Shown here piece after piece: positions 1-64,000 of a stretch of 64,000 bases of DNA. Source of the DNA: Anaeromyxobacter paludicola. Lineage in GTDB: Bacteria > Myxococcota > Myxococcia > Myxococcales > Anaeromyxobacteraceae. Numbering within the stretch: position 1 is the first letter of the stretch; each line of letters begins with the position of its first letter. Both the position numbers and the translations under genes were made by a program. Location of the stretch: the NCBI RefSeq assembly GCF_023169965.1, contig NZ_AP025592.1, forward strand, positions 682,001 to 746,000. Direction: 5' to 3'. The notes below the pieces were generated by a model, which saw only the letters and a list, made by a program, of their open reading frames with translations, was not told the origin of the DNA and did no database searches.

Positions 1-2
1 GG

Positions 3-479
3 CTCGCTCGGGAGCACGGGATCCGGCACGTGGTGGACGTGCGGGTGGAGGCGCGCGACGACGAGGCGGTGCTGCGCCGCTGCGGGGTGACCCTGCTCCA
101 CCTCCCCACCGAGGACCGCTGCGCCATCTCGCTCGACGTGATCGACGACGGCGTGGGCTGGGTGCGCGAGCGGCTCGGGCGGGGGGAGCGGGTCTTCATC
201 CACTGCGAGTACGGCGTGGGCCGGAGCGCGCTCCTGGCGCTCTGCGTGCTCGTCGCGGAGGGGGACGCGCCGCTGGAGGCGCTGGCGCGCGCCAAGTCGG
301 CCCGCTGGCAGGTCTCGCCCAGCCCGGAGCAGCTCCAGGCCTTCCAGGTCTGGTGCCGGCGCGAGCAGCATCGGGCGGGGGCGGCCTGGCCCATCCCGAG
401 CTTCGAGGAGCTCGCCGGGATCGCCTACAGCCACCTGCGCCGCGGCGAGGTGGGGACGGGCACGCTCCGCTCCGGCTGA
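3..479 (+). CDS. Dual-specificity/tyrosine phosphatase-like protein, 5' partial
   Basis: The reading frame is already open at the window edge (LAREHGIRHVVDVR), so the true start lies upstream. The protein has the cysteine phosphatase P-loop HCEYGVGRS at bases 201-227, matching the HCxxGxxRS signature in which Cys is the nucleophile and Arg binds phosphate. The N-terminal stretch resembles the first strand of dual-specificity phosphatases. A methionine codon at position 30 could be taken as a start, but it would remove that strand. The gene ends 15 bases before the PRTase/kinase-like fusion gene on the same strand, so the two are probably co-transcribed. The substrate (phosphoprotein, nucleotide or sugar phosphate) cannot be told from sequence. 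Confidence 0.75.
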   Translation, partial: LAREHGIRHVVDVRVEARDDEAVLRRCGVTLLHLPTEDRCAISLDVIDDGVGWVRERLGRGERVFIHCEYGVGRSALLALCVLVAEGDAPLEALARAKSARWQVSPSPEQLQAFQVWCRREQHRAGAAWPIPSFEELAGIAYSHLRRGEVGTGTLRSG

Positions 480-494
480 CGCCCGCACGAGGCG

Positions 495-2150
495 ATGCGG
501 GTCTACGGCGATCGGCTGCGGCGCGAGGCGCCGCGCGAGAAGCTCGCCCGGCTGGGCGCGCTCCTCGGCGACGCCCGCGCGGCCGGCGGGCGCGCGCGGC
601 ACGACCTCCTGCTCGACGCGCTGGTGGAGGCGGGCGAGCTCGCGCAGGGGGTGCTCGACGCGCGCTTCGCGGCGGAGGGCGCGGACGGGCGCTCGCCGGA
701 GGGAGACGCGGCGATGGCGCTCGCCGGCGGCGTGGCGCGGGCGCTCTGGAGCTCCTGGCGCTCCGGCTTCTCCCGGGTGGAGTGGCCGCCCGGAGCGCTC
801 GCGCTGGCCGTGGCGCGCGCCGGGCTGCCCGCGACCGTCGAGGTGAAGGCGCCGGAGGGCTACGCCTTCTACGCGCTCTACCCCGAGGCGTACGGCGAGG
901 CGGCGGAGGCGCTCGCCCCGGCGGGCGCGCGGCTGCGCGTCATCGGGCTGCGGAGCGTCGGCACCGGGCTCGCCGCGCTCGTCGCCGCCGCGGCGGGGGC
1001 CACGCGCGCGCCGGTGACGCTGCGGCCGGTCGGGCATCCCTTCGCGCGCCGGCTGGCGGTGTCGGCCGCCCTGGAGCGCGAGCTCGTCGGCGATCCCGAG
1101 GCGCGCTACGCCGTCGTGGACGAGGGGCCGGGGCTCTCGGGCAGCTCCTTCGCCGCGGTCGGCCGCTGGCTGGAGGCGCGGGGCGTCGCGCCGGAGCGGA
1201 TCCACCTCCTCCCCGGGCACGACGGCGAGCCGGGCGGCGTCAACCCCGAGGCCGCCGCCGCGTACCGTCGCTGGCCGAGGCGCGCGGTCTCCTTCGAGGC
1301 GCTCCACCGCGAGGCCGGCGGGATCGCGGCCTGGGCGGCCCCGCTCATCGGCCTGGCGCTCGAGCCGCCGCGGGACCTGTCGGGCGGCGCCTGGCGCGCG
1401 CTGGTGTGCGGGGCGCCGCCGTGGCCGCCGGCCGACCCGCCGCGCGAGCGGCGCAAGCTCCTCGTCCGGACGCGCGCGGGGCCGTGGCTGTTGCGCTTCG
1501 CCGGCCTGGGCCGCTCGGGCGCGGCGGCGCTGCGACGGGCCCGGGCGCTCGCCCGCGCCGGGTTCGCCGCCGAGGTGGCCGGGCTCGCGCGCGGGTTCCT
1601 GGTGCAGCGCTGGGTGGAGGCGCGGCCGCTCCCCCAGGCGGCGGTCCCGCGCGCCGCGCTCCTCGCCCGGGTGGCCGAGTACCTCGCCTTCCGCGCCGCG
1701 GCGCTGCCGGCCGGGGCGGGGGAGGGGGCCGCGCCGGGCGAGCTCCTCGAGATGGCGCGGACCAACCTCGCCGAGGGGGGCGAGGCGGCGGCGCTCCGCG
1801 CGCTCGAGGCTGCCGCCGCGCCGCTCGACGCCATCTCCGCGGGCGCGAGGCCGATCGAGGTGGACGGCAAGCTGCAACCCTGGGAGTGGCTCGTCGCCGG
1901 CGACGGCCGGCTGCTCAAGGCCGACGCCGTGGATCACTGCGCCGCGCACGACCTCGTCGGCTGCCAGGACCTGCTCTGGGACGTGGCCGGCGCCGAGGCG
2001 GAGCTGGCGCTGTCGAGAGGCGAGCTGGGCGAGCTGCTCGGCCGCCTCCGCGCCGCGGGCGCGCGGCCGGAGGCGCACCTCGCCTTCTACCGGCTCGCCT
2101 ACCGCGCCTTCCAGCTCGGCCGCGCCCGGCTCGCCGTGGGGGGACCCTGA
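495..2150 (+). CDS. Phosphoribosyltransferase-like / kinase-like fusion protein of unknown function
   Basis: This 551-residue protein appears to have two modules. Residues about 148-245 look like a type I phosphoribosyltransferase fold: a glycine loop (GLRSVGTGLAALVA) and, at about residue 207, VVDEGPGLSGSSF, which corresponds to the acidic PRPP-binding loop. The C-terminal part has an ATP-grasp or aminoglycoside-kinase flavour: LLVRTRAGPWLLRF near 330, then KADAVDHCAAHD and LLWDVAGA at about 475-500. I know of proteins with this PRTase signature but not of an assigned reaction. The preceding gene is a cysteine phosphatase, and the downstream neighbour is convergent (8-base gap). A role in nucleotide or sugar-phosphate metabolism linked to the glycan locus is only an inference. 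Confidence 0.6.
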   Translation: MRVYGDRLRREAPREKLARLGALLGDARAAGGRARHDLLLDALVEAGELAQGVLDARFAAEGADGRSPEGDAAMALAGGVARALWSSWRSGFSRVEWPPGALALAVARAGLPATVEVKAPEGYAFYALYPEAYGEAAEALAPAGARLRVIGLRSVGTGLAALVAAAAGATRAPVTLRPVGHPFARRLAVSAALERELVGDPEARYAVVDEGPGLSGSSFAAVGRWLEARGVAPERIHLLPGHDGEPGGVNPEAAAAYRRWPRRAVSFEALHREAGGIAAWAAPLIGLALEPPRDLSGGAWRALVCGAPPWPPADPPRERRKLLVRTRAGPWLLRFAGLGRSGAAALRRARALARAGFAAEVAGLARGFLVQRWVEARPLPQAAVPRAALLARVAEYLAFRAAALPAGAGEGAAPGELLEMARTNLAEGGEAAALRALEAAAAPLDAISAGARPIEVDGKLQPWEWLVAGDGRLLKADAVDHCAAHDLVGCQDLLWDVAGAEAELALSRGELGELLGRLRAAGARPEAHLAFYRLAYRAFQLGRARLAVGGP

Positions 2151-2158
2151 GCGCGGCC

Positions 2159-3043
2159 TCAGGCGTACCGGCGCGTCATCCGCGCGCAGAACTCGGCGAA
2201 GCGCTCCGGCTCGACCGGCGGGCTCGTGTGGTGCGGCCGGAGCCCGAGGTGCTCGGGCGTGAAGCAGAAGGTGACCGTGACGTCGAACGGCTCGAGCGCC
2301 TTCATCTGCCGGTCGAACCAGGCCTCCGCGCCGGGGCGGAAGCTGTCGGCCCAGGAGAGCCCGGTCCGGAGCTTGCGCACCCCGAGCTCCTGGAGCCAGC
2401 GCACGCCGGCGTCGAGCCGCGGGTCCTCGAAGTGGAACCACTGGCAGATGCCGAGCGCCGGGGCGTACTCCGGGAAGAGCCGGAGCGCGCGCTTCGGCCG
2501 CCCGTCCTCGCGGACGAGCCCCATGTAGAAGTGGCGGTAGTACGAGGAGCCCTCCGCCTCCCGGTGGCGGGTGGTGGCGGGCCAGGCGCGCGGCAGGTCG
2601 AAGAGGCTGTACCAGTGGACGCGCGGCGCCTTCCCCGCGAGCAGCTCGGCGGTGCGCCGGAGGCCGAACTCCTGCACCTCCTCGGCGCCGAAGGTGGAGA
2701 CGCCGACCTCGGAGATCCAGACCGGCAACGCCACCGCCCGCCGGGCCTCCTCGAGCCGCGCCGGCCACTCGTCGAGCTGCCAGTGGTTCCAGTCGAGCGG
2801 GAAGCCGTGGACCGCCACCGCGTCCACCGCGCCGAGCGCGCCGTGGCGGGCGAGGAGCTGGAAGAACGCCGGGTCGATGGGCGAGATGCCGCCGAGCACG
2901 CGGGTGAGCGCCGGCGCCTCCGCCCGGACCGCCTCGCCGGCGAGCCGGGCCATCCGGGCGAAGCGCGCCCAGTCGGGATCGAGGTCGCGGTCCCAGTGCG
3001 ACAGGTTGTTCGGCTCGTTCCAGAGCATCACCGCTTCGACCAT
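2159..3043 (-). CDS. Glycoside hydrolase-like TIM barrel (GH-A clan), apparently circularly permuted
   Basis: This 294-residue protein begins with VMLWNEPNN, whose E10 matches the acid/base glutamate of GH-A clan enzymes such as GH39 and GH5. E112 in VWISEVGVSTFG matches the strand-7 nucleophile. The C-terminal third (about 195-294) reads like the start of such an enzyme: ELGVRKLRTGLSW, then a strand ending FCFTPEHLG, then EFCARMTRRYA, the helix that normally precedes WNEPN. The order of barrel elements is therefore rotated. There is no signal peptide, so the protein is probably cytoplasmic. It is last in the leftward glycan unit, 10 bases after the methyltransferase. It could be a sugar-binding or transglycosylating protein; the substrate is unknown. 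Confidence 0.7.
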   Translation of the reverse strand: MVEAVMLWNEPNNLSHWDRDLDPDWARFARMARLAGEAVRAEAPALTRVLGGISPIDPAFFQLLARHGALGAVDAVAVHGFPLDWNHWQLDEWPARLEEARRAVALPVWISEVGVSTFGAEEVQEFGLRRTAELLAGKAPRVHWYSLFDLPRAWPATTRHREAEGSSYYRHFYMGLVREDGRPKRALRLFPEYAPALGICQWFHFEDPRLDAGVRWLQELGVRKLRTGLSWADSFRPGAEAWFDRQMKALEPFDVTVTFCFTPEHLGLRPHHTSPPVEPERFAEFCARMTRRYA

Positions 3044-3053
3044 GGTCGCGCGC

Positions 3054-3800
3054 TCACTCTCGGGCGGGGTAGACGGCGCCGCTCTCGGCGGGATCCCGCG
3101 GCAGGCGTCCGCAGACGTACACCTCGGTGCCGGCGATCGGCTGGGGGTCGAAGCCGGCGGAGCGGAGCATGGCCTCGACGCAGGCGCGGTTCGGGATCCA
3201 CCAGTTGGTCCCGTCCCCGCAGTAGGCCCGCTCGATGAAGTGGAGCTTCGGCCAGGCCGGGTGGTCGAAGACCTCGCGCTCCTCGAACCGGTAGTCCTCG
3301 GCGACGGGGATCCGGCCCTGGCTGCCCCGGATCATGCTCTGGAAGACGAGCAGCTCGCCCACCGCGTGCGCGTGGAGCAGGTCGAGCGCGAGCAGCGGGT
3401 GGCGCAGGTGGTAGAGCACGCCCATGAAGAGCACCACGTCGAAGCGCCCGCCCAGCCGCGCCAGGTCGTAGACCGATCGGTTCTCGAACTCGACGTCGAG
3501 GCCGGAGACCTCGGCCGCGAGCCGGGCCTGCGCCAGGTAGCGCTCGTCGTGGTCCACGCCGACCACCCGCGCCGCCCCCCGCTTCTTCATCTCGAGCGAG
3601 AAGAAGCCCGCGTTGCAGCCGACGTCGAGCACGGTCTTGCCGCGCAGGTCGGCCGGGACGGAGCCCTGGATGCTCTCCCAGACCGCCCGCGGGTAGTCCC
3701 CGAGGAAGTGGTCCGGCGCGGTGGCCACGCCGCCGAGGTCGAGGTTGTGGAACCACTCGCCGAGCGCGCGCACCCGCGCCTCGATCTGCCCCCGCTCCAT
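3054..3800 (-). CDS. SAM-dependent methyltransferase, CmoB-like / TIGR04290-like
   Basis: This 248-residue class I methyltransferase has motif I VLDVGCNAGFFS at residues 57-68, an acidic residue in VVGVDHDERY for the SAM ribose, and motif IV region FDVVLFMGVLYHL. The N-terminus (WFHNLDLGG, then FLGDYPRAVWESI) and the phrase TNWWIPNRACVEAMLRSAGF resemble the CmoB-like family that NCBI models call TIGR04290. I recall that family next to glycan genes, but this is from memory. It lies between the ABC exporter (50 bases upstream) and the permuted glycosidase (10 bases downstream). A sugar or lipid-linked glycan acceptor is more likely than tRNA given the context; this is inference. Confidence 0.75.
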   Translation of the reverse strand: MERGQIEARVRALGEWFHNLDLGGVATAPDHFLGDYPRAVWESIQGSVPADLRGKTVLDVGCNAGFFSLEMKKRGAARVVGVDHDERYLAQARLAAEVSGLDVEFENRSVYDLARLGGRFDVVLFMGVLYHLRHPLLALDLLHAHAVGELLVFQSMIRGSQGRIPVAEDYRFEEREVFDHPAWPKLHFIERAYCGDGTNWWIPNRACVEAMLRSAGFDPQPIAGTEVYVCGRLPRDPAESGAVYPARE

Positions 3801-3850
3801 CCGCGCGCCCCTCCCGCCCGCGCGGGAGGGCGCGGGCCTGCCGCTTCAAT

Positions 3851-5659
3851 CTATTCACCGGCGGCCCGCCGGGAGCCCTGCGCGGGGGCGGGCCGCGGCA
3901 GCGCGCGCACCAGGCCGCGGGTCTGGCGCGAGACGAGCGAGGCGTAGTACCCGCCGTGGGACATGAGCTCGGCGTGCGAGCCCTGCTCGACGATCCGTCC
4001 CTTCCGGAGCACCAGGATCCGGTCGGCGTTCACCACCGTGGAGAGCCGGTGGGCGATGGCGAAGGTGGTCCGCCCCGCCATGACGCGATCGAGCGCCTCC
4101 TGGACCAGCGCCTCGGACTCGGCGTCGAGCGCGCTCGTCGGCTCGTCCAGGACCAGGATCGCCGGGTCCTTGAGCAGGGCCCGCGCGATGGCGATCCGCT
4201 GCCGCTCCCCGGCCGAGAGCCGGGAGCCGCGCTCGCCGACGACGGTCCGGTAGCCGTTCGGGAGCCTCTCGACGAACTCGTGCGCGTGGGCGGCGCGCGC
4301 CGCGGCCTCGATCTCGGCGTCGGTCGCCTGCGGACGGCCGTAGGCGATGTTGTCGCGGACGCTCTCGTTGAAGAGCAGCGAGTCCTGCAGCACCACGCCG
4401 ATCTGCCCGCGCACCGAGCGCTGCTTCAGCCCCTTGAGGTCGCGGCCGTCCACCAGGATGCGGCCGGCGGAGGGGTCGTAGAAGCGCTGCAGGAGCGTGA
4501 TGAGGGTGGTCTTGCCGGCGCCCGACGGGCCCACCAGCGCCACCGCCTCGCCGGGGCGGACGTGCAGGTCGATCCCGCGCAGCAGCTCGTGCCCGCCGGG
4601 GAAGGCGAAGTGGACGTCCTCGAAGCGCACCTCGCCCCGGAGCGGCCCCGGCTCGGCGGCGTCGGCCCCGTCCTCGACGTGGTCCTCGGCGTCGAGGATG
4701 GCGAAGACCTGCTCCAGCGACACGCGCGCGGTCTGGAGCGTCTTGTAGAGCCCCGAGAGCCCCTGCACCGGCCCGAAGAGGCCGGACAGGTAGCCGAGCA
4801 CCGCGACCACGGTGCCGAGGGTGGCCCGGCCGGTGACGACCAGCCAGCCCCCGACGGCGATGGCGGCCACGCGGGCCGCCGCGGTGGCGAGGCTCTGGGC
4901 CGCGCCCACGCCGGCGTCGAAGGCGACGCCGCGCGAGACCACCTCGTTCGTGGAGCGGACCTGCGAGAGGAAGCGCTTCTTCTCCGATTCCTCCATGGCG
5001 AAGCTCTTCACCGTCACGATCCCGGCGAGCACCTCGTTGAGGCGGGAGTAGATGCCCACCCAGCGCTCGAGGAGCCCCCGCTCGCGGCGGGTCTGGGCCG
5101 GGGCGGCCAGGGCGGCGATGATGCCGGGGATCGGCGCGAAGGCGAGCACCACCAGCCCGACGCGCCAGTCGAGCCGGAGCAGCACCGCGGCGGAGAGGAC
5201 GAGGTAGGCGAGCGACGGCAGGGTGTTGAAGGTGAGCTCGGTGAGCGAGCCGACGAAGCCCTGGATGCCGCGCTCGAGCCGCTGCATCACCGCGCCGACC
5301 GGCTCCTGCCGGTGGAAGGAGATGGGCAGCCCGTGGAGCCGGTCCACGGTGGCCTCGGTGATGGCGAAGTGGACCTTGAGCCGGGTGTGCCAGCTGAGCC
5401 AGTTCGAGAGCGCCAGCGCCGCCTCCCGCGAGAGCGACAGGATCCCGAGGAGGCCCAGGCCGGAGACGAGGGCGCGCGCCGCGCCGGGGCCGCCGAGCGC
5501 GTCGAAGATGCGCTTCAGCACGAGCGGCTCGGCGGCGTTGAGCGCCGCGCCGAGCAGGGCGAGCCCCAGGATGGCGAGGGCCGCGCCGCGGAAGGGCCAG
5601 AGGAAGCGCATGCCGCGGCGGACGAGCCGGTAGCCGGGATCGGAGGAGGTGCCAGGCAT
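3851..5659 (-). CDS. ABC transporter, fused permease and ATPase (exporter type)
   Basis: This 602-residue half-transporter has an N-terminal membrane domain of about six helices (about 1-320) and a C-terminal ATPase. The ATPase shows Walker A GPSGAGKTT, the signature LSAGERQRIAIA, Walker B ILVLDEPTSALD and the switch histidine in FAIAHRLST. The layout is that of MsbA-like exporters for lipids, glycolipids or peptides, working as a homodimer. The start is the ATG at 5659, whose A is also the last base of the upstream glycosyltransferase stop codon (TGATG), implying translational coupling. In this locus it probably flips or exports the lipid-linked glycan; the substrate is inferred. A longer open frame upstream is only a GC-rich shadow. 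Confidence 0.9.
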   Translation of the reverse strand: MPGTSSDPGYRLVRRGMRFLWPFRGAALAILGLALLGAALNAAEPLVLKRIFDALGGPGAARALVSGLGLLGILSLSREAALALSNWLSWHTRLKVHFAITEATVDRLHGLPISFHRQEPVGAVMQRLERGIQGFVGSLTELTFNTLPSLAYLVLSAAVLLRLDWRVGLVVLAFAPIPGIIAALAAPAQTRRERGLLERWVGIYSRLNEVLAGIVTVKSFAMEESEKKRFLSQVRSTNEVVSRGVAFDAGVGAAQSLATAAARVAAIAVGGWLVVTGRATLGTVVAVLGYLSGLFGPVQGLSGLYKTLQTARVSLEQVFAILDAEDHVEDGADAAEPGPLRGEVRFEDVHFAFPGGHELLRGIDLHVRPGEAVALVGPSGAGKTTLITLLQRFYDPSAGRILVDGRDLKGLKQRSVRGQIGVVLQDSLLFNESVRDNIAYGRPQATDAEIEAAARAAHAHEFVERLPNGYRTVVGERGSRLSAGERQRIAIARALLKDPAILVLDEPTSALDAESEALVQEALDRVMAGRTTFAIAHRLSTVVNADRILVLRKGRIVEQGSHAELMSHGGYYASLVSRQTRGLVRALPRPAPAQGSRRAAGE

Positions 5660-6816
5660 CACCCGGCGGAACGCCCCCCGTCGCCTGCCTCTTCCCTGGC
5701 CGGGGGCGCGGCGGGCGGCGCGGGAGCGCTCAGCGCGGCGTGGATGGCGAGCAGCTCGTCCACGCGGTGCGCGCAGGTGTGGCGCGCGCGCACCGTGGCG
5801 AGCCCCCGGGCGGCGAGCGACGCGGCGAGCGCCTCGTCCGAGAGCACGTCCCGGAGCCGGGCCCGCATCTCCCCCCCGTCGCGGGCCACGAGGTAGTCGC
5901 CCTCGCGGAAGAGCCCCTCGGCGTCGCGCCACGGCGCCGAGACGAGCGGGATGCCGCAGGCGAGCGCCTCGAAGGGCCGGATGGTGGGGATGCCCGGCAG
6001 CGCCTCGACGTAGGGCCGGCGCGGCACGTGGACGGTCACCCGGTGGGCGGCGAAGGCCGCGGGGGCCCGCACGTTCGGCAGCCAGCCGCGGTACGCGAGC
6101 CCCGCCTCCGCCACGGCCCGCAGCCCCTGCGGCGGATAGCGGACGCCGTGCACCCGGCCCCGCAGGCCGAGCGCCCGGGCCGGCTCGAGCAGGAACTCCG
6201 AGAGCTCGGCAGTCCGCTCCTCGTCTCCCCAGTTCCCCACGAAGACGAGGTGGCCGGCCGGCGCGCCGGCGGCGAGCGGCCGGAACCGGCGCACGTCGGC
6301 CGCCTCGTGCCAGGTGAAGGCGCGCCGCGCCCACCCCCGCGCGAGGTACAGCTCGCGGATCACCTCGCCGAAGGCGAGCACGCCGTCGTAGCCCGACAGG
6401 TCGAAGCGCGACATGGCGCCGGGGTCGCTCACCGCGCGGTGGTGGGTGTCGTGGAAGAGGAGCGCGTAGCGCCCGCCACGCAGCCGGTGGGCGCCCACCC
6501 GCCGCACCAGCTCCGGCTCGTTCCACTCGTGCACCAGCACCAGGTCCGCCCCGTCGAGCGCCTCGTCGAGGTCGAGGGCCGCGAGGTCGTAGCGGCGCGC
6601 CACGCCGTCGAGCTCCGGGTAGGCCGCCCGGAAGAGGGCGAGGGGCGCCTCGCCGGCCTCGGCGAGGAGATTCGCGAGGCTCCAAGCGTCGCGCGGCTCG
6701 TAGCTGCGGACCTCCCAGCCGCGGTGGACCAGCTCCGAGAGCACGCCGCGCAGGAAGTGGGCGTTGCCGTGGTTCCAGTCGGAGAGCAGCGAGTGGCAGA
6801 AGGCTACGGCGCGCAC
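5659..6816 (-). CDS. CgeB-like glycosyltransferase (copy 1)
   Basis: This 385-residue protein starts at GTG 6816, giving VRAVAFCHSLLSDWNHGNAH, which aligns with the N-termini of the three other CgeB-like proteins of this locus. The C-terminal half has the donor-site region IRPFEALACGIPLVSAPW and ends with RHTCAHRVDEL, a tail shared with the paralogues. CgeB-family proteins are GT-B glycosyltransferases, known from spore-crust glycosylation in Bacillus. The start overlaps the end of the GT4 gene by 13 bases, and the stop shares a base with the ABC exporter start. It therefore belongs to a tightly coupled GT4-CgeB-exporter set. Donor and acceptor are unknown. Confidence 0.8.
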   Translation of the reverse strand: MRAVAFCHSLLSDWNHGNAHFLRGVLSELVHRGWEVRSYEPRDAWSLANLLAEAGEAPLALFRAAYPELDGVARRYDLAALDLDEALDGADLVLVHEWNEPELVRRVGAHRLRGGRYALLFHDTHHRAVSDPGAMSRFDLSGYDGVLAFGEVIRELYLARGWARRAFTWHEAADVRRFRPLAAGAPAGHLVFVGNWGDEERTAELSEFLLEPARALGLRGRVHGVRYPPQGLRAVAEAGLAYRGWLPNVRAPAAFAAHRVTVHVPRRPYVEALPGIPTIRPFEALACGIPLVSAPWRDAEGLFREGDYLVARDGGEMRARLRDVLSDEALAASLAARGLATVRARHTCAHRVDELLAIHAALSAPAPPAAPPAREEAGDGGRSAG

Positions 6817-7904
6817 GGCGCCTCCGCGGCCCGCGGCTCGAGCAGCTCGCGGTAGACGGCGAGGTAGCCCTCGGCCATCGCCTCGGGGGTGAAGCGGGCG
6901 GCCCGCGCCCGCGCGCGTCCCGCCAGCCGCGCCCGCAGGTCGTCGTCGGCGGCGAGCCGCCGCAGCGCGGCGCCGAGCGCCTCCGGGTCGTCCGGCGGGG
7001 CGAAGAGGGCGGAGTCCTCCCAGTTCTCGCGCAGGCTCTCGACGTCGCCGAGCACGAGGGCGCACCCGGAGAGCGCCGCCTCCAGGATCGAGAGCCCGAA
7101 CGGCTCGTAGCGCGCCGGCAGCGCGTACACGGCCGCCCGCCCGAGCCAGGTCGCGAGCTCGTCGCTCGACAGCCGGCCGAGGAGGAGCGCCCCCCCGCCC
7201 GACTCGAGGCGGCGCTCCGAGCCCGGCTCGGCGACGTCGCCGGCGAGGTACACCGGCCAGGGGAGGCGGGACGCGAGCGCGTCGAGCGCGGCGAGGTTCT
7301 TGGCCTCGTCCCAGAGCCGGCCGGCGGCGAGGACGAAGGGGCGCTTCGCCGCGGGGCGGAAGCCGCCCGCGTCCCGGCCGTTCGGCACGACGCGCGCCGG
7401 CGGGAGGGGCCCGTGGTGGCGGACGAGGGCGCGCAGCATGGCCCGGCTCGGCGCCACCACCCGGCCGGCCGCGCCGAGCCCCCGGCGGACCTCGGCCCGG
7501 TAGCGGTCGAAGGCGGCCGGCGCGGGCGCGCCGCGCACCGCCTCGAACCAGGAGAGGACGCAGGAGTGGCCCACCACGACCTTCGGCGCGGCGAAGGGGA
7601 GGGCGCCGGGCGCGTACTGGCCGAGGTGGACGACGTCGGGGCGGAGCCGCGCCTCGAGCGCGAGGAGCCACTCGCCGGCCCGCGCCACGTCGTCCCAGGG
7701 GTCGTCCATCCACTCGAGCCGGAAGGCGCTCTCGTGCAGCCCGAGCCCGCGCAGGCCCGCGAGGGCGCGCCGCTGCGAGACCGAGAGCGGGGCGCCCAGG
7801 GTGGCGAGCTCCACCTCCACGCCGCGAGCGAGGAGCGCCCGGGAGAGCTCCGCGGCGTAGGTGAAGACCCCGCCCACGGTGTCGGCGGTCAGGAGGACCC
7901 TCAT
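6804..7904 (-). CDS. Glycosyltransferase family 4
   Basis: This 366-residue GT-B enzyme opens with MRVLLTADTVGGVFTYAAEL, the typical glycine-rich N-terminal loop of GT4. It carries the donor-binding EX7E motif in ARYEPFGLSILEAALSG. VVPNGRDAGGF and LAAGRLWDEAKN are also characteristic of retaining GT4 transferases that use nucleotide sugars. The ATG at 7904 is chosen because it overlaps the upstream oxidoreductase stop by four bases (ATGA) and gives the canonical N-terminus. It overlaps the following CgeB-like gene by 13 bases. It probably adds a sugar to the growing glycan at the cytoplasmic face. The specificity cannot be read from sequence. Confidence 0.88.
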   Translation of the reverse strand: MRVLLTADTVGGVFTYAAELSRALLARGVEVELATLGAPLSVSQRRALAGLRGLGLHESAFRLEWMDDPWDDVARAGEWLLALEARLRPDVVHLGQYAPGALPFAAPKVVVGHSCVLSWFEAVRGAPAPAAFDRYRAEVRRGLGAAGRVVAPSRAMLRALVRHHGPLPPARVVPNGRDAGGFRPAAKRPFVLAAGRLWDEAKNLAALDALASRLPWPVYLAGDVAEPGSERRLESGGGALLLGRLSSDELATWLGRAAVYALPARYEPFGLSILEAALSGCALVLGDVESLRENWEDSALFAPPDDPEALGAALRRLAADDDLRARLAGRARARAARFTPEAMAEGYLAVYRELLEPRAAEAPCAP

Positions 7905-8911
7905 GCCCCGTAGATCCGGTCGAGCGCCTCGTGCACCGCCACCACCCCCTCCACCGCGGGGTCGAAGCGGGCCCCCTCGGCGAGCGCCGCGGCCCAGCCC
8001 ACCGCGGCGCGGCCGCCCCACGCGTCGGGCGGGCCGGCGAGCCGCTCGCGCGCCGTGCCGCGGAAGCGGTCCACGGTGAAGTCGAAGAAGGAGCCGCCCA
8101 CGTTCCGGAGCGCGGCGCCGCCGCCGGTGCCGTAGAACGCCGCCTCGATGACGCAGTCCTGGCCGGCGGGGAGCTTCCAGGAGCAGGCGAGCCGCACGGC
8201 CGCGCCGCCGTCGAGGGTCAGCGTGGCGGCGGCGTAGTCCTCGACCGGGCCGCTGCGCCCCCGCGCCGGCGCGCCGCCGGCGAAGAGGCGGCTCTCCACG
8301 TGACGGACGGCCGGGAAGCCGAGCGTCCAGAGCGCCAGGTCCACGAGGTGGATGGCGAGGTCCATCACGCAGCCACCGCCGGACAGGCGGGCGTCGTAGA
8401 ACCAGGGCTTGTCGGGGCCGTAGGCGTTGTGGAAGGCGAGCTCCACCGCGTAGATCCGGCCGAGCTCGCCCGCCTGCACCAGCCGCCGCAGCTCCGGGAC
8501 GCCGCGGACGAAGCGGTAGGAGAGGTCCACCCCGAGGAGCCGGTCCGCCTCCCGCGCCGCGGCCACCACCCGGGCCGCCTCGGCCGCGTCGCGGGCGAGC
8601 GGCTTCTGGCAGAACACGGCGACGCCGCGCCGCAGCGCGCGGATCGCCTGCTCGGCGTGGGCGGCGCTCGGGGTGGCCACCACCAGGCCGTCGAGCCCGG
8701 CCTCGAGGAGCGCGTCGAGATCGGGGAGCACGGCGCAGCCGCCGGCGGCCTCGGCCGCGGCGCGGGCTGCCACCTCCGCCGGATCGCTGACCGCGACCAG
8801 CTCGGCCTGCCCGCTCCGGGCGACCGCCTCCAGCCGGTTGCGCCCGATCCAGCCCACCCCCAGGAACCCGAGCCGCGGGCGGGCGCGCGGCGAGAGGACG
8901 CCGGCGGTCAC
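7901..8911 (-). CDS. Gfo/Idh/MocA family NAD(P)-dependent sugar oxidoreductase
   Basis: This 336-residue protein has a Rossmann N-terminus (RLGFLGVGWIGRNRLEAV) and the family motif around the catalytic lysine, written here FCQKPLA, with Gln in place of the usual Glu of EKP. The second active-site signature is GGGCVMDLAIHLVDLALW, keeping the conserved Asp and His. Family members oxidise or reduce sugar rings, for example UDP-sugar 3-dehydrogenation or inositol oxidation. The GTG start at 8911 overlaps the dehydrogenase stop as GTGA, and its own stop overlaps the GT4 start as ATGA, so it is translationally coupled on both sides. It probably makes a modified sugar for the glycan. Confidence 0.87.
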   Translation of the reverse strand: MTAGVLSPRARPRLGFLGVGWIGRNRLEAVARSGQAELVAVSDPAEVAARAAAEAAGGCAVLPDLDALLEAGLDGLVVATPSAAHAEQAIRALRRGVAVFCQKPLARDAAEAARVVAAAREADRLLGVDLSYRFVRGVPELRRLVQAGELGRIYAVELAFHNAYGPDKPWFYDARLSGGGCVMDLAIHLVDLALWTLGFPAVRHVESRLFAGGAPARGRSGPVEDYAAATLTLDGGAAVRLACSWKLPAGQDCVIEAAFYGTGGGAALRNVGGSFFDFTVDRFRGTARERLAGPPDAWGGRAAVGWAAALAEGARFDPAVEGVVAVHEALDRIYGA

Positions 8912-9861
8912 GGGATCACCAGGGCCTTGAGGAAGCCGTCGGGGCGGGTGCGCATCGCCTCGAAGGCGGCGTCGAGGTCGCCGAGCGCGAACCGGTGGGT
9001 GTAGAGCGGCCGGGGGTCGAGCCGGCCCTCCGCGACCGCCGCGACCGCCGCGCGCATCCCCTCGAGGTAGACCCGCGGGTCGCGCTCGTGGGCGTTCACC
9101 ACGTCGAGGCCGCGCCAGTTCCAGAGCTGCAGGTTCACCTGCCGCGGCCCGTCCTGGTGGTACCCGGCGATGACGAGCCGGCCCCGCTCCCGGGTGAGCT
9201 CGGCGGCGAGGTCGAGCGGCCACTGCGCCCCGACCGCCTCGACCGCGACGTCGCAGAGCCGGCCGCCGGTGAGCGCCTCCACCCGCTCGATCACCCGCCG
9301 GTGGTCGTCCATCGGGACGACCGCGCCGGCGCCGAAGCGGCGCCCCAGCTCGAGCGCGAAGGGTCGGCGGCCGAGCGCGATCACGCGCGCGCCCGCGAGG
9401 TGGGCCAGCCGGATCACGACCGCGCCGAGGAACCCGACCCCGACCACCGCGACCGTCTGCCCCGGCCCGATCCCGCTCCGGCGGAAGACGTTGAAGGCGC
9501 ACCCGAGCGGCTCGGCCGGCGCGGGCTCCGCGGCGAGCGCGGCCGGGAGCGGCAGCACCTCCGCCGCCGCGGCGACGTCGTACTGGGCGAGCGCGTGGCC
9601 GGAGAGGAAGGCGACCCGCTCCCCCTCGCGCACGCCGGACACCGCCGCGCCAGCCGCGTCCACCACGCCCCACGCCTCGTGGCCGGGCGCGCCGGGCGCG
9701 AACGGATAGGTGAACCAGGGCCGGCCCTCCCAGGCCGGGAGGTTCGAGCCGCAGAGCCCGCAGCCCTCCACCCGGATCCGCACCTGCCCCGGGCCGGGCT
9801 CGGGCAGGGGCCGGTCGGCGATGTCGAACCGCCCGGGGGCGGTGAGCACGGCGGCGCGCAT
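8908..9861 (-). CDS. Zinc-type medium-chain dehydrogenase (MDR family)
   Basis: This 317-residue protein has a GroES-like N-terminal domain with catalytic zinc ligand candidates in GCGLCGSN and PGHEAWGVV, and a Rossmann domain with VAVVGVGFLGAVVIRLA. The four-cysteine structural zinc loop of classical alcohol dehydrogenases is absent, and the protein is shorter than the usual 340-380 residues, as in threonine- or sorbitol-dehydrogenase-like subgroups. It lies 34 bases after the epimerase gene and overlaps the Gfo/Idh gene by GTGA. A paired role with that oxidoreductase in a two-step sugar modification is plausible. The substrate is not identifiable. Confidence 0.85.
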   Translation of the reverse strand: MRAAVLTAPGRFDIADRPLPEPGPGQVRIRVEGCGLCGSNLPAWEGRPWFTYPFAPGAPGHEAWGVVDAAGAAVSGVREGERVAFLSGHALAQYDVAAAAEVLPLPAALAAEPAPAEPLGCAFNVFRRSGIGPGQTVAVVGVGFLGAVVIRLAHLAGARVIALGRRPFALELGRRFGAGAVVPMDDHRRVIERVEALTGGRLCDVAVEAVGAQWPLDLAAELTRERGRLVIAGYHQDGPRQVNLQLWNWRGLDVVNAHERDPRVYLEGMRAAVAAVAEGRLDPRPLYTHRFALGDLDAAFEAMRTRPDGFLKALVIP

Positions 9862-9895
9862 GTTCCTCCCGAGCCGGGGTCCCCGGACGGCCGCC

Positions 9896-10984
9896 TCAGA
9901 CCCGGGCGCCGAGCCCCTCGAGCCCGGCGGCGGGCGCCCGCGCGGCGGCGCGCCCGGAGGCGGTGAGCCAACCGTGCAGGCGCGCCACGCCCTCGGCCAC
10001 TCCCACGCGGGGTCGCCACCCGGTGGCGGCGGAGAGGCGGGAGGTGTCGGAGACGTACCAGCGCTGGTCGGCGGCCCGCCAGGCGTCGAAGCGCAGCGCG
10101 GGGCGCTCTCCCTCGAGCCGCGCGATGAGCTCCATGAGCTCGAGCAGGCTCACCGTGTTCGCCGGGCCGCCGCCGACGTTGAAGGCCCGCCCGGCCAGCG
10201 CGCCGATGCGGGCCCGGGTCGCCAGGAAGGCCTCCACGAGGTCCTCCACGAAGAGCACGTCGCGGACCTGCTTGCCGTCGCCGTAGATGGTGATGGGCTC
10301 CCCGCGCAGCGCCGCCCGCAGCATGTGCGCCACCCAGCCCTGGTCCTCGTTCCCGTGCTGGTGCGGCCCGTAGATGCAGCTCATGCGGAAGACCGCCAGG
10401 GGCAGCCGGAAGGTGCGGGCCCAGTCGAGCACGTACTGGTCGGCGGCGCCCTTGGAGCAGCCGTAGGGGCTGTGGAAGGCGAGCGGACGTCCCTCGCCGA
10501 CGCCCTGGCCGTAGAGGTCGGGGCGCGCCGGCTCGTAGCGCGAGGCGCGAGCCCGGACCGCGAGGTCCTCGAGCGCCCCGTACACCTTGTTCGTGGACGT
10601 GAAGATCATGGCCGGCGGGTCGGGCTCGGCGCGGATCGCCTCGAGGACGTTGAGCGTGCCCCGGGCGTTCACCGCGAAGTCGTGCAGCGGGGCGGTGAGG
10701 CTCGTCGTGACGGCCACCTGGGCGGCGAAGTGGAAGACCGACCCGGCGCCGCGGACCGCGCGCGCCACCGCCCGCCGGCTGCGCACGTCGGCCACCTCCA
10801 CCTCGAGCCGGTCGGGGTGGCGGCGGGACAGCCAGCGCAGGTTCTCCTCCACCCCGGGCCGCGAGAGGTCGTCGAGGATCCTCACCCGCTCGCCCGCCGA
10901 GAGGAGCCGCTCCGCGAGGTTGGTGCCGATGAACCCCGCGCCGCCGGTGACGAGGACCGGCCTGCCGCCGCCGCGCGCCCTCAT
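9896..10984 (-). CDS. NAD-dependent nucleotide-sugar epimerase/dehydratase (extended SDR)
   Basis: This 362-residue extended SDR has the NAD loop VTGGAGFIGTNLAERLL, the active-site pair YGCSK (YxxxK) preceded by FTSTNKVYG, and the substrate region FRMSCIYGPHQHGNEDQGW. The phrase with STNKVYG and the IYGPHQHGNEDQGW segment resembles CDP-paratose/tyvelose 2-epimerase-like members. The ATG at 10984 overlaps the upstream epimerase stop by ATGA and supplies the standard short N-terminus. It probably epimerises or dehydrates an NDP-sugar for the glycan. It is paired with the second SDR directly upstream. Confidence 0.87.
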   Translation of the reverse strand: MRARGGGRPVLVTGGAGFIGTNLAERLLSAGERVRILDDLSRPGVEENLRWLSRRHPDRLEVEVADVRSRRAVARAVRGAGSVFHFAAQVAVTTSLTAPLHDFAVNARGTLNVLEAIRAEPDPPAMIFTSTNKVYGALEDLAVRARASRYEPARPDLYGQGVGEGRPLAFHSPYGCSKGAADQYVLDWARTFRLPLAVFRMSCIYGPHQHGNEDQGWVAHMLRAALRGEPITIYGDGKQVRDVLFVEDLVEAFLATRARIGALAGRAFNVGGGPANTVSLLELMELIARLEGERPALRFDAWRAADQRWYVSDTSRLSAATGWRPRVGVAEGVARLHGWLTASGRAAARAPAAGLEGLGARV

Positions 10985-12102
10985 ACCTGGAGCCCCAGCG
11001 CCGCGAGCTCGCGCTGCGCCTCGTGCACCCGGTCGTGCGCCACCTGCCCCTCGAGCCAGCCCGCGAGCGCCGCGAGCCCGTCGTCGAAGTCCACCCGCGG
11101 CGCGTACCCGAGCAGCCGGCGCGCCAGCCCGATGTCGGCGAAGCAGTGGCGGATGTCGCCCATGCGGTACTTCCCGACCACCTCCGGCTCGAGCGCCTCC
11201 CGGTCGAGCGCGCGGGCGAGGCGCGCGGCCACATCGAGCACGGTGTAGCTCCGCCCGCTCCCCACGTTCACCGCCTGGCCGTCGGCCGCCGGGCTCTCGA
11301 GGGCGAGGCGGCAGGCGCGGGCGACGTCCTCCACCGCCACGAAGTCGCGCCGCTGGCGGCCGTCCTCGTTCACGAGCGGCCGCCGCCGGTTGAGGAGGCG
11401 CGCGGCGAAGATCGCGAGCACGCCGGTGTACGGGTTCGAGAGCGCCTGCCGCGCGCCGTACACGTTGAAGAAGCGCAGCGCCACGGTCGGGATGCCGTAG
11501 GCGCGGCCGAGGGTCAGGCAGAGCCGCTCCTGGTCGAACTTCGAGAGCGCGTACACGCTCGGGAGCGAGGGCGCCTTGCCCTCGGGCGTCGGCACGGGCG
11601 CGAGGGGCTCGCCGTCCGGGCCCCGCACCTCCCAGTCGCGCGCCTGCAGCTGCGAGAGGCTCCGCTCGGCGCCGGGGCGCACCTGCCCGTCGGCCGCCCG
11701 GTAGAGCCCCTCGCCGTAGATGCTCATGCTCGAGGCGACGAGGAGCTTCGCCACCGGCCGCTCGATGAGCGCCTCGAGGAGGACCGCCGTCCCGAGGCCG
11801 TTCACCGAGGTGTAGTGGGCCACCTGGTACATGCTCTGGCCCACGCCCACGGCGGCGGCGAGGTGCACCACCGCGTCCACGCCCTGCAGCGCCCGCCGCA
11901 CCGCGGCCGGATCGCGCACGTCGCCGACCTGCAGCTCCACCTCGGGGGCGAGCCACGGCGGGCGGGCGGGGTCCTCGCCGTGCACCTGCGGGCTGAGCGC
12001 GTCGAGCGCCCGCACCGCGTAGCCGCGAGCGAGGAGGTGATCGGCCAGGTGGGATCCGATGAAGCCCGCACCGCCGGTGATGAGTACCCTGCGCCCTCCC
12101 AT
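10981..12102 (-). CDS. NAD-dependent nucleotide-sugar 4-epimerase-like protein (extended SDR)
   Basis: This 373-residue SDR has the NAD loop ITGGAGFIGSHLADHLL, the catalytic YALSK preceded by VASSMSIYGEG, and LRFFNVYGARQALSNPY. These fit dTDP-L-rhamnose or UDP-sugar 4-epimerases. An inserted segment around residues 135-180 separates the serine strand from the tyrosine. The ATG at 12102 is the first gene of the leftward unit, and the next 130 bases form the divergent control region. Four of the next six genes overlap it or each other by ATGA or GTGA. It probably supplies an epimerised sugar nucleotide. Confidence 0.87.
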   Translation of the reverse strand: MGGRRVLITGGAGFIGSHLADHLLARGYAVRALDALSPQVHGEDPARPPWLAPEVELQVGDVRDPAAVRRALQGVDAVVHLAAAVGVGQSMYQVAHYTSVNGLGTAVLLEALIERPVAKLLVASSMSIYGEGLYRAADGQVRPGAERSLSQLQARDWEVRGPDGEPLAPVPTPEGKAPSLPSVYALSKFDQERLCLTLGRAYGIPTVALRFFNVYGARQALSNPYTGVLAIFAARLLNRRRPLVNEDGRQRRDFVAVEDVARACRLALESPAADGQAVNVGSGRSYTVLDVAARLARALDREALEPEVVGKYRMGDIRHCFADIGLARRLLGYAPRVDFDDGLAALAGWLEGQVAHDRVHEAQRELAALGLQV

Positions 12103-12232
12103 GTGCCCCCCTGGAAAAGAAGCTGAGGATCGCCCCCTTGCACTGCAACGCGGGGTGGAGCCCGGGGGCGACGTTCATTCCCGGTGGGGTGATGCACGGG
12201 CGAGCGGAGAGGCTCATGGTTCGTGCACCTCC
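12103..12232. promoter_or_regulatory. Divergent control region of the glycan locus with an 11-base palindrome
   Basis: These 130 bases separate the two divergent transcription units. They contain TTGCACTGCAA at 12138-12148, two perfect 5-base arms around one base, placed centrally where an operator for both directions would sit. No good -35/-10 pair is visible on either strand, so the promoters may be of a non-consensus type. The regulator is unknown. Confidence 0.4.
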
Positions 12233-13318
12233 ATGCGGATCGCCTTCTTCGGATCGAGCCTGGTCTCGGCGTACTGGAACGGCGCGGCGACCTACTACCG
12301 CGGCGTGCTGCGAGCGCTCGCCGGCCGAGGGCACGAGGTCACCTTCTACGAGCCGGACGCCTACGAGCGGCAGGCCCACCGCGACATCCCCGACCCGCCG
12401 TGGGCGCGTGTGGTGATCTACCAGCCGCGCGAGCCCGACGCGCTCCGCTGCCTCGAGGAGGCCGCGCGGGCCGATCTCGTGGTGAAGGCCAGCGGCGTCG
12501 GGGTGCTCGACGCGCTCCTGGAGCGGGAAGCGCTGCGGCTCAGGCGCGCCGGGGGCCTGGTGGCGTTCTGGGACGTGGACGCGCCGGCCACGCTCGAGCG
12601 CCTGCGGGCCGACGCGGACGATCCGTTCCGGCCGCTCGTCCCCCGCTACGACCTGGTGTTCACCTACGGCGGGGGTCCCCCGGTGGTGGAGGCCTACCTC
12701 GGGCTGGGCGCGCGCCGCTGCGTGCCCATCTACAACGCGCTCGATCCCGACACCCACCACCCGGCGCCGGCCGAGCCCCGCTTCGCCGCGGACCTGAGCT
12801 TCCTCGGGAACCGGCTGCCCGACCGGGAGGCCCGCGTCCGCGAGTTCTTCCTGCGCGCCGCGGCGGCGCTCCCCGGGCGCCGCTTCCTGCTCGGCGGGGC
12901 AGGCTGGGGCGACCTCGCGCTCCCGGCCAACGTGCGCTGGCTCGGCCACGTCTACACGCGCGAGCACAACGCGCTCAACTGCTCCGCGCTCGCCGTGCTC
13001 AACGTGAGCCGCGAGAGCATGGCGCGCTTCGGCCACTCCCCGGCGACGCGGGTCTTCGAGGCGGCGGGCGCGGGCGCCTGCCTCGTCTCCGACGCCTGGG
13101 TCGGGATGGAGCGGTTCCTCGAGCCGGGCCGGGAGGTGCTGCTCGCGGAGAGCGGCGCGGAGGTGGCAGAGGCGCTGGGCGGGCTCACGCCCGCGCGGGC
13201 GGCGGCGATCGGCGCGGCGGCCCGCCGGCGCGTGCTGGCCGAGCACACCTACGCCCACCGCGCGCTCGAGGTGGAGGCGGCGCTCGGCCTGCGGCCCGGG
13301 GCGGGGGCGGCGGCGTGA
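12233..13318 (+). CDS. CgeB-like glycosyltransferase (copy 2)
   Basis: This 361-residue protein starts MRIAFFGSSLVSAYWNGAA and continues TYYRGVLRALAGRGHEVTFYEPD, the N-terminal pattern shared by all four CgeB-like proteins here. The C-terminal nucleotide-sugar region is RVFEAAGAGACLVSDAW, and the tail is RRRVLAEHTYAHRALE. The family is GT-B fold, and the enzyme probably acts in the cytoplasm. It is the first gene of the rightward unit, and its stop overlaps the next gene start as GTGA. The ATG at 12233 gives the family N-terminus; no strong ribosome binding site is visible just upstream. The sugar specificity is unknown. Confidence 0.8.
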   Translation: MRIAFFGSSLVSAYWNGAATYYRGVLRALAGRGHEVTFYEPDAYERQAHRDIPDPPWARVVIYQPREPDALRCLEEAARADLVVKASGVGVLDALLEREALRLRRAGGLVAFWDVDAPATLERLRADADDPFRPLVPRYDLVFTYGGGPPVVEAYLGLGARRCVPIYNALDPDTHHPAPAEPRFAADLSFLGNRLPDREARVREFFLRAAAALPGRRFLLGGAGWGDLALPANVRWLGHVYTREHNALNCSALAVLNVSRESMARFGHSPATRVFEAAGAGACLVSDAWVGMERFLEPGREVLLAESGAEVAEALGGLTPARAAAIGAAARRRVLAEHTYAHRALEVEAALGLRPGAGAAA

Positions 13319-14372
13319 GCGCACCCCTCGACATCGTCTTCCTCGGCCTCTCGATCACCTCGTCGTGGGGGAACGGCCACGCCGTCACCTACCGCGGGCT
13401 CGTGCGCGAGCTCTGCCGCGCCGGTCACCGGGTGCTCTTCCTCGAGCGCGACGTCCCCTGGTACGCCGAGAACCGCGATCTGCCGGCGCCGCCCTTCGGC
13501 CGGACCGCCCTGTACCGGAGCCTGGACGAGCTCCGCGGGCGCTTCGCGGAGCAGGTCCGGGAGGCCGACCTGGTGGTGGTCGGGAGCTACGTCCCCGACG
13601 GCGTGGCGGTGGGGGAGTGGGCCCTCTCCGCCGCCCGCGGGCGGACGGCGTTCTACGACATCGACACCCCGGTGACGCTCGCCAACGTCCGGCGCGGCGA
13701 GTGCGGCTACCTCACGGCGGCGCAGGTGCCGCGCTACGATCTCTACCTCTCCTTCACCGGCGGCCCGCTCCTGGAGCGGATCGAGCGCGAGCTCGGCGCG
13801 CGGCGCGCCCGCCCGCTCTACTGCAGCTGCGACCCCGAGGAGCATCGCCCGGCGGAGGTGCCCCTCCGGTGGGATCTCGGCTATCTCGGGACCTACAGCG
13901 CCGACCGGCAGCCGGCGCTCGAGGCGCTGCTGGTCGAGCCGGCCCGGCGCTGGCCCGCGGGGCGCTTCGCGGTGGTGGGCCCGATGTTCCCGCCCGGGCT
14001 CCGCTGGCCCGCCAACGTGGACCGGAGCGCCCACCTCTCGCCGCGCGAGCACCGCGGGTTCTACGGCGCGCAGCGCTTCACGCTCAACGTCACCCGCGCC
14101 GACATGGTGCAGGCGGGCTGGTCGCCGAGCGTGCGGCTCTTCGAGGCCGCCGCCTGCGGGACGCCGGTGGTGAGCGATCGGTGGCCCGGGATCGAGGACT
14201 TCTTCCGGCCCGGGGAGGAGCTCCTCCTGGCGCGGTCGTCCGAGGAGGCGCTCGCCATCGTGCGCGACACGCCGGAGGCGGCGCGGCGCCGCATCGGCGC
14301 GGCGGCGCGGCGGCGCGTGCTCGCCGAGCACACGGCGGCGCACCGGGCGCGCGCCCTGGAGGGCTACCTGTC

Positions 14373-14376
<4 letters not shown>
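13315..14376 (+). CDS. CgeB-like glycosyltransferase (copy 3)
   Basis: This 353-residue protein starts at GTG 13315 (overlapping the previous stop as GTGA) with LDIVFLGLSITSSWGNGHA, nearly the same N-terminus as the copy at 16484-17596. Other shared segments are FYDIDTPVTLANVR, LGYLGTYSADRQPALEALL and LFEAAACGTPVVSDRWPG, with the tail RRRVLAEHTAAHRARALE. These are the marks of CgeB-like GT-B transferases. Its stop overlaps the ugd start by GTGA, so the three rightward genes form one coupled unit. Its close similarity to the 16484 copy suggests local duplication with divergence. Confidence 0.82.
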
Positions 14377-15671
<1,295 letters not shown>

Positions 15672-15705
15672 GCGGGCGGAGGGCTCCGCGCGGCGCGCGC
15701 CGGCC

Positions 15706-16473
15706 TCAGGGCGCGAGCGGCGCCCCGGCCTCGGCGTCCGCCGCCGCCACCGCGGCGCGCCGGCGCAGGATCAGGATCGCCTCGTGGTACCCGTGCAGCG
15801 TCCCGGTGTCCACGTACGCCTCCCCGGCGCGCACCGCCCGCGCCGCGCCGCCGCGCGCCAGCCAGGCGTTCACGAGCGTTCCCACGTACTCGTCGCGCCG
15901 GTCGCGCTCGAGCCAGAGCCGGTGCAGCGCCCGCAGGATCGCGCCCGTGAGCCGGAACGCGCCCCACACCCAGCGCGTCCGCGGCGCCGGGTGCTTCACC
16001 TGGATCTGCCGCACCTCGCCCTCCGGCGTGGCGTCCACCGCGTCGAAGAGCTCGGGCCGGTCCACCGGGAAGCAGAGGAAGGAGAGGCCCGGGCCGAGCC
16101 GCGCCAGCCCGTCCTCCGGGAACCAGACCGTGTCGGGGAGCCCCACCAGCACCGGCTCCTCCGGCGCGACCAGCGGCAGGGCGCGGAAGAGCGCGTCGCA
16201 GAGCCCGAGCGGCCGGGGCTGCACCGCGTAGCAGATCGCGGCGGCGCCGACCGCGCCCCCGAAGTACTCCACGATGTCGCTCTTGCCGGGGGAGATGACG
16301 AAGCAGAGCTTGTCGGCGCCGGCCCGCAGCATGCGCTCGACGAGGTACTCGCTCACCGCGCGCGGGCGCTCGGTGCCGTCCACCACCTGCGTGCCGACCG
16401 GCAGGAGCTCCTTCGAGAACGCCAGCGGCTGGATGCGGCTCCCCACGCCCGCGGCCGGGATGATCCCCCACAT
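15706..16473 (-). CDS. Sugar-1-phosphate nucleotidyltransferase
   Basis: This 255-residue protein has the nucleotidyltransferase signature IIPAAGVGSRIQPLAFSKEL, with the glycine-rich NTP loop, the conserved Arg, and the Lys before LLPV that contacts the phosphate. GLPDTVWF matches the metal-binding Asp region, and EAYVDTGTLHGYHEAI is the usual late motif of RmlA-like enzymes. The length suits RmlA or GalU-like enzymes without a C-terminal acyltransferase domain. It probably makes NDP-glucose or a related NDP-sugar. It converges on ugd (34-base gap) and lies 10 bases downstream of the fourth CgeB-like gene. Confidence 0.85.
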   Translation of the reverse strand: MWGIIPAAGVGSRIQPLAFSKELLPVGTQVVDGTERPRAVSEYLVERMLRAGADKLCFVISPGKSDIVEYFGGAVGAAAICYAVQPRPLGLCDALFRALPLVAPEEPVLVGLPDTVWFPEDGLARLGPGLSFLCFPVDRPELFDAVDATPEGEVRQIQVKHPAPRTRWVWGAFRLTGAILRALHRLWLERDRRDEYVGTLVNAWLARGGAARAVRAGEAYVDTGTLHGYHEAILILRRRAAVAAADAEAGAPLAP

Positions 16474-16483
16474 GGCTCCCCCC

Positions 16484-17596
16484 TCACGCGCCCGCCGGCG
16501 CCGGCTCCGCCCCCGCGCGCCGGCGCGCCGGGCGGCGCGCCTCCTCGAGGTACGCGACCAGCTCGGCGGCGCGGTGGTCGGCGGTGTGGTGCGCCATCAC
16601 GCGGCGGCGGGCCGCGTCGCCCAGGGCGCGCAGCGCCGGGGCGGGGCGATCCACCGCCGCCGTCGCCTCCTCGGCGGTCCGCGCCACCAGGATCTCGCGC
16701 CCCGGCTCGAAGAAGCCCTCGAGCCCCTCCCACCGGTCCGACAGCGCCGCGACGCCGCAGGCGGCGGCCTCGAAGAGCCGGCCGGACGGGCAGAAGCCCA
16801 TGGCCGCCATCGGCCCGCGCGTCACGTTGAGCGTGAGCGAGGAGGAGCAGTAGAAGGCCGGGTGCTCCGCGGGCGGCAGGTGGTGGACGAAGAGGACGTT
16901 CTCGCGCCAGGGGAAGTCGGCCGGGTACTGCGCGCCGGCGATGGCGAAGGTGCGCGCGGGCCGGCGCCGCGCCGGCTCGAGGAGCAGGGCCTCGAGCGCC
17001 GCCTGCCGGTCGGCGGCCCAGGTCCCGAGGTAGGAGAGGTCGGCGCGGAAGCGGTCGAGCGGCGCCGCCGGCCGGTGGACGCCGGGGTCCACCGAGCCGT
17101 ACAGCGGCACGGCGCGGCGCGCCCCGAACGTCTCCTCGAGCGCCGCCAGGGCCGGCCCGCCGGCGTAGGAGAGCACGAGGTCGAACCCGCCGAGCCCCGC
17201 CGGGCCGACGTAGGCCACCTCCTCGCCGGCGCGCGCCCGCGAGAGCGTGACCGGCGAGTCCATGTCGTAGAAGGCGCGGACCGGCACCTCCTCCGAGAGG
17301 ACGAGCGCGGTCGCGGGGAGCGCGTCCGGGCAGTAGGAGGTGACGAGCGCGGCGTCGCAGCGCGCCAGCGCCTCCCGGGCGAGCGGCAGCGCCTCGGCCC
17401 AGTCGCGGTAGAGCACGAGGCGGCCGGCCGGCAGGCGGTCGAGGTCGCGCCAGGGCCGGTAGAACGGCAGGTCGCGCTCGAAGAAGTGGAGCCGGTGCCC
17501 GGCGCGCGCCAGCGCGGCGGCGAGGCCTCGCCAGAGCGTCGCGTGGCCGTTGCCCCAGCTCGAGCTGACGGTGAGTCCGAAGACGACGAGCTCCAT
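16484..17596 (-). CDS. CgeB-like glycosyltransferase (copy 4)
   Basis: This 370-residue protein starts MELVVFGLTVSSSWGNGHA and shares FYDMDSPVTLSRAR, LSYLGTWAADRQAALEALL, LFEAAACGVAALSDRWEG and the tail ARRRVMAHHTADHRAAELV with the copy at 13315-14376. It is a GT-B glycosyltransferase of the CgeB type, probably transferring a sugar onto the same glycan as its paralogues. It is followed at 10 bases by the nucleotidyltransferase, so the pair could link donor synthesis with transfer. The upstream 109 bases (17597-17705) hold no gene and no clear promoter. Confidence 0.82.
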   Translation of the reverse strand: MELVVFGLTVSSSWGNGHATLWRGLAAALARAGHRLHFFERDLPFYRPWRDLDRLPAGRLVLYRDWAEALPLAREALARCDAALVTSYCPDALPATALVLSEEVPVRAFYDMDSPVTLSRARAGEEVAYVGPAGLGGFDLVLSYAGGPALAALEETFGARRAVPLYGSVDPGVHRPAAPLDRFRADLSYLGTWAADRQAALEALLLEPARRRPARTFAIAGAQYPADFPWRENVLFVHHLPPAEHPAFYCSSSLTLNVTRGPMAAMGFCPSGRLFEAAACGVAALSDRWEGLEGFFEPGREILVARTAEEATAAVDRPAPALRALGDAARRRVMAHHTADHRAAELVAYLEEARRPARRRAGAEPAPAGA

Positions 17597-17705
17597 GCGC
17601 CCCCGCGGAAAGCTATGCGCTCCCGGGCACGGGCGCGAAGCCCTGCGCGAGCCTCGGGCCGAGGGGCGGCCCCGCCTCGGCGCGCGTCGAGCGCCGCGCG
17701 GCCGC

Positions 17706-18539
17706 TCAGACGTCGTCGGGCGGCGGCTCGTCCGGTCCGTCGTCCGGCGGGGGCTCGGCGAGCGGGGCGCGCGGCGCCTCGCCGAGGATCCGCTCGAGCT
17801 CGTCGCGCGCGGCCTGGGCCTCGCCCGGGCCGACGCGGCCGCTGGCGACGAGCTCCCGGAGCACGTGGCGGGCGCGCCGCTTGAGCCAGCGCGAGGGGTG
17901 GTGGAGGTCGCAGCGGCGCGGCGCCGGCAGCATCGCCGCCATCACCGCCGCCTGCGCCGTCGAGAGCCCCGCGGCGGAGACGCCGAAGCGCGCCCGCGCG
18001 CCCGCCTCGGCGCCGAACACCCCGTCGCCCCACTCCGCGACGTTGAGGTAGAGCGCGAGGATCCGCCGCTTCTTGAGGTCCCGCTCCATCCGCGTCGCGA
18101 TGAGCGCCTCGCGCCCCTTGCGCCAGAGGCTCTTCTCGGTGCCGAGGTAGAGGTTCTTGGCGAGCTGCTGGGTGATGGTGGAGGCGCCGCGCGCGAAGCG
18201 CCGCTCCTCCCAGTCCTTCTCGGCCGCGAGCTGGATGGCGTCCCAGTCGAACGGGCCGTGGCCGAAGAAGCGGGCGTCCTCCGAGGCCAGCACCGCGGCG
18301 ACGAGCCGGGGCGAGATCCGCTCGAGCGGCACCCACGCCAGCCGCGGCCGGAAGGGCCGCCCCGCCGCCTCCGCCTCGCGGCGCCGCTGCTCGATGACCG
18401 CCGTGGTGCGGGGCGGCTTCGCCGCGAGGGGGCGCGGGTCGGGGAGGGTGAGCCAGAGACCGGCGGCGAGCGCCGCGAGCCCGGCGAGGGCGAGGAGGAC
18501 GAGGGCGCGGATGGAGAGACGGGGTGCCACGGCGCGCAC
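17706..18539 (-). CDS. mtgA: Monofunctional peptidoglycan glycosyltransferase (GT51)
   Basis: This 277-residue enzyme polymerises lipid II into glycan strands. It has one N-terminal membrane helix (about residues 10-30) and the GT51 motifs: catalytic E87 in ASEDARFF, RGASTITQQLAKNL at 117-130, and RILALYLNVAEWGDGVFG with the second glutamate at 169. There is no transpeptidase domain, so it is the monofunctional type. The C-terminal 30 residues are Asp/Pro-rich and probably disordered. The GTG at 18539 is used; a second GTG at 18530 is possible. It is divergent from the MFS gene with only 43 bases between, where TACACTATG could serve as overlapping -10 elements. Confidence 0.92.
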   Translation of the reverse strand: MRAVAPRLSIRALVLLALAGLAALAAGLWLTLPDPRPLAAKPPRTTAVIEQRRREAEAAGRPFRPRLAWVPLERISPRLVAAVLASEDARFFGHGPFDWDAIQLAAEKDWEERRFARGASTITQQLAKNLYLGTEKSLWRKGREALIATRMERDLKKRRILALYLNVAEWGDGVFGAEAGARARFGVSAAGLSTAQAAVMAAMLPAPRRCDLHHPSRWLKRRARHVLRELVASGRVGPGEAQAARDELERILGEAPRAPLAEPPPDDGPDEPPPDDV

Positions 18540-18582
18540 CCTACACTATGCTCGCTCGCCGGGGGAGGGAGGGGACGAGCGC

Positions 18583-19794
18583 GTGTCGCGGAGGGGGTTG
18601 CGTGGACTGCCGGCCACGGCCTGGCTGCTCGGGCTCGCGAGCCTGCTGAACGACGTCTCGAGCGAGGCGATCTTCCCGCTCCTGCCGCTCCTGCTCACGC
18701 AGGTGCTCGCGGGCGGGATGCGCTACCTCGGCGCGGTCGAGGGCGGCGCCGACGCGCTCGCCGCGGCGGTGAAGGTGGCGGCCGGACGCTGGTCCGACCG
18801 CGGGCCGCGGCGGCTGCTCGTGGCGGGCGGCTACGGCCTCCCGGCGCTGGCGCGCGCCGGGATCGCCGCCGCCCTCGCCCCGTGGCACGTCCTCGCGGCG
18901 CGGCTCCTCGATCGGCTCGGCAAGGGGATCCGCTCCGGCCCGCGCGACGCGCTCCTCTCCGACGCGGTGGCGGGCGACGACGTGGGGCGCGCGTTCGGCC
19001 TGCAGCGATCGATGGACCACCTCGGCGCGGCCATCGGGCCGCTCCTCGCCGCCGGGCTGCTCGCGGCGGGGGTCGGGCTGCGCGCCACGTTCTGGATCGC
19101 GGCGGCGCTCGGCATGGCCGCGCCGGCGCTGCTGCTCCGCGGGCTCCGCGAGCCGCGGGCGGGCGCGGGCGCCGGGACCGGGTCGCCGCGCGCGGGAGCG
19201 CCCCCGCCCGCCCCACTGCCGGCCCCGCTCCGGCGCTACCTCGTCCTCGCGGCGCTCTTCGCGATGGGGAACTCCACCGACGCGTTCCTGCTCGCCAAGG
19301 CGCGCCTCGTCGGCTACCCGGCGGCGACGCTGCCGCTGCTCTGGTTCGGCCACCACCTCGTCAAGACGCTCACGGGGGCCCCCGGCGGCGCGCTCTCCGA
19401 CCGGCTCCCGCGCGGGCTCGTGGTGGCGGGGGGGTGGACGGCCTACGCGCTCGCCTACGCCGGGTTCTCGGTCGCGGGGACCCGCCTCGAGGTGGCGCTG
19501 CTCTTCGGGTTCTACGCGCTCTACCACGGGCTCACGGAGGGGGCGGAGCGCGCGCTGGTGGCCGACCTCGCGCCCGCGGGCGGGCGGGGTCGCGCCTTCG
19601 GCTGGTACTACGGGGCGGCCGGGGCGGCCGCGCTCCCCGCCGGGCTGCTCACCGGCTGGCTCTGGGAGGCCCGCGGCCCGGCGGTCGCGCTCGGGACCTG
19701 CGCCGCCTTCGCGGGCGCCGCCGCGGCGCTGCTGCTCGCCACGCCGGCGCTGCACCGGACGCAGCCCGCGGGGCCAGCCCCCGCTTCGCCTTGA
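18583..19794 (+). CDS. MFS transporter
   Basis: This 403-residue membrane protein has about 12 hydrophobic segments in two halves split by a Gly/Pro/Ala-rich loop (about residues 188-205). A motif-A-like loop GRWSDRGPRR follows the second helix, and LDRLGKGIRSGPRDALLSD is a signature of a particular MFS subgroup with no assigned substrate. The second half repeats a SDRLPRGLV loop. The start is GTG 18583, preceded by a purine-rich GGGGGAGGGAGGGG tract that could serve as ribosome binding site. It is divergent from mtgA. Efflux of a small molecule is likely, but the substrate is unknown. Confidence 0.87.
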   Translation: MSRRGLRGLPATAWLLGLASLLNDVSSEAIFPLLPLLLTQVLAGGMRYLGAVEGGADALAAAVKVAAGRWSDRGPRRLLVAGGYGLPALARAGIAAALAPWHVLAARLLDRLGKGIRSGPRDALLSDAVAGDDVGRAFGLQRSMDHLGAAIGPLLAAGLLAAGVGLRATFWIAAALGMAAPALLLRGLREPRAGAGAGTGSPRAGAPPPAPLPAPLRRYLVLAALFAMGNSTDAFLLAKARLVGYPAATLPLLWFGHHLVKTLTGAPGGALSDRLPRGLVVAGGWTAYALAYAGFSVAGTRLEVALLFGFYALYHGLTEGAERALVADLAPAGGRGRAFGWYYGAAGAAALPAGLLTGWLWEARGPAVALGTCAAFAGAAAALLLATPALHRTQPAGPAPASP

Positions 19795-19823
19795 CGCCGG
19801 GCGCCCGCCCGCTTAGATGCCCG

Positions 19824-19841
19824 CCAGTCACAACCAGTCAC
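19824..19841 (+). repeat. Tandem direct repeat upstream of the superoxide dismutase gene
   Basis: CCAGTCAC occurs twice, at 19824-19831 and 19834-19841, with a two-base spacer, so the period is 10 bases, about one helical turn. It lies 36 bases before the dismutase start, where a regulator could bind as a tandem dimer. Confidence 0.5.
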
Positions 19842-19876
19842 GATCGGGCCGCAGGGCCTTCACTGGAGGGAAACGA

Positions 19877-20482
19877 ATGGCCGACGTCAAGAAGTACGCG
19901 GAGCAGGACTTCTCCAAGGTCCGCGGGCTCACCGGGATCTCCGACAAGCAGCTCGAGGAGCACCTCAAGCTCTACGCGGGCTACGTCAAGCGCACCAACG
20001 CGCTCACCGAGAAGCTCTCGGCGATGTGCGCCGCAGGACAGGCCTCGGGCGCCGACCCGGTGTTCGCGGAGCTCACCCGCCGCCTCGGCTTCGAGTACGA
20101 CGGCATGATCCTGCACGAGTACTACTTCGGGAACATGACCGCCGGCGCGCAGGCCGAGCCCCCCGCGGGCGGCAAGCTGCGCCAGGCCCTCGAGGCCTCC
20201 TTCGGCAAGTACGAGACCTGGCTCGGCGACTTCCGCGCCATCGCCACCATGCCGGGCGTCGGCTGGGCGATCCTGTACCAGGACCCGAACACCGGCTGGC
20301 TCTCGAACCACTGGGTCACGCTGCACAACGACGGCCACCCGGCCGGCTTCAAGCCCATCCTGGTGATGGACGGCTGGGAGCACGCCTTCATGCGCGACTA
20401 CCTCGCCACCGAGCGGGCCAAGTACGTGGACGCGTTCTTCAAGAACGTGAGCTGGGAGGCCTGCGAGAAGCGGCTGAAGTAG
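19877..20482 (+). CDS. Iron/manganese superoxide dismutase family protein
   Basis: This 201-residue protein converts superoxide to peroxide and oxygen. The four expected metal ligands are visible: H29 in LEEHLKLY, H80 in MILHEYYFGNM, and D165 and H169 in MDGWEHAF. The length is close to the family norm of about 195-210. The spacing around H80 (EYYF rather than the common FYW) and the DGWEHAFMRDY motif place it away from the classic SodA and SodB sequences, so I do not assign the metal. The ATG at 19877 follows GGAGGG by six bases. There is no signal peptide, so it is cytoplasmic. A terminator follows. Confidence 0.88.
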   Translation: MADVKKYAEQDFSKVRGLTGISDKQLEEHLKLYAGYVKRTNALTEKLSAMCAAGQASGADPVFAELTRRLGFEYDGMILHEYYFGNMTAGAQAEPPAGGKLRQALEASFGKYETWLGDFRAIATMPGVGWAILYQDPNTGWLSNHWVTLHNDGHPAGFKPILVMDGWEHAFMRDYLATERAKYVDAFFKNVSWEACEKRLK

Positions 20483-20522
20483 GCCCGTCGCCGCGCCCCG
20501 CGCCGTCCGGCGCGGTCCCGAG

Positions 20523-20550
20523 GAGCCCGGTCGCTGCGGCCGGGCTCTTC
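20523..20550 (+). terminator. Probable intrinsic terminator after the superoxide dismutase gene
   Basis: GAGCCCGG (20523-20530) pairs with CCGGGCTC (20540-20547), and inner bases extend the stem around a three-base loop. The stem is followed by a pyrimidine-rich TTCTCGTCT, a weak U-tract. It lies 40 bases past the stop. Confidence 0.6.
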
Positions 20551-20583
20551 TCGTCTCCGCCGCCGCCGTGCCAGACTCCGGGC

Positions 20584-21651
20584 GTGCCCGTCCCCGCCGC
20601 CCGCCGCGCCGCGCTCCGCCGCGCGCTCCTCGCCTGGTACGACGCCGGCCACCGCGCGCTGCCGTGGCGGGGGCCGCAGCACGGGGCCGATCCCTACCGC
20701 GTCTGGCTCGCGGAGGTGATGCTGCAGCAGACGCAGGTGGCGACCGCCGCGCCGTACTTCCGCCGCTTCGTGGCGCGCTTCCCGACGCTCGCCGCGCTCG
20801 CCGCCGCGCCGGAGGAGGAGGTGCTCGCGCTCTGGAGCGGGCTCGGCTACTACGCCCGCGCCCGCCATCTCCACGCCGCCGCCCGCGAGGCGCTGGCGCG
20901 CCACGGCGGGCTGCCGCGCACCGTGGCCGAGCTGCGCGCGCTGCCCGGCTTCGGGCCGTACACGGCGGGCGCGGTGGCGAGCATCGCCTTCGCGGTGCCC
21001 GCGGCGGCGGTGGACGGGAACGTCGCGCGCGTGCTGCAGCGGGTCTTCGCGCTGCCGGGGAGCGCGAGCGACGCCGCGGTGCGGCGCGAGGTCGCGGCAA
21101 GGGCCGAGGCGCTCGTCCCGCCCGCGCGGCCGGGCGACTTCAACCAGGCGCTCATGGACCTCGGCGCCACCGTCTGCACCCCGGCCGGGCCCGCCTGTCC
21201 CCGCTGCCCGCTCGCGGCCCGCTGCGCGGCGCGCGCGGCGGGGCGGGTCGCGGGGATCCCGGCCCCGCGGCGGCGGCCGGCCCCGGCGCCGCTCCTCCTC
21301 GCCTGCGCGGTGGTGCGCGGGCCCCGCGGCCTGCTCCTGGCGCGCCGCCCGGCCCGCGGGCTCTTCGCCGGGCTCTGGGCGCCGCCGTGCGCGGAGGTGC
21401 GCGAGGGGGAGCCGCGGGCGGCGCTCGCCGCCGCGCTCGCCGCCCTGGGGATACCGGGCGACATCGGGGAGGAACGGGCCAGCCTGCGCCGCACCCTGAC
21501 CCACCGGGCGCTCACGCTGCGCGCCTACCACGCGGTCCTCCGACGGCCGGGGCCCCGGGGCGGGGGAGGGGAGCTGCGCTGGGCGGCCCCCGGCGAGCTC
21601 GCGACCCTGGGCCTCCCCACCGCGGCGCGCCTGCTGCTCGAGCGGCTCTGA
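20584..21651 (+). CDS. mutY: A/G-specific adenine DNA glycosylase
   Basis: This 355-residue enzyme removes adenine mispaired with 8-oxoguanine. It has the glutamate in WLAEVMLQQTQVAT, the helix-hairpin-helix LPGFGPYTAGAVAS, the catalytic Asp in AVDGNVARVLQRV and the iron-sulphur cluster ligands C-x6-C-x2-C-x5-C (CTPAGPACPRCPLAARC). The C-terminal third is a NUDIX-like 8-oxoguanine recognition domain (LLLARRPARGLFAGLWAPP). The start is GTG 20584; no ATG is available near the conserved N-terminus. It shares strand but probably not a transcript with the dismutase, whose terminator precedes it. Confidence 0.93.
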   Translation: MPVPAARRAALRRALLAWYDAGHRALPWRGPQHGADPYRVWLAEVMLQQTQVATAAPYFRRFVARFPTLAALAAAPEEEVLALWSGLGYYARARHLHAAAREALARHGGLPRTVAELRALPGFGPYTAGAVASIAFAVPAAAVDGNVARVLQRVFALPGSASDAAVRREVAARAEALVPPARPGDFNQALMDLGATVCTPAGPACPRCPLAARCAARAAGRVAGIPAPRRRPAPAPLLLACAVVRGPRGLLLARRPARGLFAGLWAPPCAEVREGEPRAALAAALAALGIPGDIGEERASLRRTLTHRALTLRAYHAVLRRPGPRGGGGELRWAAPGELATLGLPTAARLLLERL

Positions 21652-21747
21652 CGCGCACTTTTTCGAAAACACCCCTTGTGTCCGGGGCCCTGGTTCGACT
21701 AGGTTGCGCCCGCTCCGCATCGCGCGGCGTCGAGCGTCCGAAATCGC

Positions 21748-21775
21748 TTGACACCCTGCGGGAGAACCGTATAAT
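21748..21775 (+). promoter_or_regulatory. Strong sigma-70-type promoter of the rpsL operon
   Basis: A perfect -35 TTGACA (21748-21753) and a perfect -10 TATAAT (21770-21775) are separated by 16 bases. Transcription should start near 21782, leaving a leader of about 86 nucleotides before rpsL. It is the clearest promoter in the window. Confidence 0.88.
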
Positions 21776-21813
21776 TCGCGCCCCTTCGCTCGGAAGAAGG
21801 GTGAAGCTTCCAG

Positions 21814-21844
21814 CGCCCCACCGGAACCGTCGCGGGGCGTTTTT
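21814..21844 (+). terminator. Terminator-like hairpin in the rpsL leader (candidate attenuator)
   Basis: CGCCCC (21814-21819) pairs with GGGGCG (21834-21839), followed at once by five T (21840-21844). It lies between the strong promoter and the rpsL start, so it is better read as an attenuator than as the end of mutY, whose stop is 160 bases upstream and on the far side of the promoter. Confidence 0.65.
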
Positions 21845-21867
21845 ATTGAGGGAAAGACCTCTTCAGC

Positions 21868-22239
21868 ATGCCGACCATCAGCCAGCTTGTGCGCCAGGGG
21901 CGCGAGCAGCTCAAGACGAAGAAGAAGGCGCCGGCGCTCGTCGAGTCGCCGCAGAAGCGCGGCGTCTGCACCCGCGTCTACACCACGACCCCCAAGAAGC
22001 CGAACTCGGCCCTCCGCAAGGTGGCCCGCGTCCGCCTCACCAACGGCTTCGAGGTGACGAGCTACATCCCGGGCGTCGGCCACAACCTGCAGGAGCACTC
22101 GGTGGTGCTCATCCGCGGGGGCCGCGTGAAGGACCTCCCGGGCGTGCGCTACCACATCATTCGCGGGACGCTCGATGCGGTCGGCGTCCAGGGCCGCAAG
22201 CAGGGTCGCTCCAAGTACGGCGCCAAGCGCCCGAGCTAA
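21868..22239 (+). CDS. rpsL: 30S ribosomal protein S12
   Basis: S12 of 123 residues, the usual length, located at the decoding centre. The conserved [16 protein letters not shown] and [16 protein letters not shown] loops, where streptomycin-resistance substitutions arise in other bacteria, are intact. It is the first gene of the str operon (rpsL-rpsG-fusA-tuf), behind a consensus promoter and a leader hairpin, with GAGGGAAAGA as a weak ribosome binding site. rpsG follows after 15 bases. Confidence 0.98.
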
Positions 22240-22254
22240 GAAGGAACGGTTTCG

Positions 22255-22725
22255 ATGCCTCGTCGTCGCGTGGTGGTGAAGCGGAAGATCCTCCCCGATC
22301 CCAAGTTCCAGGACCGGGTGGTGGCGAAGTTCGTCAACAACCTGATGAAGGAAGGCAAGAAGTCGGTGGGTGAGAAGATCATCTACGGCGCCTTCTCCCA
22401 GGTCGAGACCAAGCTGAAGGACGACCCGCTCAAGATCTTCAAGAAGGCGCTCGACAACGTGAAGCCCATGGTCGAGGTGAAGAGCCGCCGCGTCGGCGGC
22501 GCCACCTACCAGGTGCCGGTCGAGGTCCGTCAGGACCGCCGCGTCGCGCTTGCCATGCGCTGGCTCATCGAGTACAGCAAGGGCCGCGGCGAGAAGACGA
22601 TGGTCGAGAAGCTGGCCGGCGAGATCATCGACGCCGCCAACAACCGCGGCAACGCGGTGAAGAAGCGTGAAGACACGCACAAGATGGCCGAGGCCAACAA
22701 GGCCTTCGCGCACTATCGCTGGTAA
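22255..22725 (+). CDS. rpsG: 30S ribosomal protein S7
   Basis: S7 of 156 residues, the primary binder of the 3' domain of 16S rRNA. It starts [18 protein letters not shown] and has the expected [15 protein letters not shown] region and the late [20 protein letters not shown] tail. In other bacteria S7 also represses the str operon; no S7-like target is obvious here. It is followed by a 149-base gap containing a stem-loop and a boxA-like element before fusA. Confidence 0.98.
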
Positions 22726-22753
22726 GGGTCTCTAGGAGGATCGAGGAAAGAGC

Positions 22754-22808
22754 AGGCCGGGACGGCCGGCCTCAAGTCGCAGCAGCAAGCGCCTCGCGCT
22801 CTTTGACA
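22754..22808 (+). promoter_or_regulatory. rpsG-fusA intergenic stem-loop and boxA-like element
   Basis: AGGCCGG (22754-22760) and CCGGCCT (22766-22772) form a 7-base stem without a U-tract. Downstream, GCTCTTTGACA at 22798-22808 closely resembles the boxA antitermination element of bacterial rRNA operons (GCTCTTTRACA). The TTGACA within it has no -10 partner at 16-18 bases, so a promoter is less likely. Confidence 0.45.
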
Positions 22809-22874
22809 GCTCGGTCGGTTTGGTCGCCGCGGTAGCGGCGTCTCGTTCGTTCCACCGGAAGGTTCGGAAGAAAC

Positions 22875-24965
<2,091 letters not shown>

Positions 24966-24996
24966 GCCGCCGACTTACAGATCCGGAGAGAACGAC

Positions 24997-26187
<1,191 letters not shown>

Positions 26188-26207
26188 CGACGCACGCCTG
26201 GCGAACG

Positions 26208-26228
26208 GCGGCGCCCGACGGGCGCCGC
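26208..26228 (+). other. Stem-loop between tuf and rpsJ
   Basis: GCGGCGCCC (26208-26216) and GGGCGCCGC (26220-26228) form a perfect 9-base stem with a three-base loop GAC. There is no U-tract, so it may be an RNA processing or stability element, or a boundary between the str and S10 units, rather than an intrinsic terminator. Confidence 0.55.
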
Positions 26229-26263
26229 GCCGCGCCTGGTCCATTCAGAGAAGGCTTCTTTCA

Positions 26264-26569
<306 letters not shown>

Positions 26570-26581
26570 TTCGAGGAAATC

Positions 26582-27202
26582 ATGGCCAAGTTCGACGTCT
26601 ACGACCTCGAGAAGAAGAAGGTCGGCGAGCTCGACCTCGCCGACCAGGTCTTCGCGGGTGAAGTGAACGAGCACCTCTTCTACGAGGTGGTGAAGGCGAA
26701 GCTCGCCTCCGATCGCTCGGGCACCCACGCCGTCAAGAACCGCTCACTCGTCTCCGGTGGCGGCAAGAAGCCCTGGAAGCAGAAGCACACCGGCCGGGCC
26801 CGCCAGGGCTCGACCCGCGCCAGCCAGTGGGTGGGCGGCGGCAAGGCCATGGGGCCGAAGCCGCGCGACTACTCCTACGACGTGCCCCGCAAGGTGCGCC
26901 AGGCCGCGCTGCGCTCCGCCCTCGCCCTGAAGAGCCGCGACCAGCAGCTCATCATCGTCGAGAAGTGGAGCCCGGAGGCCCCCAAGGCCAAGGCCGCGGC
27001 CCAGGTGCTCGCCGCCCTCGGCGCCAAGAAGGCGCTCGTGGTGGACGCCGCCGCCAACGAGGCGCTGGCGAAGTCGGTGCGCAACCTCGCCGGCGCGGAC
27101 TTCCTCGCCGCCGAGGGGCTCAACGTGTACGACATCCTGAACCACGAGGCGCTCGTCCTGACGGCCGAGACCGCGAAGAAGCTGGAGGCGTCCCTGTCAT
27201 GA
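26582..27202 (+). CDS. rplD: 50S ribosomal protein L4
   Basis: L4 of 206 residues. The extended loop that lines the exit tunnel is present ([20 protein letters not shown], then [15 protein letters not shown]), and the C-terminal part ends [16 protein letters not shown]. In other bacteria L4 represses the S10 operon. It follows rpsJ directly because rplC is absent. Its stop overlaps the rplW start as ATGA. Confidence 0.97.
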
Positions 27203-27492
27203 TGCTCGCCGACCAGGAGATCGTGAAGCGTCCCCTCATCACCGAGAAGGCGGAGCGCGCCCGCGAGGCCGCCCAGCAGTACGCCTTCGAGGTGCACCAG
27301 GACGCCACCAAGATCCAGGTGAAGAACGCGGTCGAGAAGCTCTTCAGCGTCCACGTGACCGCGGTGCGCACCTCGGTGGCCCGCGGCAAGAACAAGCGCG
27401 TCGGCAAGAACATCGGCCGCCGCCCCAACTGGAAGAAGGCCATCGTGACCCTCAAGGAGGGCGAGACCATCTCGCTCTTCGAGGGCGCGTAA
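27199..27492 (+). CDS. rplW: 50S ribosomal protein L23
   Basis: L23 of 97 residues (ATG 27199; a second ATG at 27202 gives 96). It sits at the tunnel exit and docks trigger factor and SRP. Recognisable segments are [32 protein letters not shown] and [17 protein letters not shown]. The start overlaps the rplD stop, with GGAGGCG upstream, so the two are translationally coupled. Confidence 0.95.
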
Positions 27493-27501
27493 GGAAAAGC
27501 C

Positions 27502-28350
<849 letters not shown>

Positions 28351-28374
28351 CGCGCAGGGAAGGGATACCCACAC

Positions 28375-28668
28375 ATGGCGCGTTCCATCAAGAAGGGCCC
28401 GTTCGCGGACAAGCACCTCGTCAAGAAGGTCGAGGACGCGAACAAGGGCAACAAGAAGTCGGTCATCAAGACCTGGTCGCGGCGCAGCACCGTGATGCCC
28501 GAGTTCGTGGGCCACACGCTCGCCGTCCACAACGGGCGCAAGTTCGTGCCGGTCTTCGTCACCGAGAACATGGTCGGGCACAAGCTCGGCGAGTTCGCCC
28601 CCACGCGGACCTTCCACGGGCACTCGGCCGAGAAGAAGGTGGCGGCCGCCCCGCCGCCCAAGAAGTGA
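28375..28668 (+). CDS. rpsS: 30S ribosomal protein S19
   Basis: S19 of 97 residues, in the 30S head, with the start [19 protein letters not shown] and the conserved [21 protein letters not shown]. The last dozen residues ([12 protein letters not shown]) form an Ala/Pro/Lys tail, one of several such tails in this cluster. rplV follows after 12 bases. Confidence 0.97.
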
Positions 28669-28680
28669 GGAGCCTGAGCA

Positions 28681-29109
28681 ATGGCTGACACCAAGACCAA
28701 GAAGGCGGGCGTGAAGAAGAGCACGTCCGCGAAGCAGCGGTCCAAGGCGGCGCGCGCCGCGGTGGCCGGGCCGCACGCCCGGCTGAGCTTCCTGCGCATC
28801 GCCCCCCGCAAGGTGCGGGTGGTCGCCGACCACCTGCGCGGCATGCCGGTGGGCGACGCCCTGGCGCTGCTCAAGTACACGCCGCAGTCGGCCGCCAAGC
28901 CGCTCGCGAAGCTGCTGCGCTCCGCGGTGGCCAACGCCGAGCAGAAGGGCGGCAACGTCGACGTCGACGCGCTCTTCGTGAAGCGGCTGACGGTGGACGG
29001 CGGGCCGAAGATGCGGCGCTTCATGCCGCGGGCGATGGGGCGCGCCTTCCGCGTCGAGAAGAAGACCAGCCACGTCTACGTGGAACTCGGGACCGGCGCC
29101 CGCGCCTAG
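28681..29109 (+). CDS. rplV: 50S ribosomal protein L22
   Basis: L22 of 142 residues. The core begins near residue 33 ([20 protein letters not shown]) and ends with [11 protein letters not shown]-like sequence, here [13 protein letters not shown], and a tunnel hairpin. Residues 1-32 are a Lys/Ala/Ser-rich extension not found in the roughly 110-residue proteins of most bacteria. The ATG at 28681 is well placed after GGAGCCTGAGC. Confidence 0.96.
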
Positions 29110-29126
29110 GCGGGAGGAGAGAGAAC

Positions 29127-29798
29127 GTGGGTCAGAAAGTCCATCCTATCGGCTTCCGCCTCGGGGTCATCCGGTCCTGGGAATCCAAGTGGTACGAAGA
29201 GAAGAACTACGCCAAGTGGCTCCACGAGGACATCCACCTGCGTGAGTTCGTGAAGGAGAAGCTCGGCCAGGCCGGCATCTCCAAGATCGAGATCGAGCGG
29301 GCCGCCAACAAGGTCAAGATCAACGTCCACACCGCGCGCCCCGGCATCGTCATCGGCAAGCGCGGCGCCGGGATCGAGACCATCAAGAAGGACCTCCAGG
29401 CCCTCACCGCCAACGAGGTCTACCTGAACGTGGTCGAGGTCCGGAAGGCCGAGACCGACGCGCAGCTGGTTGCCGAGAACATCGCCACCCAGCTCGAGCG
29501 CCGCATCGCCTTCCGCCGCGCCATGAAGAAGGCGGTCCAGACCGCGCAGAAGTTCGGCGCCAAGGGCATCCGCGTCGCCTGCTCCGGCCGCCTGGGCGGC
29601 GCCGAGATGGCGCGCTACGAGTGGTACCGCGAGGGCCGCGTGCCCCTGCACACGCTCCGCGCCGACATCGACTACGGGTTCGCCGAGGCGAAGACCACCT
29701 ACGGCAAGATCGGCTGCAAGGTCTGGATCATGCGGGGCGAGGTGCTCCCGCAGTCCGCCCCCGGCCGCGCGCCCCGCAACGCCGGCGCCCGCGCCTAA
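29127..29798 (+). CDS. rpsC: 30S ribosomal protein S3
   Basis: S3 of 223 residues at the mRNA entry tunnel. It starts at GTG 29127 ([20 protein letters not shown]) after GGGAGGAGAGAG. The KH domain motif is [16 protein letters not shown], and the C-terminal domain has [20 protein letters not shown]. The C-terminus is short and Ala/Arg-rich. rplP follows after 30 bases. Confidence 0.97.
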
Positions 29799-29828
29799 GG
29801 CCCGGCGCCAGAGGGATCAGGAGACGAC

Positions 29829-30245
29829 ATGCTTCAGCCGGCGCGTACCAAGTACCGCAAGATGATGAAGGGCCGCATGCGCGGCAAGGCCTACCGTGGC
29901 TCGGACCTCAACCAGGGCGAGTACGGCCTGCAGGCGACCGAGTGCGGGTGGCTCACCAGCCGCCAGATCGAGGCGGCCCGCGTCGCCATGACCCGCTTCG
30001 TGAAGCGCGGCGGCAAGATCTGGATCCGCGTCTTCCCGGACAAGCCGATCACCAAGAAGCCCGCCGAGACCCGGCAGGGCACCGGCAAGGGCGCCGTGGA
30101 GTTCTACGTCGCCGTGGTGAAGCCGGGCCGCGTCCTCTACGAGATGGAGGGCGTGACGGACGAGATCGCCAAGAAGGCCTTCACCCTCGCCGCCCACAAG
30201 CTGCCGATCGCGACCAAGATCGTGAAGCGCGGCACCACGCTGTAA
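29829..30245 (+). CDS. rplP: 50S ribosomal protein L16
   Basis: L16 of 138 residues, positioned near the A-site tRNA elbow. It starts [20 protein letters not shown] and has the conserved [19 protein letters not shown] and [13 protein letters not shown] segments. The length and order are normal; rpmC begins 10 bases downstream. Confidence 0.97.
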
Positions 30246-30255
30246 GGAGCGCCCG

Positions 30256-30480
30256 ATGGCCACCGTGAAAGAGCTGCGCGAGCTGTCGCGCGAAGAGCTG
30301 CTGGGTCGGGTCGCCGACCTCAAGAAGCAGATCTTCGAGATGACCAACAAGAAGAACACCGGGGTCCTCGACTCGACCGCCGACCTGCAGAAGACCCGCC
30401 GCGAGATCGCCCGGGTCCTGACGGTGGCGCGCGAGACGGAGCTGCGCGCGGCGGCGGCCGGCGCGGGCCCGAAGGCCTAA
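30256..30480 (+). CDS. rpmC: 50S ribosomal protein L29
   Basis: L29 of 74 residues, a helical pair at the tunnel exit. The two helices ([20 protein letters not shown] and [18 protein letters not shown]) are clear, and the C-terminus is Ala/Gly-rich ([10 protein letters not shown]). The ATG at 30256 follows TAAGGAGCGCCCG. Confidence 0.95.
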
Positions 30481-30493
30481 GGAGCGAACGACC

Positions 30494-30754
30494 ATGGAGC
30501 GCGGAAACCGCAAGTCCCGCATCGGCGTGGTGGTCTCGAACAAGATGACGAAGACGGTCGTCGTCCGCGTCGAGCGCCGCACCGCCGATCGCAAGTACGG
30601 CAAGATCATCACCCAGGCGACGAACTACAAGGCGCACGACGAGGACCAGGCCTGCAAGCCCGGCGATCGCGTCCGCATCGTCGAGACCCGCCCGCTGTCG
30701 AAGGACAAGCGCTGGCGCGTGGTCGAGACCATCGAGAAGGCGGCGGAGGTCTAG
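30494..30754 (+). CDS. rpsQ: 30S ribosomal protein S17
   Basis: S17 of 86 residues, an early binder of 16S rRNA with an OB fold. It has [20 protein letters not shown] and the conserved [20 protein letters not shown]. rplN starts three bases after its stop. Confidence 0.97.
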
Positions 30755-30757
30755 GCC

Positions 30758-31126
30758 ATGATCCAGCAGCAGACGATCCTCGACGTCGCGGACAACAGCG
30801 GCGCCAAGAAGGTGATGTGCATCAAGGTCCTCGGCGGGAGCAAGCGCAAGTACGCTTCCATCGGCGACGTGATCGTGGTCTCCGTCCGCGAGGCCATCCC
30901 GCAGGCCAAGGTCAAGAAGGGCGAGGTCGCCCGGGCCGTCATCGTGCGCACCGCGCGCGAGGTGCGCCGCCCGGACGGCAGCTACATCCGCTTCGACGCC
31001 AACTCGGCGGTCCTCATCAACAAGGACCTCGAGCCGGTCGGCACCCGCATCTTCGGGCCGGTGGCCCGCGAGCTCCGCGCCCGCAAGTTCATGAAGATCA
31101 TCTCGCTGGCGCCCGAGGTTCTGTAA
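30758..31126 (+). CDS. rplN: 50S ribosomal protein L14
   Basis: L14 of 122 residues, the standard length, at the subunit interface (bridge B8). It starts [20 protein letters not shown] and ends with [20 protein letters not shown]. It is separated by 3 bases from rpsQ and 2 bases from rplX. Confidence 0.97.
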
Positions 31127-31128
31127 CC

Positions 31129-31446
31129 ATGGACATCCGCAAGAACGACACCGTGAAGGTCCTCTCCGGCAAGGAGAAGGGCAAGACCGGCAAGGTCCTC
31201 GACGTGCTCCACGGCAAGGGCCGCGTCCGCGTCGAGAAGCTCATGACGGTCAAGCGCGCCTACAAGAAGGGGCGCAACCCGGCCAACCCGGAGGGCGGCA
31301 TCGTCGAGAAGTACGGCACGCTGAACGCCTCCAACGTCCAGGTGGTCTGCCCGAAGTGCGGCAAGCCCACCCGCGTGGCCCGCGTGGCCCGCGAGGACGG
31401 CCGGCGCGTCCGGGCGTGCAAGCAGTGCAACGAAAAGTGGGAGTAG
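31129..31446 (+). CDS. rplX: 50S ribosomal protein L24
   Basis: L24 of 105 residues, an assembly initiator. The KOW motif region (DTVKVLSGKEKGKTGKVL) is followed by GGIVEKYGTLNASNVQVV. The C-terminal CPKCGKPTRV and ACKQCNEKW carry two CxxC pairs that could bind zinc, as in one common class of L24. The ATG at 31129 directly follows the rplN stop. A 66-base gap to rplE contains nothing I recognise. Confidence 0.96.
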   Translation: MDIRKNDTVKVLSGKEKGKTGKVLDVLHGKGRVRVEKLMTVKRAYKKGRNPANPEGGIVEKYGTLNASNVQVVCPKCGKPTRVARVAREDGRRVRACKQCNEKWE

Positions 31447-31512
31447 GAGAGGTTCCGTAGTAAACCGCATCGCCCGGCACGCGAAGAGGCCGGCCGAAGG
31501 CAAGGAGATGAG

Positions 31513-32055
31513 ATGGCTGCGCGTCTGAAGGAGCGGTACGAGAAGGAAGTCCGGCCTGCCCTGATGAAGGAGCTCGGGTACCAGAACCCGATGCAGGCCC
31601 CGAAGCTCGAGAAGATCGTCGTGAACATGGGGCTCGGGGAGGCCATCAACAACGGCAAGATCCTCGACGCCTCGGTCGAGCACCTCACCGCGATCACCGG
31701 CCAGAAGCCGGTGGTCACGAAGGCGCGCAAGTCGATCGCGAACTTCAAGCTGCGCCAGGGCCAGAGCATCGGCGCCATGGTCACCCTGCGGGGCGACCGG
31801 GCCTACGAGTTCCTCGACCGCCTGGTCAGCATCGCCCTGCCGCGCGTGCGCGACTTCAAGGGCGTCTCCCCCAAGGCCTTCGACGGCAAGGGGAACTACA
31901 CCCTCGGCGTCCGGGAGCAGATCATCTTCCCGGAGATCAATTACGACAAGGTCGAGAAGATCAAGGGCCTCAACATCACGGTGGTGACCACCGCCCGGAA
32001 CGACGAGGAAGGCCGCGCGCTTCTGCGGCACCTCGGCATGCCCTTCCGCCAGTAG
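31513..32055 (+). CDS. rplE: 50S ribosomal protein L5
   Basis: L5 of 180 residues, binding 5S rRNA at the central protuberance. Conserved segments include [35 protein letters not shown] and [16 protein letters not shown]. The ATG at 31513 follows AAGGAGATGAG. Confidence 0.97.
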
Positions 32056-32082
32056 GCGCCCGGAAAGGTCCAAGGAGAAGAC

Positions 32083-32268
32083 ATGGCGAAGCTGTCGAAG
32101 ATGGCGCAGGCCAAGCGCAAGCTGAAGTTCGGGGTGCGGCAGTACAACCGCTGCGAGCTGTGCGGCCGCCCGCGCGCCTTCCTGCGCAAGTTCCAGATGT
32201 GCCGCATCTGCTTCCGCAAGCGCGCGCTGCAGGGCGAGATCACCGGCGTCATCAAGTCGAGCTGGTAG
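32083..32268 (+). CDS. rpsN: 30S ribosomal protein S14, zinc type
   Basis: Short S14 of 61 residues. [10 protein letters not shown] and CRICFRKRA form C-x2-C-x12-C-x2-C, the zinc-binding form (type Z), as opposed to the longer cysteine-free form. The ATG at 32083 follows AAGGAGAAGAC. rpsH follows after 17 bases. Confidence 0.97.
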
Positions 32269-32285
32269 ACGGAGAGAAGAGCCAA

Positions 32286-32684
32286 ATGAGCTTTACCGAT
32301 CCCATCGGCGACATGCTGACGCGCATCCGCAACGCCTCCTCGGCGCGTCACGAGAAGTGCGTCATCCCGGCCTCCCGCCTCAAGCAGCGCCTCGCCGAGG
32401 TGCTGAAGGAGGAGGGTTACATCAAGGACTTCGTCCTCCACCAGGACGACAAGCAGGGGGCGATCACCGTCCTCCTCAAGTACAGCGCCGATCGCGAGCC
32501 GGCGATCAGCGACATCAAGCGCGTGTCCAAGCCCGGCCTGCGCCGCTACGTCCCCACGGACGGAATCCCGCGCGTGCTGAACGGCATGGGCATCGCCATC
32601 CTCTCCACGTCGAAGGGCGTGATGGTGGATCGCGAGGCGCGCAAGCAGAAGGTGGGCGGCGAGCTCATCTGCACCATCTGGTAG
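32286..32684 (+). CDS. rpsH: 30S ribosomal protein S8
   Basis: S8 of 132 residues, a central-domain binder that in E. coli also represses the spc operon. It starts [20 protein letters not shown] and has the conserved [18 protein letters not shown] and GGELICTIW end. The start at 32286 follows GGAGAGAAGAGCCAA. rplF follows after 10 bases. Confidence 0.97.
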
Positions 32685-32694
32685 GGAGTTCACC

Positions 32695-33237
32695 ATGTCC
32701 CGCGTCGGAAAGCTGCCCGTCAAGATCCCGGAGAAGGTGAAGGTCTCCGTGGACGAGTCCCACGTGAAGGTCGAAGGCCCCAAGGGCAAGATGACCCTCG
32801 CGTACAACCCCAAGGTGAAGGTCACCGTCGCCAACGGCGAGGTCACCGTCACCCGTCCCGACGAGTCCCGCCTGGCGAAGGGCCTGCACGGCCTCACCCG
32901 CACCCTCGTCCGCAACGCCATCGACGGCGTGGTCAAGGGCTACGAGCGCGCCCTCGACATCAACGGCGTCGGCTTCAAGGCCGAGGTCAAGGGGAAGGAG
33001 ATCAACTTCACCCTGGGCTACTCGCACCCGGTGGTCTTCAAGCTCCCCGAGGGCGTCACCGCCGAGGTGGACGCGAAGCAGACCCGCGTCACCATCCGGG
33101 CGGTGGACAAGCACCTGCTCGGCCTGACCGCCGCCAAGATGCGGTCGCTGCGCCTCCCCGAGCCCTACAAGGGGAAGGGCGTGAAGTACGCGGAGGAGAT
33201 CATCCGCCGCAAGGAAGGCAAGACCGGCGCCGCCTAG
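32695..33237 (+). CDS. rplF: 50S ribosomal protein L6
   Basis: L6 of 180 residues, near the sarcin-ricin loop. The start [19 protein letters not shown] and the end [20 protein letters not shown] are diagnostic. A 63-base gap follows with a stem-loop before rplR. Confidence 0.97.
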
Positions 33238-33261
33238 CCGCGCGTCCAACCACCACCCTCA

Positions 33262-33288
33262 TGCGGCGGCTGTCCCTGCGCCGCCGCA
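33262..33288 (+). other. Stem-loop between rplF and rplR
   Basis: TGCGGCGG (33262-33269) and CCGCCGCA (33281-33288) form a perfect 8-base stem with an 11-base loop in the 63-base gap. There is no U-tract. It could be a processing or stability element. Confidence 0.5.
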
Positions 33289-33300
33289 CGGAGAAGCACC

Positions 33301-33660
33301 ATGGCCAAGCACCTCACCGCACACGAGAAGCGCAAGGCGCGCATCCGCAAGAAGATCTCGGGCACCACGGCGCGCCCGCGGCTCACGGTCTACAAGAGCC
33401 TCAAGCACATCTACGCCCAGGTGGTGGACGACACCACCGGCAAGACGCTGGCGTTCGCCGGCACCACCTCCAAGGCGCTCAAGGGCGAGCTCGGCGAGGC
33501 CGACAAGACCGACGCGGCCAAGAAGGTGGGCGAGGCGATCGCCAAGGCGGCCCTGGAGAAGGGCGTCGAGGCGGTGGTCTTCGACCGCAACGGTTTCGAC
33601 TACCACGGCCGGATCGCCGCGGTGGCTCAGGCTGCCCGCGACGCGGGCCTCAAGTTCTAA
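33301..33660 (+). CDS. rplR: 50S ribosomal protein L18
   Basis: L18 of 119 residues, a 5S rRNA binder. It has [40 protein letters not shown] and the end [20 protein letters not shown]. The ATG at 33301 follows GGAGAAGCACC. rpsE follows after 16 bases. Confidence 0.97.
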
Positions 33661-33676
33661 GGGCCGAGGGTAAAGA

Positions 33677-34180
33677 ATGGCTGCTCCGATCAACGCGAAC
33701 GATTTCGAGCTCTCCGACAAGGTCGTCCACATCAACCGCGTCGCCAAGGTGGTCAAGGGCGGCCGGCGCTTCAGCTTCTCGGCCCTGGTGGTCGTCGGCG
33801 ACGGCGCCGGGCACGTGGGCGTCGGCCTCGGCAAGGCGAACGAGGTGCCGGAGGCGATCCGCAAGGGGGGCGAGCAGGCGAAGAAGAACCTGTTCAAGAT
33901 CCCGCTCGCCGGCACCACCATCCCGCACGAGGTGCTCGGGCACTTCGGCGCCGGGCGGGTGCTGCTGAAGCCGGCGGGCGAGGGTACCGGCGTCATCGCC
34001 GGCGGCCCGGTCCGCGCCGTCCTCGAGGCGGCCGGCATCCGCAACGTGCTCTCCAAGTGCCAGGGCTCGCGCAACCCGCACAACGTCCTCAAGGCGACGG
34101 TGGCGGGGCTGAAGCGGCTCCGCTCCCCCGAAGACAGCGCCCGGCTCCGCGGCAAGACCGCGGCCGAGCTCCAGGGCTAG
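33677..34180 (+). CDS. rpsE: 30S ribosomal protein S5
   Basis: S5 of 167 residues, involved in decoding fidelity. The N-terminal double-stranded RNA-binding-like domain ([19 protein letters not shown]) and the C-terminal [17 protein letters not shown] and [12 protein letters not shown] are clear. The length is typical. Confidence 0.97.
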
Positions 34181-34194
34181 GAAGGTCCAGAGAA

Positions 34195-34422
34195 ATGGCT
34201 GCCATCAAGGTGAAGCTGGTCCGCGGTCTCGCGGGCTGCCCCGCCCCCCACCGCGTCACGGTGCAGGGGCTCGGGCTGAAGAAGACGAACTCCACCAAGC
34301 TGCTCCCCGACACGCCCGCCACCATGGGCATGATCGAGAAGGTCAAGTACCTCATCGAGTGGGAGCGCGTCGACGAGGCCCCCCCGGCCCGCCGAACCGC
34401 GAAGAAGAAGAAGGAGGCCTAG
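34195..34422 (+). CDS. rpmD: 50S ribosomal protein L30
   Basis: L30 of 75 residues, longer than the usual 60. The core has IKVKLVRGLAGCPAPHR and TVQGLGLKKTNST, and the C-terminus carries a tail EAPPARRTAKKKKEA. The ATG at 34195 follows GGAAGGTCCAGAGAA. rplO begins two bases after the stop. Confidence 0.95.
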   Translation: MAAIKVKLVRGLAGCPAPHRVTVQGLGLKKTNSTKLLPDTPATMGMIEKVKYLIEWERVDEAPPARRTAKKKKEA

Positions 34423-34423
34423 A

Positions 34424-34945
34424 ATGTCCCTCGGCAAGCTCAAGGCGCCCAAGGGCGCGAACCGCGAGCGCAAGCGCGTCGGCCGCGGCCAGGCCTCCGG
34501 CCTCGGCAAGACCGCCGGCCGCGGCGGCAAGGGCCAGAAGGCCCGCTCCGGCAACATGCACTTCGAGGGCTTCGAGGGCGGCCAGATGCCGCTCCAGCGC
34601 CGCCTCCCGAAGTTCGGCTTCATCAACCAGTTCCGGGTGGAGTTCCAGGAGGTCCAGGTGGCCGACCTCGACGCCATGCCGGCGGGCGAGACGGTCGAGG
34701 CCGCCTCCCTCAAGGCCGCCGGGCTCATCGGCGGCGGGCGCAAGCTCGACGCCATCCGCGTCGTCATCCTGGGCAAGGGCGAGGTCAAGAACGCCCACAC
34801 CGTCAAGGTGCACCGGGTGACGGCCGGGGCCCGCGCCGCCATCGAGAAGGCGGGCGGCAAGGTGGAGATCATTCCCGCCCCCCAGACGATGCATCAGAAG
34901 GCCAAGGCGGCCAAGCGGGCTGCCTCCGAGGCCGCGAAGAGGTAG
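34424..34945 (+). CDS. rplO: 50S ribosomal protein L15
   Basis: L15 of 173 residues. The conserved N-terminus (KRVGRGQASGLGKTAGRGGK, then GQKARSG) and the FEGGQMPLQRRLPKFGF segment are present. The C-terminus ends in an Ala/Lys-rich stretch (KAKAAKRAASEAAKR), longer than the norm of about 145-150 residues. Confidence 0.96.
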   Translation: MSLGKLKAPKGANRERKRVGRGQASGLGKTAGRGGKGQKARSGNMHFEGFEGGQMPLQRRLPKFGFINQFRVEFQEVQVADLDAMPAGETVEAASLKAAGLIGGGRKLDAIRVVILGKGEVKNAHTVKVHRVTAGARAAIEKAGGKVEIIPAPQTMHQKAKAAKRAASEAAKR

Positions 34946-34951
34946 GATGGG

Positions 34952-34974
34952 GGGCCGCCCCGCGTGGGCGGCCC
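34952..34974 (+). other. Stem-loop between rplO and secY
   Basis: GGGCCGCCC (34952-34960) and GGGCGGCCC (34966-34974) form a perfect 9-base stem with a five-base loop, six bases after the rplO stop. There is no U-tract. It could uncouple secY from the ribosomal protein genes upstream. Confidence 0.55.
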
Positions 34975-35005
34975 TCACTGGTGGGTAGTCGAAGGGGACC
35001 TCTGG

Positions 35006-36343
<1,338 letters not shown>

Positions 36344-36365
36344 CCAAGCGCACAAGGAGAAGCGC

Positions 36366-37013
36366 ATGATCCTCGTCCTCCTCGGTCCCCCCGGCGCCGG
36401 CAAGGGCACGCAGGCGAAGCTGCTCGCGGCCGAGTACGGGATCCCGCACATCTCCACCGGGGACATGTTCCGCGACCACAAGGCCCGCGGGACCGAGCTC
36501 GGCAAGAAGGTCCAGGCGATCATGGACTCGGGCGGGCTCGTCACGGACGACATCACGAACGAGATGGTCCGCGACCGGCTCGGCCGGGACGACGTGGCGA
36601 AGGGCTTCATCCTCGACGGGTACCCGCGCACCACCGCGCAGGCCGAGTTCCTCGAGCAGCTGCTCGCCCGGGCCGGCCGCAAGATCGACCGGGCGCTCTC
36701 GTACGAGGTCCCGGTCGAGATGGTGGTCGAGCGCATCAGCGGGCGGCGCAGCTGCCCGAAGTGCGGGGCCGTCTACCACGTGAGCCAGAACCCGCCGAAG
36801 CAGACCGGGTACTGCGACCGCGACGGCGCCGGGCTCGTGCAGCGTGACGACGACAAGCCCGAGAACGTGAAGAAGCGGATGGAGGAGTACGCGGCCAAGA
36901 CCGCGCCGCTCAAGGCGTTCTACGCGGGCCGCGGGCTCGTGTCCGACGTCGAGGGCGTGGGGACCCCCGAGGGCATCCTCGCCGCCACCAAGACGGTGCT
37001 GGGCCCCCGCTAA
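36366..37013 (+). CDS. adk: Adenylate kinase
   Basis: This 215-residue enzyme interconverts ATP+AMP and 2 ADP. The P-loop GPPGAGKGTQA, the AMP-site ISTGDMFRDH and GFILDGYPRTTAQAE are present. The long LID carries C130, C133, C150 and D153 (SCPKCG, YCDRDG), a Cys3Asp zinc site as known from some Gram-positive kinases. The position secY-adk-map is the classic order. The ATG at 36366 follows AAGGAGAAGCGC. Confidence 0.97.
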   Translation: MILVLLGPPGAGKGTQAKLLAAEYGIPHISTGDMFRDHKARGTELGKKVQAIMDSGGLVTDDITNEMVRDRLGRDDVAKGFILDGYPRTTAQAEFLEQLLARAGRKIDRALSYEVPVEMVVERISGRRSCPKCGAVYHVSQNPPKQTGYCDRDGAGLVQRDDDKPENVKKRMEEYAAKTAPLKAFYAGRGLVSDVEGVGTPEGILAATKTVLGPR

Positions 37014-37018
37014 CGTCG

Positions 37019-37783
37019 ATGTCGCGCGACCGGATCGAGCTTCGGACCGCCGACGAGGTGGCGCGGATCCGGGACGCCTGCCTCATCGTCCACGACGTGC
37101 TCGAGGCGGTCTCGGGCGTCGTGGCGCCCGGCGTCACCACCGGGGAGCTCGACGCGCTGGCGGCCGACCTGACCGAGCGGCGGGGCGCCAGGCCCGCGTT
37201 CAAGGGCTATCACGGCTATCCCGCGGTCATCTGCATCTCGATCAACGACGAGGTGGTCCACGGGATCCCGAGCCCGGGGCGGCGGCTCGCCGCCGGCGAC
37301 GTGGTCGGGCTCGACTTCGGCGTCGTCTACAAGGGCTGGTTCGGCGACTCGGCGGTGACCGTGCCGGTCGGCGGCATCTCGACGGCGGCCCGGCGGCTGC
37401 TCGACGCCACCCGCGCCGCCCTCGGCGCCGGCATCGAGGCCGCCACGGCCGGCGGACGGGTAGGGGACATCGGGGCCGCGGTGCAGGGGCTCGTGGAGGC
37501 CCGGGGCTACTCGGTGGTTCGCGACTTCGTGGGACACGGCATCGGCCGCAGGCTCCACGAGCTGCCGCAGGTCCCGAACTTCGGGGCGGCGCGGAGCGGG
37601 CCCCGGCTCCGGCCGGGGATGATCCTCGCCATCGAGCCGATGGTGAACGCCGGCGGCCCGGACGTCCGGGTGCTCGGCGACGGCTGGACCGCGGTGACGG
37701 TGGACGGGAGCCTCTCCGCCCACTTCGAGCACACGGTGGCGATCACCGAGGACGGCCCGGAGATCCTCACCCGGCCGTCGTAG
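37019..37783 (+). CDS. map: Methionine aminopeptidase, type I
   Basis: This 254-residue enzyme removes the initiator methionine. The five metal ligands can be placed: two Asp in GLDFGVVYKGWFGDSAVT, His in FVGHGIGRRLHELP, Glu in MILAIEPMVNAGG and Glu in SAHFEHTVAITEDG. It begins five bases after adk. infA, which usually follows map in this cluster, is missing; the next 257 bases are a promoter and leader for rpmJ. Confidence 0.96.
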   Translation: MSRDRIELRTADEVARIRDACLIVHDVLEAVSGVVAPGVTTGELDALAADLTERRGARPAFKGYHGYPAVICISINDEVVHGIPSPGRRLAAGDVVGLDFGVVYKGWFGDSAVTVPVGGISTAARRLLDATRAALGAGIEAATAGGRVGDIGAAVQGLVEARGYSVVRDFVGHGIGRRLHELPQVPNFGAARSGPRLRPGMILAIEPMVNAGGPDVRVLGDGWTAVTVDGSLSAHFEHTVAITEDGPEILTRPS

Positions 37784-37853
37784 CCCGGCAGGAGGACGGC
37801 CGGTCCCGGGGCAGCGTCGTTGGGTCCCTCGCGCGCGGTTTGCACGAGGGAGG

Positions 37854-37881
37854 TTGCAGTGGCAAAGTGGCTGTGTTATAG
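37854..37881 (+). promoter_or_regulatory. Probable promoter of the rpmJ-rpsM-rpsK-rpsD-rpoA-rplQ unit
   Basis: TTGCAG (37854-37859) and TTATAG (37876-37881) with a 16-base spacer, the same spacing as at rpsL. A start near 37888 would give a leader of about 150 nucleotides containing the terminator-like hairpin described next. Confidence 0.55.
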
Positions 37882-37956
37882 GGCGCCCCTCGCGTTCCGT
37901 CCCGCTTCGGGGGAGGGAAGGGCGCGGGAGCACAACGTGGCGGTCTTCGGGCTCAC

Positions 37957-37997
37957 GCCCGCCGCCGGTCCCGCCGGAAGCAGCGGCGGGGCTTTTT
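37957..37997 (+). terminator. Terminator-like hairpin in the rpmJ leader (candidate attenuator)
   Basis: GCCCGCCGC (37957-37965) pairs with GCGGCGGGGC (37983-37992), with one bulged G, followed at once by five T (37993-37997). It lies after the probable promoter and 43 bases before the rpmJ start, the same arrangement as at rpsL. Confidence 0.65.
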
Positions 37998-38040
37998 CGT
38001 CTGGAAGACTTCTGTAGTTCCTCGGGAGGCGGTTCGAGTC

Positions 38041-38157
38041 ATGAAGGTCCGCGCGTCGGTCAAGAAGATTTGCGACAAGTGCAAGGTCATCAAGCGCAAG
38101 GGCGTGGTCCGGATCATCTGCCCGGCCAACCCGCGCCACAAGCAGCGCCAGGGCTAG
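38041..38157 (+). CDS. rpmJ: 50S ribosomal protein L36, zinc type
   Basis: A 38-residue protein starting [20 protein letters not shown] and ending NPRHKQRQG. Cys11, Cys14, Cys27 and His33 form the C-x2-C-x12-C-x5-H zinc site of the zinc-type L36. The start follows a clear GGGAGGCGG ribosome binding site. It is the first gene of the alpha-type unit; infA does not precede it. Confidence 0.97.
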
Positions 38158-38180
38158 TCGCCCAAGGCCCCAAGGCTCGC

Positions 38181-38200
38181 TGACGCGGGCAGGGGCGTCA
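38181..38200 (+). other. Small inverted repeat between rpmJ and rpsM
   Basis: TGACGC (38181-38186) and GCGTCA (38195-38200) are perfect 6-base arms around eight bases, in the 73-base gap. It is weaker than the other intergenic stems of the cluster. Confidence 0.35.
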
Positions 38201-38230
38201 CGCAGCACACACGTCAGGAGCAACGGAAAG

Positions 38231-38617
38231 ATGGCTCGTATTGCAGGCGTCGACCTTCCCCGCGAGAAGCGCATCGAGATCTCGCTCCAGTACATCTTCG
38301 GGATCGGCAAGACCACCGCCCGGCTCGTCCTCGAGCGCGCCCAGGTCGCCGCGACCACGCGGACCAAGGATCTGACGGACGACGAGGTCCGCCGCATCCG
38401 CGAGACCATCGAGCAGAACCTCAAGGTGGAGGGCGACCTCCGCCGCGAGGTGTCGATGAACATCAAGCGGCTCATGGATCTCGGCTGCTACCGCGGCCTG
38501 CGCCACCGCAAGGGTCTCCCGGTCCGCGGCCAGCGCACCCACACCAACGCCCGCACGCGCAAGGGCCCGAAGAAGGGGCTGATCCGCAAGGCGCCGGCCC
38601 CCGCCCCCAAGGCCTAA
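38231..38617 (+). CDS. rpsM: 30S ribosomal protein S13
   Basis: S13 of 128 residues, contacting tRNA and the 50S bridge B1. It starts [20 protein letters not shown] and has the [20 protein letters not shown] region. The C-terminus ends with an Ala/Pro/Lys tail (APAPAPKA). The ATG at 38231 follows GGAGCAACGGAAAG. Confidence 0.97.
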
Positions 38618-38639
38618 CGAGCTTTCGAACCCGATTGCA

Positions 38640-38656
38640 GCCGCGCGGCGCGCGGC
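38640..38656 (+). other. Stem-loop between rpsM and rpsK
   Basis: GCCGCGC (38640-38646) and GCGCGGC (38650-38656) form a 7-base stem with a three-base loop, 22 bases before the rpsK start. There is no U-tract. Confidence 0.4.
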
Positions 38657-38677
38657 GTGCGGACACGGAGAACCAGA

Positions 38678-39184
38678 GTGGCTGACGAGAAGCAGACGAA
38701 GAAGCCGGAAGCGCCGGCCAAGGCCGAGGCCAAGGTCGAGGAGAGCAGCGCCCCCGCCGCCCCGAACCTGGGCGGCATCGAGCCGGTCACCGCCTCGCCG
38801 GTGGTCCCGAAGAAGGGCAAGAAGCGGGTGAAGAAGAACATCGCCGCCGGCGTGGTCCACATCGCGGCGACGTTCAACAACACCATGGTCACGATCACCG
38901 ACGTGACCGGGAACGTCCTCTCCTGGTCGTCGGCGGGCGCCCGCGGGTTCAAGGGCTCGCGCAAGTCCACGCCGTTCGCGGCCCAGGTCGCCGCCGGCGA
39001 CGCCGCCGCCAAGGCGATGGAGCACGGCCTGAAGACGGTCACCGTCGAGGTGAACGGCCCGGGCGCCGGCCGCGAGTCGGCCCTGCGCGCCCTCTCGGCC
39101 GCCGGGCTGAAGATCACGCTCATCCGCGACGTCACCCCCATCCCGCACAACGGCTGCCGGCCCCCGAAGCGCCGCCGCGTCTGA
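38678..39184 (+). CDS. rpsK: 30S ribosomal protein S11 with N-terminal extension
   Basis: S11 of 168 residues from GTG 38678, which follows CGGAGAACCAGA. The conserved core begins near residue 45 ([20 protein letters not shown], then NTMVTITD) and ends [12 protein letters not shown]. The first 45 residues are a Lys/Ala/Glu/Pro-rich extension ([19 protein letters not shown]) absent from the standard protein of about 130 residues. No later start has a good ribosome binding site, so the extension is probably real. Confidence 0.95.
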
Positions 39185-39205
39185 TCAGGAACAGGAGAGC
39201 AATCA

Positions 39206-39832
39206 GTGGCTCGTTACAGTGAAAGCGTGTGCCGGCTCTGCCGCCGCGAGAACCTCAAGATGTACCTGAAGGGCGACCGGTGCTACACGGACAAGTGCGC
39301 CATCGAGCGCCGCCCGTACCCCCCGGGCCAGCACGGCCAGGGCCGCACCAAGTTCTCGGAGTACGGCGTCCAGCTCCGTGAGAAGCAGAAGGTGAAGCGG
39401 ATGTACGGCATGCTGGAGGCCGACTTCCGCCACGCCTACCACAACGCCGCCGCCGCCAAGGGCAAGACCGGCGACAACCTGCTGCAGACCCTCGAGCTCC
39501 GGCTCGACAACGTCGTCTTCCGGCTCGGCTTCGCCGACACCCGGAACGAGGGGCGCCAGCTCGTCCGCCACGGCCACTTCCGCGTCAACGGCCGCAAGGT
39601 GAACATCCCGTCGTACCGGCTCCGCGTCGGCGACGTGGTGGAGCTGAAGGACCGCAGCAAGAAGGTGGTCCGCATCAACGAGGCGCTCGAGGCGGTGGAC
39701 CGCCGCGGCGTCCCGGCCTGGCTCGAGCTCGACAAGGGCGGCTTCAAGGGCACCGTGAAGACGGCGCCGGCCCGCGAGGAGATCACGATGCCGATCCAGG
39801 AGCAGCTCATCGTCGAGCTCTACTCGAAGTAA
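39206..39832 (+). CDS. rpsD: 30S ribosomal protein S4, zinc type
   Basis: S4 of 208 residues, a primary assembly protein. It starts at GTG 39206 after CAGGAGAGCAATCA. Four N-terminal cysteines (CRLCRRE, then CYTDKC) form a zinc site, and the S4 RNA-binding domain is [20 protein letters not shown]. In other bacteria S4 represses the alpha operon; a long stem-loop follows immediately downstream, before rpoA. Confidence 0.97.
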
Positions 39833-39877
39833 GCGCTTCACAGCTCCCAACCGAATACGGCCGCGCGCCCCACGGCG

Positions 39878-39907
39878 CCCCGCACCGCTCTGGCTGGCGG
39901 TGCGGGG
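39878..39907 (+). other. Long stem-loop between rpsD and rpoA
   Basis: CCCCGCACCGC (39878-39888) and GCGGTGCGGGG (39897-39907) form a perfect 11-base stem with an eight-base loop, 45 bases after the rpsD stop and 27 before rpoA. There is no U-tract. Possible roles are RNA processing, attenuation or S4 binding; the sequence does not decide. Confidence 0.6.
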
Positions 39908-39934
39908 AGGGGGCGGCGACCAAGGAGACAGCCG

Positions 39935-40951
39935 ATGGCAGACGCGATCGTGACCAAGAACTGGCGCGACCTCATCAAGCCCCGTGGGCTCGTGGTCGAC
40001 CAGGACAGCCTCACCCCGACCTACGGCAAGTTCGTCGCCGAGCCGCTCGAGCGCGGCTTCGGCATCACCCTCGGGAACTCCCTGCGCCGCGTGCTCCTCT
40101 CGAGCCTGCAGGGCGCGGCCATCACCTCGGTGAAGATCGAGGGGGTGGAGCACGAGTTCATGACCATCCCCGAGGTGGCCGAGGACGTCACCGACATCAT
40201 CCTGAACCTCAAGGAGGTCCTCCTCCAGATCCACACCAACGAGGTCAAGACCCTCCGCATCGAGGCGGACGGTCCCAAGGAGATCAAGGCCGGCGACATC
40301 ATCGCCGACGGCCAGGTCGAGGTCCTCAACCCGAACCACCACCTCTTCACCATCAGCGAGGGCGGGCGGGTCCGCGTCGAGCTCACGGCCCGCCGCGGCC
40401 GCGGGTACGTCCCGGCCGAGCGGAACAAGATCGCCGGGGCGCCCATCGGCGTCATCCCGATCGACGCGCTCTTCAGCCCGATCCGCAAGGTGAACTACCA
40501 GGTGACCAACGCCCGCGTCGGGCAGGTCACCGACTACGACCGGCTCTCGCTCGAGCTCTGGACCGACGGGTCGGTCGCTCCGGTGGACGCGGTGGCCTAC
40601 GCCGCCAAGATCATCAAGGAGCAGCTCTCGATCTTCATCAACTTCGACGAGGTCGAGGAGCCGGTCGCCGAGATCAGCCCGGTCGAGGAGACCAAGCTGA
40701 ACGAGAACCTCTTCCGCTCGGTGGACGAGCTGGAGCTCTCGGTCCGCAGCGCCAACTGCCTCCAGAACGCCAACATCAAGACGATCGGCGACCTGGTGCA
40801 GAAGACCGAGGCCGAGATGCTGAAGACGAAGAACTTCGGCCGGAAGTCGCTGAAGGAGATCAAGGAGATCCTGGCCGAGATGGGGCTCTCCCTCGGGATG
40901 AAGCTCGAGAACTGGCCGCCGAAGACCCAGCCCGCCGCGCCCAAGGTCTAG
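39935..40951 (+). CDS. rpoA: DNA-directed RNA polymerase subunit alpha
   Basis: Alpha subunit of 338 residues. The N-terminal assembly domain includes [20 protein letters not shown] and [10 protein letters not shown]. The C-terminal domain, which binds UP elements and activators, is [20 protein letters not shown] followed by LLKT-like [17 protein letters not shown] and ends [13 protein letters not shown]. Domain order and length are standard. The ATG at 39935 follows AAGGAGACAGCCG. Confidence 0.98.
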
Positions 40952-40980
40952 CGGCGCACCTCACCTAGGAGAGAACCGTC

Positions 40981-41514
40981 ATGAAGCACCGCGTAGCCGG
41001 CCGCCGGCTCGACCGCACCACCGAGCACCGCACCGCCATGTTCCGCAACATGGTGACCTCGCTGCTCCGCCACGAGCGCATCGTCACCACCACGCCCAAG
41101 GCGAAGGAGCTGAAGCGCATCGCCGACAAGATCATCACGCTGGGCAAGACCGGCACCCCGCACGCCCGCCGCCAGGCGTACCGCGACGTGCGCGACGTCG
41201 AGGTGCTGTCGAAGCTCTTCGACGTCCTCGGGCCGCTCTTCAAGGCGCGCCCGGGCGGTTACACCCGCATCGTCAAGATCGGGCGCCGCGCCGGCGACAA
41301 CGCCGAGACGGCGATGATCGAGCTCGTCGAGCGCACCCAGGCCGCCGCCGAGGGCGAGGAGCCCAAGGCCGAGAAGAAGGCCAAGGCCCCCAAGGCCGAG
41401 AAGGCGCCGAAGGCCGAGAAGGCCGAGAAGCCCGCCAAGAAGGCCAAGGCCCCCAAGGCCCAGGTCACCGACAAGGCGCCGAAGGGCGCCAAGAGCGCGC
41501 AGCGCGGCCAGTAG
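40981..41514 (+). CDS. rplQ: 50S ribosomal protein L17 with long C-terminal tail
   Basis: L17 of 177 residues. The core ([20 protein letters not shown] to [20 protein letters not shown]) ends near residue 120, and the last 55 or so residues are a repetitive Lys/Ala/Pro/Glu tail built from [13 protein letters not shown]-like units. Such tails are absent from most L17 proteins and are likely disordered. It is the last gene of the cluster, followed by a strong terminator. Confidence 0.96.
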
Positions 41515-41541
41515 GCCCGCCTCCTCGCTCGAGCAGCTCGC

Positions 41542-41581
41542 GACGCGCGGCCTCCTCACGGGGGCCGCGCGTCACCTTTTT
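41542..41581 (+). terminator. Strong intrinsic terminator after rplQ
   Basis: GACGCGCGGCC (41542-41552) and GGCCGCGCGTC (41563-41573) form a perfect 11-base stem with a 10-base loop, followed by ACC and five T (41577-41581). It closes the ribosomal cluster. Confidence 0.93.
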
Positions 41582-41640
41582 CGGCCCGGGGTGGCGCTGG
41601 GCGGGGGAGCGGCAGGCTGCTACAAGAAGCTGCGCCCACC

Positions 41641-42228
41641 ATGCCGCCCCTGTACGCCCACGATCCCTTCCTGGCGATCCACCAGGCCCTGCAGTCGCGC
41701 TGGCTGGACCTGCCGATGGCGGCGCTCTCCCTGGCCTGCCTGGGGCTCGCCGTCGCGGGCCTCGGGGCCGGGCTCTTCGGCCTGCTCGAGCGCGACTGGC
41801 GCCGGTTCGCGGCGGTGGCGCTCCCGTTCTTCCTCGCGCTCTGCGCCCAGGGGATCCTGGTGACGCTGGCGAAGGACCTGTTCCACACCCCCCGGCCGCT
41901 GGCGATCTACGGCCCGGCGCAGGTGCGGGTGGGGCTCGAGCCGCTCCGCGCCCTCGGGTTCCCCTCCGGCCACTCCGCCTCGGTGGCGGTGCTCGCGGCC
42001 TACGGCACCGCGGTGTACGGGCGGCGACTCTCCTGGCTCTGGGCCTTCGCCTTCCTGGGAGGGCTCTCGCGGGTGTACGTGGGCGCCCACTGGGCGCTCG
42101 ACGTGGCGGCCGGATGGGCGCTCGGCGCGCTGCTCGGCCTCGTCGCGGCGACCCTGGCGGCGCGCGCCCGCCCCGGCGGCCATCTTTCTTGGCGCCGCTC
42201 GTCGCGGAGCCTTGACATTCGTGGTTGA
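41641..42228 (+). CDS. PAP2-superfamily membrane phosphatase
   Basis: This 195-residue protein has about five membrane helices and the three phosphatase motifs: KDLFHTPRP (KxxxxxxRP), PSGHS and SRVYVGAHWALD (SRxxxxxHxxxD). Such enzymes dephosphorylate lipid phosphates, for example undecaprenyl pyrophosphate, phosphatidic acid or phosphatidylglycerol phosphate, at the membrane. The start is ATG 41641. The 3' end overlaps the probable rpsP promoter, so the gene is probably a single unit. A role in recycling lipid carrier is possible but not shown. Confidence 0.9.
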   Translation: MPPLYAHDPFLAIHQALQSRWLDLPMAALSLACLGLAVAGLGAGLFGLLERDWRRFAAVALPFFLALCAQGILVTLAKDLFHTPRPLAIYGPAQVRVGLEPLRALGFPSGHSASVAVLAAYGTAVYGRRLSWLWAFAFLGGLSRVYVGAHWALDVAAGWALGALLGLVAATLAARARPGGHLSWRRSSRSLDIRG

Positions 42229-42239
42229 TCTCCTCTAAA
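42212..42239 (+). promoter_or_regulatory. Probable promoter of the rpsP-khpA-rimM-trmD-rplS operon
   Basis: TTGACA (42212-42217) and TCTAAA (42234-42239) with a 16-base spacer, overlapping the last codons of the PAP2 gene. The leader then contains GTCCG/CGGAC arms (42243-42247 and 42253-42257) and a GGGCG/CGCCC stem before the GGAGG ribosome binding site of rpsP. Confidence 0.55.
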
Positions 42240-42332
42240 AGAGTCCGCTTTTCGGACCCGGGCCCTCCGGGCGGGCGCTGCGCCCTCCCGGCGCGGCCCA
42301 TTTCGCATCCGGTCTTTCAGGAGGCAGTACAG

Positions 42333-42608
42333 ATGGCGGTCGTTCTTCGGCTTTCCCGGGCGGGCACGCACAAGGCGCCCTTCTATCACGTGGTCGCCAC
42401 CGACTCGCGCAAGCCGCGCGACGGCAAGTACCTCGAGGACGTGGGCGTGTACGATCCCACCCAGCAGCCCGAGCTCATCGACCTCAAGGCCGATCGCGTC
42501 GAGTACTGGCTGAAGGCCGGCGCGGTGCCGAGCCAGACGGTCGCGGTGGTGCTGAAGCGCGCCGCGAAGAAGGCCGCCGCCGCGGCGCCGGCCGAGAAGA
42601 AGGCCTAG
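42333..42608 (+). CDS. rpsP: 30S ribosomal protein S16
   Basis: S16 of 91 residues, with [39 protein letters not shown] and [19 protein letters not shown]. The C-terminal 15 residues are Ala/Lys-rich. The ATG at 42333 follows CAGGAGGCAGTACAG. It heads the usual rpsP-khpA-rimM-trmD-rplS operon. Confidence 0.97.
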
Positions 42609-42625
42609 CCGGCCACGGTGGCGCC

Positions 42626-42856
42626 GTGCGCGACCTCGTCCTCTGGCTCTCCCGCGAGCTCGTCGAGAAGAAGGACGCCGTCCGCGTCGAGACCATCGAG
42701 CGCGACCGCTCCACGGTCCTCGAGCTGACGGTGGACCCGGACGACCTCGGCCGCGTGATCGGCCGGGGAGGCCGCACCGCCAAGGCGCTCCGCGCCGTCC
42801 TCGAGATCGCCGCGCGCCGGCAGGGCCGTCGCGCGGTGCTCGACATCCTCGACTAG
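42626..42856 (+). CDS. khpA: KH-domain RNA-binding protein KhpA
   Basis: This 76-residue single KH-domain protein starts at GTG 42626. The GxxG loop is [19 protein letters not shown]. KhpA usually pairs with KhpB (Jag) and binds RNA affecting cell-wall synthesis and translation. The position between rpsP and rimM is the standard one. The spacing to rpsP (17 bases) suggests a shared message. Confidence 0.95.
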
Positions 42857-42877
42857 CCGCTCGGAGGGCGGTCCCGC

Positions 42878-43366
42878 ATGGCGCTCGTCCGCATCGGCAA
42901 GGTGGTGAAGGCCATCGGGCTGAAGGGCTTCGTCGGCGTGGGCGGCTCCGAGGGCGCGCTCGCCGAGCTCCCGCGGGTGACGCTCCGGGCGGGCGGGGCG
43001 GAGCGGGTGCTGGCGGTGAGGGAGGCGCGGCCGCAAGGGCGCCTCTGGGCGGTCCGGCTCGGCGACGTCGCCGAGCGGAGCGGGGCCGAGGCGCTCGTGG
43101 GCGCCGAGGTGCTGGCCGAGCGGGACGACCTCGGCGAGCTGGAGGACGGCAGCCACTTCTGGGGCGACCTGGAGGGGATGCCGGTCGAGACGGCGGCCGG
43201 CGCGCCGCTCGGCGTGGTGACCGGGTTCTACGCCACCGGCGGCGTGGACGTGCTGGTGGTGAAGGGCGATCGGGAGCGGCTCATCCCGCTCGCGCCCTAC
43301 GTGCAGGTGGACGGGGCGGCCAGGAAGGTCGTCGTCGATCCGCCGGAAGGCTTGCTGGAGCTTTGA
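42878..43366 (+). CDS. rimM: Ribosome maturation factor RimM
   Basis: This 162-residue factor assists 30S head assembly, binding S19. The N-terminal RimM barrel starts [20 protein letters not shown], and the PRC-barrel half has [19 protein letters not shown] and [19 protein letters not shown]. The stop overlaps the possible trmD start. Confidence 0.93.
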
Positions 43367-44136
43367 CGGACGAAGGAGGAGTGGCGCGGAGGTCGCCGGG
43401 GCTGGAGGCGGAGATCCTCACGCTGTTCCCGCGGATGTGCGAGGGCTACCTCGCCGAGAGCATCCTCGGGAAGGCCCGCGAGGCGGGGCTCGTCGACGTC
43501 CGGGTGCAGGACATCCGGGCGCACGCGCCCGGGCGCCACAAGGTCTGCGACGACGCCCCGTACGGCGGCGGCGCGGGCATGGTGATGAAGCCGGAGCCGC
43601 TCACCGACGCCATCGAGGCGGCGAGGGCGCGGCTGCCGGGGGCGAGGGTGCTGCTGACCAGCCCGCGCGGCAGGCGGCTGGATCAGCCGCTGGCGCGGGA
43701 CCTCGCCGCGCAGGGCAGGGTGATCGTCGTCTGCGGCCGGTACGAGGGCGTGGACGAGCGGGTGATGCAGGTGGTTGACATGGAAGTGTCGCTGGGAGAT
43801 TTCATCCTCACCGGCGGCGAGCTGGCGGCGCTCTGCATCGTGGACGCCGCGGCCAGGCTGGTGCCGGGAGTCCTCGGCAACGAGGCCTCCGCCGGTGCGG
43901 AGAGCTTCGAGGGTGAGCGCGGGCTGCTGGAGCACCCGCACTACACCCGGCCCCCGGACTTCCGGGGGATGAAGGTTCCGGAGATCCTCCTCTCGGGAGA
44001 TCACCGGCGGATCGAGCGGTGGCGGCGGCGCGAGTCGCTCCGGGCCACCCGAGAGAAGCGGCCCGACCTCTTCGAGAGGTTCGAGCCCACGCAAGAGGAC
44101 CTCCGGCTCATCGAGGCCGGAGACGACGAGCTGTAA
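43363..44136 (+). CDS. trmD: tRNA (guanine-N1)-methyltransferase
   Basis: TrmD methylates G37 of tRNAs and prevents frameshifting. The protein has the knotted SPOUT fold: [33 protein letters not shown] and [20 protein letters not shown] are typical, with [26 protein letters not shown]-like sequence following. The start is uncertain. TTG 43363 overlaps the rimM stop and gives 257 residues, while GTG 43381 lies only one base after GGAGG and gives 251. Both include the first strand [11 protein letters not shown]. rplS follows after 13 bases. Confidence 0.93.
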
Positions 44137-44149
44137 AGGAGAGCAGAAC

Positions 44150-44557
44150 ATGCTTCGCAAGGCCATTGCCGACATCGAGCAGAAGTACGTGCGGAAGGAC
44201 GTCCCCGAGTTCAGCGCCGGCGACACCGTGCGCGTGCACACCAAGATCAAGGAAGGCGACAAGGAGCGCATCCAGGTCTTCGAGGGCGTCGTCATCGCGC
44301 ACCGCCGCGGCGAGGCCCGCGCCATGTTCACCGTCCGCAAGGTGAGCTACGGCATCGGCGTGGAGCGCATGTTCCCCGTCCACAGCCCGCGCATCGACAA
44401 GATCGAGGTGCTCGGCCACGGCCAGGTCCGCCGGTCGCGCCTCTACTACCTCCGGGAGCTGCAGGGCAAGGCGGCCCGCCTCGTCCAGGACGAGGGCGGC
44501 CACGCGGCCGCCGCTCCGGCCGCGGCCCCCGCCGCCGCCGAGCCGGCCCCGGCGTAG
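44150..44557 (+). CDS. rplS: 50S ribosomal protein L19
   Basis: L19 of 135 residues at the 30S-50S interface. The core has [40 protein letters not shown] and [16 protein letters not shown]. The last 25 or so residues are an Ala/Pro-rich tail. The ATG at 44150 follows AAAGGAGAGCAGAAC. It is the last gene of the operon. Confidence 0.97.
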
Positions 44558-44682
44558 CCGGGCCCCTGGCCCGTCCGTGCGGGAGGGGCGTTGCCTCTCC
44601 CGCGCGCGCGGCCGTCCCGCCTCGCGAGCGCGCGGCGCGGTCGGCGTGCGCGCGCCTGGCGGCAGCACGCTGCGTTCATCCT

Positions 44683-44715
44683 CGAGCGAGAGGGGGCCCG
44701 TCCCTCTCTCGCTCG
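44683..44715 (+). other. Long stem-loop after rplS
   Basis: CGAGCGAGAG (44683-44692) and CTCTCGCTCG (44706-44715) are perfect 10-base arms around 13 bases that can pair further (GGGG with CCC). There is no U-tract. It lies 126 bases after rplS in a 201-base gap with no gene, and may end or process the operon transcript. Confidence 0.5.
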
Positions 44716-44721
44716 TGGCGC

Positions 44722-44750
44722 TTCTCCGGCCGTCGCCGGGCGAGTACCAT
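44722..44750 (+). promoter_or_regulatory. Possible promoter of the membrane coiled-coil gene
   Basis: TACCAT (44745-44750) lies eight bases before the GTG start, with a weak TTCTCC (44722-44727) 17 bases upstream. TACCAT is also the -10 candidate at 54789 and 55159. If real, the message would be nearly or fully leaderless. Confidence 0.3.
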
Positions 44751-44758
44751 CCGCACAC

Positions 44759-46573
44759 GTGATCCTGCTCGAGCTCGCCGCCCAGGGGGTGAAGGGCGTG
44801 GCCCCCGCCGGCGGGCGCCTGGCGCTCCGCCCCGGCTACAACGTCGTGCCGTCGGCCGACGGCGCCGCGCTGGCGCGGCTCGTGGCGGCGCTGGTGGCCC
44901 CGGGGGAGCGCGACGGCGAGGCCCTCCCCGGCGTCGCCGCCGCTCCGGCCCGGGCGGGCGCGACGCTGGCCGGCAAGGACCGGCTGACGCTCCGCCTGGT
45001 GCGCGAGTTCGGCCGGAGCGCGCAGCTGCAGCGCTTCGATGCGGCGCGGCGCGCCTTCGCGCCGCTGGCCCAGGACCTCGCCGAGATCTCGCGCCAGCTC
45101 CTCGCCGCCGGCGCGCCCTCGCGCGCCCGCTTCGAGCGGGTGCGGATGCTCGATCCGGCCGACCTCCCGTCCCGCGCCCCGGGGGCCGGGCTGCCGCGGA
45201 GCGCGACGGCCGCCGCGCCGCGCCCCCGGCTCGCGCCGGAGGCGGCGGCGGCGAAGCTGGCGGCGCTCGCCGACGAGCTCGAGCGCGCCCGGGCCGCCGA
45301 CCGGCTCCAGTTCCAGCTCGACGGGCTGCAGAGCCGGCTCTTCCAGCAGGAGAAGCTCCTCGAGGACGGCGCGCGGCTGCGGGAGGCGGTCGCCGCGGCC
45401 GAGGCCGCGCGCGCCCAGCTCGACCGGGTGGCGGCGGTGCTCGCCGGGCTGGGGGAGCTCGAGGCGCGCCTGGCCGGCCACGCCCGGGCCGTGGCGCGCC
45501 GGGACGAGGCCCTGGCGCGCGCGGCCGAGGAGCGGGGCGCGCTGGAGCGCGAGGCGGAGGCGCGCGCGCCCCGGCCGCTGCGACGCTCGCCGGTCTTCGT
45601 CGCGGGGCTGGCGCTCGGCGCGCTCGCCCTCGCGGGCGGCGTGGCCGGCGCGCTGCAGGGCAGCAACTGGCGCTACCTCGCGCTGCTCGACGTGCCCGCC
45701 TTCGGCGTGGCGGCCTGGGCGGCGCTGCGCGCCATCGGCGACCTCGAGGGCCGGGAGCGCGGCGAGCGCCGGCGCGCGCTGGTCGAGGAGTACGAGCGCA
45801 AGGCCGCCGAGGCCTACGCGAAGGAGGCCGGCGAGGTGGACGCGGCCGTGACGGCCCTGGAGCTGAAGGGGCCCGCGGCGCTGGCGGAGTCGGCGCAGCG
45901 GGTGGCCGAGGCCGACCGGGCGGTCGAGGCGGCGCGCGCGGCCCTCGCGGCCTGGGAGGCGCGCGCGGAGACCCGCGGCGCGGTGGAGGAGAAGGCGCGC
46001 GCCGCGGCGGAGCTGGCGCGGGTGGAGGCCGCCATAGCCGGGCAGGCGGGCGGCTACCTCCGCGACGCCCGCAGCATCGAGGCCGAGGTGGCGCGGGTGC
46101 AGGCGGAGCTGGCGCGCCCCCCGGCGCCGGAGCCGGCGGCCGCGCCGCGGCCCGCCGATCCGATCGGCGCCTTCCTCGCGGCCACGGCGGCGGACGGCGA
46201 GCCCGCGGGCGAGCTCCTGCGGGCGATCGGCCCGCGGGCGCGGCAGCTCGCCGGGAACCTCTCGGGCGGGCGGCTCGGGGCGGTGCTCCTCGACGCCCGC
46301 GGCGCGCTCTCGGTCGAGGCCGGCGGGCGCGCGGTGCCGGCCGCGGGCCTCCCGCCGCCGGACCAGGATCTCGTGTACCTCGCGCTCAAGCTCGCCGCCG
46401 CGGAGCGCGAGGTCGCGGGGCAGGTGCTGGTGGTCGGCGAGGTCTTCGACCGGCTCCCGCTCGCCGCCCGCCGCGCGGCGGCGGCCTTCCTGAAGCAGCT
46501 CGCCCGGGCCGGGCAGGTGCTGCACGCCACCGCCGATCCGGTCTTCCGCGAGGCGGCGGATCACTCGGCATGA
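44759..46573 (+). CDS. Membrane coiled-coil protein resembling an SMC/YhaN-type ATPase without a P-loop
   Basis: This 604-residue protein is laid out like RecF/YhaN-type ABC ATPases. The N-terminal strand ends LRPGYNVVPSADGAALARLV, where a Walker A loop (GxxGxGKS) would be expected and is absent. Long Ala/Glu/Arg-rich coiled coils occupy about 155-275 and 340-470. Two hydrophobic segments, about 285-330, interrupt the coil (VFVAGLALGALALAGGVAGA and the next). The C-terminus has LPPPDQDLVYLALKLAAAE and LVVGEVFDRLPLAARRAAAA, which resemble the signature and Walker B helices but with the catalytic acidic pair altered. Nucleotide binding is therefore doubtful. It overlaps yraN by ATGA. Function unknown. 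Confidence 0.65.
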   Translation: MILLELAAQGVKGVAPAGGRLALRPGYNVVPSADGAALARLVAALVAPGERDGEALPGVAAAPARAGATLAGKDRLTLRLVREFGRSAQLQRFDAARRAFAPLAQDLAEISRQLLAAGAPSRARFERVRMLDPADLPSRAPGAGLPRSATAAAPRPRLAPEAAAAKLAALADELERARAADRLQFQLDGLQSRLFQQEKLLEDGARLREAVAAAEAARAQLDRVAAVLAGLGELEARLAGHARAVARRDEALARAAEERGALEREAEARAPRPLRRSPVFVAGLALGALALAGGVAGALQGSNWRYLALLDVPAFGVAAWAALRAIGDLEGRERGERRRALVEEYERKAAEAYAKEAGEVDAAVTALELKGPAALAESAQRVAEADRAVEAARAALAAWEARAETRGAVEEKARAAAELARVEAAIAGQAGGYLRDARSIEAEVARVQAELARPPAPEPAAAPRPADPIGAFLAATAADGEPAGELLRAIGPRARQLAGNLSGGRLGAVLLDARGALSVEAGGRAVPAAGLPPPDQDLVYLALKLAAAEREVAGQVLVVGEVFDRLPLAARRAAAAFLKQLARAGQVLHATADPVFREAADHSA

Positions 46574-47004
46574 CCGCGCCGGCCCGAGAGCGCCGCCGGA
46601 CCGGCCCGGAGGAGGCGCGGGAGCGCGCCCGCGAGGCCCGGGCCCGCGGCGCCGCGGCCGAGGCGCTGGCGGCGCGGCACCTCGAGGCCGCGGGGTACCT
46701 CGTCGTCGCCCGCAACCACCGGGCCCGGCGCGGCGAGGTGGACCTCGTCTGCCGCCACGACGGGATGCTGGTCTTCGTGGAGGTGCGCAGCCGCTCGCGC
46801 GAGGACTACGGCAGCCCCGCCGAGTCGGTCACGGTGCGGAAGGCGCGCCGGGTGGTCGCCGCCGCCGCCGACTACGCCGTGCGCCACGGCGGGCTCGACC
46901 AGCCGATGCGCTTCGACGTGGTGGCGGTGCACTGGGAGGAGCCCGGCCCGCGGCTCGAGCTCTGGCGCAACGCCTTCGACGCCGACGGCCGGCCCACGCT
47001 CTAG
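46570..47004 (+). CDS. yraN: YraN (UPF0102) family protein, predicted nuclease-like
   Basis: This 144-residue protein has the PD-(D/E)xK-like core of the YraN family: AAEALAARHLEAAGYLVVAR, RRGEVDLVCRHDG and VFVEVRSRSREDYG. The usual lysine of EVK is Arg here, a known variant. The first 28 residues are an Arg/Glu-rich extension. The ATG at 46570 overlaps the preceding stop by ATGA. It lies next to rsmI, its usual partner in many genomes. The family is tied to Holliday-junction or RNA work by fold only. Confidence 0.85.
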   Translation: MTAPARERRRTGPEEARERAREARARGAAAEALAARHLEAAGYLVVARNHRARRGEVDLVCRHDGMLVFVEVRSRSREDYGSPAESVTVRKARRVVAAAADYAVRHGGLDQPMRFDVVAVHWEEPGPRLELWRNAFDADGRPTL

Positions 47005-47013
47005 CGAGGTCAC

Positions 47014-47864
47014 GTGTCCCAGGGAACCCTCTTCGTGCTCGCCACCCCCATCGGCAACCTGGGCGACCTCTCGCCCCGGGCGGCGGAGGTGCTCCGCGCC
47101 GTCCGCGCCGTCGCCGCCGAGGACACCCGGCGCACGCTGCAGCTCTTCTCGCACCTGGGCGTCCCGGCCCCGCGGATGATCTCGCTGCCGGCGTTCGACG
47201 AGCGCGGCCGGGCCGGGGCGGTGCTGGAGCGGCTCGCCGCCGGCGAGGACGTGGCGCTCTGCACCGACGCCGGGACGCCCGGGGTCTCGGACCCGGGGCA
47301 GGCGCTGGTGGCGGCGGCCTGGGAGGCGGGGGCGAAGGTCGTCCCGGTGCCCGGCCCGTGCGCGGCCGTGACCGCGCTGACCGGCTCCGGGCTCCCGAGC
47401 GACCGGTTCCTCGTGCAGGGCTTCCTGCCGCGCAAGGGGGCGGCGCGCGCCGAGGCGCTCCGGTTCCTCGCCGCGCTCCCGTGCACGTTCGTGCTCTACG
47501 AGGCCGGCAACCGGACCGGCGCGACGCTCGCCGACCTGGCGCGCGAGCTCGGGCCGCGCCCCGCCGCGGTGGCCCGCGAGCTCACCAAGCTCCACGAGGA
47601 GATCGCGCGGGGCACGCTCCCGGAGCTGGCCGCGCGCTTCGCCGGCGAGGTCCGCGGGGAGGTGACGCTCGTGGTGGGGGGCGCCTCGGAGGAGGCGGCC
47701 CGCGCCGCGGCGGCCCCCGAGGAGCCGCTCGAGGAGGAGCTCCGCCGGAGGCTGGCGGAAGGGCACCCGCCGACCGAGATCGCCCGCTCGGTGGCGCGGG
47801 CGCGCGGCCTGGCGCGCGCCGAGGTCTACGACGCCCTGCAGCGGCTCAAGGGCGAGAAGGCGCG

Positions 47865-47868
<4 letters not shown>
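47014..47868 (+). CDS. rsmI: 16S rRNA (cytidine1402-2'-O)-methyltransferase RsmI
   Basis: This 284-residue SAM enzyme modifies C1402 in the ribosomal P site. The tetrapyrrole-methylase fold shows [50 protein letters not shown] and [20 protein letters not shown]. The start is GTG 47014, nine bases after yraN. Its last four bases overlap the end of the convergent response regulator gene. Confidence 0.95.
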
Positions 47869-49268
<1,400 letters not shown>

Positions 49269-49319
49269 GCCCCCTAGTTAGCACGGGAGGGGGCCGGGGG
49301 GCGACCGCGGCGGCGCCGG

Positions 49320-51620
49320 TCAGGCCGGGCGGCGGCGCCGCCGGCGGCGGATGCGCGACCCCGCCCGCGCCGGCCGGGCCGGGGCGGCCTCGCGCGGCAG
49401 CTCCGGCAGGTCCTCCCGCACGGCCGGGAAGGACAGCACGAACTCGGCCCCGCCGCCCGGCGCCTGGCGGACGCGGATCGAGCCCTGGTGCGCCTTCACG
49501 ATCCGCTCGCAGATGGCGAGGCCGAGCCCGGTGCCCTTCTCCTTGGTGGTGTAGAAGGGCACGAAGATGCTCTCGCGCGCCTCCTCGGGCACCCCGGGCC
49601 CGGTGTCGCGGAACCGGACCTCCACCGCGGCGATCGGTCCGGCCGACTCGCGCCAGACCGCCGCCTCGTCGCGCGCGAGGCGGGTCGAGACCGCGAGCGC
49701 GCCGCCCTCGGGCATCGCCTGCACCGCGTTGAGCGCCAGGTTGAGGAAGACCTGCTTCAGCTGCTCGGCGTCGCACTGGACCCGCGGCAGGTCCGGGGCG
49801 AGGTCGAGCGTGAGCCGCACCTGCGGCGGCAGGTCCGGGCCGAGGAGCTGGAAGGTCCGCTCCAGGATCTGGTTCACGTGGAGCGGCGAGAGCGCGCTCT
49901 TGGCCGGACGGGAGTAGTCGAGGAACTGCGTGACCACGCCGTTCAGGCGGTTCACCTCCTCGACGATGATGGCGAGGAACTCGCGCGGGACGAGCTGCTC
50001 GTCGCTCGCCGGATCCCCGCGGCCGTCGCCCTCGCCTTCCGCGCCGCGGCGGCCCTCGCCGCCGCCGGCGGCCGGGCCGGTCCCGGGCGGCTCGGGCAGG
50101 ATGAACTGGATGGCGCCCTTGATGGCCGCGAGCGGGTTGCGGATCTCGTGGGCCAGGCCGGCCGCCATCTCGCCCAGCGCCGCGAGCCGGTCGCGCTCCT
50201 TCATCTGCTGGTAGAGCTTCGAGTTCTCGATGACGAGGGCGCAGCGGTCGGCCACCTCGAGCAGCGCCGCGATCTCGTTCGACGCGAAGGCCTCGGGCAC
50301 CCGCTCGTCCATGCAGGCGAGGAACCCGACCGCCCGATCCCCGGCGGTCAGGGGCATGCAGATGCCGGCCTTCATCGTCGCCATGGCGGTCCGGGCGTCG
50401 GCGAGGCGCCGGAGCTCCTCGGCGACGGCGACCGGGGCGGCGCTCGCGGCGGCGGCCTCGTCCGGCCCGGGCGGCAGGTGGGCCTTCAGCTCGGCGATGC
50501 GCCGGTCGATGTTCTCAAGGAGCAGCGCCTTCTGCCCCGAGGAGGCCGCGCCGAGGAGGGCGCGGGCGGTGGCCGCCTCGAGGAACCCCGCCGGCGGGGG
50601 GCCGCGGCTGTCGAGCAGCCGGTAGCCGGGCCGGTCCTCGGCGAGGAGCCAGAGCGAGGCGTGGGTGACGCGCCGGGTCTCGACCAGCCCGTCGAGGAGC
50701 ACCGCCGCGAGCTGGCTCGGATCGATGACGTTGCCGATCCGGTCGCGCAGCCCCTCGAGCCTGCGCACCAGCTCGTAGCGCTCGCGGAAGAGGGTCGCCA
50801 CCACCCACTCCTCGACCTTCTCGCGCAAGGGCTCGAAGAGCGAGAGGATCACGAAGGAGGCGACCAGGGTGTTGAAGTAGAAGAGCTCGGTCCGGTTGCC
50901 GACCCAGCTCACGAGGCCGCCGTAGATCGCGACCAGCACCAGGCCGAGCGAGGAGACCACCACGATCTTCCCGAGGAACTCGTGCAGGTCGAGCAGCCGG
51001 TGGCGCTGCAGCGTCTGCGACAGGAAGAACATGAACAGCGTGAGCACCACCGCGCCGAGCCCCTGGAGCGGGTAGGGCACGCCGAACCGCGGGAGCTGGT
51101 CGAGGGTGGAGAGCACCACCGCGATGCAGGCGCCGATGAAGAGGTAGAGCAGCCGGGCGCGCTCCACCCGCGTCGGCGCGGCGTGCAGCTTCCCCCAGAG
51201 CACGGACAGGACCACCGCGAGCCCGCCGACCACGTAGGCCGTGACGGCGAGCTTCGCGAGGCTGAGGTGCACGAGGGGCGAGGTGGCCACCGCGAAGCCG
51301 AGCAGCGAGCCACCGAGCATGGCGTTGCGGGCGCGGCGGGCGGGCCGGCGGGCGACGCCGAGGAACTCGAGGAAGAAGGCGAGGGCGGCGGTGGGCGTGA
51401 GGGAGCCCGCGACGACGGCGGTCCGCTCCCAGACGTCGAAGCCGGCCGGGGTGACGGTCCAGCGCTGGAGGAACTGCGCGAGGGAGAAGGCGCAGAGGTC
51501 GAGCGCGAAGAGCGCGAAGAGCGTGAACACCCGTGGCCGGCTCTGGCGCAGGAGCGCCGCGCCGGCGAGCGCCAGGGTGACGATGGCGCAGAGGAGGGAG
51601 GCCTGGGTGCGGATGTCCAC
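49320..51620 (-). CDS. Membrane sensor histidine kinase with GAF-like domain
   Basis: This 766-residue kinase has an N-terminal membrane sensor of 7-8 helices (about 1-260), a GAF-like domain (about 290-470), the phosphoacceptor H491 in GLAHEIRNPLAAIKG, and an ATPase domain with N box NLALNAVQAM, G1 FRDTGPGVPEEA and G2 KGTGLGLAIC. A Gly/Glu/Asp-rich insert of about 35 residues (about 510-545) interrupts the dimerisation hairpin after the H box. The C-terminus is an Arg-rich tail. GTG 51620 is the start. It probably phosphorylates the NtrC-type regulator encoded just downstream. Confidence 0.93.
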   Translation of the reverse strand: MDIRTQASLLCAIVTLALAGAALLRQSRPRVFTLFALFALDLCAFSLAQFLQRWTVTPAGFDVWERTAVVAGSLTPTAALAFFLEFLGVARRPARRARNAMLGGSLLGFAVATSPLVHLSLAKLAVTAYVVGGLAVVLSVLWGKLHAAPTRVERARLLYLFIGACIAVVLSTLDQLPRFGVPYPLQGLGAVVLTLFMFFLSQTLQRHRLLDLHEFLGKIVVVSSLGLVLVAIYGGLVSWVGNRTELFYFNTLVASFVILSLFEPLREKVEEWVVATLFRERYELVRRLEGLRDRIGNVIDPSQLAAVLLDGLVETRRVTHASLWLLAEDRPGYRLLDSRGPPPAGFLEAATARALLGAASSGQKALLLENIDRRIAELKAHLPPGPDEAAAASAAPVAVAEELRRLADARTAMATMKAGICMPLTAGDRAVGFLACMDERVPEAFASNEIAALLEVADRCALVIENSKLYQQMKERDRLAALGEMAAGLAHEIRNPLAAIKGAIQFILPEPPGTGPAAGGGEGRRGAEGEGDGRGDPASDEQLVPREFLAIIVEEVNRLNGVVTQFLDYSRPAKSALSPLHVNQILERTFQLLGPDLPPQVRLTLDLAPDLPRVQCDAEQLKQVFLNLALNAVQAMPEGGALAVSTRLARDEAAVWRESAGPIAAVEVRFRDTGPGVPEEARESIFVPFYTTKEKGTGLGLAICERIVKAHQGSIRVRQAPGGGAEFVLSFPAVREDLPELPREAAPARPARAGSRIRRRRRRRPA

Positions 51621-51638
51621 GGGCGGATCCTATGCCAA

Positions 51639-51662
51639 GCGGGGCGCCGGGTCGCGCCCCGC
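51639..51662. other. Stem-loop in the divergent gap between the histidine kinase and the transglycosylase
   Basis: GCGGGGCGC (51639-51647) and GCGCCCCGC (51654-51662) are perfect 9-base arms with a six-base loop, in the 169-base divergent gap and about 20 bases upstream of the kinase start. As DNA it could be an operator; as RNA on the kinase side it would lie in a leader. No clear promoter is visible. Confidence 0.4.
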
Positions 51663-51789
51663 GGGCGTGCCGGCGGGCGGACGGGCGCCGGAAATGGCGA
51701 GCGGCCCCCGCGCGTTGCCCGGAGGCCCGCGGCCCGCCGCGCGGGGGTGGCTTGACCGCTGGCCCCGGCGGGTCCATGAGAGTGCCTCG

Positions 51790-54075
51790 ATGACCGCCGT
51801 CCTCGCCCTGGCCGCGCTGCTCGCGGCCGCTCCCCCGCCCGCTGCCCCGGCGTCCGAGCCGCCGCACGCCTGGTTCACCCCGGCCGAGCTCGCGCCAGTC
51901 TTCGCGGGCTCCCTCGTCCGCGCCAAGGCGGCCTACGACGCCAACCGGTACGCCGAGGCGGCGGCCGGGTTCGCCCACGCGCGGGCGCCCGAGGCGCGCT
52001 ACCTCCGGGCGGTGTCCCTGGTGGAGCTCTCGCGCGGCGACGAGGCCGGCATCGCCCTCGCCGGCCTGGAGCAGGAGCTGCCGGCCCTCGCCGATCGGGT
52101 CTGGTGGTGGCGCGGGCGGGCGCGGGAGCTCTCGAGCCAGCCGCGCGAGGCGCTCGAGGCGTACGCCCGGGTGCCGCAGGGCTCGCTCTTCTTCGCCCAG
52201 GCCCAGCTCGCGCGGGCCCGGGTGCTGCGCGAGCTCGGCGAGGCGGACGAGGCGCTCGCCGCGCTGCGCCCCATCCTCTCGACGCCCGCGCCGGACGAGC
52301 CGACCCGCGGCGATCCCGCGGCCGAGGCGCTGCTCCTCTCCGGCGAGCTGCGCGCCGCCCGGGGGGAGCCGGTCGAGGCGGCCCGGGCCCGGCGCGACTT
52401 CCTCGACTGCTGGGCGGCGCACCCGCTCACGGGCGTCGCACCGGCCTGCCTCGTGGCGCTGCGCCGGCTCCCGGGCGACGCCGGACGGCCGCCGCCGGTC
52501 GAGGACGTGGTGCGGCACGCCGAGAGCCTCGTGGAGGCGAACCGCAACGACGCCGCGCTCCGGGACCTCGCGCCGCTGCTCCCCGGGCTCCCGCCGGCCG
52601 GGCCGGGCGAGGCGCTCTCGTGCCGTGCCCGCTTCACGGCCGGGAAGGCGCTCCGGCGCACGCGGCAGCACACCCGGGCCGTCGAGGTGCTCCGCCCGGT
52701 GGCCGAGCTGTGCGACGAGGGCGGGCTGCGCGCCCGCGCGGCCTACCTGCTCGCCCAGTCGGCGCTCGTCCTCTCGCCCGAGGAGGGGATCGCCGCGTAC
52801 CGCCGCATGGCGCGCGACTTCCCGGATCACGGGCTCGCCGACGACGCGCTCTTCTACGCCGCCGACCAGCTCGCGCGGCAGGGGCAGGCCGACGAGGCCC
52901 GGCAGGTGCTCTCGGATCTCCTGACCCAGCACCCGGCGACCGAGTTCCGCGCCGAGGCGCTCTTCCGGCTGGCCTGGATGGAGAAGCGGGCCGGGCGGCT
53001 CGACCGGGCGGTCGAGGCGTTCGCGAAGCTCGAGCAGGAGTTCCGGGACCGCGATCCGTACGAGCACGCCCGGGCCGGCTACTGGCGCGCCCGCTCCCTC
53101 GCCGCCCGCGGCCAGCCCGCGGACCGGGAGGAGGCGCGCGCCGCCTTCGCCGCCCTCGCGTCGAGGTACCCGGCGGACTACTACGGCCTGCTCGCGCGGG
53201 CCCGGCTCGCCGAGCTCGCGCCCGGGGAGCGCTTCGCCCAGGCGACGCTCCGGCTCCCGCCCTCGCCCGAGCAGTTCCGCTACGACGCGGGCGCGCTCGC
53301 CGCCGATCGCCACTTCCGCGCCGGCGTGCGGCTCCTGCGCATGGGGCTCCCGCGCGCCGCCGCCGAGGAGCTCCGCGCCGCGGATCGCCGGCCCTTCGCC
53401 GCGGGCGATCACGACGCCGCGCCGGAGCCGCTCCTGCTCCTCGCCGAGCTCCTCGACCGCGCCGACGACCATCGGGCCGCGCACAACCTCGTCCGCACCG
53501 CCGGGCGCGCCGCGCTGCGCGAGAAGCCGGAGGGCCAGGCGCTGCGCATCTGGCGCATCGCGTACCCGCCGGCGTTCCGGGGGGACATCGAGCGCTGGTC
53601 CGGCTCGGCCGGCGTCCCGGCCGATCTCCTGCAGGGGCTCATGCGCGAGGAGAGCGGGCTCGACCCGCTCGTCGTCTCGCCGGCCGGCGCGGTGGGGCTC
53701 ACCCAGCTCATGCTCCCGACGGCGCGGCAGGTGGCGCGGCGGCTCAAGCTCCGCCCGCCCACGCCGGTGGACCTCACCCGCGGGCCGCTCAACATCCGGC
53801 TCGGCGCCGCCTACCTGGGGCAGCTCTTGCAGCGGTTCGAGGGCTCGCCGGCGCTCGCCGCCGCCGCCTACAACGCCGGCCCGAACGCGGTCGGCCGCTG
53901 GCTCAAGGCCCAGGGCTCGCTCGCCTTGGACGAGTTCGTGGAGGAGATCCCGCTGCAGGAGACCCGGGGCTACGTGAAGCGGGTGCTGCGGTCCTACGGC
54001 GCCTACCGGCTCCTGTACGGCACCGGCGGCGAGCCGCCCATCGCCCTGTCCCAGAAGCTCCCCGGCCAGTCCTGA
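51790..54075 (+). CDS. Soluble lytic transglycosylase (Slt70-like)
   Basis: This 761-residue periplasmic enzyme cleaves peptidoglycan to 1,6-anhydro products. A signal peptide (about 1-22, ending APPPAAPASE) precedes a long superhelix of TPR-like repeats (about 40-580). The C-terminal SLT domain has the catalytic Glu in GLMREESGLDPLVVSPAGAV, then GLTQLMLPTARQV and AAAYNAGPNAVGRWL, the family signatures. The ATG at 51790 gives a normal signal peptide. It diverges from the histidine kinase. Possible roles are cell-wall turnover and surface machine assembly. Confidence 0.92.
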   Translation: MTAVLALAALLAAAPPPAAPASEPPHAWFTPAELAPVFAGSLVRAKAAYDANRYAEAAAGFAHARAPEARYLRAVSLVELSRGDEAGIALAGLEQELPALADRVWWWRGRARELSSQPREALEAYARVPQGSLFFAQAQLARARVLRELGEADEALAALRPILSTPAPDEPTRGDPAAEALLLSGELRAARGEPVEAARARRDFLDCWAAHPLTGVAPACLVALRRLPGDAGRPPPVEDVVRHAESLVEANRNDAALRDLAPLLPGLPPAGPGEALSCRARFTAGKALRRTRQHTRAVEVLRPVAELCDEGGLRARAAYLLAQSALVLSPEEGIAAYRRMARDFPDHGLADDALFYAADQLARQGQADEARQVLSDLLTQHPATEFRAEALFRLAWMEKRAGRLDRAVEAFAKLEQEFRDRDPYEHARAGYWRARSLAARGQPADREEARAAFAALASRYPADYYGLLARARLAELAPGERFAQATLRLPPSPEQFRYDAGALAADRHFRAGVRLLRMGLPRAAAEELRAADRRPFAAGDHDAAPEPLLLLAELLDRADDHRAAHNLVRTAGRAALREKPEGQALRIWRIAYPPAFRGDIERWSGSAGVPADLLQGLMREESGLDPLVVSPAGAVGLTQLMLPTARQVARRLKLRPPTPVDLTRGPLNIRLGAAYLGQLLQRFEGSPALAAAAYNAGPNAVGRWLKAQGSLALDEFVEEIPLQETRGYVKRVLRSYGAYRLLYGTGGEPPIALSQKLPGQS

Positions 54076-54180
54076 GCCGGCGCGGTCCGCCCCGGCCGGC
54101 GGGCCGGCGGCGCCCCGGCGCTGCCCGCTCGGCCGGACCCCCGTGGCAGGGCGGGCTCGCGGTCGCTAGCTTGAGCGGGG

Positions 54181-54774
54181 ATGCTCGACTCCGCCTGTCT
54201 CGTCCTCAACCGGGTCTACCAGCCGGTCCACGTCACCTCGGTGCGGCGCGCGTTCGCGCTGCTCTACCAGGGGGCCGCCAGGGCGATCGACGAGCAGTTC
54301 CAGCTCTTCGACTTCGAGAGCTGGAGCGCGCTCTCGGCCGCGGCGCACGACTCCATCGGCACGGTGGGGCGGCGGCTGCGGGTGCCGCGGGTGGTGGTGC
54401 TCACCCGCTACGACCACCTCCCGAAGAACCGGATCCGCTTCTCGCGGTTCAACATCTACGCGCGGGACGACAACACCTGCCAGTACTGCGGGCGCCGGTT
54501 CTCCCGCGCCGACCTCAACCTCGATCACGTGGTGCCCCGCTCGCGCGGCGGCACCACGAGCTGGGACAACGTGGTCTGCTCCTGCGTGCCCTGCAACCTG
54601 CGCAAGGGCGGGCGGACGCCGGAGGAGGCCCACATGCACCTCCTGCGCGCCCCGGTCCGGCCGCGGTGGACGCCCACCTTTCGACACCTCTCCCGACGCG
54701 CGTTCCACCGTGAGTGGCGCCCCTACCTCAGCCTGGCCGAGGCCGCCTACTGGAACGTGGAACTGTTGGATTGA
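54181..54774 (+). CDS. HNH endonuclease family protein
   Basis: This 197-residue protein has a C-terminal HNH nuclease domain. CQYCGRRF (C100, C103) and CVPCN (C135, C138) form the zinc ribbon, and LNLDHVVPRSRGGTTSWDNV holds the catalytic His116 and Asn130. The N-terminal 90 residues (LVLNRVYQPVHVTSVRRAFA and on) belong to a widespread conserved form of HNH protein whose biological role is not established. It is not part of an obvious restriction system here. The ATG at 54181 gives the standard N-terminus. Confidence 0.85.
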   Translation: MLDSACLVLNRVYQPVHVTSVRRAFALLYQGAARAIDEQFQLFDFESWSALSAAAHDSIGTVGRRLRVPRVVVLTRYDHLPKNRIRFSRFNIYARDDNTCQYCGRRFSRADLNLDHVVPRSRGGTTSWDNVVCSCVPCNLRKGGRTPEEAHMHLLRAPVRPRWTPTFRHLSRRAFHREWRPYLSLAEAAYWNVELLD

Positions 54775-54794
54775 CGGCCCCGCTGGGCTACCAT
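54766..54794 (+). promoter_or_regulatory. Possible promoter of the HTH gene inside the 3' end of the HNH gene
   Basis: TTGGAT (54766-54771) and TACCAT (54789-54794) with a 17-base spacer. The start codon of the HTH gene lies 21 bases further, after a GGAGGG that could serve as ribosome binding site. Confidence 0.4.
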
Positions 54795-54815
54795 CCCGCG
54801 CGGAGGGCCGCGCCC

Positions 54816-55139
54816 GTGAAGCCGACGCCCCTGACGAACGAGGTGGTCTGGACCGGCCGCGCCCTGCGCGAGGCCAGGGTGGGCCGCGGCGTCTCGCTCG
54901 AGCAGCTCGCCGAGCGCACCCGGGTGTTGAAGCGGCACATCGAGAACATCGAGGCGGACCGCTACGCCGAGCTGCCGGCGGCGGTCTACCTGCGCGGCAT
55001 GCTGGTCGGGATCGCGCGCGAGCTCCGGCTCGACTCGCTCAAGGTGGTGCGCGCCTACCTCGCGGCGCTGGAGGCGGCGCCCCCCGCCGCCGAGCCGCCC
55101 GCGCTGCGGCCCGCCGGGCCCGGGCGGTCGCGTCGTTGA
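54816..55139 (+). CDS. RodZ-type helix-turn-helix protein, short
   Basis: This 107-residue protein has the HTH typical of RodZ N-termini (GRALREARVGRGVSLEQLAE, then RTRVLKRHIENIEADRYAEL, then YLRGMLVGIARELRL). The membrane helix and periplasmic domain of full RodZ are missing; the protein ends in an Ala/Pro/Arg tail. It may be a soluble regulator or a truncated cytoskeletal adaptor. The start is GTG 54816. The stop codon overlaps the -35 element of the next gene. Confidence 0.75.
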   Translation: MKPTPLTNEVVWTGRALREARVGRGVSLEQLAERTRVLKRHIENIEADRYAELPAAVYLRGMLVGIARELRLDSLKVVRAYLAALEAAPPAAEPPALRPAGPGRSRR

Positions 55140-55164
55140 CCCCCCGCGCGGCTGGCCCTACCAT
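55136..55164 (+). promoter_or_regulatory. Promoter of the 89-residue protein gene, predicting a leaderless message
   Basis: TTGACC (55136-55141) and TACCAT (55159-55164) with a 17-base spacer; the ATG follows six bases after the -10. Transcription would start at or beside the A of ATG. The -35 overlaps the stop codon of the HTH gene. Confidence 0.55.
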
Positions 55165-55170
55165 CGGCGC

Positions 55171-55440
55171 ATGCAACCCCTCATCGAGACTCCCGAGCAG
55201 GCGCAGCGGCTGGCGCGCGCCATCTGCTCCGACATCTCGCTCTACAACGTCGAGAAGATCGTGAAGGGCATCGAGGAGGACACCTTCTTCGACGCGCTCC
55301 ACGACGAGCTCGAGGAGGGGCGGGAGCTCTACCGGTCGCGCCTGTCGCCGTCGCTGTACGCGCGGAGCAACTACTACGATCGCGCCATCTGCGACGTGAT
55401 CCTGGCGCGGAAGAAGAGCGTCCGCTCCCGGATCTGGTGA
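55171..55440 (+). CDS. Small protein of unknown function (89 residues)
   Basis: I do not recognise this protein. It is soluble, mostly helical and acidic in the middle (VKGIEEDTFFDALHDELEEG), with a basic Tyr-rich second half (YARSNYYDRAICDVILARKK). There is no signal peptide, cysteine cluster or membrane segment. The composition is normal coding, with GTC, ATC and CTC codons, and the ATG is supported by a good promoter six bases upstream. It lies between the HTH gene and the pseudouridine synthase. The pattern could be a small adaptor or RNA-related protein, but nothing decides it. Confidence 0.7.
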   Translation: MQPLIETPEQAQRLARAICSDISLYNVEKIVKGIEEDTFFDALHDELEEGRELYRSRLSPSLYARSNYYDRAICDVILARKKSVRSRIW

Positions 55441-55467
55441 GCCCTGGCCGAGCTCCGCACAGCGCGC

Positions 55468-56397
55468 GTGCCGGCGGAGCTCGCCGGGACGCGCCTCGAC
55501 GTGGCGGTGACCCGCCTCGCCCCCGACCTCACCCGCTCGCGCGTGCAGCGGCTCCTCGCGGACGGCGCGGTGCGGCTCGACGGGCGCGCCGCCCGGCCCG
55601 CGGCGAAGCTGCGCGGGGGCGAGGAGCTCACCATCGAGCTCCCCGACCCCGCGCCGTCGGGGATGCTCGCCCAGGACCTCCCGCTCGCGGTGCTGTACGA
55701 GGACCGCGACCTGGTGGTGCTCGACAAGGCGGCCGGGATGGTGGTCCACCCGGCGCGCGGCACGCCCCACTCGACGGTGGTGAACGCCCTCCTGCACCGC
55801 TTCGGGCAGGGGCCGGGCGGCGAGCGGCTCGGGCTCGTGCACCGGCTCGACAAGGACACCTCCGGCTGCCTGGTGGTCGCCAAGACCGAGGCCGCCCTCG
55901 CCGCGCTGCAGGCCGCCTTCAAGGCGCGGTCGGTGGAGAAGACCTACCTCGCGCTCTGCCACGGCGTGCTCGCCCCCGCCGGGAGGCTCGACACCTTCTA
56001 CGGCCGCCACCCGACCGACCGCACCCGCTACACCAGCAAGGCGCGCGGCGGGCGGCGGGCGGTCACCGAGTGGAAGCTCGTCGAGCGCTTCGGCGACGCC
56101 GCCTGCCTCGCCGAGGTGGCGCTCCACACCGGCCGGACGCACCAGATCCGCGTGCACCTCTCCGACGCCGGCCACCCGCTCGTGGCCGACGCGGTCTACG
56201 GCGGGGCGCGCCGAGAAGCGCGGCTCCCGGAGGATCACCCGGTGCGCCGGGCCGCCGCCGCGCTGGGCCGCCAGGCGCTGCACGCCGCCCGGCTCGCCTT
56301 CGACCACCCCCGCACCGGGCGGCGGCTGCGCTTCGAGGCGCCGCTGCCGGCCGACTTCCTGCGCGCGCTCGCGGTGCTCCGGGCCCCGCCCGCCTAA
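55468..56397 (+). CDS. RluA/RluD-family 23S rRNA pseudouridine synthase
   Basis: This 309-residue enzyme has an N-terminal S4-like domain (GTRLDVAVTRLAPDLTRSRV) and the catalytic PseudoU domain with the Asp in LVHRLDKDTSGCLVVAKTEA. HTGRTHQIRVHLSDAGHPLV, a family signature, is also present. The layout matches RluD, which modifies helix 69, but RluC-like targets are not excluded. GTG 55468 is used; the frame is open for a little further upstream. The stop overlaps the convergent methyltransferase stop by four bases. Confidence 0.88.
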   Translation: MPAELAGTRLDVAVTRLAPDLTRSRVQRLLADGAVRLDGRAARPAAKLRGGEELTIELPDPAPSGMLAQDLPLAVLYEDRDLVVLDKAAGMVVHPARGTPHSTVVNALLHRFGQGPGGERLGLVHRLDKDTSGCLVVAKTEAALAALQAAFKARSVEKTYLALCHGVLAPAGRLDTFYGRHPTDRTRYTSKARGGRRAVTEWKLVERFGDAACLAEVALHTGRTHQIRVHLSDAGHPLVADAVYGGARREARLPEDHPVRRAAAALGRQALHAARLAFDHPRTGRRLRFEAPLPADFLRALAVLRAPPA

Positions 56398-56975
56398 TCG
56401 GGGCGGCGCGCGGCGAACCGCCGCATGACGCCGCTGCTCCGCCGGCCCTCGGGCAGGACGCGGAACCCCGCCGCCGCGACGGACGCCTCGGTGTCGCGGT
56501 TGGGCCGGCAGCCGCCGGAGAGCCGGGTCCAGAGCGGCTGGAGCCGGTCCTGGAGGCGGGCCTCCCAGGGGCGCAGCGACCGGACGTGCTCCAGGGCGCG
56601 CAGGGTGCCCCCGGGGGCGAGCACCCGGCGCAGCTCCGCGAGCGCGGCGGCGGGGTCGTCCACGCTGCAGAGCACGAGCCCGCTCACCACCGTGTCGAAG
56701 GCGCCGTCCTTGAACGGCAGGGCCTCGGCCCGCGCCCGCACCAGCGGGACGGGCGCGCGGCGGCGGGCGCGCGCGAGGTTCTCGGGGTGGGGGTCCACGC
56801 CGACCGCCGCGCGGCGCGGATAGAAGGGCAGGTCCCGGCCGGTCCCGCAGCCGAGGTCGAGGATGCGCCCGCGCGCGCCGCCGGCGAGCCAGGCCCGCCA
56901 GCGGCCGAGCCCGGTGCGCTCGACCGCCGCCATGAAGGCGTCGTACAGCCAGGGGATCCGCTCCAGTCCGCGCAT
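56394..56975 (-). CDS. Class I SAM-dependent methyltransferase
   Basis: This 193-residue protein has motif I ILDLGCGTGRDLPFY, an acidic residue in VGVDPHPENL and motif IV FDTVVSGLVLCSV, with the late phrase GTLRALEHVRSLRPWEARLQ. This pattern is common in methyltransferases acting on small molecules or lipids. The ATG at 56975 shares its A with the stop codon of the ABC transporter gene (TGATG), so it is translated with the exporter. It may modify the exported substrate. The acceptor is unknown. Confidence 0.82.
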   Translation of the reverse strand: MRGLERIPWLYDAFMAAVERTGLGRWRAWLAGGARGRILDLGCGTGRDLPFYPRRAAVGVDPHPENLARARRRAPVPLVRARAEALPFKDGAFDTVVSGLVLCSVDDPAAALAELRRVLAPGGTLRALEHVRSLRPWEARLQDRLQPLWTRLSGGCRPNRDTEASVAAAGFRVLPEGRRSSGVMRRFAARRPD

Positions 56976-58852
56976 CACTCCCGGTACCCCTCGGCCTGGA
57001 GCCGGAACAGGCCGGCGTAGCGGCCGCCCTTCTCCATGAGCTCGCGGTGCGAGCCCAGCTCCTCGAGCCGGCCCTCGCGGAGCACCGCGATCCGGTCGGC
57101 GATGCGCACGGTGGAGAAGCGGTGCGAGATGACGATGGCGCTGCGGTCGGCGGCGAGCGCCCGGAACCGCTCGAAGAGCTCGTGCTCGGCCTCGGCGTCG
57201 ATGGACGCGGTGGGCTCGTCGAGGATGAGGACCTCCGCCTCCTCCCGCATGAAGGCGCGCGCCACCGCGAGCTTCTGCCACTGCCCGGCCGAGAGCTCGT
57301 GCCCCTTCTCGAACCAGCCGCCGAGGACCGTCTCCCAGCGGAGCGGCAGGGCGGCGATCACGCCGTCGGCGCCGCCCCGCCGCGCCGCGGCCTCGATGCG
57401 CGGGAGGTCGTCGAGGTGCGCCGGCTCGCCGAGGCCGATGTTCTCCGCGGCGGTGAACTGGTAGCGGACGAAGTCCTGGAAGACCGCGCCGACGCGGGCG
57501 CGCAGGTCGGCCGGGTCCATGTCCCGGAGATCCACGCCGCCGTAGCGGATGCTGCCCTCCGTCGGGTCGTAGAGCCGGAGCAGCAGCTTCACGAGCGTGC
57601 TCTTGCCCGCGCCGTTCTCGCCCACGAGCCCGAGCTTCTCGCCCGGCGCCAGGGTGAGCGACACGTCCCGCAGCGCCCACTCCTCCTGCCCGGGGTAGCG
57701 GAACGAGACCCGGTCGAGCTCGAGCGCGAGCGGCCGGCCGCGCGGGGGGGCGCGCGGGGGCAGGGCGCGGGCGGCCTCGCCGCCGGTGGGGATGCCGAGG
57801 TAGGCGAAGAGCTCCGACATGTAGAGCGCGTCCTCGTACATCGTGGTCACCGCGGAGAGGACGTTCTGGACCGCGGTCTGGCCCTGCCGGAAGACGGTCA
57901 GGTAGAGCGTCAGGTCGCCGAGGGTGATCTCGGCCCGGGCGGCGCGTGCCGCGACCAGGGCGTAGCAGCCGTAGAAGGCGGCGAGCGAGAGGAGCCCGAA
58001 GAGCACCCCCCAGCCCATGCGCCGCACCGCGAGCGCGCGGTCCTCCTCGTAGAACTTCCCGAAGAGCGCCCGGTAGCGGGAGAGGACGAGCGGGCCGAGC
58101 CCGAAGAGCTTCACCTCCTTCACGTGGCTGTCGCGGGTGAGGATCCACTCGAGGTAGTTGAGCCGCCGCCCCTCGGGCGCCCGCCAGGTGTTGACGCGGA
58201 AGGTCTCGGCGGCGAGCCGGGCCTCGGCCAGGAAGGCCGGGATCGAGGCGGCCACCAGCACCGCCACGCTCCAGGGGGAGAGGCGCACCAGCAGGGCCGA
58301 GAGGGCGGCCAGGGTCACGGTGTTCTGGATGACGGCGAAGGACTGGACCACCAGCGAGAGCGGCCGGGCGGAGGCCTCCCGCCGCGCGTTCTGCATCTTG
58401 TCGTAGACGAGCGAGTCCTCGAAGTGGCGCAGCTCGAGGGCGAGCGCCTTCTCGAGGATCCGCTCGTTGACGAGGTTCCCGAGCCGGGCCCGCAGCAGCT
58501 CGCGCTCCAGCGAGGAGAGCCGGGCGGCGGCCATGGCGGCCGCCATCAGGCCGAGCTCGAGGAGCACGAGCCCGACGACGCGCCCCTCGCCGGCGCCGGG
58601 CGCGCCGCGGGAGGCGGCCACCACCGCGTCCACGATGAGCTTGCCGACCCAGGCGATGCCGGCCGGGAGGACCGCCGCGAGCGCGGTGAGGCCGGCGAGC
58701 AGCAGCGCCCCGGCGCGGTCGGCCTGCCAGACGAGCCGGAAGGTGCCGGGCGCCTGGGCGAAGCCCGCCGCGGCCCCGGCGAGCCGATCGCGGAGCCGCT
58801 GCGGACGCTCGCCGCGAGGCGCGCGGAGGTGCCTGGAGGAGGCGCTCGTCAC
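56975..58852 (-). CDS. ABC transporter, fused permease and ATPase (exporter type)
   Basis: This 625-residue half-transporter has an N-terminal membrane domain (about 45-340) and a C-terminal ATPase with Walker A GENGAGKST, the signature LSAGQWQKLAVA and Walker B VLILDEPTASID followed by IVISHRFST. The N-terminal 35 residues are an Arg-rich soluble segment. The sequence differs clearly from the exporter at 3851-5659 (LSAGQW rather than LSAGER). The start is GTG 58852. It is coupled to the methyltransferase. The substrate is unknown; lipid or peptide export is typical. Confidence 0.9.
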   Translation of the reverse strand: MTSASSRHLRAPRGERPQRLRDRLAGAAAGFAQAPGTFRLVWQADRAGALLLAGLTALAAVLPAGIAWVGKLIVDAVVAASRGAPGAGEGRVVGLVLLELGLMAAAMAAARLSSLERELLRARLGNLVNERILEKALALELRHFEDSLVYDKMQNARREASARPLSLVVQSFAVIQNTVTLAALSALLVRLSPWSVAVLVAASIPAFLAEARLAAETFRVNTWRAPEGRRLNYLEWILTRDSHVKEVKLFGLGPLVLSRYRALFGKFYEEDRALAVRRMGWGVLFGLLSLAAFYGCYALVAARAARAEITLGDLTLYLTVFRQGQTAVQNVLSAVTTMYEDALYMSELFAYLGIPTGGEAARALPPRAPPRGRPLALELDRVSFRYPGQEEWALRDVSLTLAPGEKLGLVGENGAGKSTLVKLLLRLYDPTEGSIRYGGVDLRDMDPADLRARVGAVFQDFVRYQFTAAENIGLGEPAHLDDLPRIEAAARRGGADGVIAALPLRWETVLGGWFEKGHELSAGQWQKLAVARAFMREEAEVLILDEPTASIDAEAEHELFERFRALAADRSAIVISHRFSTVRIADRIAVLREGRLEELGSHRELMEKGGRYAGLFRLQAEGYRE

Positions 58853-58939
58853 GTCCGCCGCTCGATAACTCCGGCGCCTCGTGCCGGCAACGCGACCCCC
58901 GCTTTATTTCTGGTTGGCATCGTCGTATGAGAGGCGGCG

Positions 58940-60904
58940 ATGACGTTCCCCGAGCCGAAGAGCGACGCCACCGTCGCCACCAAGCCCGCGAAGTGGTCCA
59001 TCGATCACGCCGCCCAGTACTACAACGTCACCGGCTGGGGCGCCGGCTTCTTCTCGATCAACGAGAAGGGGCACATGGTCGTACACCCCATGGGCCCGGG
59101 CGGCCCCACCATCGACGTGATGGACGTGGTGGAGGACATCCAGGAGCGCCGGCTCGGCTTCCCCTGCGTGGTGCGCTTCCAGGACGTGCTCCGGGCGCGG
59201 GTGAAGAGCATCAACGAGACCTTCGGGCGGGCCATCGCCGAGCTGGGCTACGGCGGCCGCTACTACGGCGTCTTCCCGATCAAGGTGAACCAGATGCGGG
59301 AGGTGGTGGAGGAGGTGCTCGACGCGGGCGCGCCCTACCACTACGGCCTCGAGGCCGGCTCCAAGGGCGAGCTGCTCATCGTGCTCGCGATGAACACCGA
59401 CCCCGAGGCGATCACCGTCTGCAACGGCTACAAGGACGAGGAGTTCCTGCGCCTGGCGCTCCTCGGCCGCAAGCTCGGCCGCAAGATCGTGGTGGTGATC
59501 GAGAAGCTCTCCGAGCTGCCGCACCTGCTCCGGCTCTCCGACGAGATGCAGGTCGAGCCGATGATCGGCCTCCGGGTGAAGCTCACCACCAAGGGCACCG
59601 GCAAGTGGGAGGGCTCCTCCGGCGACTTCGCCAAGTTCGGGCTCACCGTGCCGGAGCTCATCGACGCGGTGCGCATCCTGAAGGAGAAGGGGCGGGAGTC
59701 CTGCGCCCGGCTGCTGCACTTCCACGTCGGCAGCCAGCTCACGGAGATCCGCGTGGTGAAGGACGCCGTGAACGAGGGCGCCCGCGTCTACGCCAAGCTG
59801 CGCAAGATGGGGCTGCCCATCGACTACTTCGACATGGGCGGCGGCCTCGGCGTGGACTACGTCGGCAGCCACTCGGCCGGCTTCTCCTCGTCGATGAACT
59901 ACACGCTCGAGGAGTACGTCTCGGACGTGGTCTACAACGTCCAGCGCATCTGCAAGGACGAGGAGGTTCCCGAGCCGAACATCGTCTCGGAGTCGGGCCG
60001 CGCCATCACCGCGCACCACGCCTGCGTGCTCATGAACGTCTTCGGGAGCATCGAGATCGGCTCGCCCGAGGAGATCGCGCTCGCCTCCCAGCCCCGCCCC
60101 GACGAGCCCGACGTGGTGCGGGAGATGCGGGAGATCGTGGACTCGCTCTCGCCGCGCAACAAGGCCGAGGCCTATCACGACGCCGCCGCCAAGAAGGAGG
60201 AGGCCCTGCAGATGTTCAAGCTGGGCATCCTCGGCCTCGAGGAGCGCGCGCTGGTCGAGACGCTCTTCTGGAAGCTCTGCCACGGCCTGGTGGCGCTGAA
60301 CCGCGGCAAGAAGCGGCTCCCGCGCGACACGCGCGACCTCGGCGACAAGATCGCCGACCAGTACATGGCGAACTTCTCGCTCTTCCAGAGCGCGCCCGAT
60401 CACTGGGCCTTCGATCAGCTCTTCCCGGTCGTCCCCCTGCACCGGCTCGGCGAGGCGCCCACGCGCGACTGCACCATCGTGGACATCACCTGCGACTCGG
60501 ACGGCAAGATCGAGCAGTTCATCGAGGGGGAGGGCGTGGACGAGACGCTCTCGCTCCACCCGCTCCGCAACGGCGAGCCGTACTTCATCGGCCTGTTCAT
60601 GACCGGCGCCTACCAGGACGTCATGGGCGACATGCACAACCTCTTCGGCCGGGTCAACGAGGTCCACGTGTTCGTGGACGACGAGGATCCGGAGGACTTC
60701 TACATCGAGGAGGTCATCCCGGGCGACACGGTGAAGGACGTGCTCGCGAGCGTGCAGTACGACACGCCCGACCTCGCCCGCCGCGTGAAGGGCGCGCTCG
60801 ACCAGCGGGTGAAGGAGGGGGTGCTCCGCCCGAAGGAGGGGGTGCAGCTCCAGGACTTCTACGAGTCGGTGATGCGGGGGTACACGTACCTGTCCGGTCT
60901 GTAG
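58940..60904 (+). CDS. speA: Biosynthetic arginine decarboxylase
   Basis: This 654-residue PLP enzyme converts arginine to agmatine, the first step to putrescine and spermidine. The N-terminus KWSIDHAAQYYNVTGWGAGF is typical of SpeA. The PLP lysine is K115 in VFPIKVNQMREVVEE, and FHVGSQLTEIRVVKDAVNEG and DMGGGLGVDYVGS follow. The C-terminal metal-region phrase includes GLFMTGAYQDVMGDMHNLFG. The length is standard. The ATG at 58940 follows GAGAGGCGGCG. The 87-base divergent gap with the ABC gene holds no clear promoter. Confidence 0.97.
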   Translation: MTFPEPKSDATVATKPAKWSIDHAAQYYNVTGWGAGFFSINEKGHMVVHPMGPGGPTIDVMDVVEDIQERRLGFPCVVRFQDVLRARVKSINETFGRAIAELGYGGRYYGVFPIKVNQMREVVEEVLDAGAPYHYGLEAGSKGELLIVLAMNTDPEAITVCNGYKDEEFLRLALLGRKLGRKIVVVIEKLSELPHLLRLSDEMQVEPMIGLRVKLTTKGTGKWEGSSGDFAKFGLTVPELIDAVRILKEKGRESCARLLHFHVGSQLTEIRVVKDAVNEGARVYAKLRKMGLPIDYFDMGGGLGVDYVGSHSAGFSSSMNYTLEEYVSDVVYNVQRICKDEEVPEPNIVSESGRAITAHHACVLMNVFGSIEIGSPEEIALASQPRPDEPDVVREMREIVDSLSPRNKAEAYHDAAAKKEEALQMFKLGILGLEERALVETLFWKLCHGLVALNRGKKRLPRDTRDLGDKIADQYMANFSLFQSAPDHWAFDQLFPVVPLHRLGEAPTRDCTIVDITCDSDGKIEQFIEGEGVDETLSLHPLRNGEPYFIGLFMTGAYQDVMGDMHNLFGRVNEVHVFVDDEDPEDFYIEEVIPGDTVKDVLASVQYDTPDLARRVKGALDQRVKEGVLRPKEGVQLQDFYESVMRGYTYLSGL

Positions 60905-60923
60905 GCGCGCCGGAGGGGCGCGC
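60905..60923. terminator. Stem-loop between the convergent ends of speA and the coat-U gene
   Basis: GCGCGCC (60905-60911) and GGCGCGC (60917-60923) form a 7-base stem with a five-base loop, directly after the speA stop. There is no U-tract, so it is only a possible terminator. Confidence 0.35.
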
Positions 60924-60946
60924 GACGGGCGGCCCGCCGCGCGCGG

Positions 60947-61396
60947 TCAGAAGTTGATGGTGACGATGAGGGTGTCGGCGTAGCTGCCGGCCGACACGTC
61001 CTGGAGCGGCGGGACGCAGGTGTAGAAGCTCAACGTCTGGTTGTGGTCGCCGACGCCGGGGATCGCCTGCGAGGGCTGGTCGCTCCAGACCGAGGTGCAG
61101 GCCGCGTCGGTGTAGACGTTGTAGAGCAGCCGGTCGGCGCTCCCCGCCCTGGTCATGTAGCGGGCCGAGGCGTTCCCGGAGCTCCCGGCGCTGAGCGTCA
61201 GGCTCGGGCTCGCGGGCGGGGCGCAGTCGTAGCTCAGGGTGGAGCGGAGCTGCTGGCGGGCGGCGCTGAAGGTGTCGTAGCGCGCGAACGACACGGCCGT
61301 GGCGCCATTCACCTTGCAGCTCGCGGCGCGCGCCGTCCCCGCCGTCGCGAAGGCGGCCGCGCAGGCGGCGGCGAGCAGGATTCTCTTCGGCGACAT
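60947..61396 (-). CDS. Spore-coat-U domain fimbrial subunit
   Basis: This 149-residue protein has a signal peptide of about 25 residues (LLAAACAAAFATAGTARA), then a coat-U fold: ASCKVNGATAVSFARYD, YDCAPPASPSLTLSAG, an ACTSVWSDQ loop and a TCVPP near the end. Four cysteines could make two disulphides. The protein ends SYADTLIVTINF, like chaperone-usher subunits. Such proteins are secreted by chaperone-usher systems and polymerise outside the cell. The gene faces away from its likely partners, the + strand coat-U, chaperone and usher genes. Confidence 0.85.
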   Translation of the reverse strand: MSPKRILLAAACAAAFATAGTARAASCKVNGATAVSFARYDTFSAARQQLRSTLSYDCAPPASPSLTLSAGSSGNASARYMTRAGSADRLLYNVYTDAACTSVWSDQPSQAIPGVGDHNQTLSFYTCVPPLQDVSAGSYADTLIVTINF

Positions 61397-61581
61397 GGCG
61401 CGCGGGGCGGCGGTCCCGGGCAACGAGATACGCCGGAACTCCCCGCCAGCGCAAGCTTTCGGCCGGCGCGGAGTGGGTGCGGGTGGCAGGGCCGGCGCGA
61501 AGGACCGACGCGTGCGCCGCCGGCTCCCGCGGCACCACATGAACGCGCGTCCGGAGCCATGGTCATGGCGCTGCCGTGTTT

Positions 61582-61609
61582 TTGACTTGGGGGTAGGGTC
61601 CGCTACGTT
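61582..61609 (+). promoter_or_regulatory. Possible promoter of the coat-U/chaperone/usher operon
   Basis: TTGACT (61582-61587) and TACGTT (61604-61609) with a 16-base spacer. The -10 is weak. It lies 40 bases upstream of the GTG start, after a run of five T (61579-61583). Confidence 0.35.
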
Positions 61610-61649
61610 GTCGCTCGTCAACTGGCCGCTCTCGGCCAAGGAGTCACCC

Positions 61650-62147
61650 GTGAAGATCCCTTCCAAGCTCGCCCTCGCCGCTCTCGCCGCCCTGGTCTCC
61701 GCCGGCAACGCCCGCGCCGCCGGCACCGCCACCGCCAACGTCGCCGTGAACGCGACCGTGATCACCAGCTGCAGCATCACCGGCGGCAGCGTCGCCTTCG
61801 GGAACTACGACCCGCTCGCCGCCGGGAACGTGGACAAGCAGGGCACCATCAGCGTGAACTGCAACAAGGGCACCGCCTTCAGCGTCACCCTCGACCAGGG
61901 CGCGAACGGGAGCGGCGCCGTTCGCAACATGAAGGGCGCCACCACGGGCAACACCGACCTGCTGCCGTACGAGCTCTACACCGACAACGCCCGCGGCACG
62001 GTCTGGAACGCGACCAACAAGATGACCGGGACCGCGGCCAACAAGAACACCGCCGTCCCCTTCACCGTGTACGGCCGCATCGCGGCCGGCCAGGACGTCC
62101 AGGCCGACACCTACGGCGACACCGTGGTCGCCACCGTCACGTTCTAG
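61650..62147 (+). CDS. Spore-coat-U domain fimbrial subunit
   Basis: This 165-residue protein has a signal peptide (KIPSKLALAALAALVSAGNA, then RA) and a coat-U fold: VITSCSITGGSVAFGNYDPL, ISVNCNKGTAFSVTLDQG, LPYELYTDNARGTVWN and the end DTYGDTVVATVTF. Two cysteines could form one disulphide. The start is GTG 61650 after CCAAGGAGTCACCC. It precedes a periplasmic chaperone and an usher, the normal order of chaperone-usher coat-U operons. It is the likely main subunit of an extracellular fibre or coat. Confidence 0.88.
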   Translation: MKIPSKLALAALAALVSAGNARAAGTATANVAVNATVITSCSITGGSVAFGNYDPLAAGNVDKQGTISVNCNKGTAFSVTLDQGANGSGAVRNMKGATTGNTDLLPYELYTDNARGTVWNATNKMTGTAANKNTAVPFTVYGRIAAGQDVQADTYGDTVVATVTF

Positions 62148-62154
62148 GGGCCCC

Positions 62155-62925
62155 TTGGTCCACCGCCGCACGCTGCGCCGTCTCCGGCCGCTGGCCCTCG
62201 CCGCGCTCGCCGTCCTCCTCCTGCCGGGAGGGCGCGTCCGCGCGGCGGGGCTGGTGGTGAACCCGATCCTGGTGCGGCTGACGGCCGACGAGCGGAACGC
62301 CGTGGTCTCGGTGACCAACGACGAGCCCGAGCCGGTCCGCTTCAAGGTCTCGGTGCTCGCCTGGCAGGAGTCGAGCAGCGGCGAGATGCAGCTCGCGCCG
62401 GCGGAGGACGTGGTCTGGTTCCCGCAGCTCTTCACCCTGGCGCCCAAGGAGAGCCGCAACCTCCGGGTCGGCACCACCCAGCCGCCCGGGGCGCGCGAGC
62501 GGAGCTACCGGCTGTTCGTGGAGCAGCTCCCGCCGGCGGAGAAGCCCGGCGGCCCGAGCGCGGTGCGGGTCCTGTCGCGCGTCGGGATCCCGGTCTTCGT
62601 CGAGCCCGCCCAGGCCGCGGCCCGGCCCGAGATCGACGGCGTCGAGGTCCGCGCCGGCCGGGCCAGCTTCGTCCTGCGCAACCGGGGGAACGCGCACTTC
62701 CGGCCCACGAGCCTGAAGCTCCAGGCGCGCGGCGCCGCGGGCGAGGTGCTGCACGTCCAGGACTTCAATGGCTGGTACGTGCTCGCCGACGGCGAGCGCC
62801 GCTACGACGCGGCCCTGCCCGCCGGCATCTGCGCGCAGGTCCGGAGCGTCCGGGTCGAGGCGGTGCTCGGCGACAAGCCGGTGAGCGCCGAGGCCGCGGC
62901 TCCCCATGGCGGCTGCGCTCCGTAG
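62155..62925 (+). CDS. Periplasmic fimbrial chaperone (PapD-like)
   Basis: This 256-residue protein has a signal peptide (LRPLALAALAVLLLPGGRVR, then AA) and the immunoglobulin-like chaperone domain: LVVNPILVRLTADERNAVVS, VWFPQLFTLAPKESRNLRVG and YRLFVEQLPP. The donor-strand and Lys/Arg anchor regions fit the family. The start TTG 62155 is the only good candidate after the coat-U stop (seven bases), though its ribosome binding site is weak. Its last 20 bases overlap the usher start. It should hold coat-U subunits until they reach the usher. Confidence 0.87.
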   Translation: MVHRRTLRRLRPLALAALAVLLLPGGRVRAAGLVVNPILVRLTADERNAVVSVTNDEPEPVRFKVSVLAWQESSSGEMQLAPAEDVVWFPQLFTLAPKESRNLRVGTTQPPGARERSYRLFVEQLPPAEKPGGPSAVRVLSRVGIPVFVEPAQAAARPEIDGVEVRAGRASFVLRNRGNAHFRPTSLKLQARGAAGEVLHVQDFNGWYVLADGERRYDAALPAGICAQVRSVRVEAVLGDKPVSAEAAAPHGGCAP

Positions 62926-64000
62926 CCACGTCGCCGCCCCGCTGGCGCTGACGCTCGCGCTGCTCGCCGTGCCCGCCGCGCCCGCGGCGGCCGAGGAGTG
63001 GGCCGCCGCGCCCCTGGAGCTCAAGGTCAACGAGGTCGCGCAGGAGGGCGTCGTCACGGTCCTCCTCGGCGCCGACGACGTGCTCCTGCCGCTCGACGTG
63101 GCCACGAGGCTGCACCTCGAGCGGCTCGGCCGGCGGCTCCTCGTCCGCGACGCCCCCTGGCTCTCGCTCCGCTCGATGGCGCCCGAGGTGCGCTACGAGC
63201 TCGACGAGCCCGGGCTCGCGCTCCGGCTGACGGTCGATCCCCGGCTGCTCGGGGCCGCGGTCATCGACTTCGCGCCCCTGCAGCGGCCGGCCGGGCTCGT
63301 GCTGGGCGAGGCCCGCAGCGCGTTCCTCAACTACTCCGTCCAGGGCCGCAGCAACGACCAGGTGGACGCGGCGCTCGAGGGCGGGGCGGGCGCGGGCGGC
63401 CTCCTCTTCACGAGCGGCGTGAGCCGGAACCCGACGGCCGGGTGGGTGCGCGGCCTCTCCGCCCTGACCCTCGACGCGCCGGCCGCGCTCCGGCGCGTGA
63501 CCGCCGGGGAGGCGGTCGCCTCCACCGGCCCCCTCGGCGGCAGCGCCGTCCTGGCCGGCCTCGGGATCTCCCGGGAGTTCTCGCTCGACCCGTACTTCGT
63601 CCGGGGGCCGCTGCCGAGGACGACCGGCCTCGCGACCACCCCGTCCACCGTGGACGTCTACGTGAACGGCGCCCTGGTGAAGCAGGTGCCGGTCGCGCCG
63701 GGCACGTTCGAGCTCGCCAACCTCCCGGTCACCACCGGCAACGGGAACATCCGGACCGTCGTGCGCGACGCCTTCGGGCGGGCCACCGAGCTCGACGCCC
63801 GCTACTACTACTCGTCGGGGCTCCTCGCGAAGGGGCTCGACGACTACGCCTACCAGGCCGGCCTGCTCCGCCAGAACTTCGGGCGGGAGAGCTTCGACTA
63901 CGGGGGGCTCGCCTTCGCGGCCCGCCACCGGTGGGGGCTCACGGAGCACCTCACGGCCGGGTACCGGCTGGAGGGCACGACCGATCGCGTGAGCGGCGGC
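62906..64000 (+). CDS. Outer-membrane fimbrial usher, 3' truncated by the window
   Basis: The open frame starts at ATG 62906, inside the end of the chaperone gene, and is still open at the window edge, so only the first 365 residues are seen. A signal peptide (APLALTLALLAVPAAPAAAE) is followed by the usher N-terminal domain and the start of the beta-barrel. TPSTVDVYVNGALVKQVPVA, GTFELANLPVTTGNGNIRTV and VVRDAFGRA are family landmarks. It should export and assemble the coat-U subunits. It is a window truncation, not a broken gene. Confidence 0.9.
   Translation, partial: MAAALRSHVAAPLALTLALLAVPAAPAAAEEWAAAPLELKVNEVAQEGVVTVLLGADDVLLPLDVATRLHLERLGRRLLVRDAPWLSLRSMAPEVRYELDEPGLALRLTVDPRLLGAAVIDFAPLQRPAGLVLGEARSAFLNYSVQGRSNDQVDAALEGGAGAGGLLFTSGVSRNPTAGWVRGLSALTLDAPAALRRVTAGEAVASTGPLGGSAVLAGLGISREFSLDPYFVRGPLPRTTGLATTPSTVDVYVNGALVKQVPVAPGTFELANLPVTTGNGNIRTVVRDAFGRATELDARYYYSSGLLAKGLDDYAYQAGLLRQNFGRESFDYGGLAFAARHRWGLTEHLTAGYRLEGTTDRVSGG

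Follow-up and report, generated by a model that had tools for sequence, protein, structure and literature searches.

A predicted circularly permuted glycoside hydrolase barrel of clan GH-A type and its normal-order sisters in one kind of bacterial gene cluster

Gene content of the window

The window, by which we mean the whole 64-kb stretch of Anaeromyxobacter paludicola DNA that was analysed, carries near its left end a gene for a glycoside hydrolase (GH) whose barrel elements are in rotated order, within a cluster of epimerase, dehydrogenase and glycosyltransferase genes (Table 1). No normal-order copy of the GH was found within the 64-kb window. The epimerase EpiA stands alone here and is GH-fused in other genomes, so that the fusion has been either gained or lost.

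Three further reading frames were noted. The one at 495-2150 (plus strand) encodes 551 aa that reach the cut-off of no Pfam or NCBIfam family, and has a counterpart at 43% near the permuted gene in Sinorhizobium medicae (a hypothetical protein, locus L088, 12365-14113). A dual-specificity-phosphatase-like gene at 3-479 (plus strand; best Pfam profiles Tc-R-P and PTP-SAK) is cut by the window edge, and is present in 7 of the 80 best related loci. For a 404-aa ORF at 18541-19755 (minus strand) the searches gave neither a Pfam or NCBIfam family nor, by tblastn, a counterpart in the best 80 related loci.

Table 1. Coordinates of the permuted gene, its parts and the cluster genes in the window
Feature	Coordinates	Strand	Remarks
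Circularly permuted glycoside hydrolase gene, whole	2159..3043	-	294-aa ORF; basis: PslG match, duplication, AlphaFold2 (AF2), rotation scan
Predicted acid/base E10 in WNEPN	3014..3016	-	End of beta4; aligns with PslG WNEPN, Glu165; invariant in 35 aligned homologues
Predicted nucleophile E112 in WISEVG	2708..2710	-	End of beta7; aligns with PslG WSTEWG, Glu276; invariant in 35 aligned homologues
Predicted beta4-beta8 (2-7, 47-53, 75-80, 108-113, 142-145), residues 1-194	2462..3043	-	AF2; equivalent to PslG 132-300 and fused sister 118-306
Predicted beta1-beta3 (198-200, 224-230, 254-260), residues 195-294	2162..2461	-	AF2; equivalent to PslG 21-128 and fused sister 16-115
TIGR04290-family methyltransferase	3054..3800	-	Upstream neighbour; NCBIfam 354 bits, cut-off 300; within 5 kb in 55/80 best related loci
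Glycosyltransferase of conserved cluster	5659..6801	-	
Family 4 glycosyltransferase of cluster	6804..7910	-	
Gfo/Idh/MocA-type oxidoreductase, inositol 2-dehydrogenase-like	7901..8908	-	Score below cut-off
Zinc-type alcohol dehydrogenase, scyllo-inosose 3-dehydrogenase-like	8908..9861	-	Score below cut-off
NAD-dependent epimerase EpiA, without fused GH domain	9896..10981	-	55% identical to epimerase half of R. etli fusion
Second NAD-dependent epimerase EpiB	10981..12102	-	
Glycosyltransferase GT_b of cluster	12059..13318	+	
Glycosyltransferase GT_a of cluster	13324..14376	+	
Sugar-1-phosphate nucleotidyltransferase-like gene	15706..16473	-	Present in 46/80 best related loci

Rotated order of the barrel elements

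All the motifs that an earlier note had read from the translation are present, and in the order that it gave: WNEPN at residues 8-12 (containing E10), ISEVGVSTFG (containing E112), ELGVRKLRTGLSW at residues 219-231, FCFTPEHLG at residues 259-267 and EFCARMTRRYA, which ends at residue 294. Its position for the nucleophile motif was off by one; the motif starts at residue 110. An upstream-extended ORF (open frame of 390) was ruled out by stops lying 0-4 codons 5' of the start in other loci. The Pfam profile Glyco_hydro_cc (PF11790) reaches 21 bits, at its cut-off of 21, over residues 3-148 only (profile positions 67-208 of 237), and scores the rotated sequence at 23 bits, while Pfam GH39 matches the protein neither in its native nor in its rotated form. 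A weak match of residues 137-168 to phage gateway proteins in the PDB was taken as chance.

The best match among solved structures is PslG of Pseudomonas aeruginosa (GH39, a retaining endo-beta-glucosidase; PDB 4zn2, 5bx9, 9g17); no other GH39 structure falls below E 0.7. In a phmmer search of the PDB the native sequence aligns with PslG as two swapped pieces, residues 197-293 to PslG 21-128 and residues 3-163 to PslG 132-300. When the query is duplicated head to tail, as the note had proposed, the alignment becomes one unbroken run (196-455 to PslG 21-300) that crosses the junction ARMTRRYA-VEAVMLWNEPN, and E improves to 2.7e-9 from the 1.7e-4 of the native order. The note had taken the 294 residues as one whole barrel whose ends would meet seamlessly. 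A linear full-length alignment in the usual order, which the note had set against its own reading, was not found.

The position of the break was mapped by a rotation scan, in which a 35-sequence family profile was rotated at 20 points and scored against nine normal-order fused domains (described below). The mean best-domain score is 81.9 bits in the native order and reaches its maximum of 134.6 bits at rotation 190 (134.2 at 196), dropping on either side of this peak, which corresponds to the present C-terminus joined to the N-terminus. The rotated alignment covers 286 of 293 residues.

Predicted structure

An AlphaFold2 model was made without templates from an input alignment of 35 permuted homologues (mean pLDDT 89.0, pTM 0.89). 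It has eight strands alternating with helices, which with PslG as guide are ordered beta4-5-6-7-8-1-2-3, the chain ends falling between alpha3 and beta4 (Table 1). Residues 1-194 correspond to the C-terminal part of normal-order relatives, and residues 195-294 to their N-terminal part. In the model E10 comes after beta4 and E112 stands at the end of beta7, as is typical of clan GH-A. The sole poorly modelled stretch, 155-168, lies within a strongly conserved loop after beta8.

Structural alignment to PslG covers model residues 1-194 only (rmsd 2.2 over 173 residues, 22% identity), whereas unrelated generic barrels cover 1-294 (Z about 12-13, rmsd about 3.5-4); this is as expected, because a sequential aligner here meets a permutant. 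Foldseek gave no PDB match at E < 0.001, as may happen when a sequential aligner is used with a permutant. Closure of the barrel is suggested by the predicted secondary structure, the pTM and the full-length barrel matches. In the predicted fold the old termini are joined, new ones are made and no core element is lost; the model has eight barrel strands of which strand 4 is the first, as the note had anticipated, and does not resemble two unrelated half domains.

Distribution of the permuted form

Public genomes contain at least 582 stretches that code for a relative, and the order was checked in the best 80 of them. These 80 align across almost the full length with 67-80% identity and come from about ten phyla: Myxococcota, Acidobacteriota, Pseudomonadota, Verrucomicrobiota, Gemmatimonadota, Nitrospirota, Chloroflexota, Armatimonadota, Actinomycetota and Thermodesulfobacteriota. 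All 80 are in rotated order with the same start and the same end, so that the survey of homologues proposed earlier speaks for a true permutation, and the note was right to consider a broken or chimeric gene less likely. The start codon lies seven codons 5' of WNEPN, and in several loci an in-frame stop precedes it by 0-4 codons; the proteins stop directly behind alpha3, some of them with a short tail that varies. A second, leftover WNEPN motif was sought in the C-terminal tails of longer members and is absent, and no intermediate form (duplicated or split) was found in the genomes surveyed. One candidate for a normal-order or intermediate copy, L051, proved to be a spurious tblastn extension beyond a stop codon.

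Normal-order sisters in the same kind of cluster

Remoter matches on rhizobial plasmids, at about 33% identity, contain the same barrel in normal order, N-terminal to an NAD-dependent epimerase; examples of such fused proteins are R. etli WP_011427519.1 and Geminicoccaceae WGF90846.1. After rotation this fused domain is about 32-34% identical to the permuted protein over the whole barrel and has the same gene neighbours, but it keeps the normal order and has the epimerase on its C-terminal side, whereas the permuted protein is not fused. There are also unannotated solo genes (L247, L248, L237), about 36% identical to the permuted protein after rotation but in normal order; two, with open frames of 338 and 356 codons, are in genomes from the order of genome G200, and the third is in G1492. 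Aligned with its normal-order sisters, the rotated window protein matches over essentially the whole length, at best with about 35-38% identity, while unrotated it falls into two pieces for nearly all of them.

The permuted, fused and solo forms share their surroundings: a TIGR04290 methyltransferase, two epimerases, a zinc-type dehydrogenase, a Gfo/Idh oxidoreductase and several glycosyltransferases recur around all three, often with an inositol-phosphate synthase, a UDP-glucuronate decarboxylase, a radical SAM protein or a nucleotidyltransferase. In G1492 (locus L271) the solo gene L237 directly follows the TIGR04290 methyltransferase gene in an otherwise matching cluster, and so occupies the slot that the permuted gene has in the window. 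A TIGR04295 B12-binding radical SAM protein is encoded in fused-form clusters (L090, 8013-9305; L273, 6397-7668). Exact text searches of the open-licence literature for TIGR04290, TIGR04295 and guessed S. meliloti locus tags returned no papers.

For a tree, the permuted sequences were rotated before alignment. The permuted genes form one clade (support 100/100), with the solo normal-order genes as its sister (97/90); the fused domains group together (93/89), and outside all of these fall two remote proteins of normal order. The stem that leads to the permuted clade is long (2.03 changes per column), so that the support values overstate how surely the exact sister of this clade is known. One permutation event on that stem would be the simplest reading of these sequences.

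Loss of catalytic residues in fused sisters

In all ten genomes that have both the permuted and the fused form and in which both catalytic sites are readable, the fused domain lacks a catalytic Glu. The acid/base is replaced by Lys in G200, G1712 and G1760 and by Asp in G1313 and G1167, and the nucleophile by Ala in G213, G1573, G1609, G115 and G126. In G428 the nucleophile side alone of the fused domain is readable, and is intact. A normal-order form without a permuted gene being found occurs in 16 genomes, of which 12 keep both catalytic residues and four do not. No statistical test is attached to these counts, because genomes that are related cannot be treated as independent. Substitutions differ between separate clades, which suggests that Glu was lost at least three times in fused domains. 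The epimerase-fused domains of L142, L143, L092-L096, L216, L217, L231, L233, L234, L245 and L246, which lack a catalytic Glu, are apparent pseudoenzymes; most are from genomes that have the permuted enzyme as well.

Since a catalytic Glu is missing from the fused domain where both forms occur, the permuted copy probably took over the reaction of the epimerase-fused normal-order enzyme. Such replacement is not the whole story in G127, G139, G112 and G1618, which have decayed fused domains and in which no permuted gene was found.

Discussion

The tools used here show directly the order, the junction, the conservation, the normal-order sisters and their cluster, and the single permuted clade. 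The explanation that we hold with considerable confidence is that the gene encodes a complete and probably active permuted hydrolase of clan GH-A type, derived once from an enzyme of the cluster and then spread. The earlier note's central claim, that the barrel was circularly permuted in nature and gained new termini before strand 4, is thereby upheld, on the strength of the continuous duplicated alignment, the scan peak at the predicted junction, the model that starts at strand 4 and the normal-order sisters.

On this explanation the protein would be a cytosolic retaining enzyme related to PslG and GH39. Its chain, as predicted, starts at beta4 with the acid/base E10, runs on over beta5-beta8, where beta7 bears the nucleophile E112, passes through the old ends into beta1-beta3 and stops after alpha3. 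The permutation would be derived, from a single event in a normal-order enzyme that the same cluster encoded beside its TIGR04290 methyltransferase, and the permuted form would then have spread widely, probably by horizontal transfer. The usual model of origin, conjectural here, is a tandem duplication of the solo gene in which a new start arose before beta4 of the first copy and a new stop after alpha3 of the second.

As to function, the catalytic residues of PslG are Glu165 and Glu276, and it is encoded within the Psl polysaccharide biosynthesis cluster (PMC11912335). The permuted protein has the same barrel elements and catalytic Glu pair, at about 22% identity over the beta4-beta8 half by structure, and both are encoded among polysaccharide or glycan biosynthesis genes; PslG differs in having the normal strand order, from which the window protein departs by a rotation of three strands, and in an extra C-terminal part that is missing from the window protein. 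By analogy with PslG we infer a cytosolic retaining beta-glycosidase or transglycosidase, which would act by double displacement to hydrolyse or transglycosylate a beta-glycosidic intermediate of the cell glycan that the cluster produces. The below-cut-off dehydrogenase similarities, together with the inositol-phosphate synthase, hint that this glycan contains inositol or a keto-sugar.

Four other readings were weighed. It is unlikely that the permuted barrel has ceased to be a hydrolase and serves as a lectin-like or scaffold protein of a glycan assembly machinery, as its place among biosynthetic genes, the lack of a signal peptide evident by eye and the decay of sister fused domains to non-catalytic forms might suggest; it is the fused sister, however, that has decayed, and E10, E112, N9, H79, Y145 and R226 of the permuted protein show no variation across 35 diverse aligned homologues. 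That the chain forms two half barrels, dependent on domain swapping or on obligate oligomerisation for their assembly, and not a permuted barrel that stands as a monomer, is very unlikely: the linker that joins the old chain ends is short (about residues 193-197), but the single-chain model is confident, with its eight strands and alternating helices, and matches TIM barrels over its full length. The wide occurrence of the permuted form might suggest that the rotated order is ancestral and that of the fused and solo sisters derived, a reading which we regard as highly improbable, with PslG and distant relatives in normal order and the permuted genes forming one clade inside the normal-order ones. 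Data from a single genome could not by themselves exclude a broken or chimeric gene (a 5'-truncated hydrolase that happened to fuse with the start of a further copy, or an error in gene calling or assembly), but the constant order, start and end across the best 80 related loci refute it, as do the invariant catalytic residues and the one compact model, and we give it next to no weight.

Few enzyme barrels have undergone circular permutation in nature. The closest precedent is that of the GH70 glucansucrases relative to GH13 (clan GH-H), a permuted hydrolase barrel opened at almost the same point: GH70 begins at alpha3 and ends after beta3 (PMC11046441). The GH70 enzymes belong to another clan, act on alpha-glucans and are extracellular and multidomain, whereas the window protein is small and single-domain, with its break after alpha3. 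No earlier permutation in clan GH-A was found in the open-licence literature searched, where the matches concern mainly GH70 and GH13, so that priority is unproven. With some reserve we lean towards the wider reading, that this is the first natural permutant of clan GH-A, arisen in one event and spread to about ten phyla, and that it took over catalysis while the fused sister decayed at least three times to a non-catalytic domain.

The rotated order may explain why such proteins are annotated merely as beta-xylosidase, glycosyl hydrolase or hypothetical protein, and the permuted gene points to a widespread, uncharacterised glycan cluster. Permuted, solo unpermuted and fused unpermuted sisters persist in one kind of cluster, some of them in the same genome, and because all three forms survive there, the origin of a permutation and what is gained by it become directly testable.

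Follow-up and report, generated by a model that had tools for sequence, protein, structure and literature searches.

The window analysed here, 64,000 nucleotides of contig NZ_AP025592.1 from Anaeromyxobacter paludicola, holds between rplS and yraN a gene encoding a protein of 604 amino acids, referred to here as gene X (Table 1). The original prediction had placed this reading frame correctly, with a GTG start codon at 44759 and a stop codon ending at 46573, and the start is taken to be right because alignment position 1 is Met or Val in 72 of 74 non-redundant rows of the family. The G+C content at the three codon positions (89/58/98%) is typical of coding sequence. Both proposed neighbours were found where expected: rplS ends at 44557, 201 bases upstream of gene X, and the stop codon of gene X shares the four bases ATGA with the start of yraN, in agreement with the suggested coupling. 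The gap from 44558 to 44758 is G+C-rich and has an inverted repeat recognisable by eye; a simple scan of these 201 bases returned no terminator- or promoter-like site.

Table 1. Gene X, its parts and its neighbours, in positions of the window
Feature	Position	Strand	Evidence
Gene X, YhaN/Rad50-type pseudo-ATPase with predicted membrane hairpin, 604 aa	44759..46573	+	ORF, relatives, profiles
N-terminal head lobe, residues 1-140	44759..45178	+	hhalign against canonical YhaN N-lobe, E 2.8e-8
GYNVVPSADGAAL where the P-loop has been lost, residues 26-38	44834..44872	+	Alignment with f13 GGPGSGKST-type loops and canonical YhaN GPNEAGKS
Q-loop-equivalent segment with family-specific LPS at its end, residues 127-138	45137..45172	+	P in 88/92 and S in 82/92 rows
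Coiled coil 1, residues 160-265	45236..45553	+	Holds conserved LQFxLDGLQxRLF (183-195); model and alignment
Predicted membrane hairpin, contains RYLALLDVPAFG	45593..45736	+	Hydrophobic segments 279-297 and 308-326
Coiled coil 2, residues 336-455	45764..46123	+	Full-length model
C-terminal head lobe, residues 470-604	46166..46570	+	Profiles and C-lobe model
LPPPDQDL where the ABC signature (LSxGTxxQ) would stand, residues 531-538	46349..46372	+	Alignment
VLVVGEVFDRL where Walker B would stand, residues 556-566	46424..46456	+	Alignment
rplS, encoding ribosomal protein L19; neighbour upstream, conserved	44150..44557	+	Pfam PF01245
yraN (UPF0102), start overlaps the gene X stop by 4 bases	46570..47004	+	Pfam PF02021

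The layout of the protein had been likened to that of YhaN/RecF-like ATPases, and profile comparisons with Rad50 and YhaN lobes together with a model of the C-lobe indeed give an ABC head of the Rad50/SMC kind. A profile of 45 gene X members reached the C-lobes of Rad50 ABC-ATPases in the PDB with E 7.5e-10 and SMC heads with 1e-4, and among long ORFs of the phylum that match Pfam AAA_27 (YhaN) it also reached the C-terminal portion. Profile-profile comparison of the 83 gene X members lacking a P-loop with 14 canonical YhaN proteins gave E 4.1e-21 for the C-lobe and 2.8e-8 for the N-lobe, while the crossed-lobe controls returned 0.37 (N against C) and 0.34 (C against N). The matches of the gene X profile fall in the head lobes, outside the coils. 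The family is covered by neither a Pfam nor an NCBIfam model, some members giving weak Rad50/SMC matches; AAA_27 (PF13514) does not match the window protein over the cut-off and is absent from the 25 Pfam families listed for the 45 members. A match to DUF6703 around the hairpin (residues 253-337, Pfam E 0.0083) was below the cut-off and was set aside.

Structure prediction, proposed as a check, answered for one lobe. The C-lobe of the window protein, folded together with one relative, gave a model of moderate quality (pLDDT 71.3, pTM 0.69) and of ABC type, with Rad50 1f2u_D as its best match (Z 12.2, rmsd 2.8, 121 aligned) followed by SMC heads, and with a single entry of the Foldseek list at E <= 0.001. 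The full-length model, built from two rows (the window protein and its relative L031), was poor (pLDDT 57.5) and did not resolve the N-lobe fold; its Foldseek list mixed Rad50 heads with unrelated long coiled coils, none at E <= 0.001. The membrane hairpin that had been proposed in the middle of the coiled coil is matched by the two hydrophobic segments, by hydropathy a predicted hairpin at mid-coil, the position of the globular hinge in SMC proteins. Taken together, these results support an ABC head of Rad50/YhaN type whose two lobes are separated by a coiled coil carrying a predicted membrane hairpin; homology of the N-lobe is shown by profile alignment, and that of the C-lobe by profiles and model.

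In the canonical YhaN proteins, GPNEAGKS stands near the start and LSRGTREQ towards the end, each in this or a closely similar form, paired hydrophobic segments lie mid-coil in nine of 14, and the order in most of them is P-loop, coil, membrane hairpin (in the same nine), coil and LSxGTxxQ. The gene X protein shares with YhaN the split head with homologous N- and C-lobes and the coil with a central membrane hairpin, whereas it is shorter in the window (604 aa against about 810-1270 aa), lacks the P-loop, LSxGTxxQ and acidic pair that YhaN carries, and is encoded behind rplS instead of a metallophosphoesterase gene. It resembles Rad50/SbcC in the fold and sequence of the C-lobe and differs from it in having no ATP motifs, a membrane hairpin in place of the zinc hook and no adjacent Mre11-type gene; the window protein contains no cysteine and therefore no zinc hook (CxxC).

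Gene X is a real, conserved gene, found by protein search in the genomes of 55 of 60 relatives and in 25 of 26 genera. Profile A1, made from the 45 members, matched in 95 of 117 genomes of the phylum, of which at least two are not clearly of the gene X family: the match in G066 is a long protein with GPNEAGKS, and that in G063 has E 6.9e-5. Motif counts refer to 92 distinct members, which come from part of the profile-matched genomes and from which fragments (L002, L015, L016, L025) and duplicates had been removed. Mean information in the family alignment is 1.70 in the N-lobe and 1.54 in the C-lobe against 1.22-1.28 in the coils. Members with and without a P-loop share LQFxLDGLQ in the first coil, RYLALLDIPAFG where the hairpin ends, and LPS following the Q-loop position, with P in 88 rows and S in 82 of the 92; QVxH near the C-terminal end is common among P-loop-less members and reads QVxL or QVxM in family f13. 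By hydropathy, at least one strong hydrophobic segment lies mid-protein in 89 of the 92 members and a pair in 78. Head, coil and anchor are conserved in the family, so selection appears to keep them while the ATP chemistry decays. Searches of viral contigs gave no relative of gene X, and PHROGs and PADLOC gave no match, so there is no sign from these searches that it belongs to a phage or a defence system.

The P-loop is intact in nine of the 92 members and absent in 83, as scored by the pattern [AG]xxxxGK[ST], which admits the loop AESGAGKS of L112; the ABC signature LSxG is absent in all 92, and the acidic pair of Walker B is present in 73. The window protein has neither P-loop nor signature, and its Walker B reads GE (VVGEVF). 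The replacement of the N-terminal P-loop by GYNVVPSADGAAL had been called as it stands in the protein. The altered Walker B, VVGEVFDRL, was likewise quoted correctly, but its loss is special to the window protein: within f1, the family to which this protein belongs, DD, DE or ED is kept by 16 of 17 members. Intact Walker motifs in relatives had been named as the point to check: the nine P-loops belong to all nine f13 genomes in the sample, and their loops (GGPGSGKST and similar) align exactly with GYNVVPSADGAAL, with none aligned elsewhere. Of the two outcomes that had been named as refuting, neither appeared: the P-loops of relatives lie at the expected position, and profiles and C-lobe model give an ABC-type head. 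Loss of the P-loop characterises an old family found across the phylum, beyond the window gene alone, and the place is conserved within lineages without a P-loop, for instance as GYNVVxADG in f1. The f13 members (L106, L107, L109, L111-L115, L117) combine an intact Walker A with a mostly DDPF or DDxF Walker B and no signature. Judged by these motifs, their heads represent an unusual, half-intact ABC head.

The genomic place is nearly constant. Among 96 loci holding gene X, 88 have rplS in the same orientation; of the remaining eight, several are cut short or lie at contig ends, and in L128 a different gene precedes gene X. The P-loop-bearing f13 members also lie at the rplS locus and are therefore positional orthologues. 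Downstream of gene X follows yraN or rnhB, with a 4-base start-stop overlap in 25 of 83 loci and no readable downstream start in 10 of the 83. In some f13 loci (L106, L112 and L117), yraN follows rnhB but is encoded on the other strand, so its partnership with gene X in an operon is not fixed. Of 12 genomes without gene X or with a weak match only, 11 have rplS, and the next recognised gene is rnhB or yraN in 10 of these 11 loci, which marks gene X as a clean insert in an old operon that can be lost. It is not indispensable in the phylum, since some nearly complete genomes do not have it. Two small genomes (G042 and G134, 2.1-2.7 Mb, loci L161 and L163), from a family of mostly 5-13 Mb genomes, are without gene X and have yraN directly after rplS.

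Rad50-type ATPase genes often follow metallophosphoesterase genes, and all five sampled places of canonical YhaN genes in the phylum follow such a gene (Mre11-type). Loci L168-L172, together with L143, L145, L148, L149 and L151, show YhaN behind a calcineurin-like phosphoesterase, as YhaO/SbcD-like pairs, and several of the YhaN proteins so paired carry a mid-coil membrane hairpin. Gene X in the window adjoins no Mre11/SbcD-type gene, its neighbours being rplS and yraN.

The heads of ABC and SMC proteins are generally viewed as engines for ATP binding and splitting, and pseudo-ATPases are a known kind of protein. As a whole, the observations are best explained by an ABC/SMC-type ATPase that turned into a nucleotide-independent membrane tether or scaffold, a reading considered fairly probable. 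The ancestor would have been a membrane-anchored YhaN/Rad50-type ABC ATPase, whose gene presumably came to lie between rplS and rnhB/yraN, away from any Mre11-type nuclease gene. An ABC-like head may still be formed by pairing of the N- and C-lobes where the antiparallel coiled coil ends, and the central hairpin is predicted from hydropathy to fix this coil in the inner membrane. The ABC signature was probably lost first, as no member has one, and the P-loop would have followed in nearly all lineages. An ABC head without a signature cannot form the usual ATP sandwich, so the P-loop would no longer have been needed and could have been lost in most lineages. Having lost P-loop, signature and acidic pair, the head of the window protein should neither bind nor split ATP, and the earlier suggestion that the protein has become a structural one at the membrane would accord with this. 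Most likely the conserved surfaces of head (LPS, QVxH) and coil (LQFxLDGLQ) would serve it to bind a partner, with DNA, the ribosome or another protein as candidate tethered target.

A dead gene X head might instead pair with, and regulate, an intact Rad50/SMC-type ATPase encoded elsewhere, which is unlikely. No Rad50/SMC-type ATPase gene adjoins gene X in the window, the genome holds no strong canonical YhaN match (best AAA_27 match 26 bits), and a mixed dimer would have two incomplete sites, since gene X contributes neither P-loop nor signature. In favour of this pairing, the head-lobe columns are still more conserved than the coils, and the five weak matches in the own genome are other AAA_27-like ATPase genes. 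Precedent exists in C. elegans, where the pseudo-SMC protein SMCL-1 is proposed to pair with condensin and regulate it (PMC5373644). As described there, SMCL-1 shares with gene X an SMC-type head without ATP-hydrolysis residues, whereas it is eukaryotic and has no coil or hinge, in contrast to gene X, which keeps the coil and a membrane anchor.

Gene X as a switch that binds nucleotide or metal, using the remaining Walker B acidic pair and the remodelled loop, is given a low probability. DD, DE or ED in 73 of the 92 members and the lineage-wise conservation of the replacement loop would suit it, but the window protein itself has GE at Walker B, and GK[ST] is missing at the loop place in 83 of the 92. 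Nucleotide binding without a classical P-loop occurs in proteins, and judging from the acidic pair, ligand or metal binding could persist in those 73 members.

It is very improbable that the ancestor already lacked the P-loop and that f13 regained it. In a tree with canonical YhaN as outgroup, the P-loop-bearing rows form one clade (100/99) in a nested position, its sister being L108 (96/89), a member of family f10 that lacks the loop; the second f10 genome has no P-loop either. If regain is barred, this tree would require five or more losses, against two changes with regain; with the root on the f13 branch a single loss would suffice. The root is unsafe, as the outgroup branch is long and L042 and L045, members of the window's own order, fall outside all others. 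Moreover, a full GxxxxGK[ST] is unlikely to re-evolve at the ancestral position, and the f13 loops (GGPGSGK, GGSGSGK) are unlike the phylum's YhaN loop (GPNEAGK) and not apparent copies of it. Finally, head homology as coiled-coil noise in an ordinary coiled-coil membrane protein, which sub-threshold Pfam matches throughout might suggest, is hardly credible, contradicted by profile matches in the lobes, failing crossed-lobe controls and intact P-loops exactly at the predicted place.

Returning to the change from ATPase to tether, the decay stages are visible side by side: none of the members seen retains the signature, only one family still has the P-loop, and some members are losing the Walker B pair. 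A wider claim is more tentative and held at somewhat less than even chance, namely that a stepwise, phylum-wide passage from ABC ATPase to nucleotide-free tether took place at the rplS locus, with living intermediates, and that the product would form a mechanical link between the membrane and a partner in the cytoplasm, coordinated with the production of ribosomes. Literature searches, mostly on YhaN or on pseudo-SMC heads in general and mostly outside the subscription literature, returned nothing on gene X. As far as these searches go, a phylum-wide membrane-anchored Rad50/YhaN-type pseudo-ATPase with P-loop-bearing orthologues at the same locus is new. In most of the phylum the gene X head fold has outlived its ATP chemistry. 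Orthologues at several stages of decay occupy one syntenic locus, so the function of a Rad50-like head unable to cycle can be asked, by swap and rescue between them.

RNase HII of the window's genome is encoded outside the rplS operon (G000:C1:2913343-2913873), while many relatives keep rnhB in the operon. Replacement of rnhB by gene X was considered and rejected, as many loci hold rplS, gene X and rnhB in a row.
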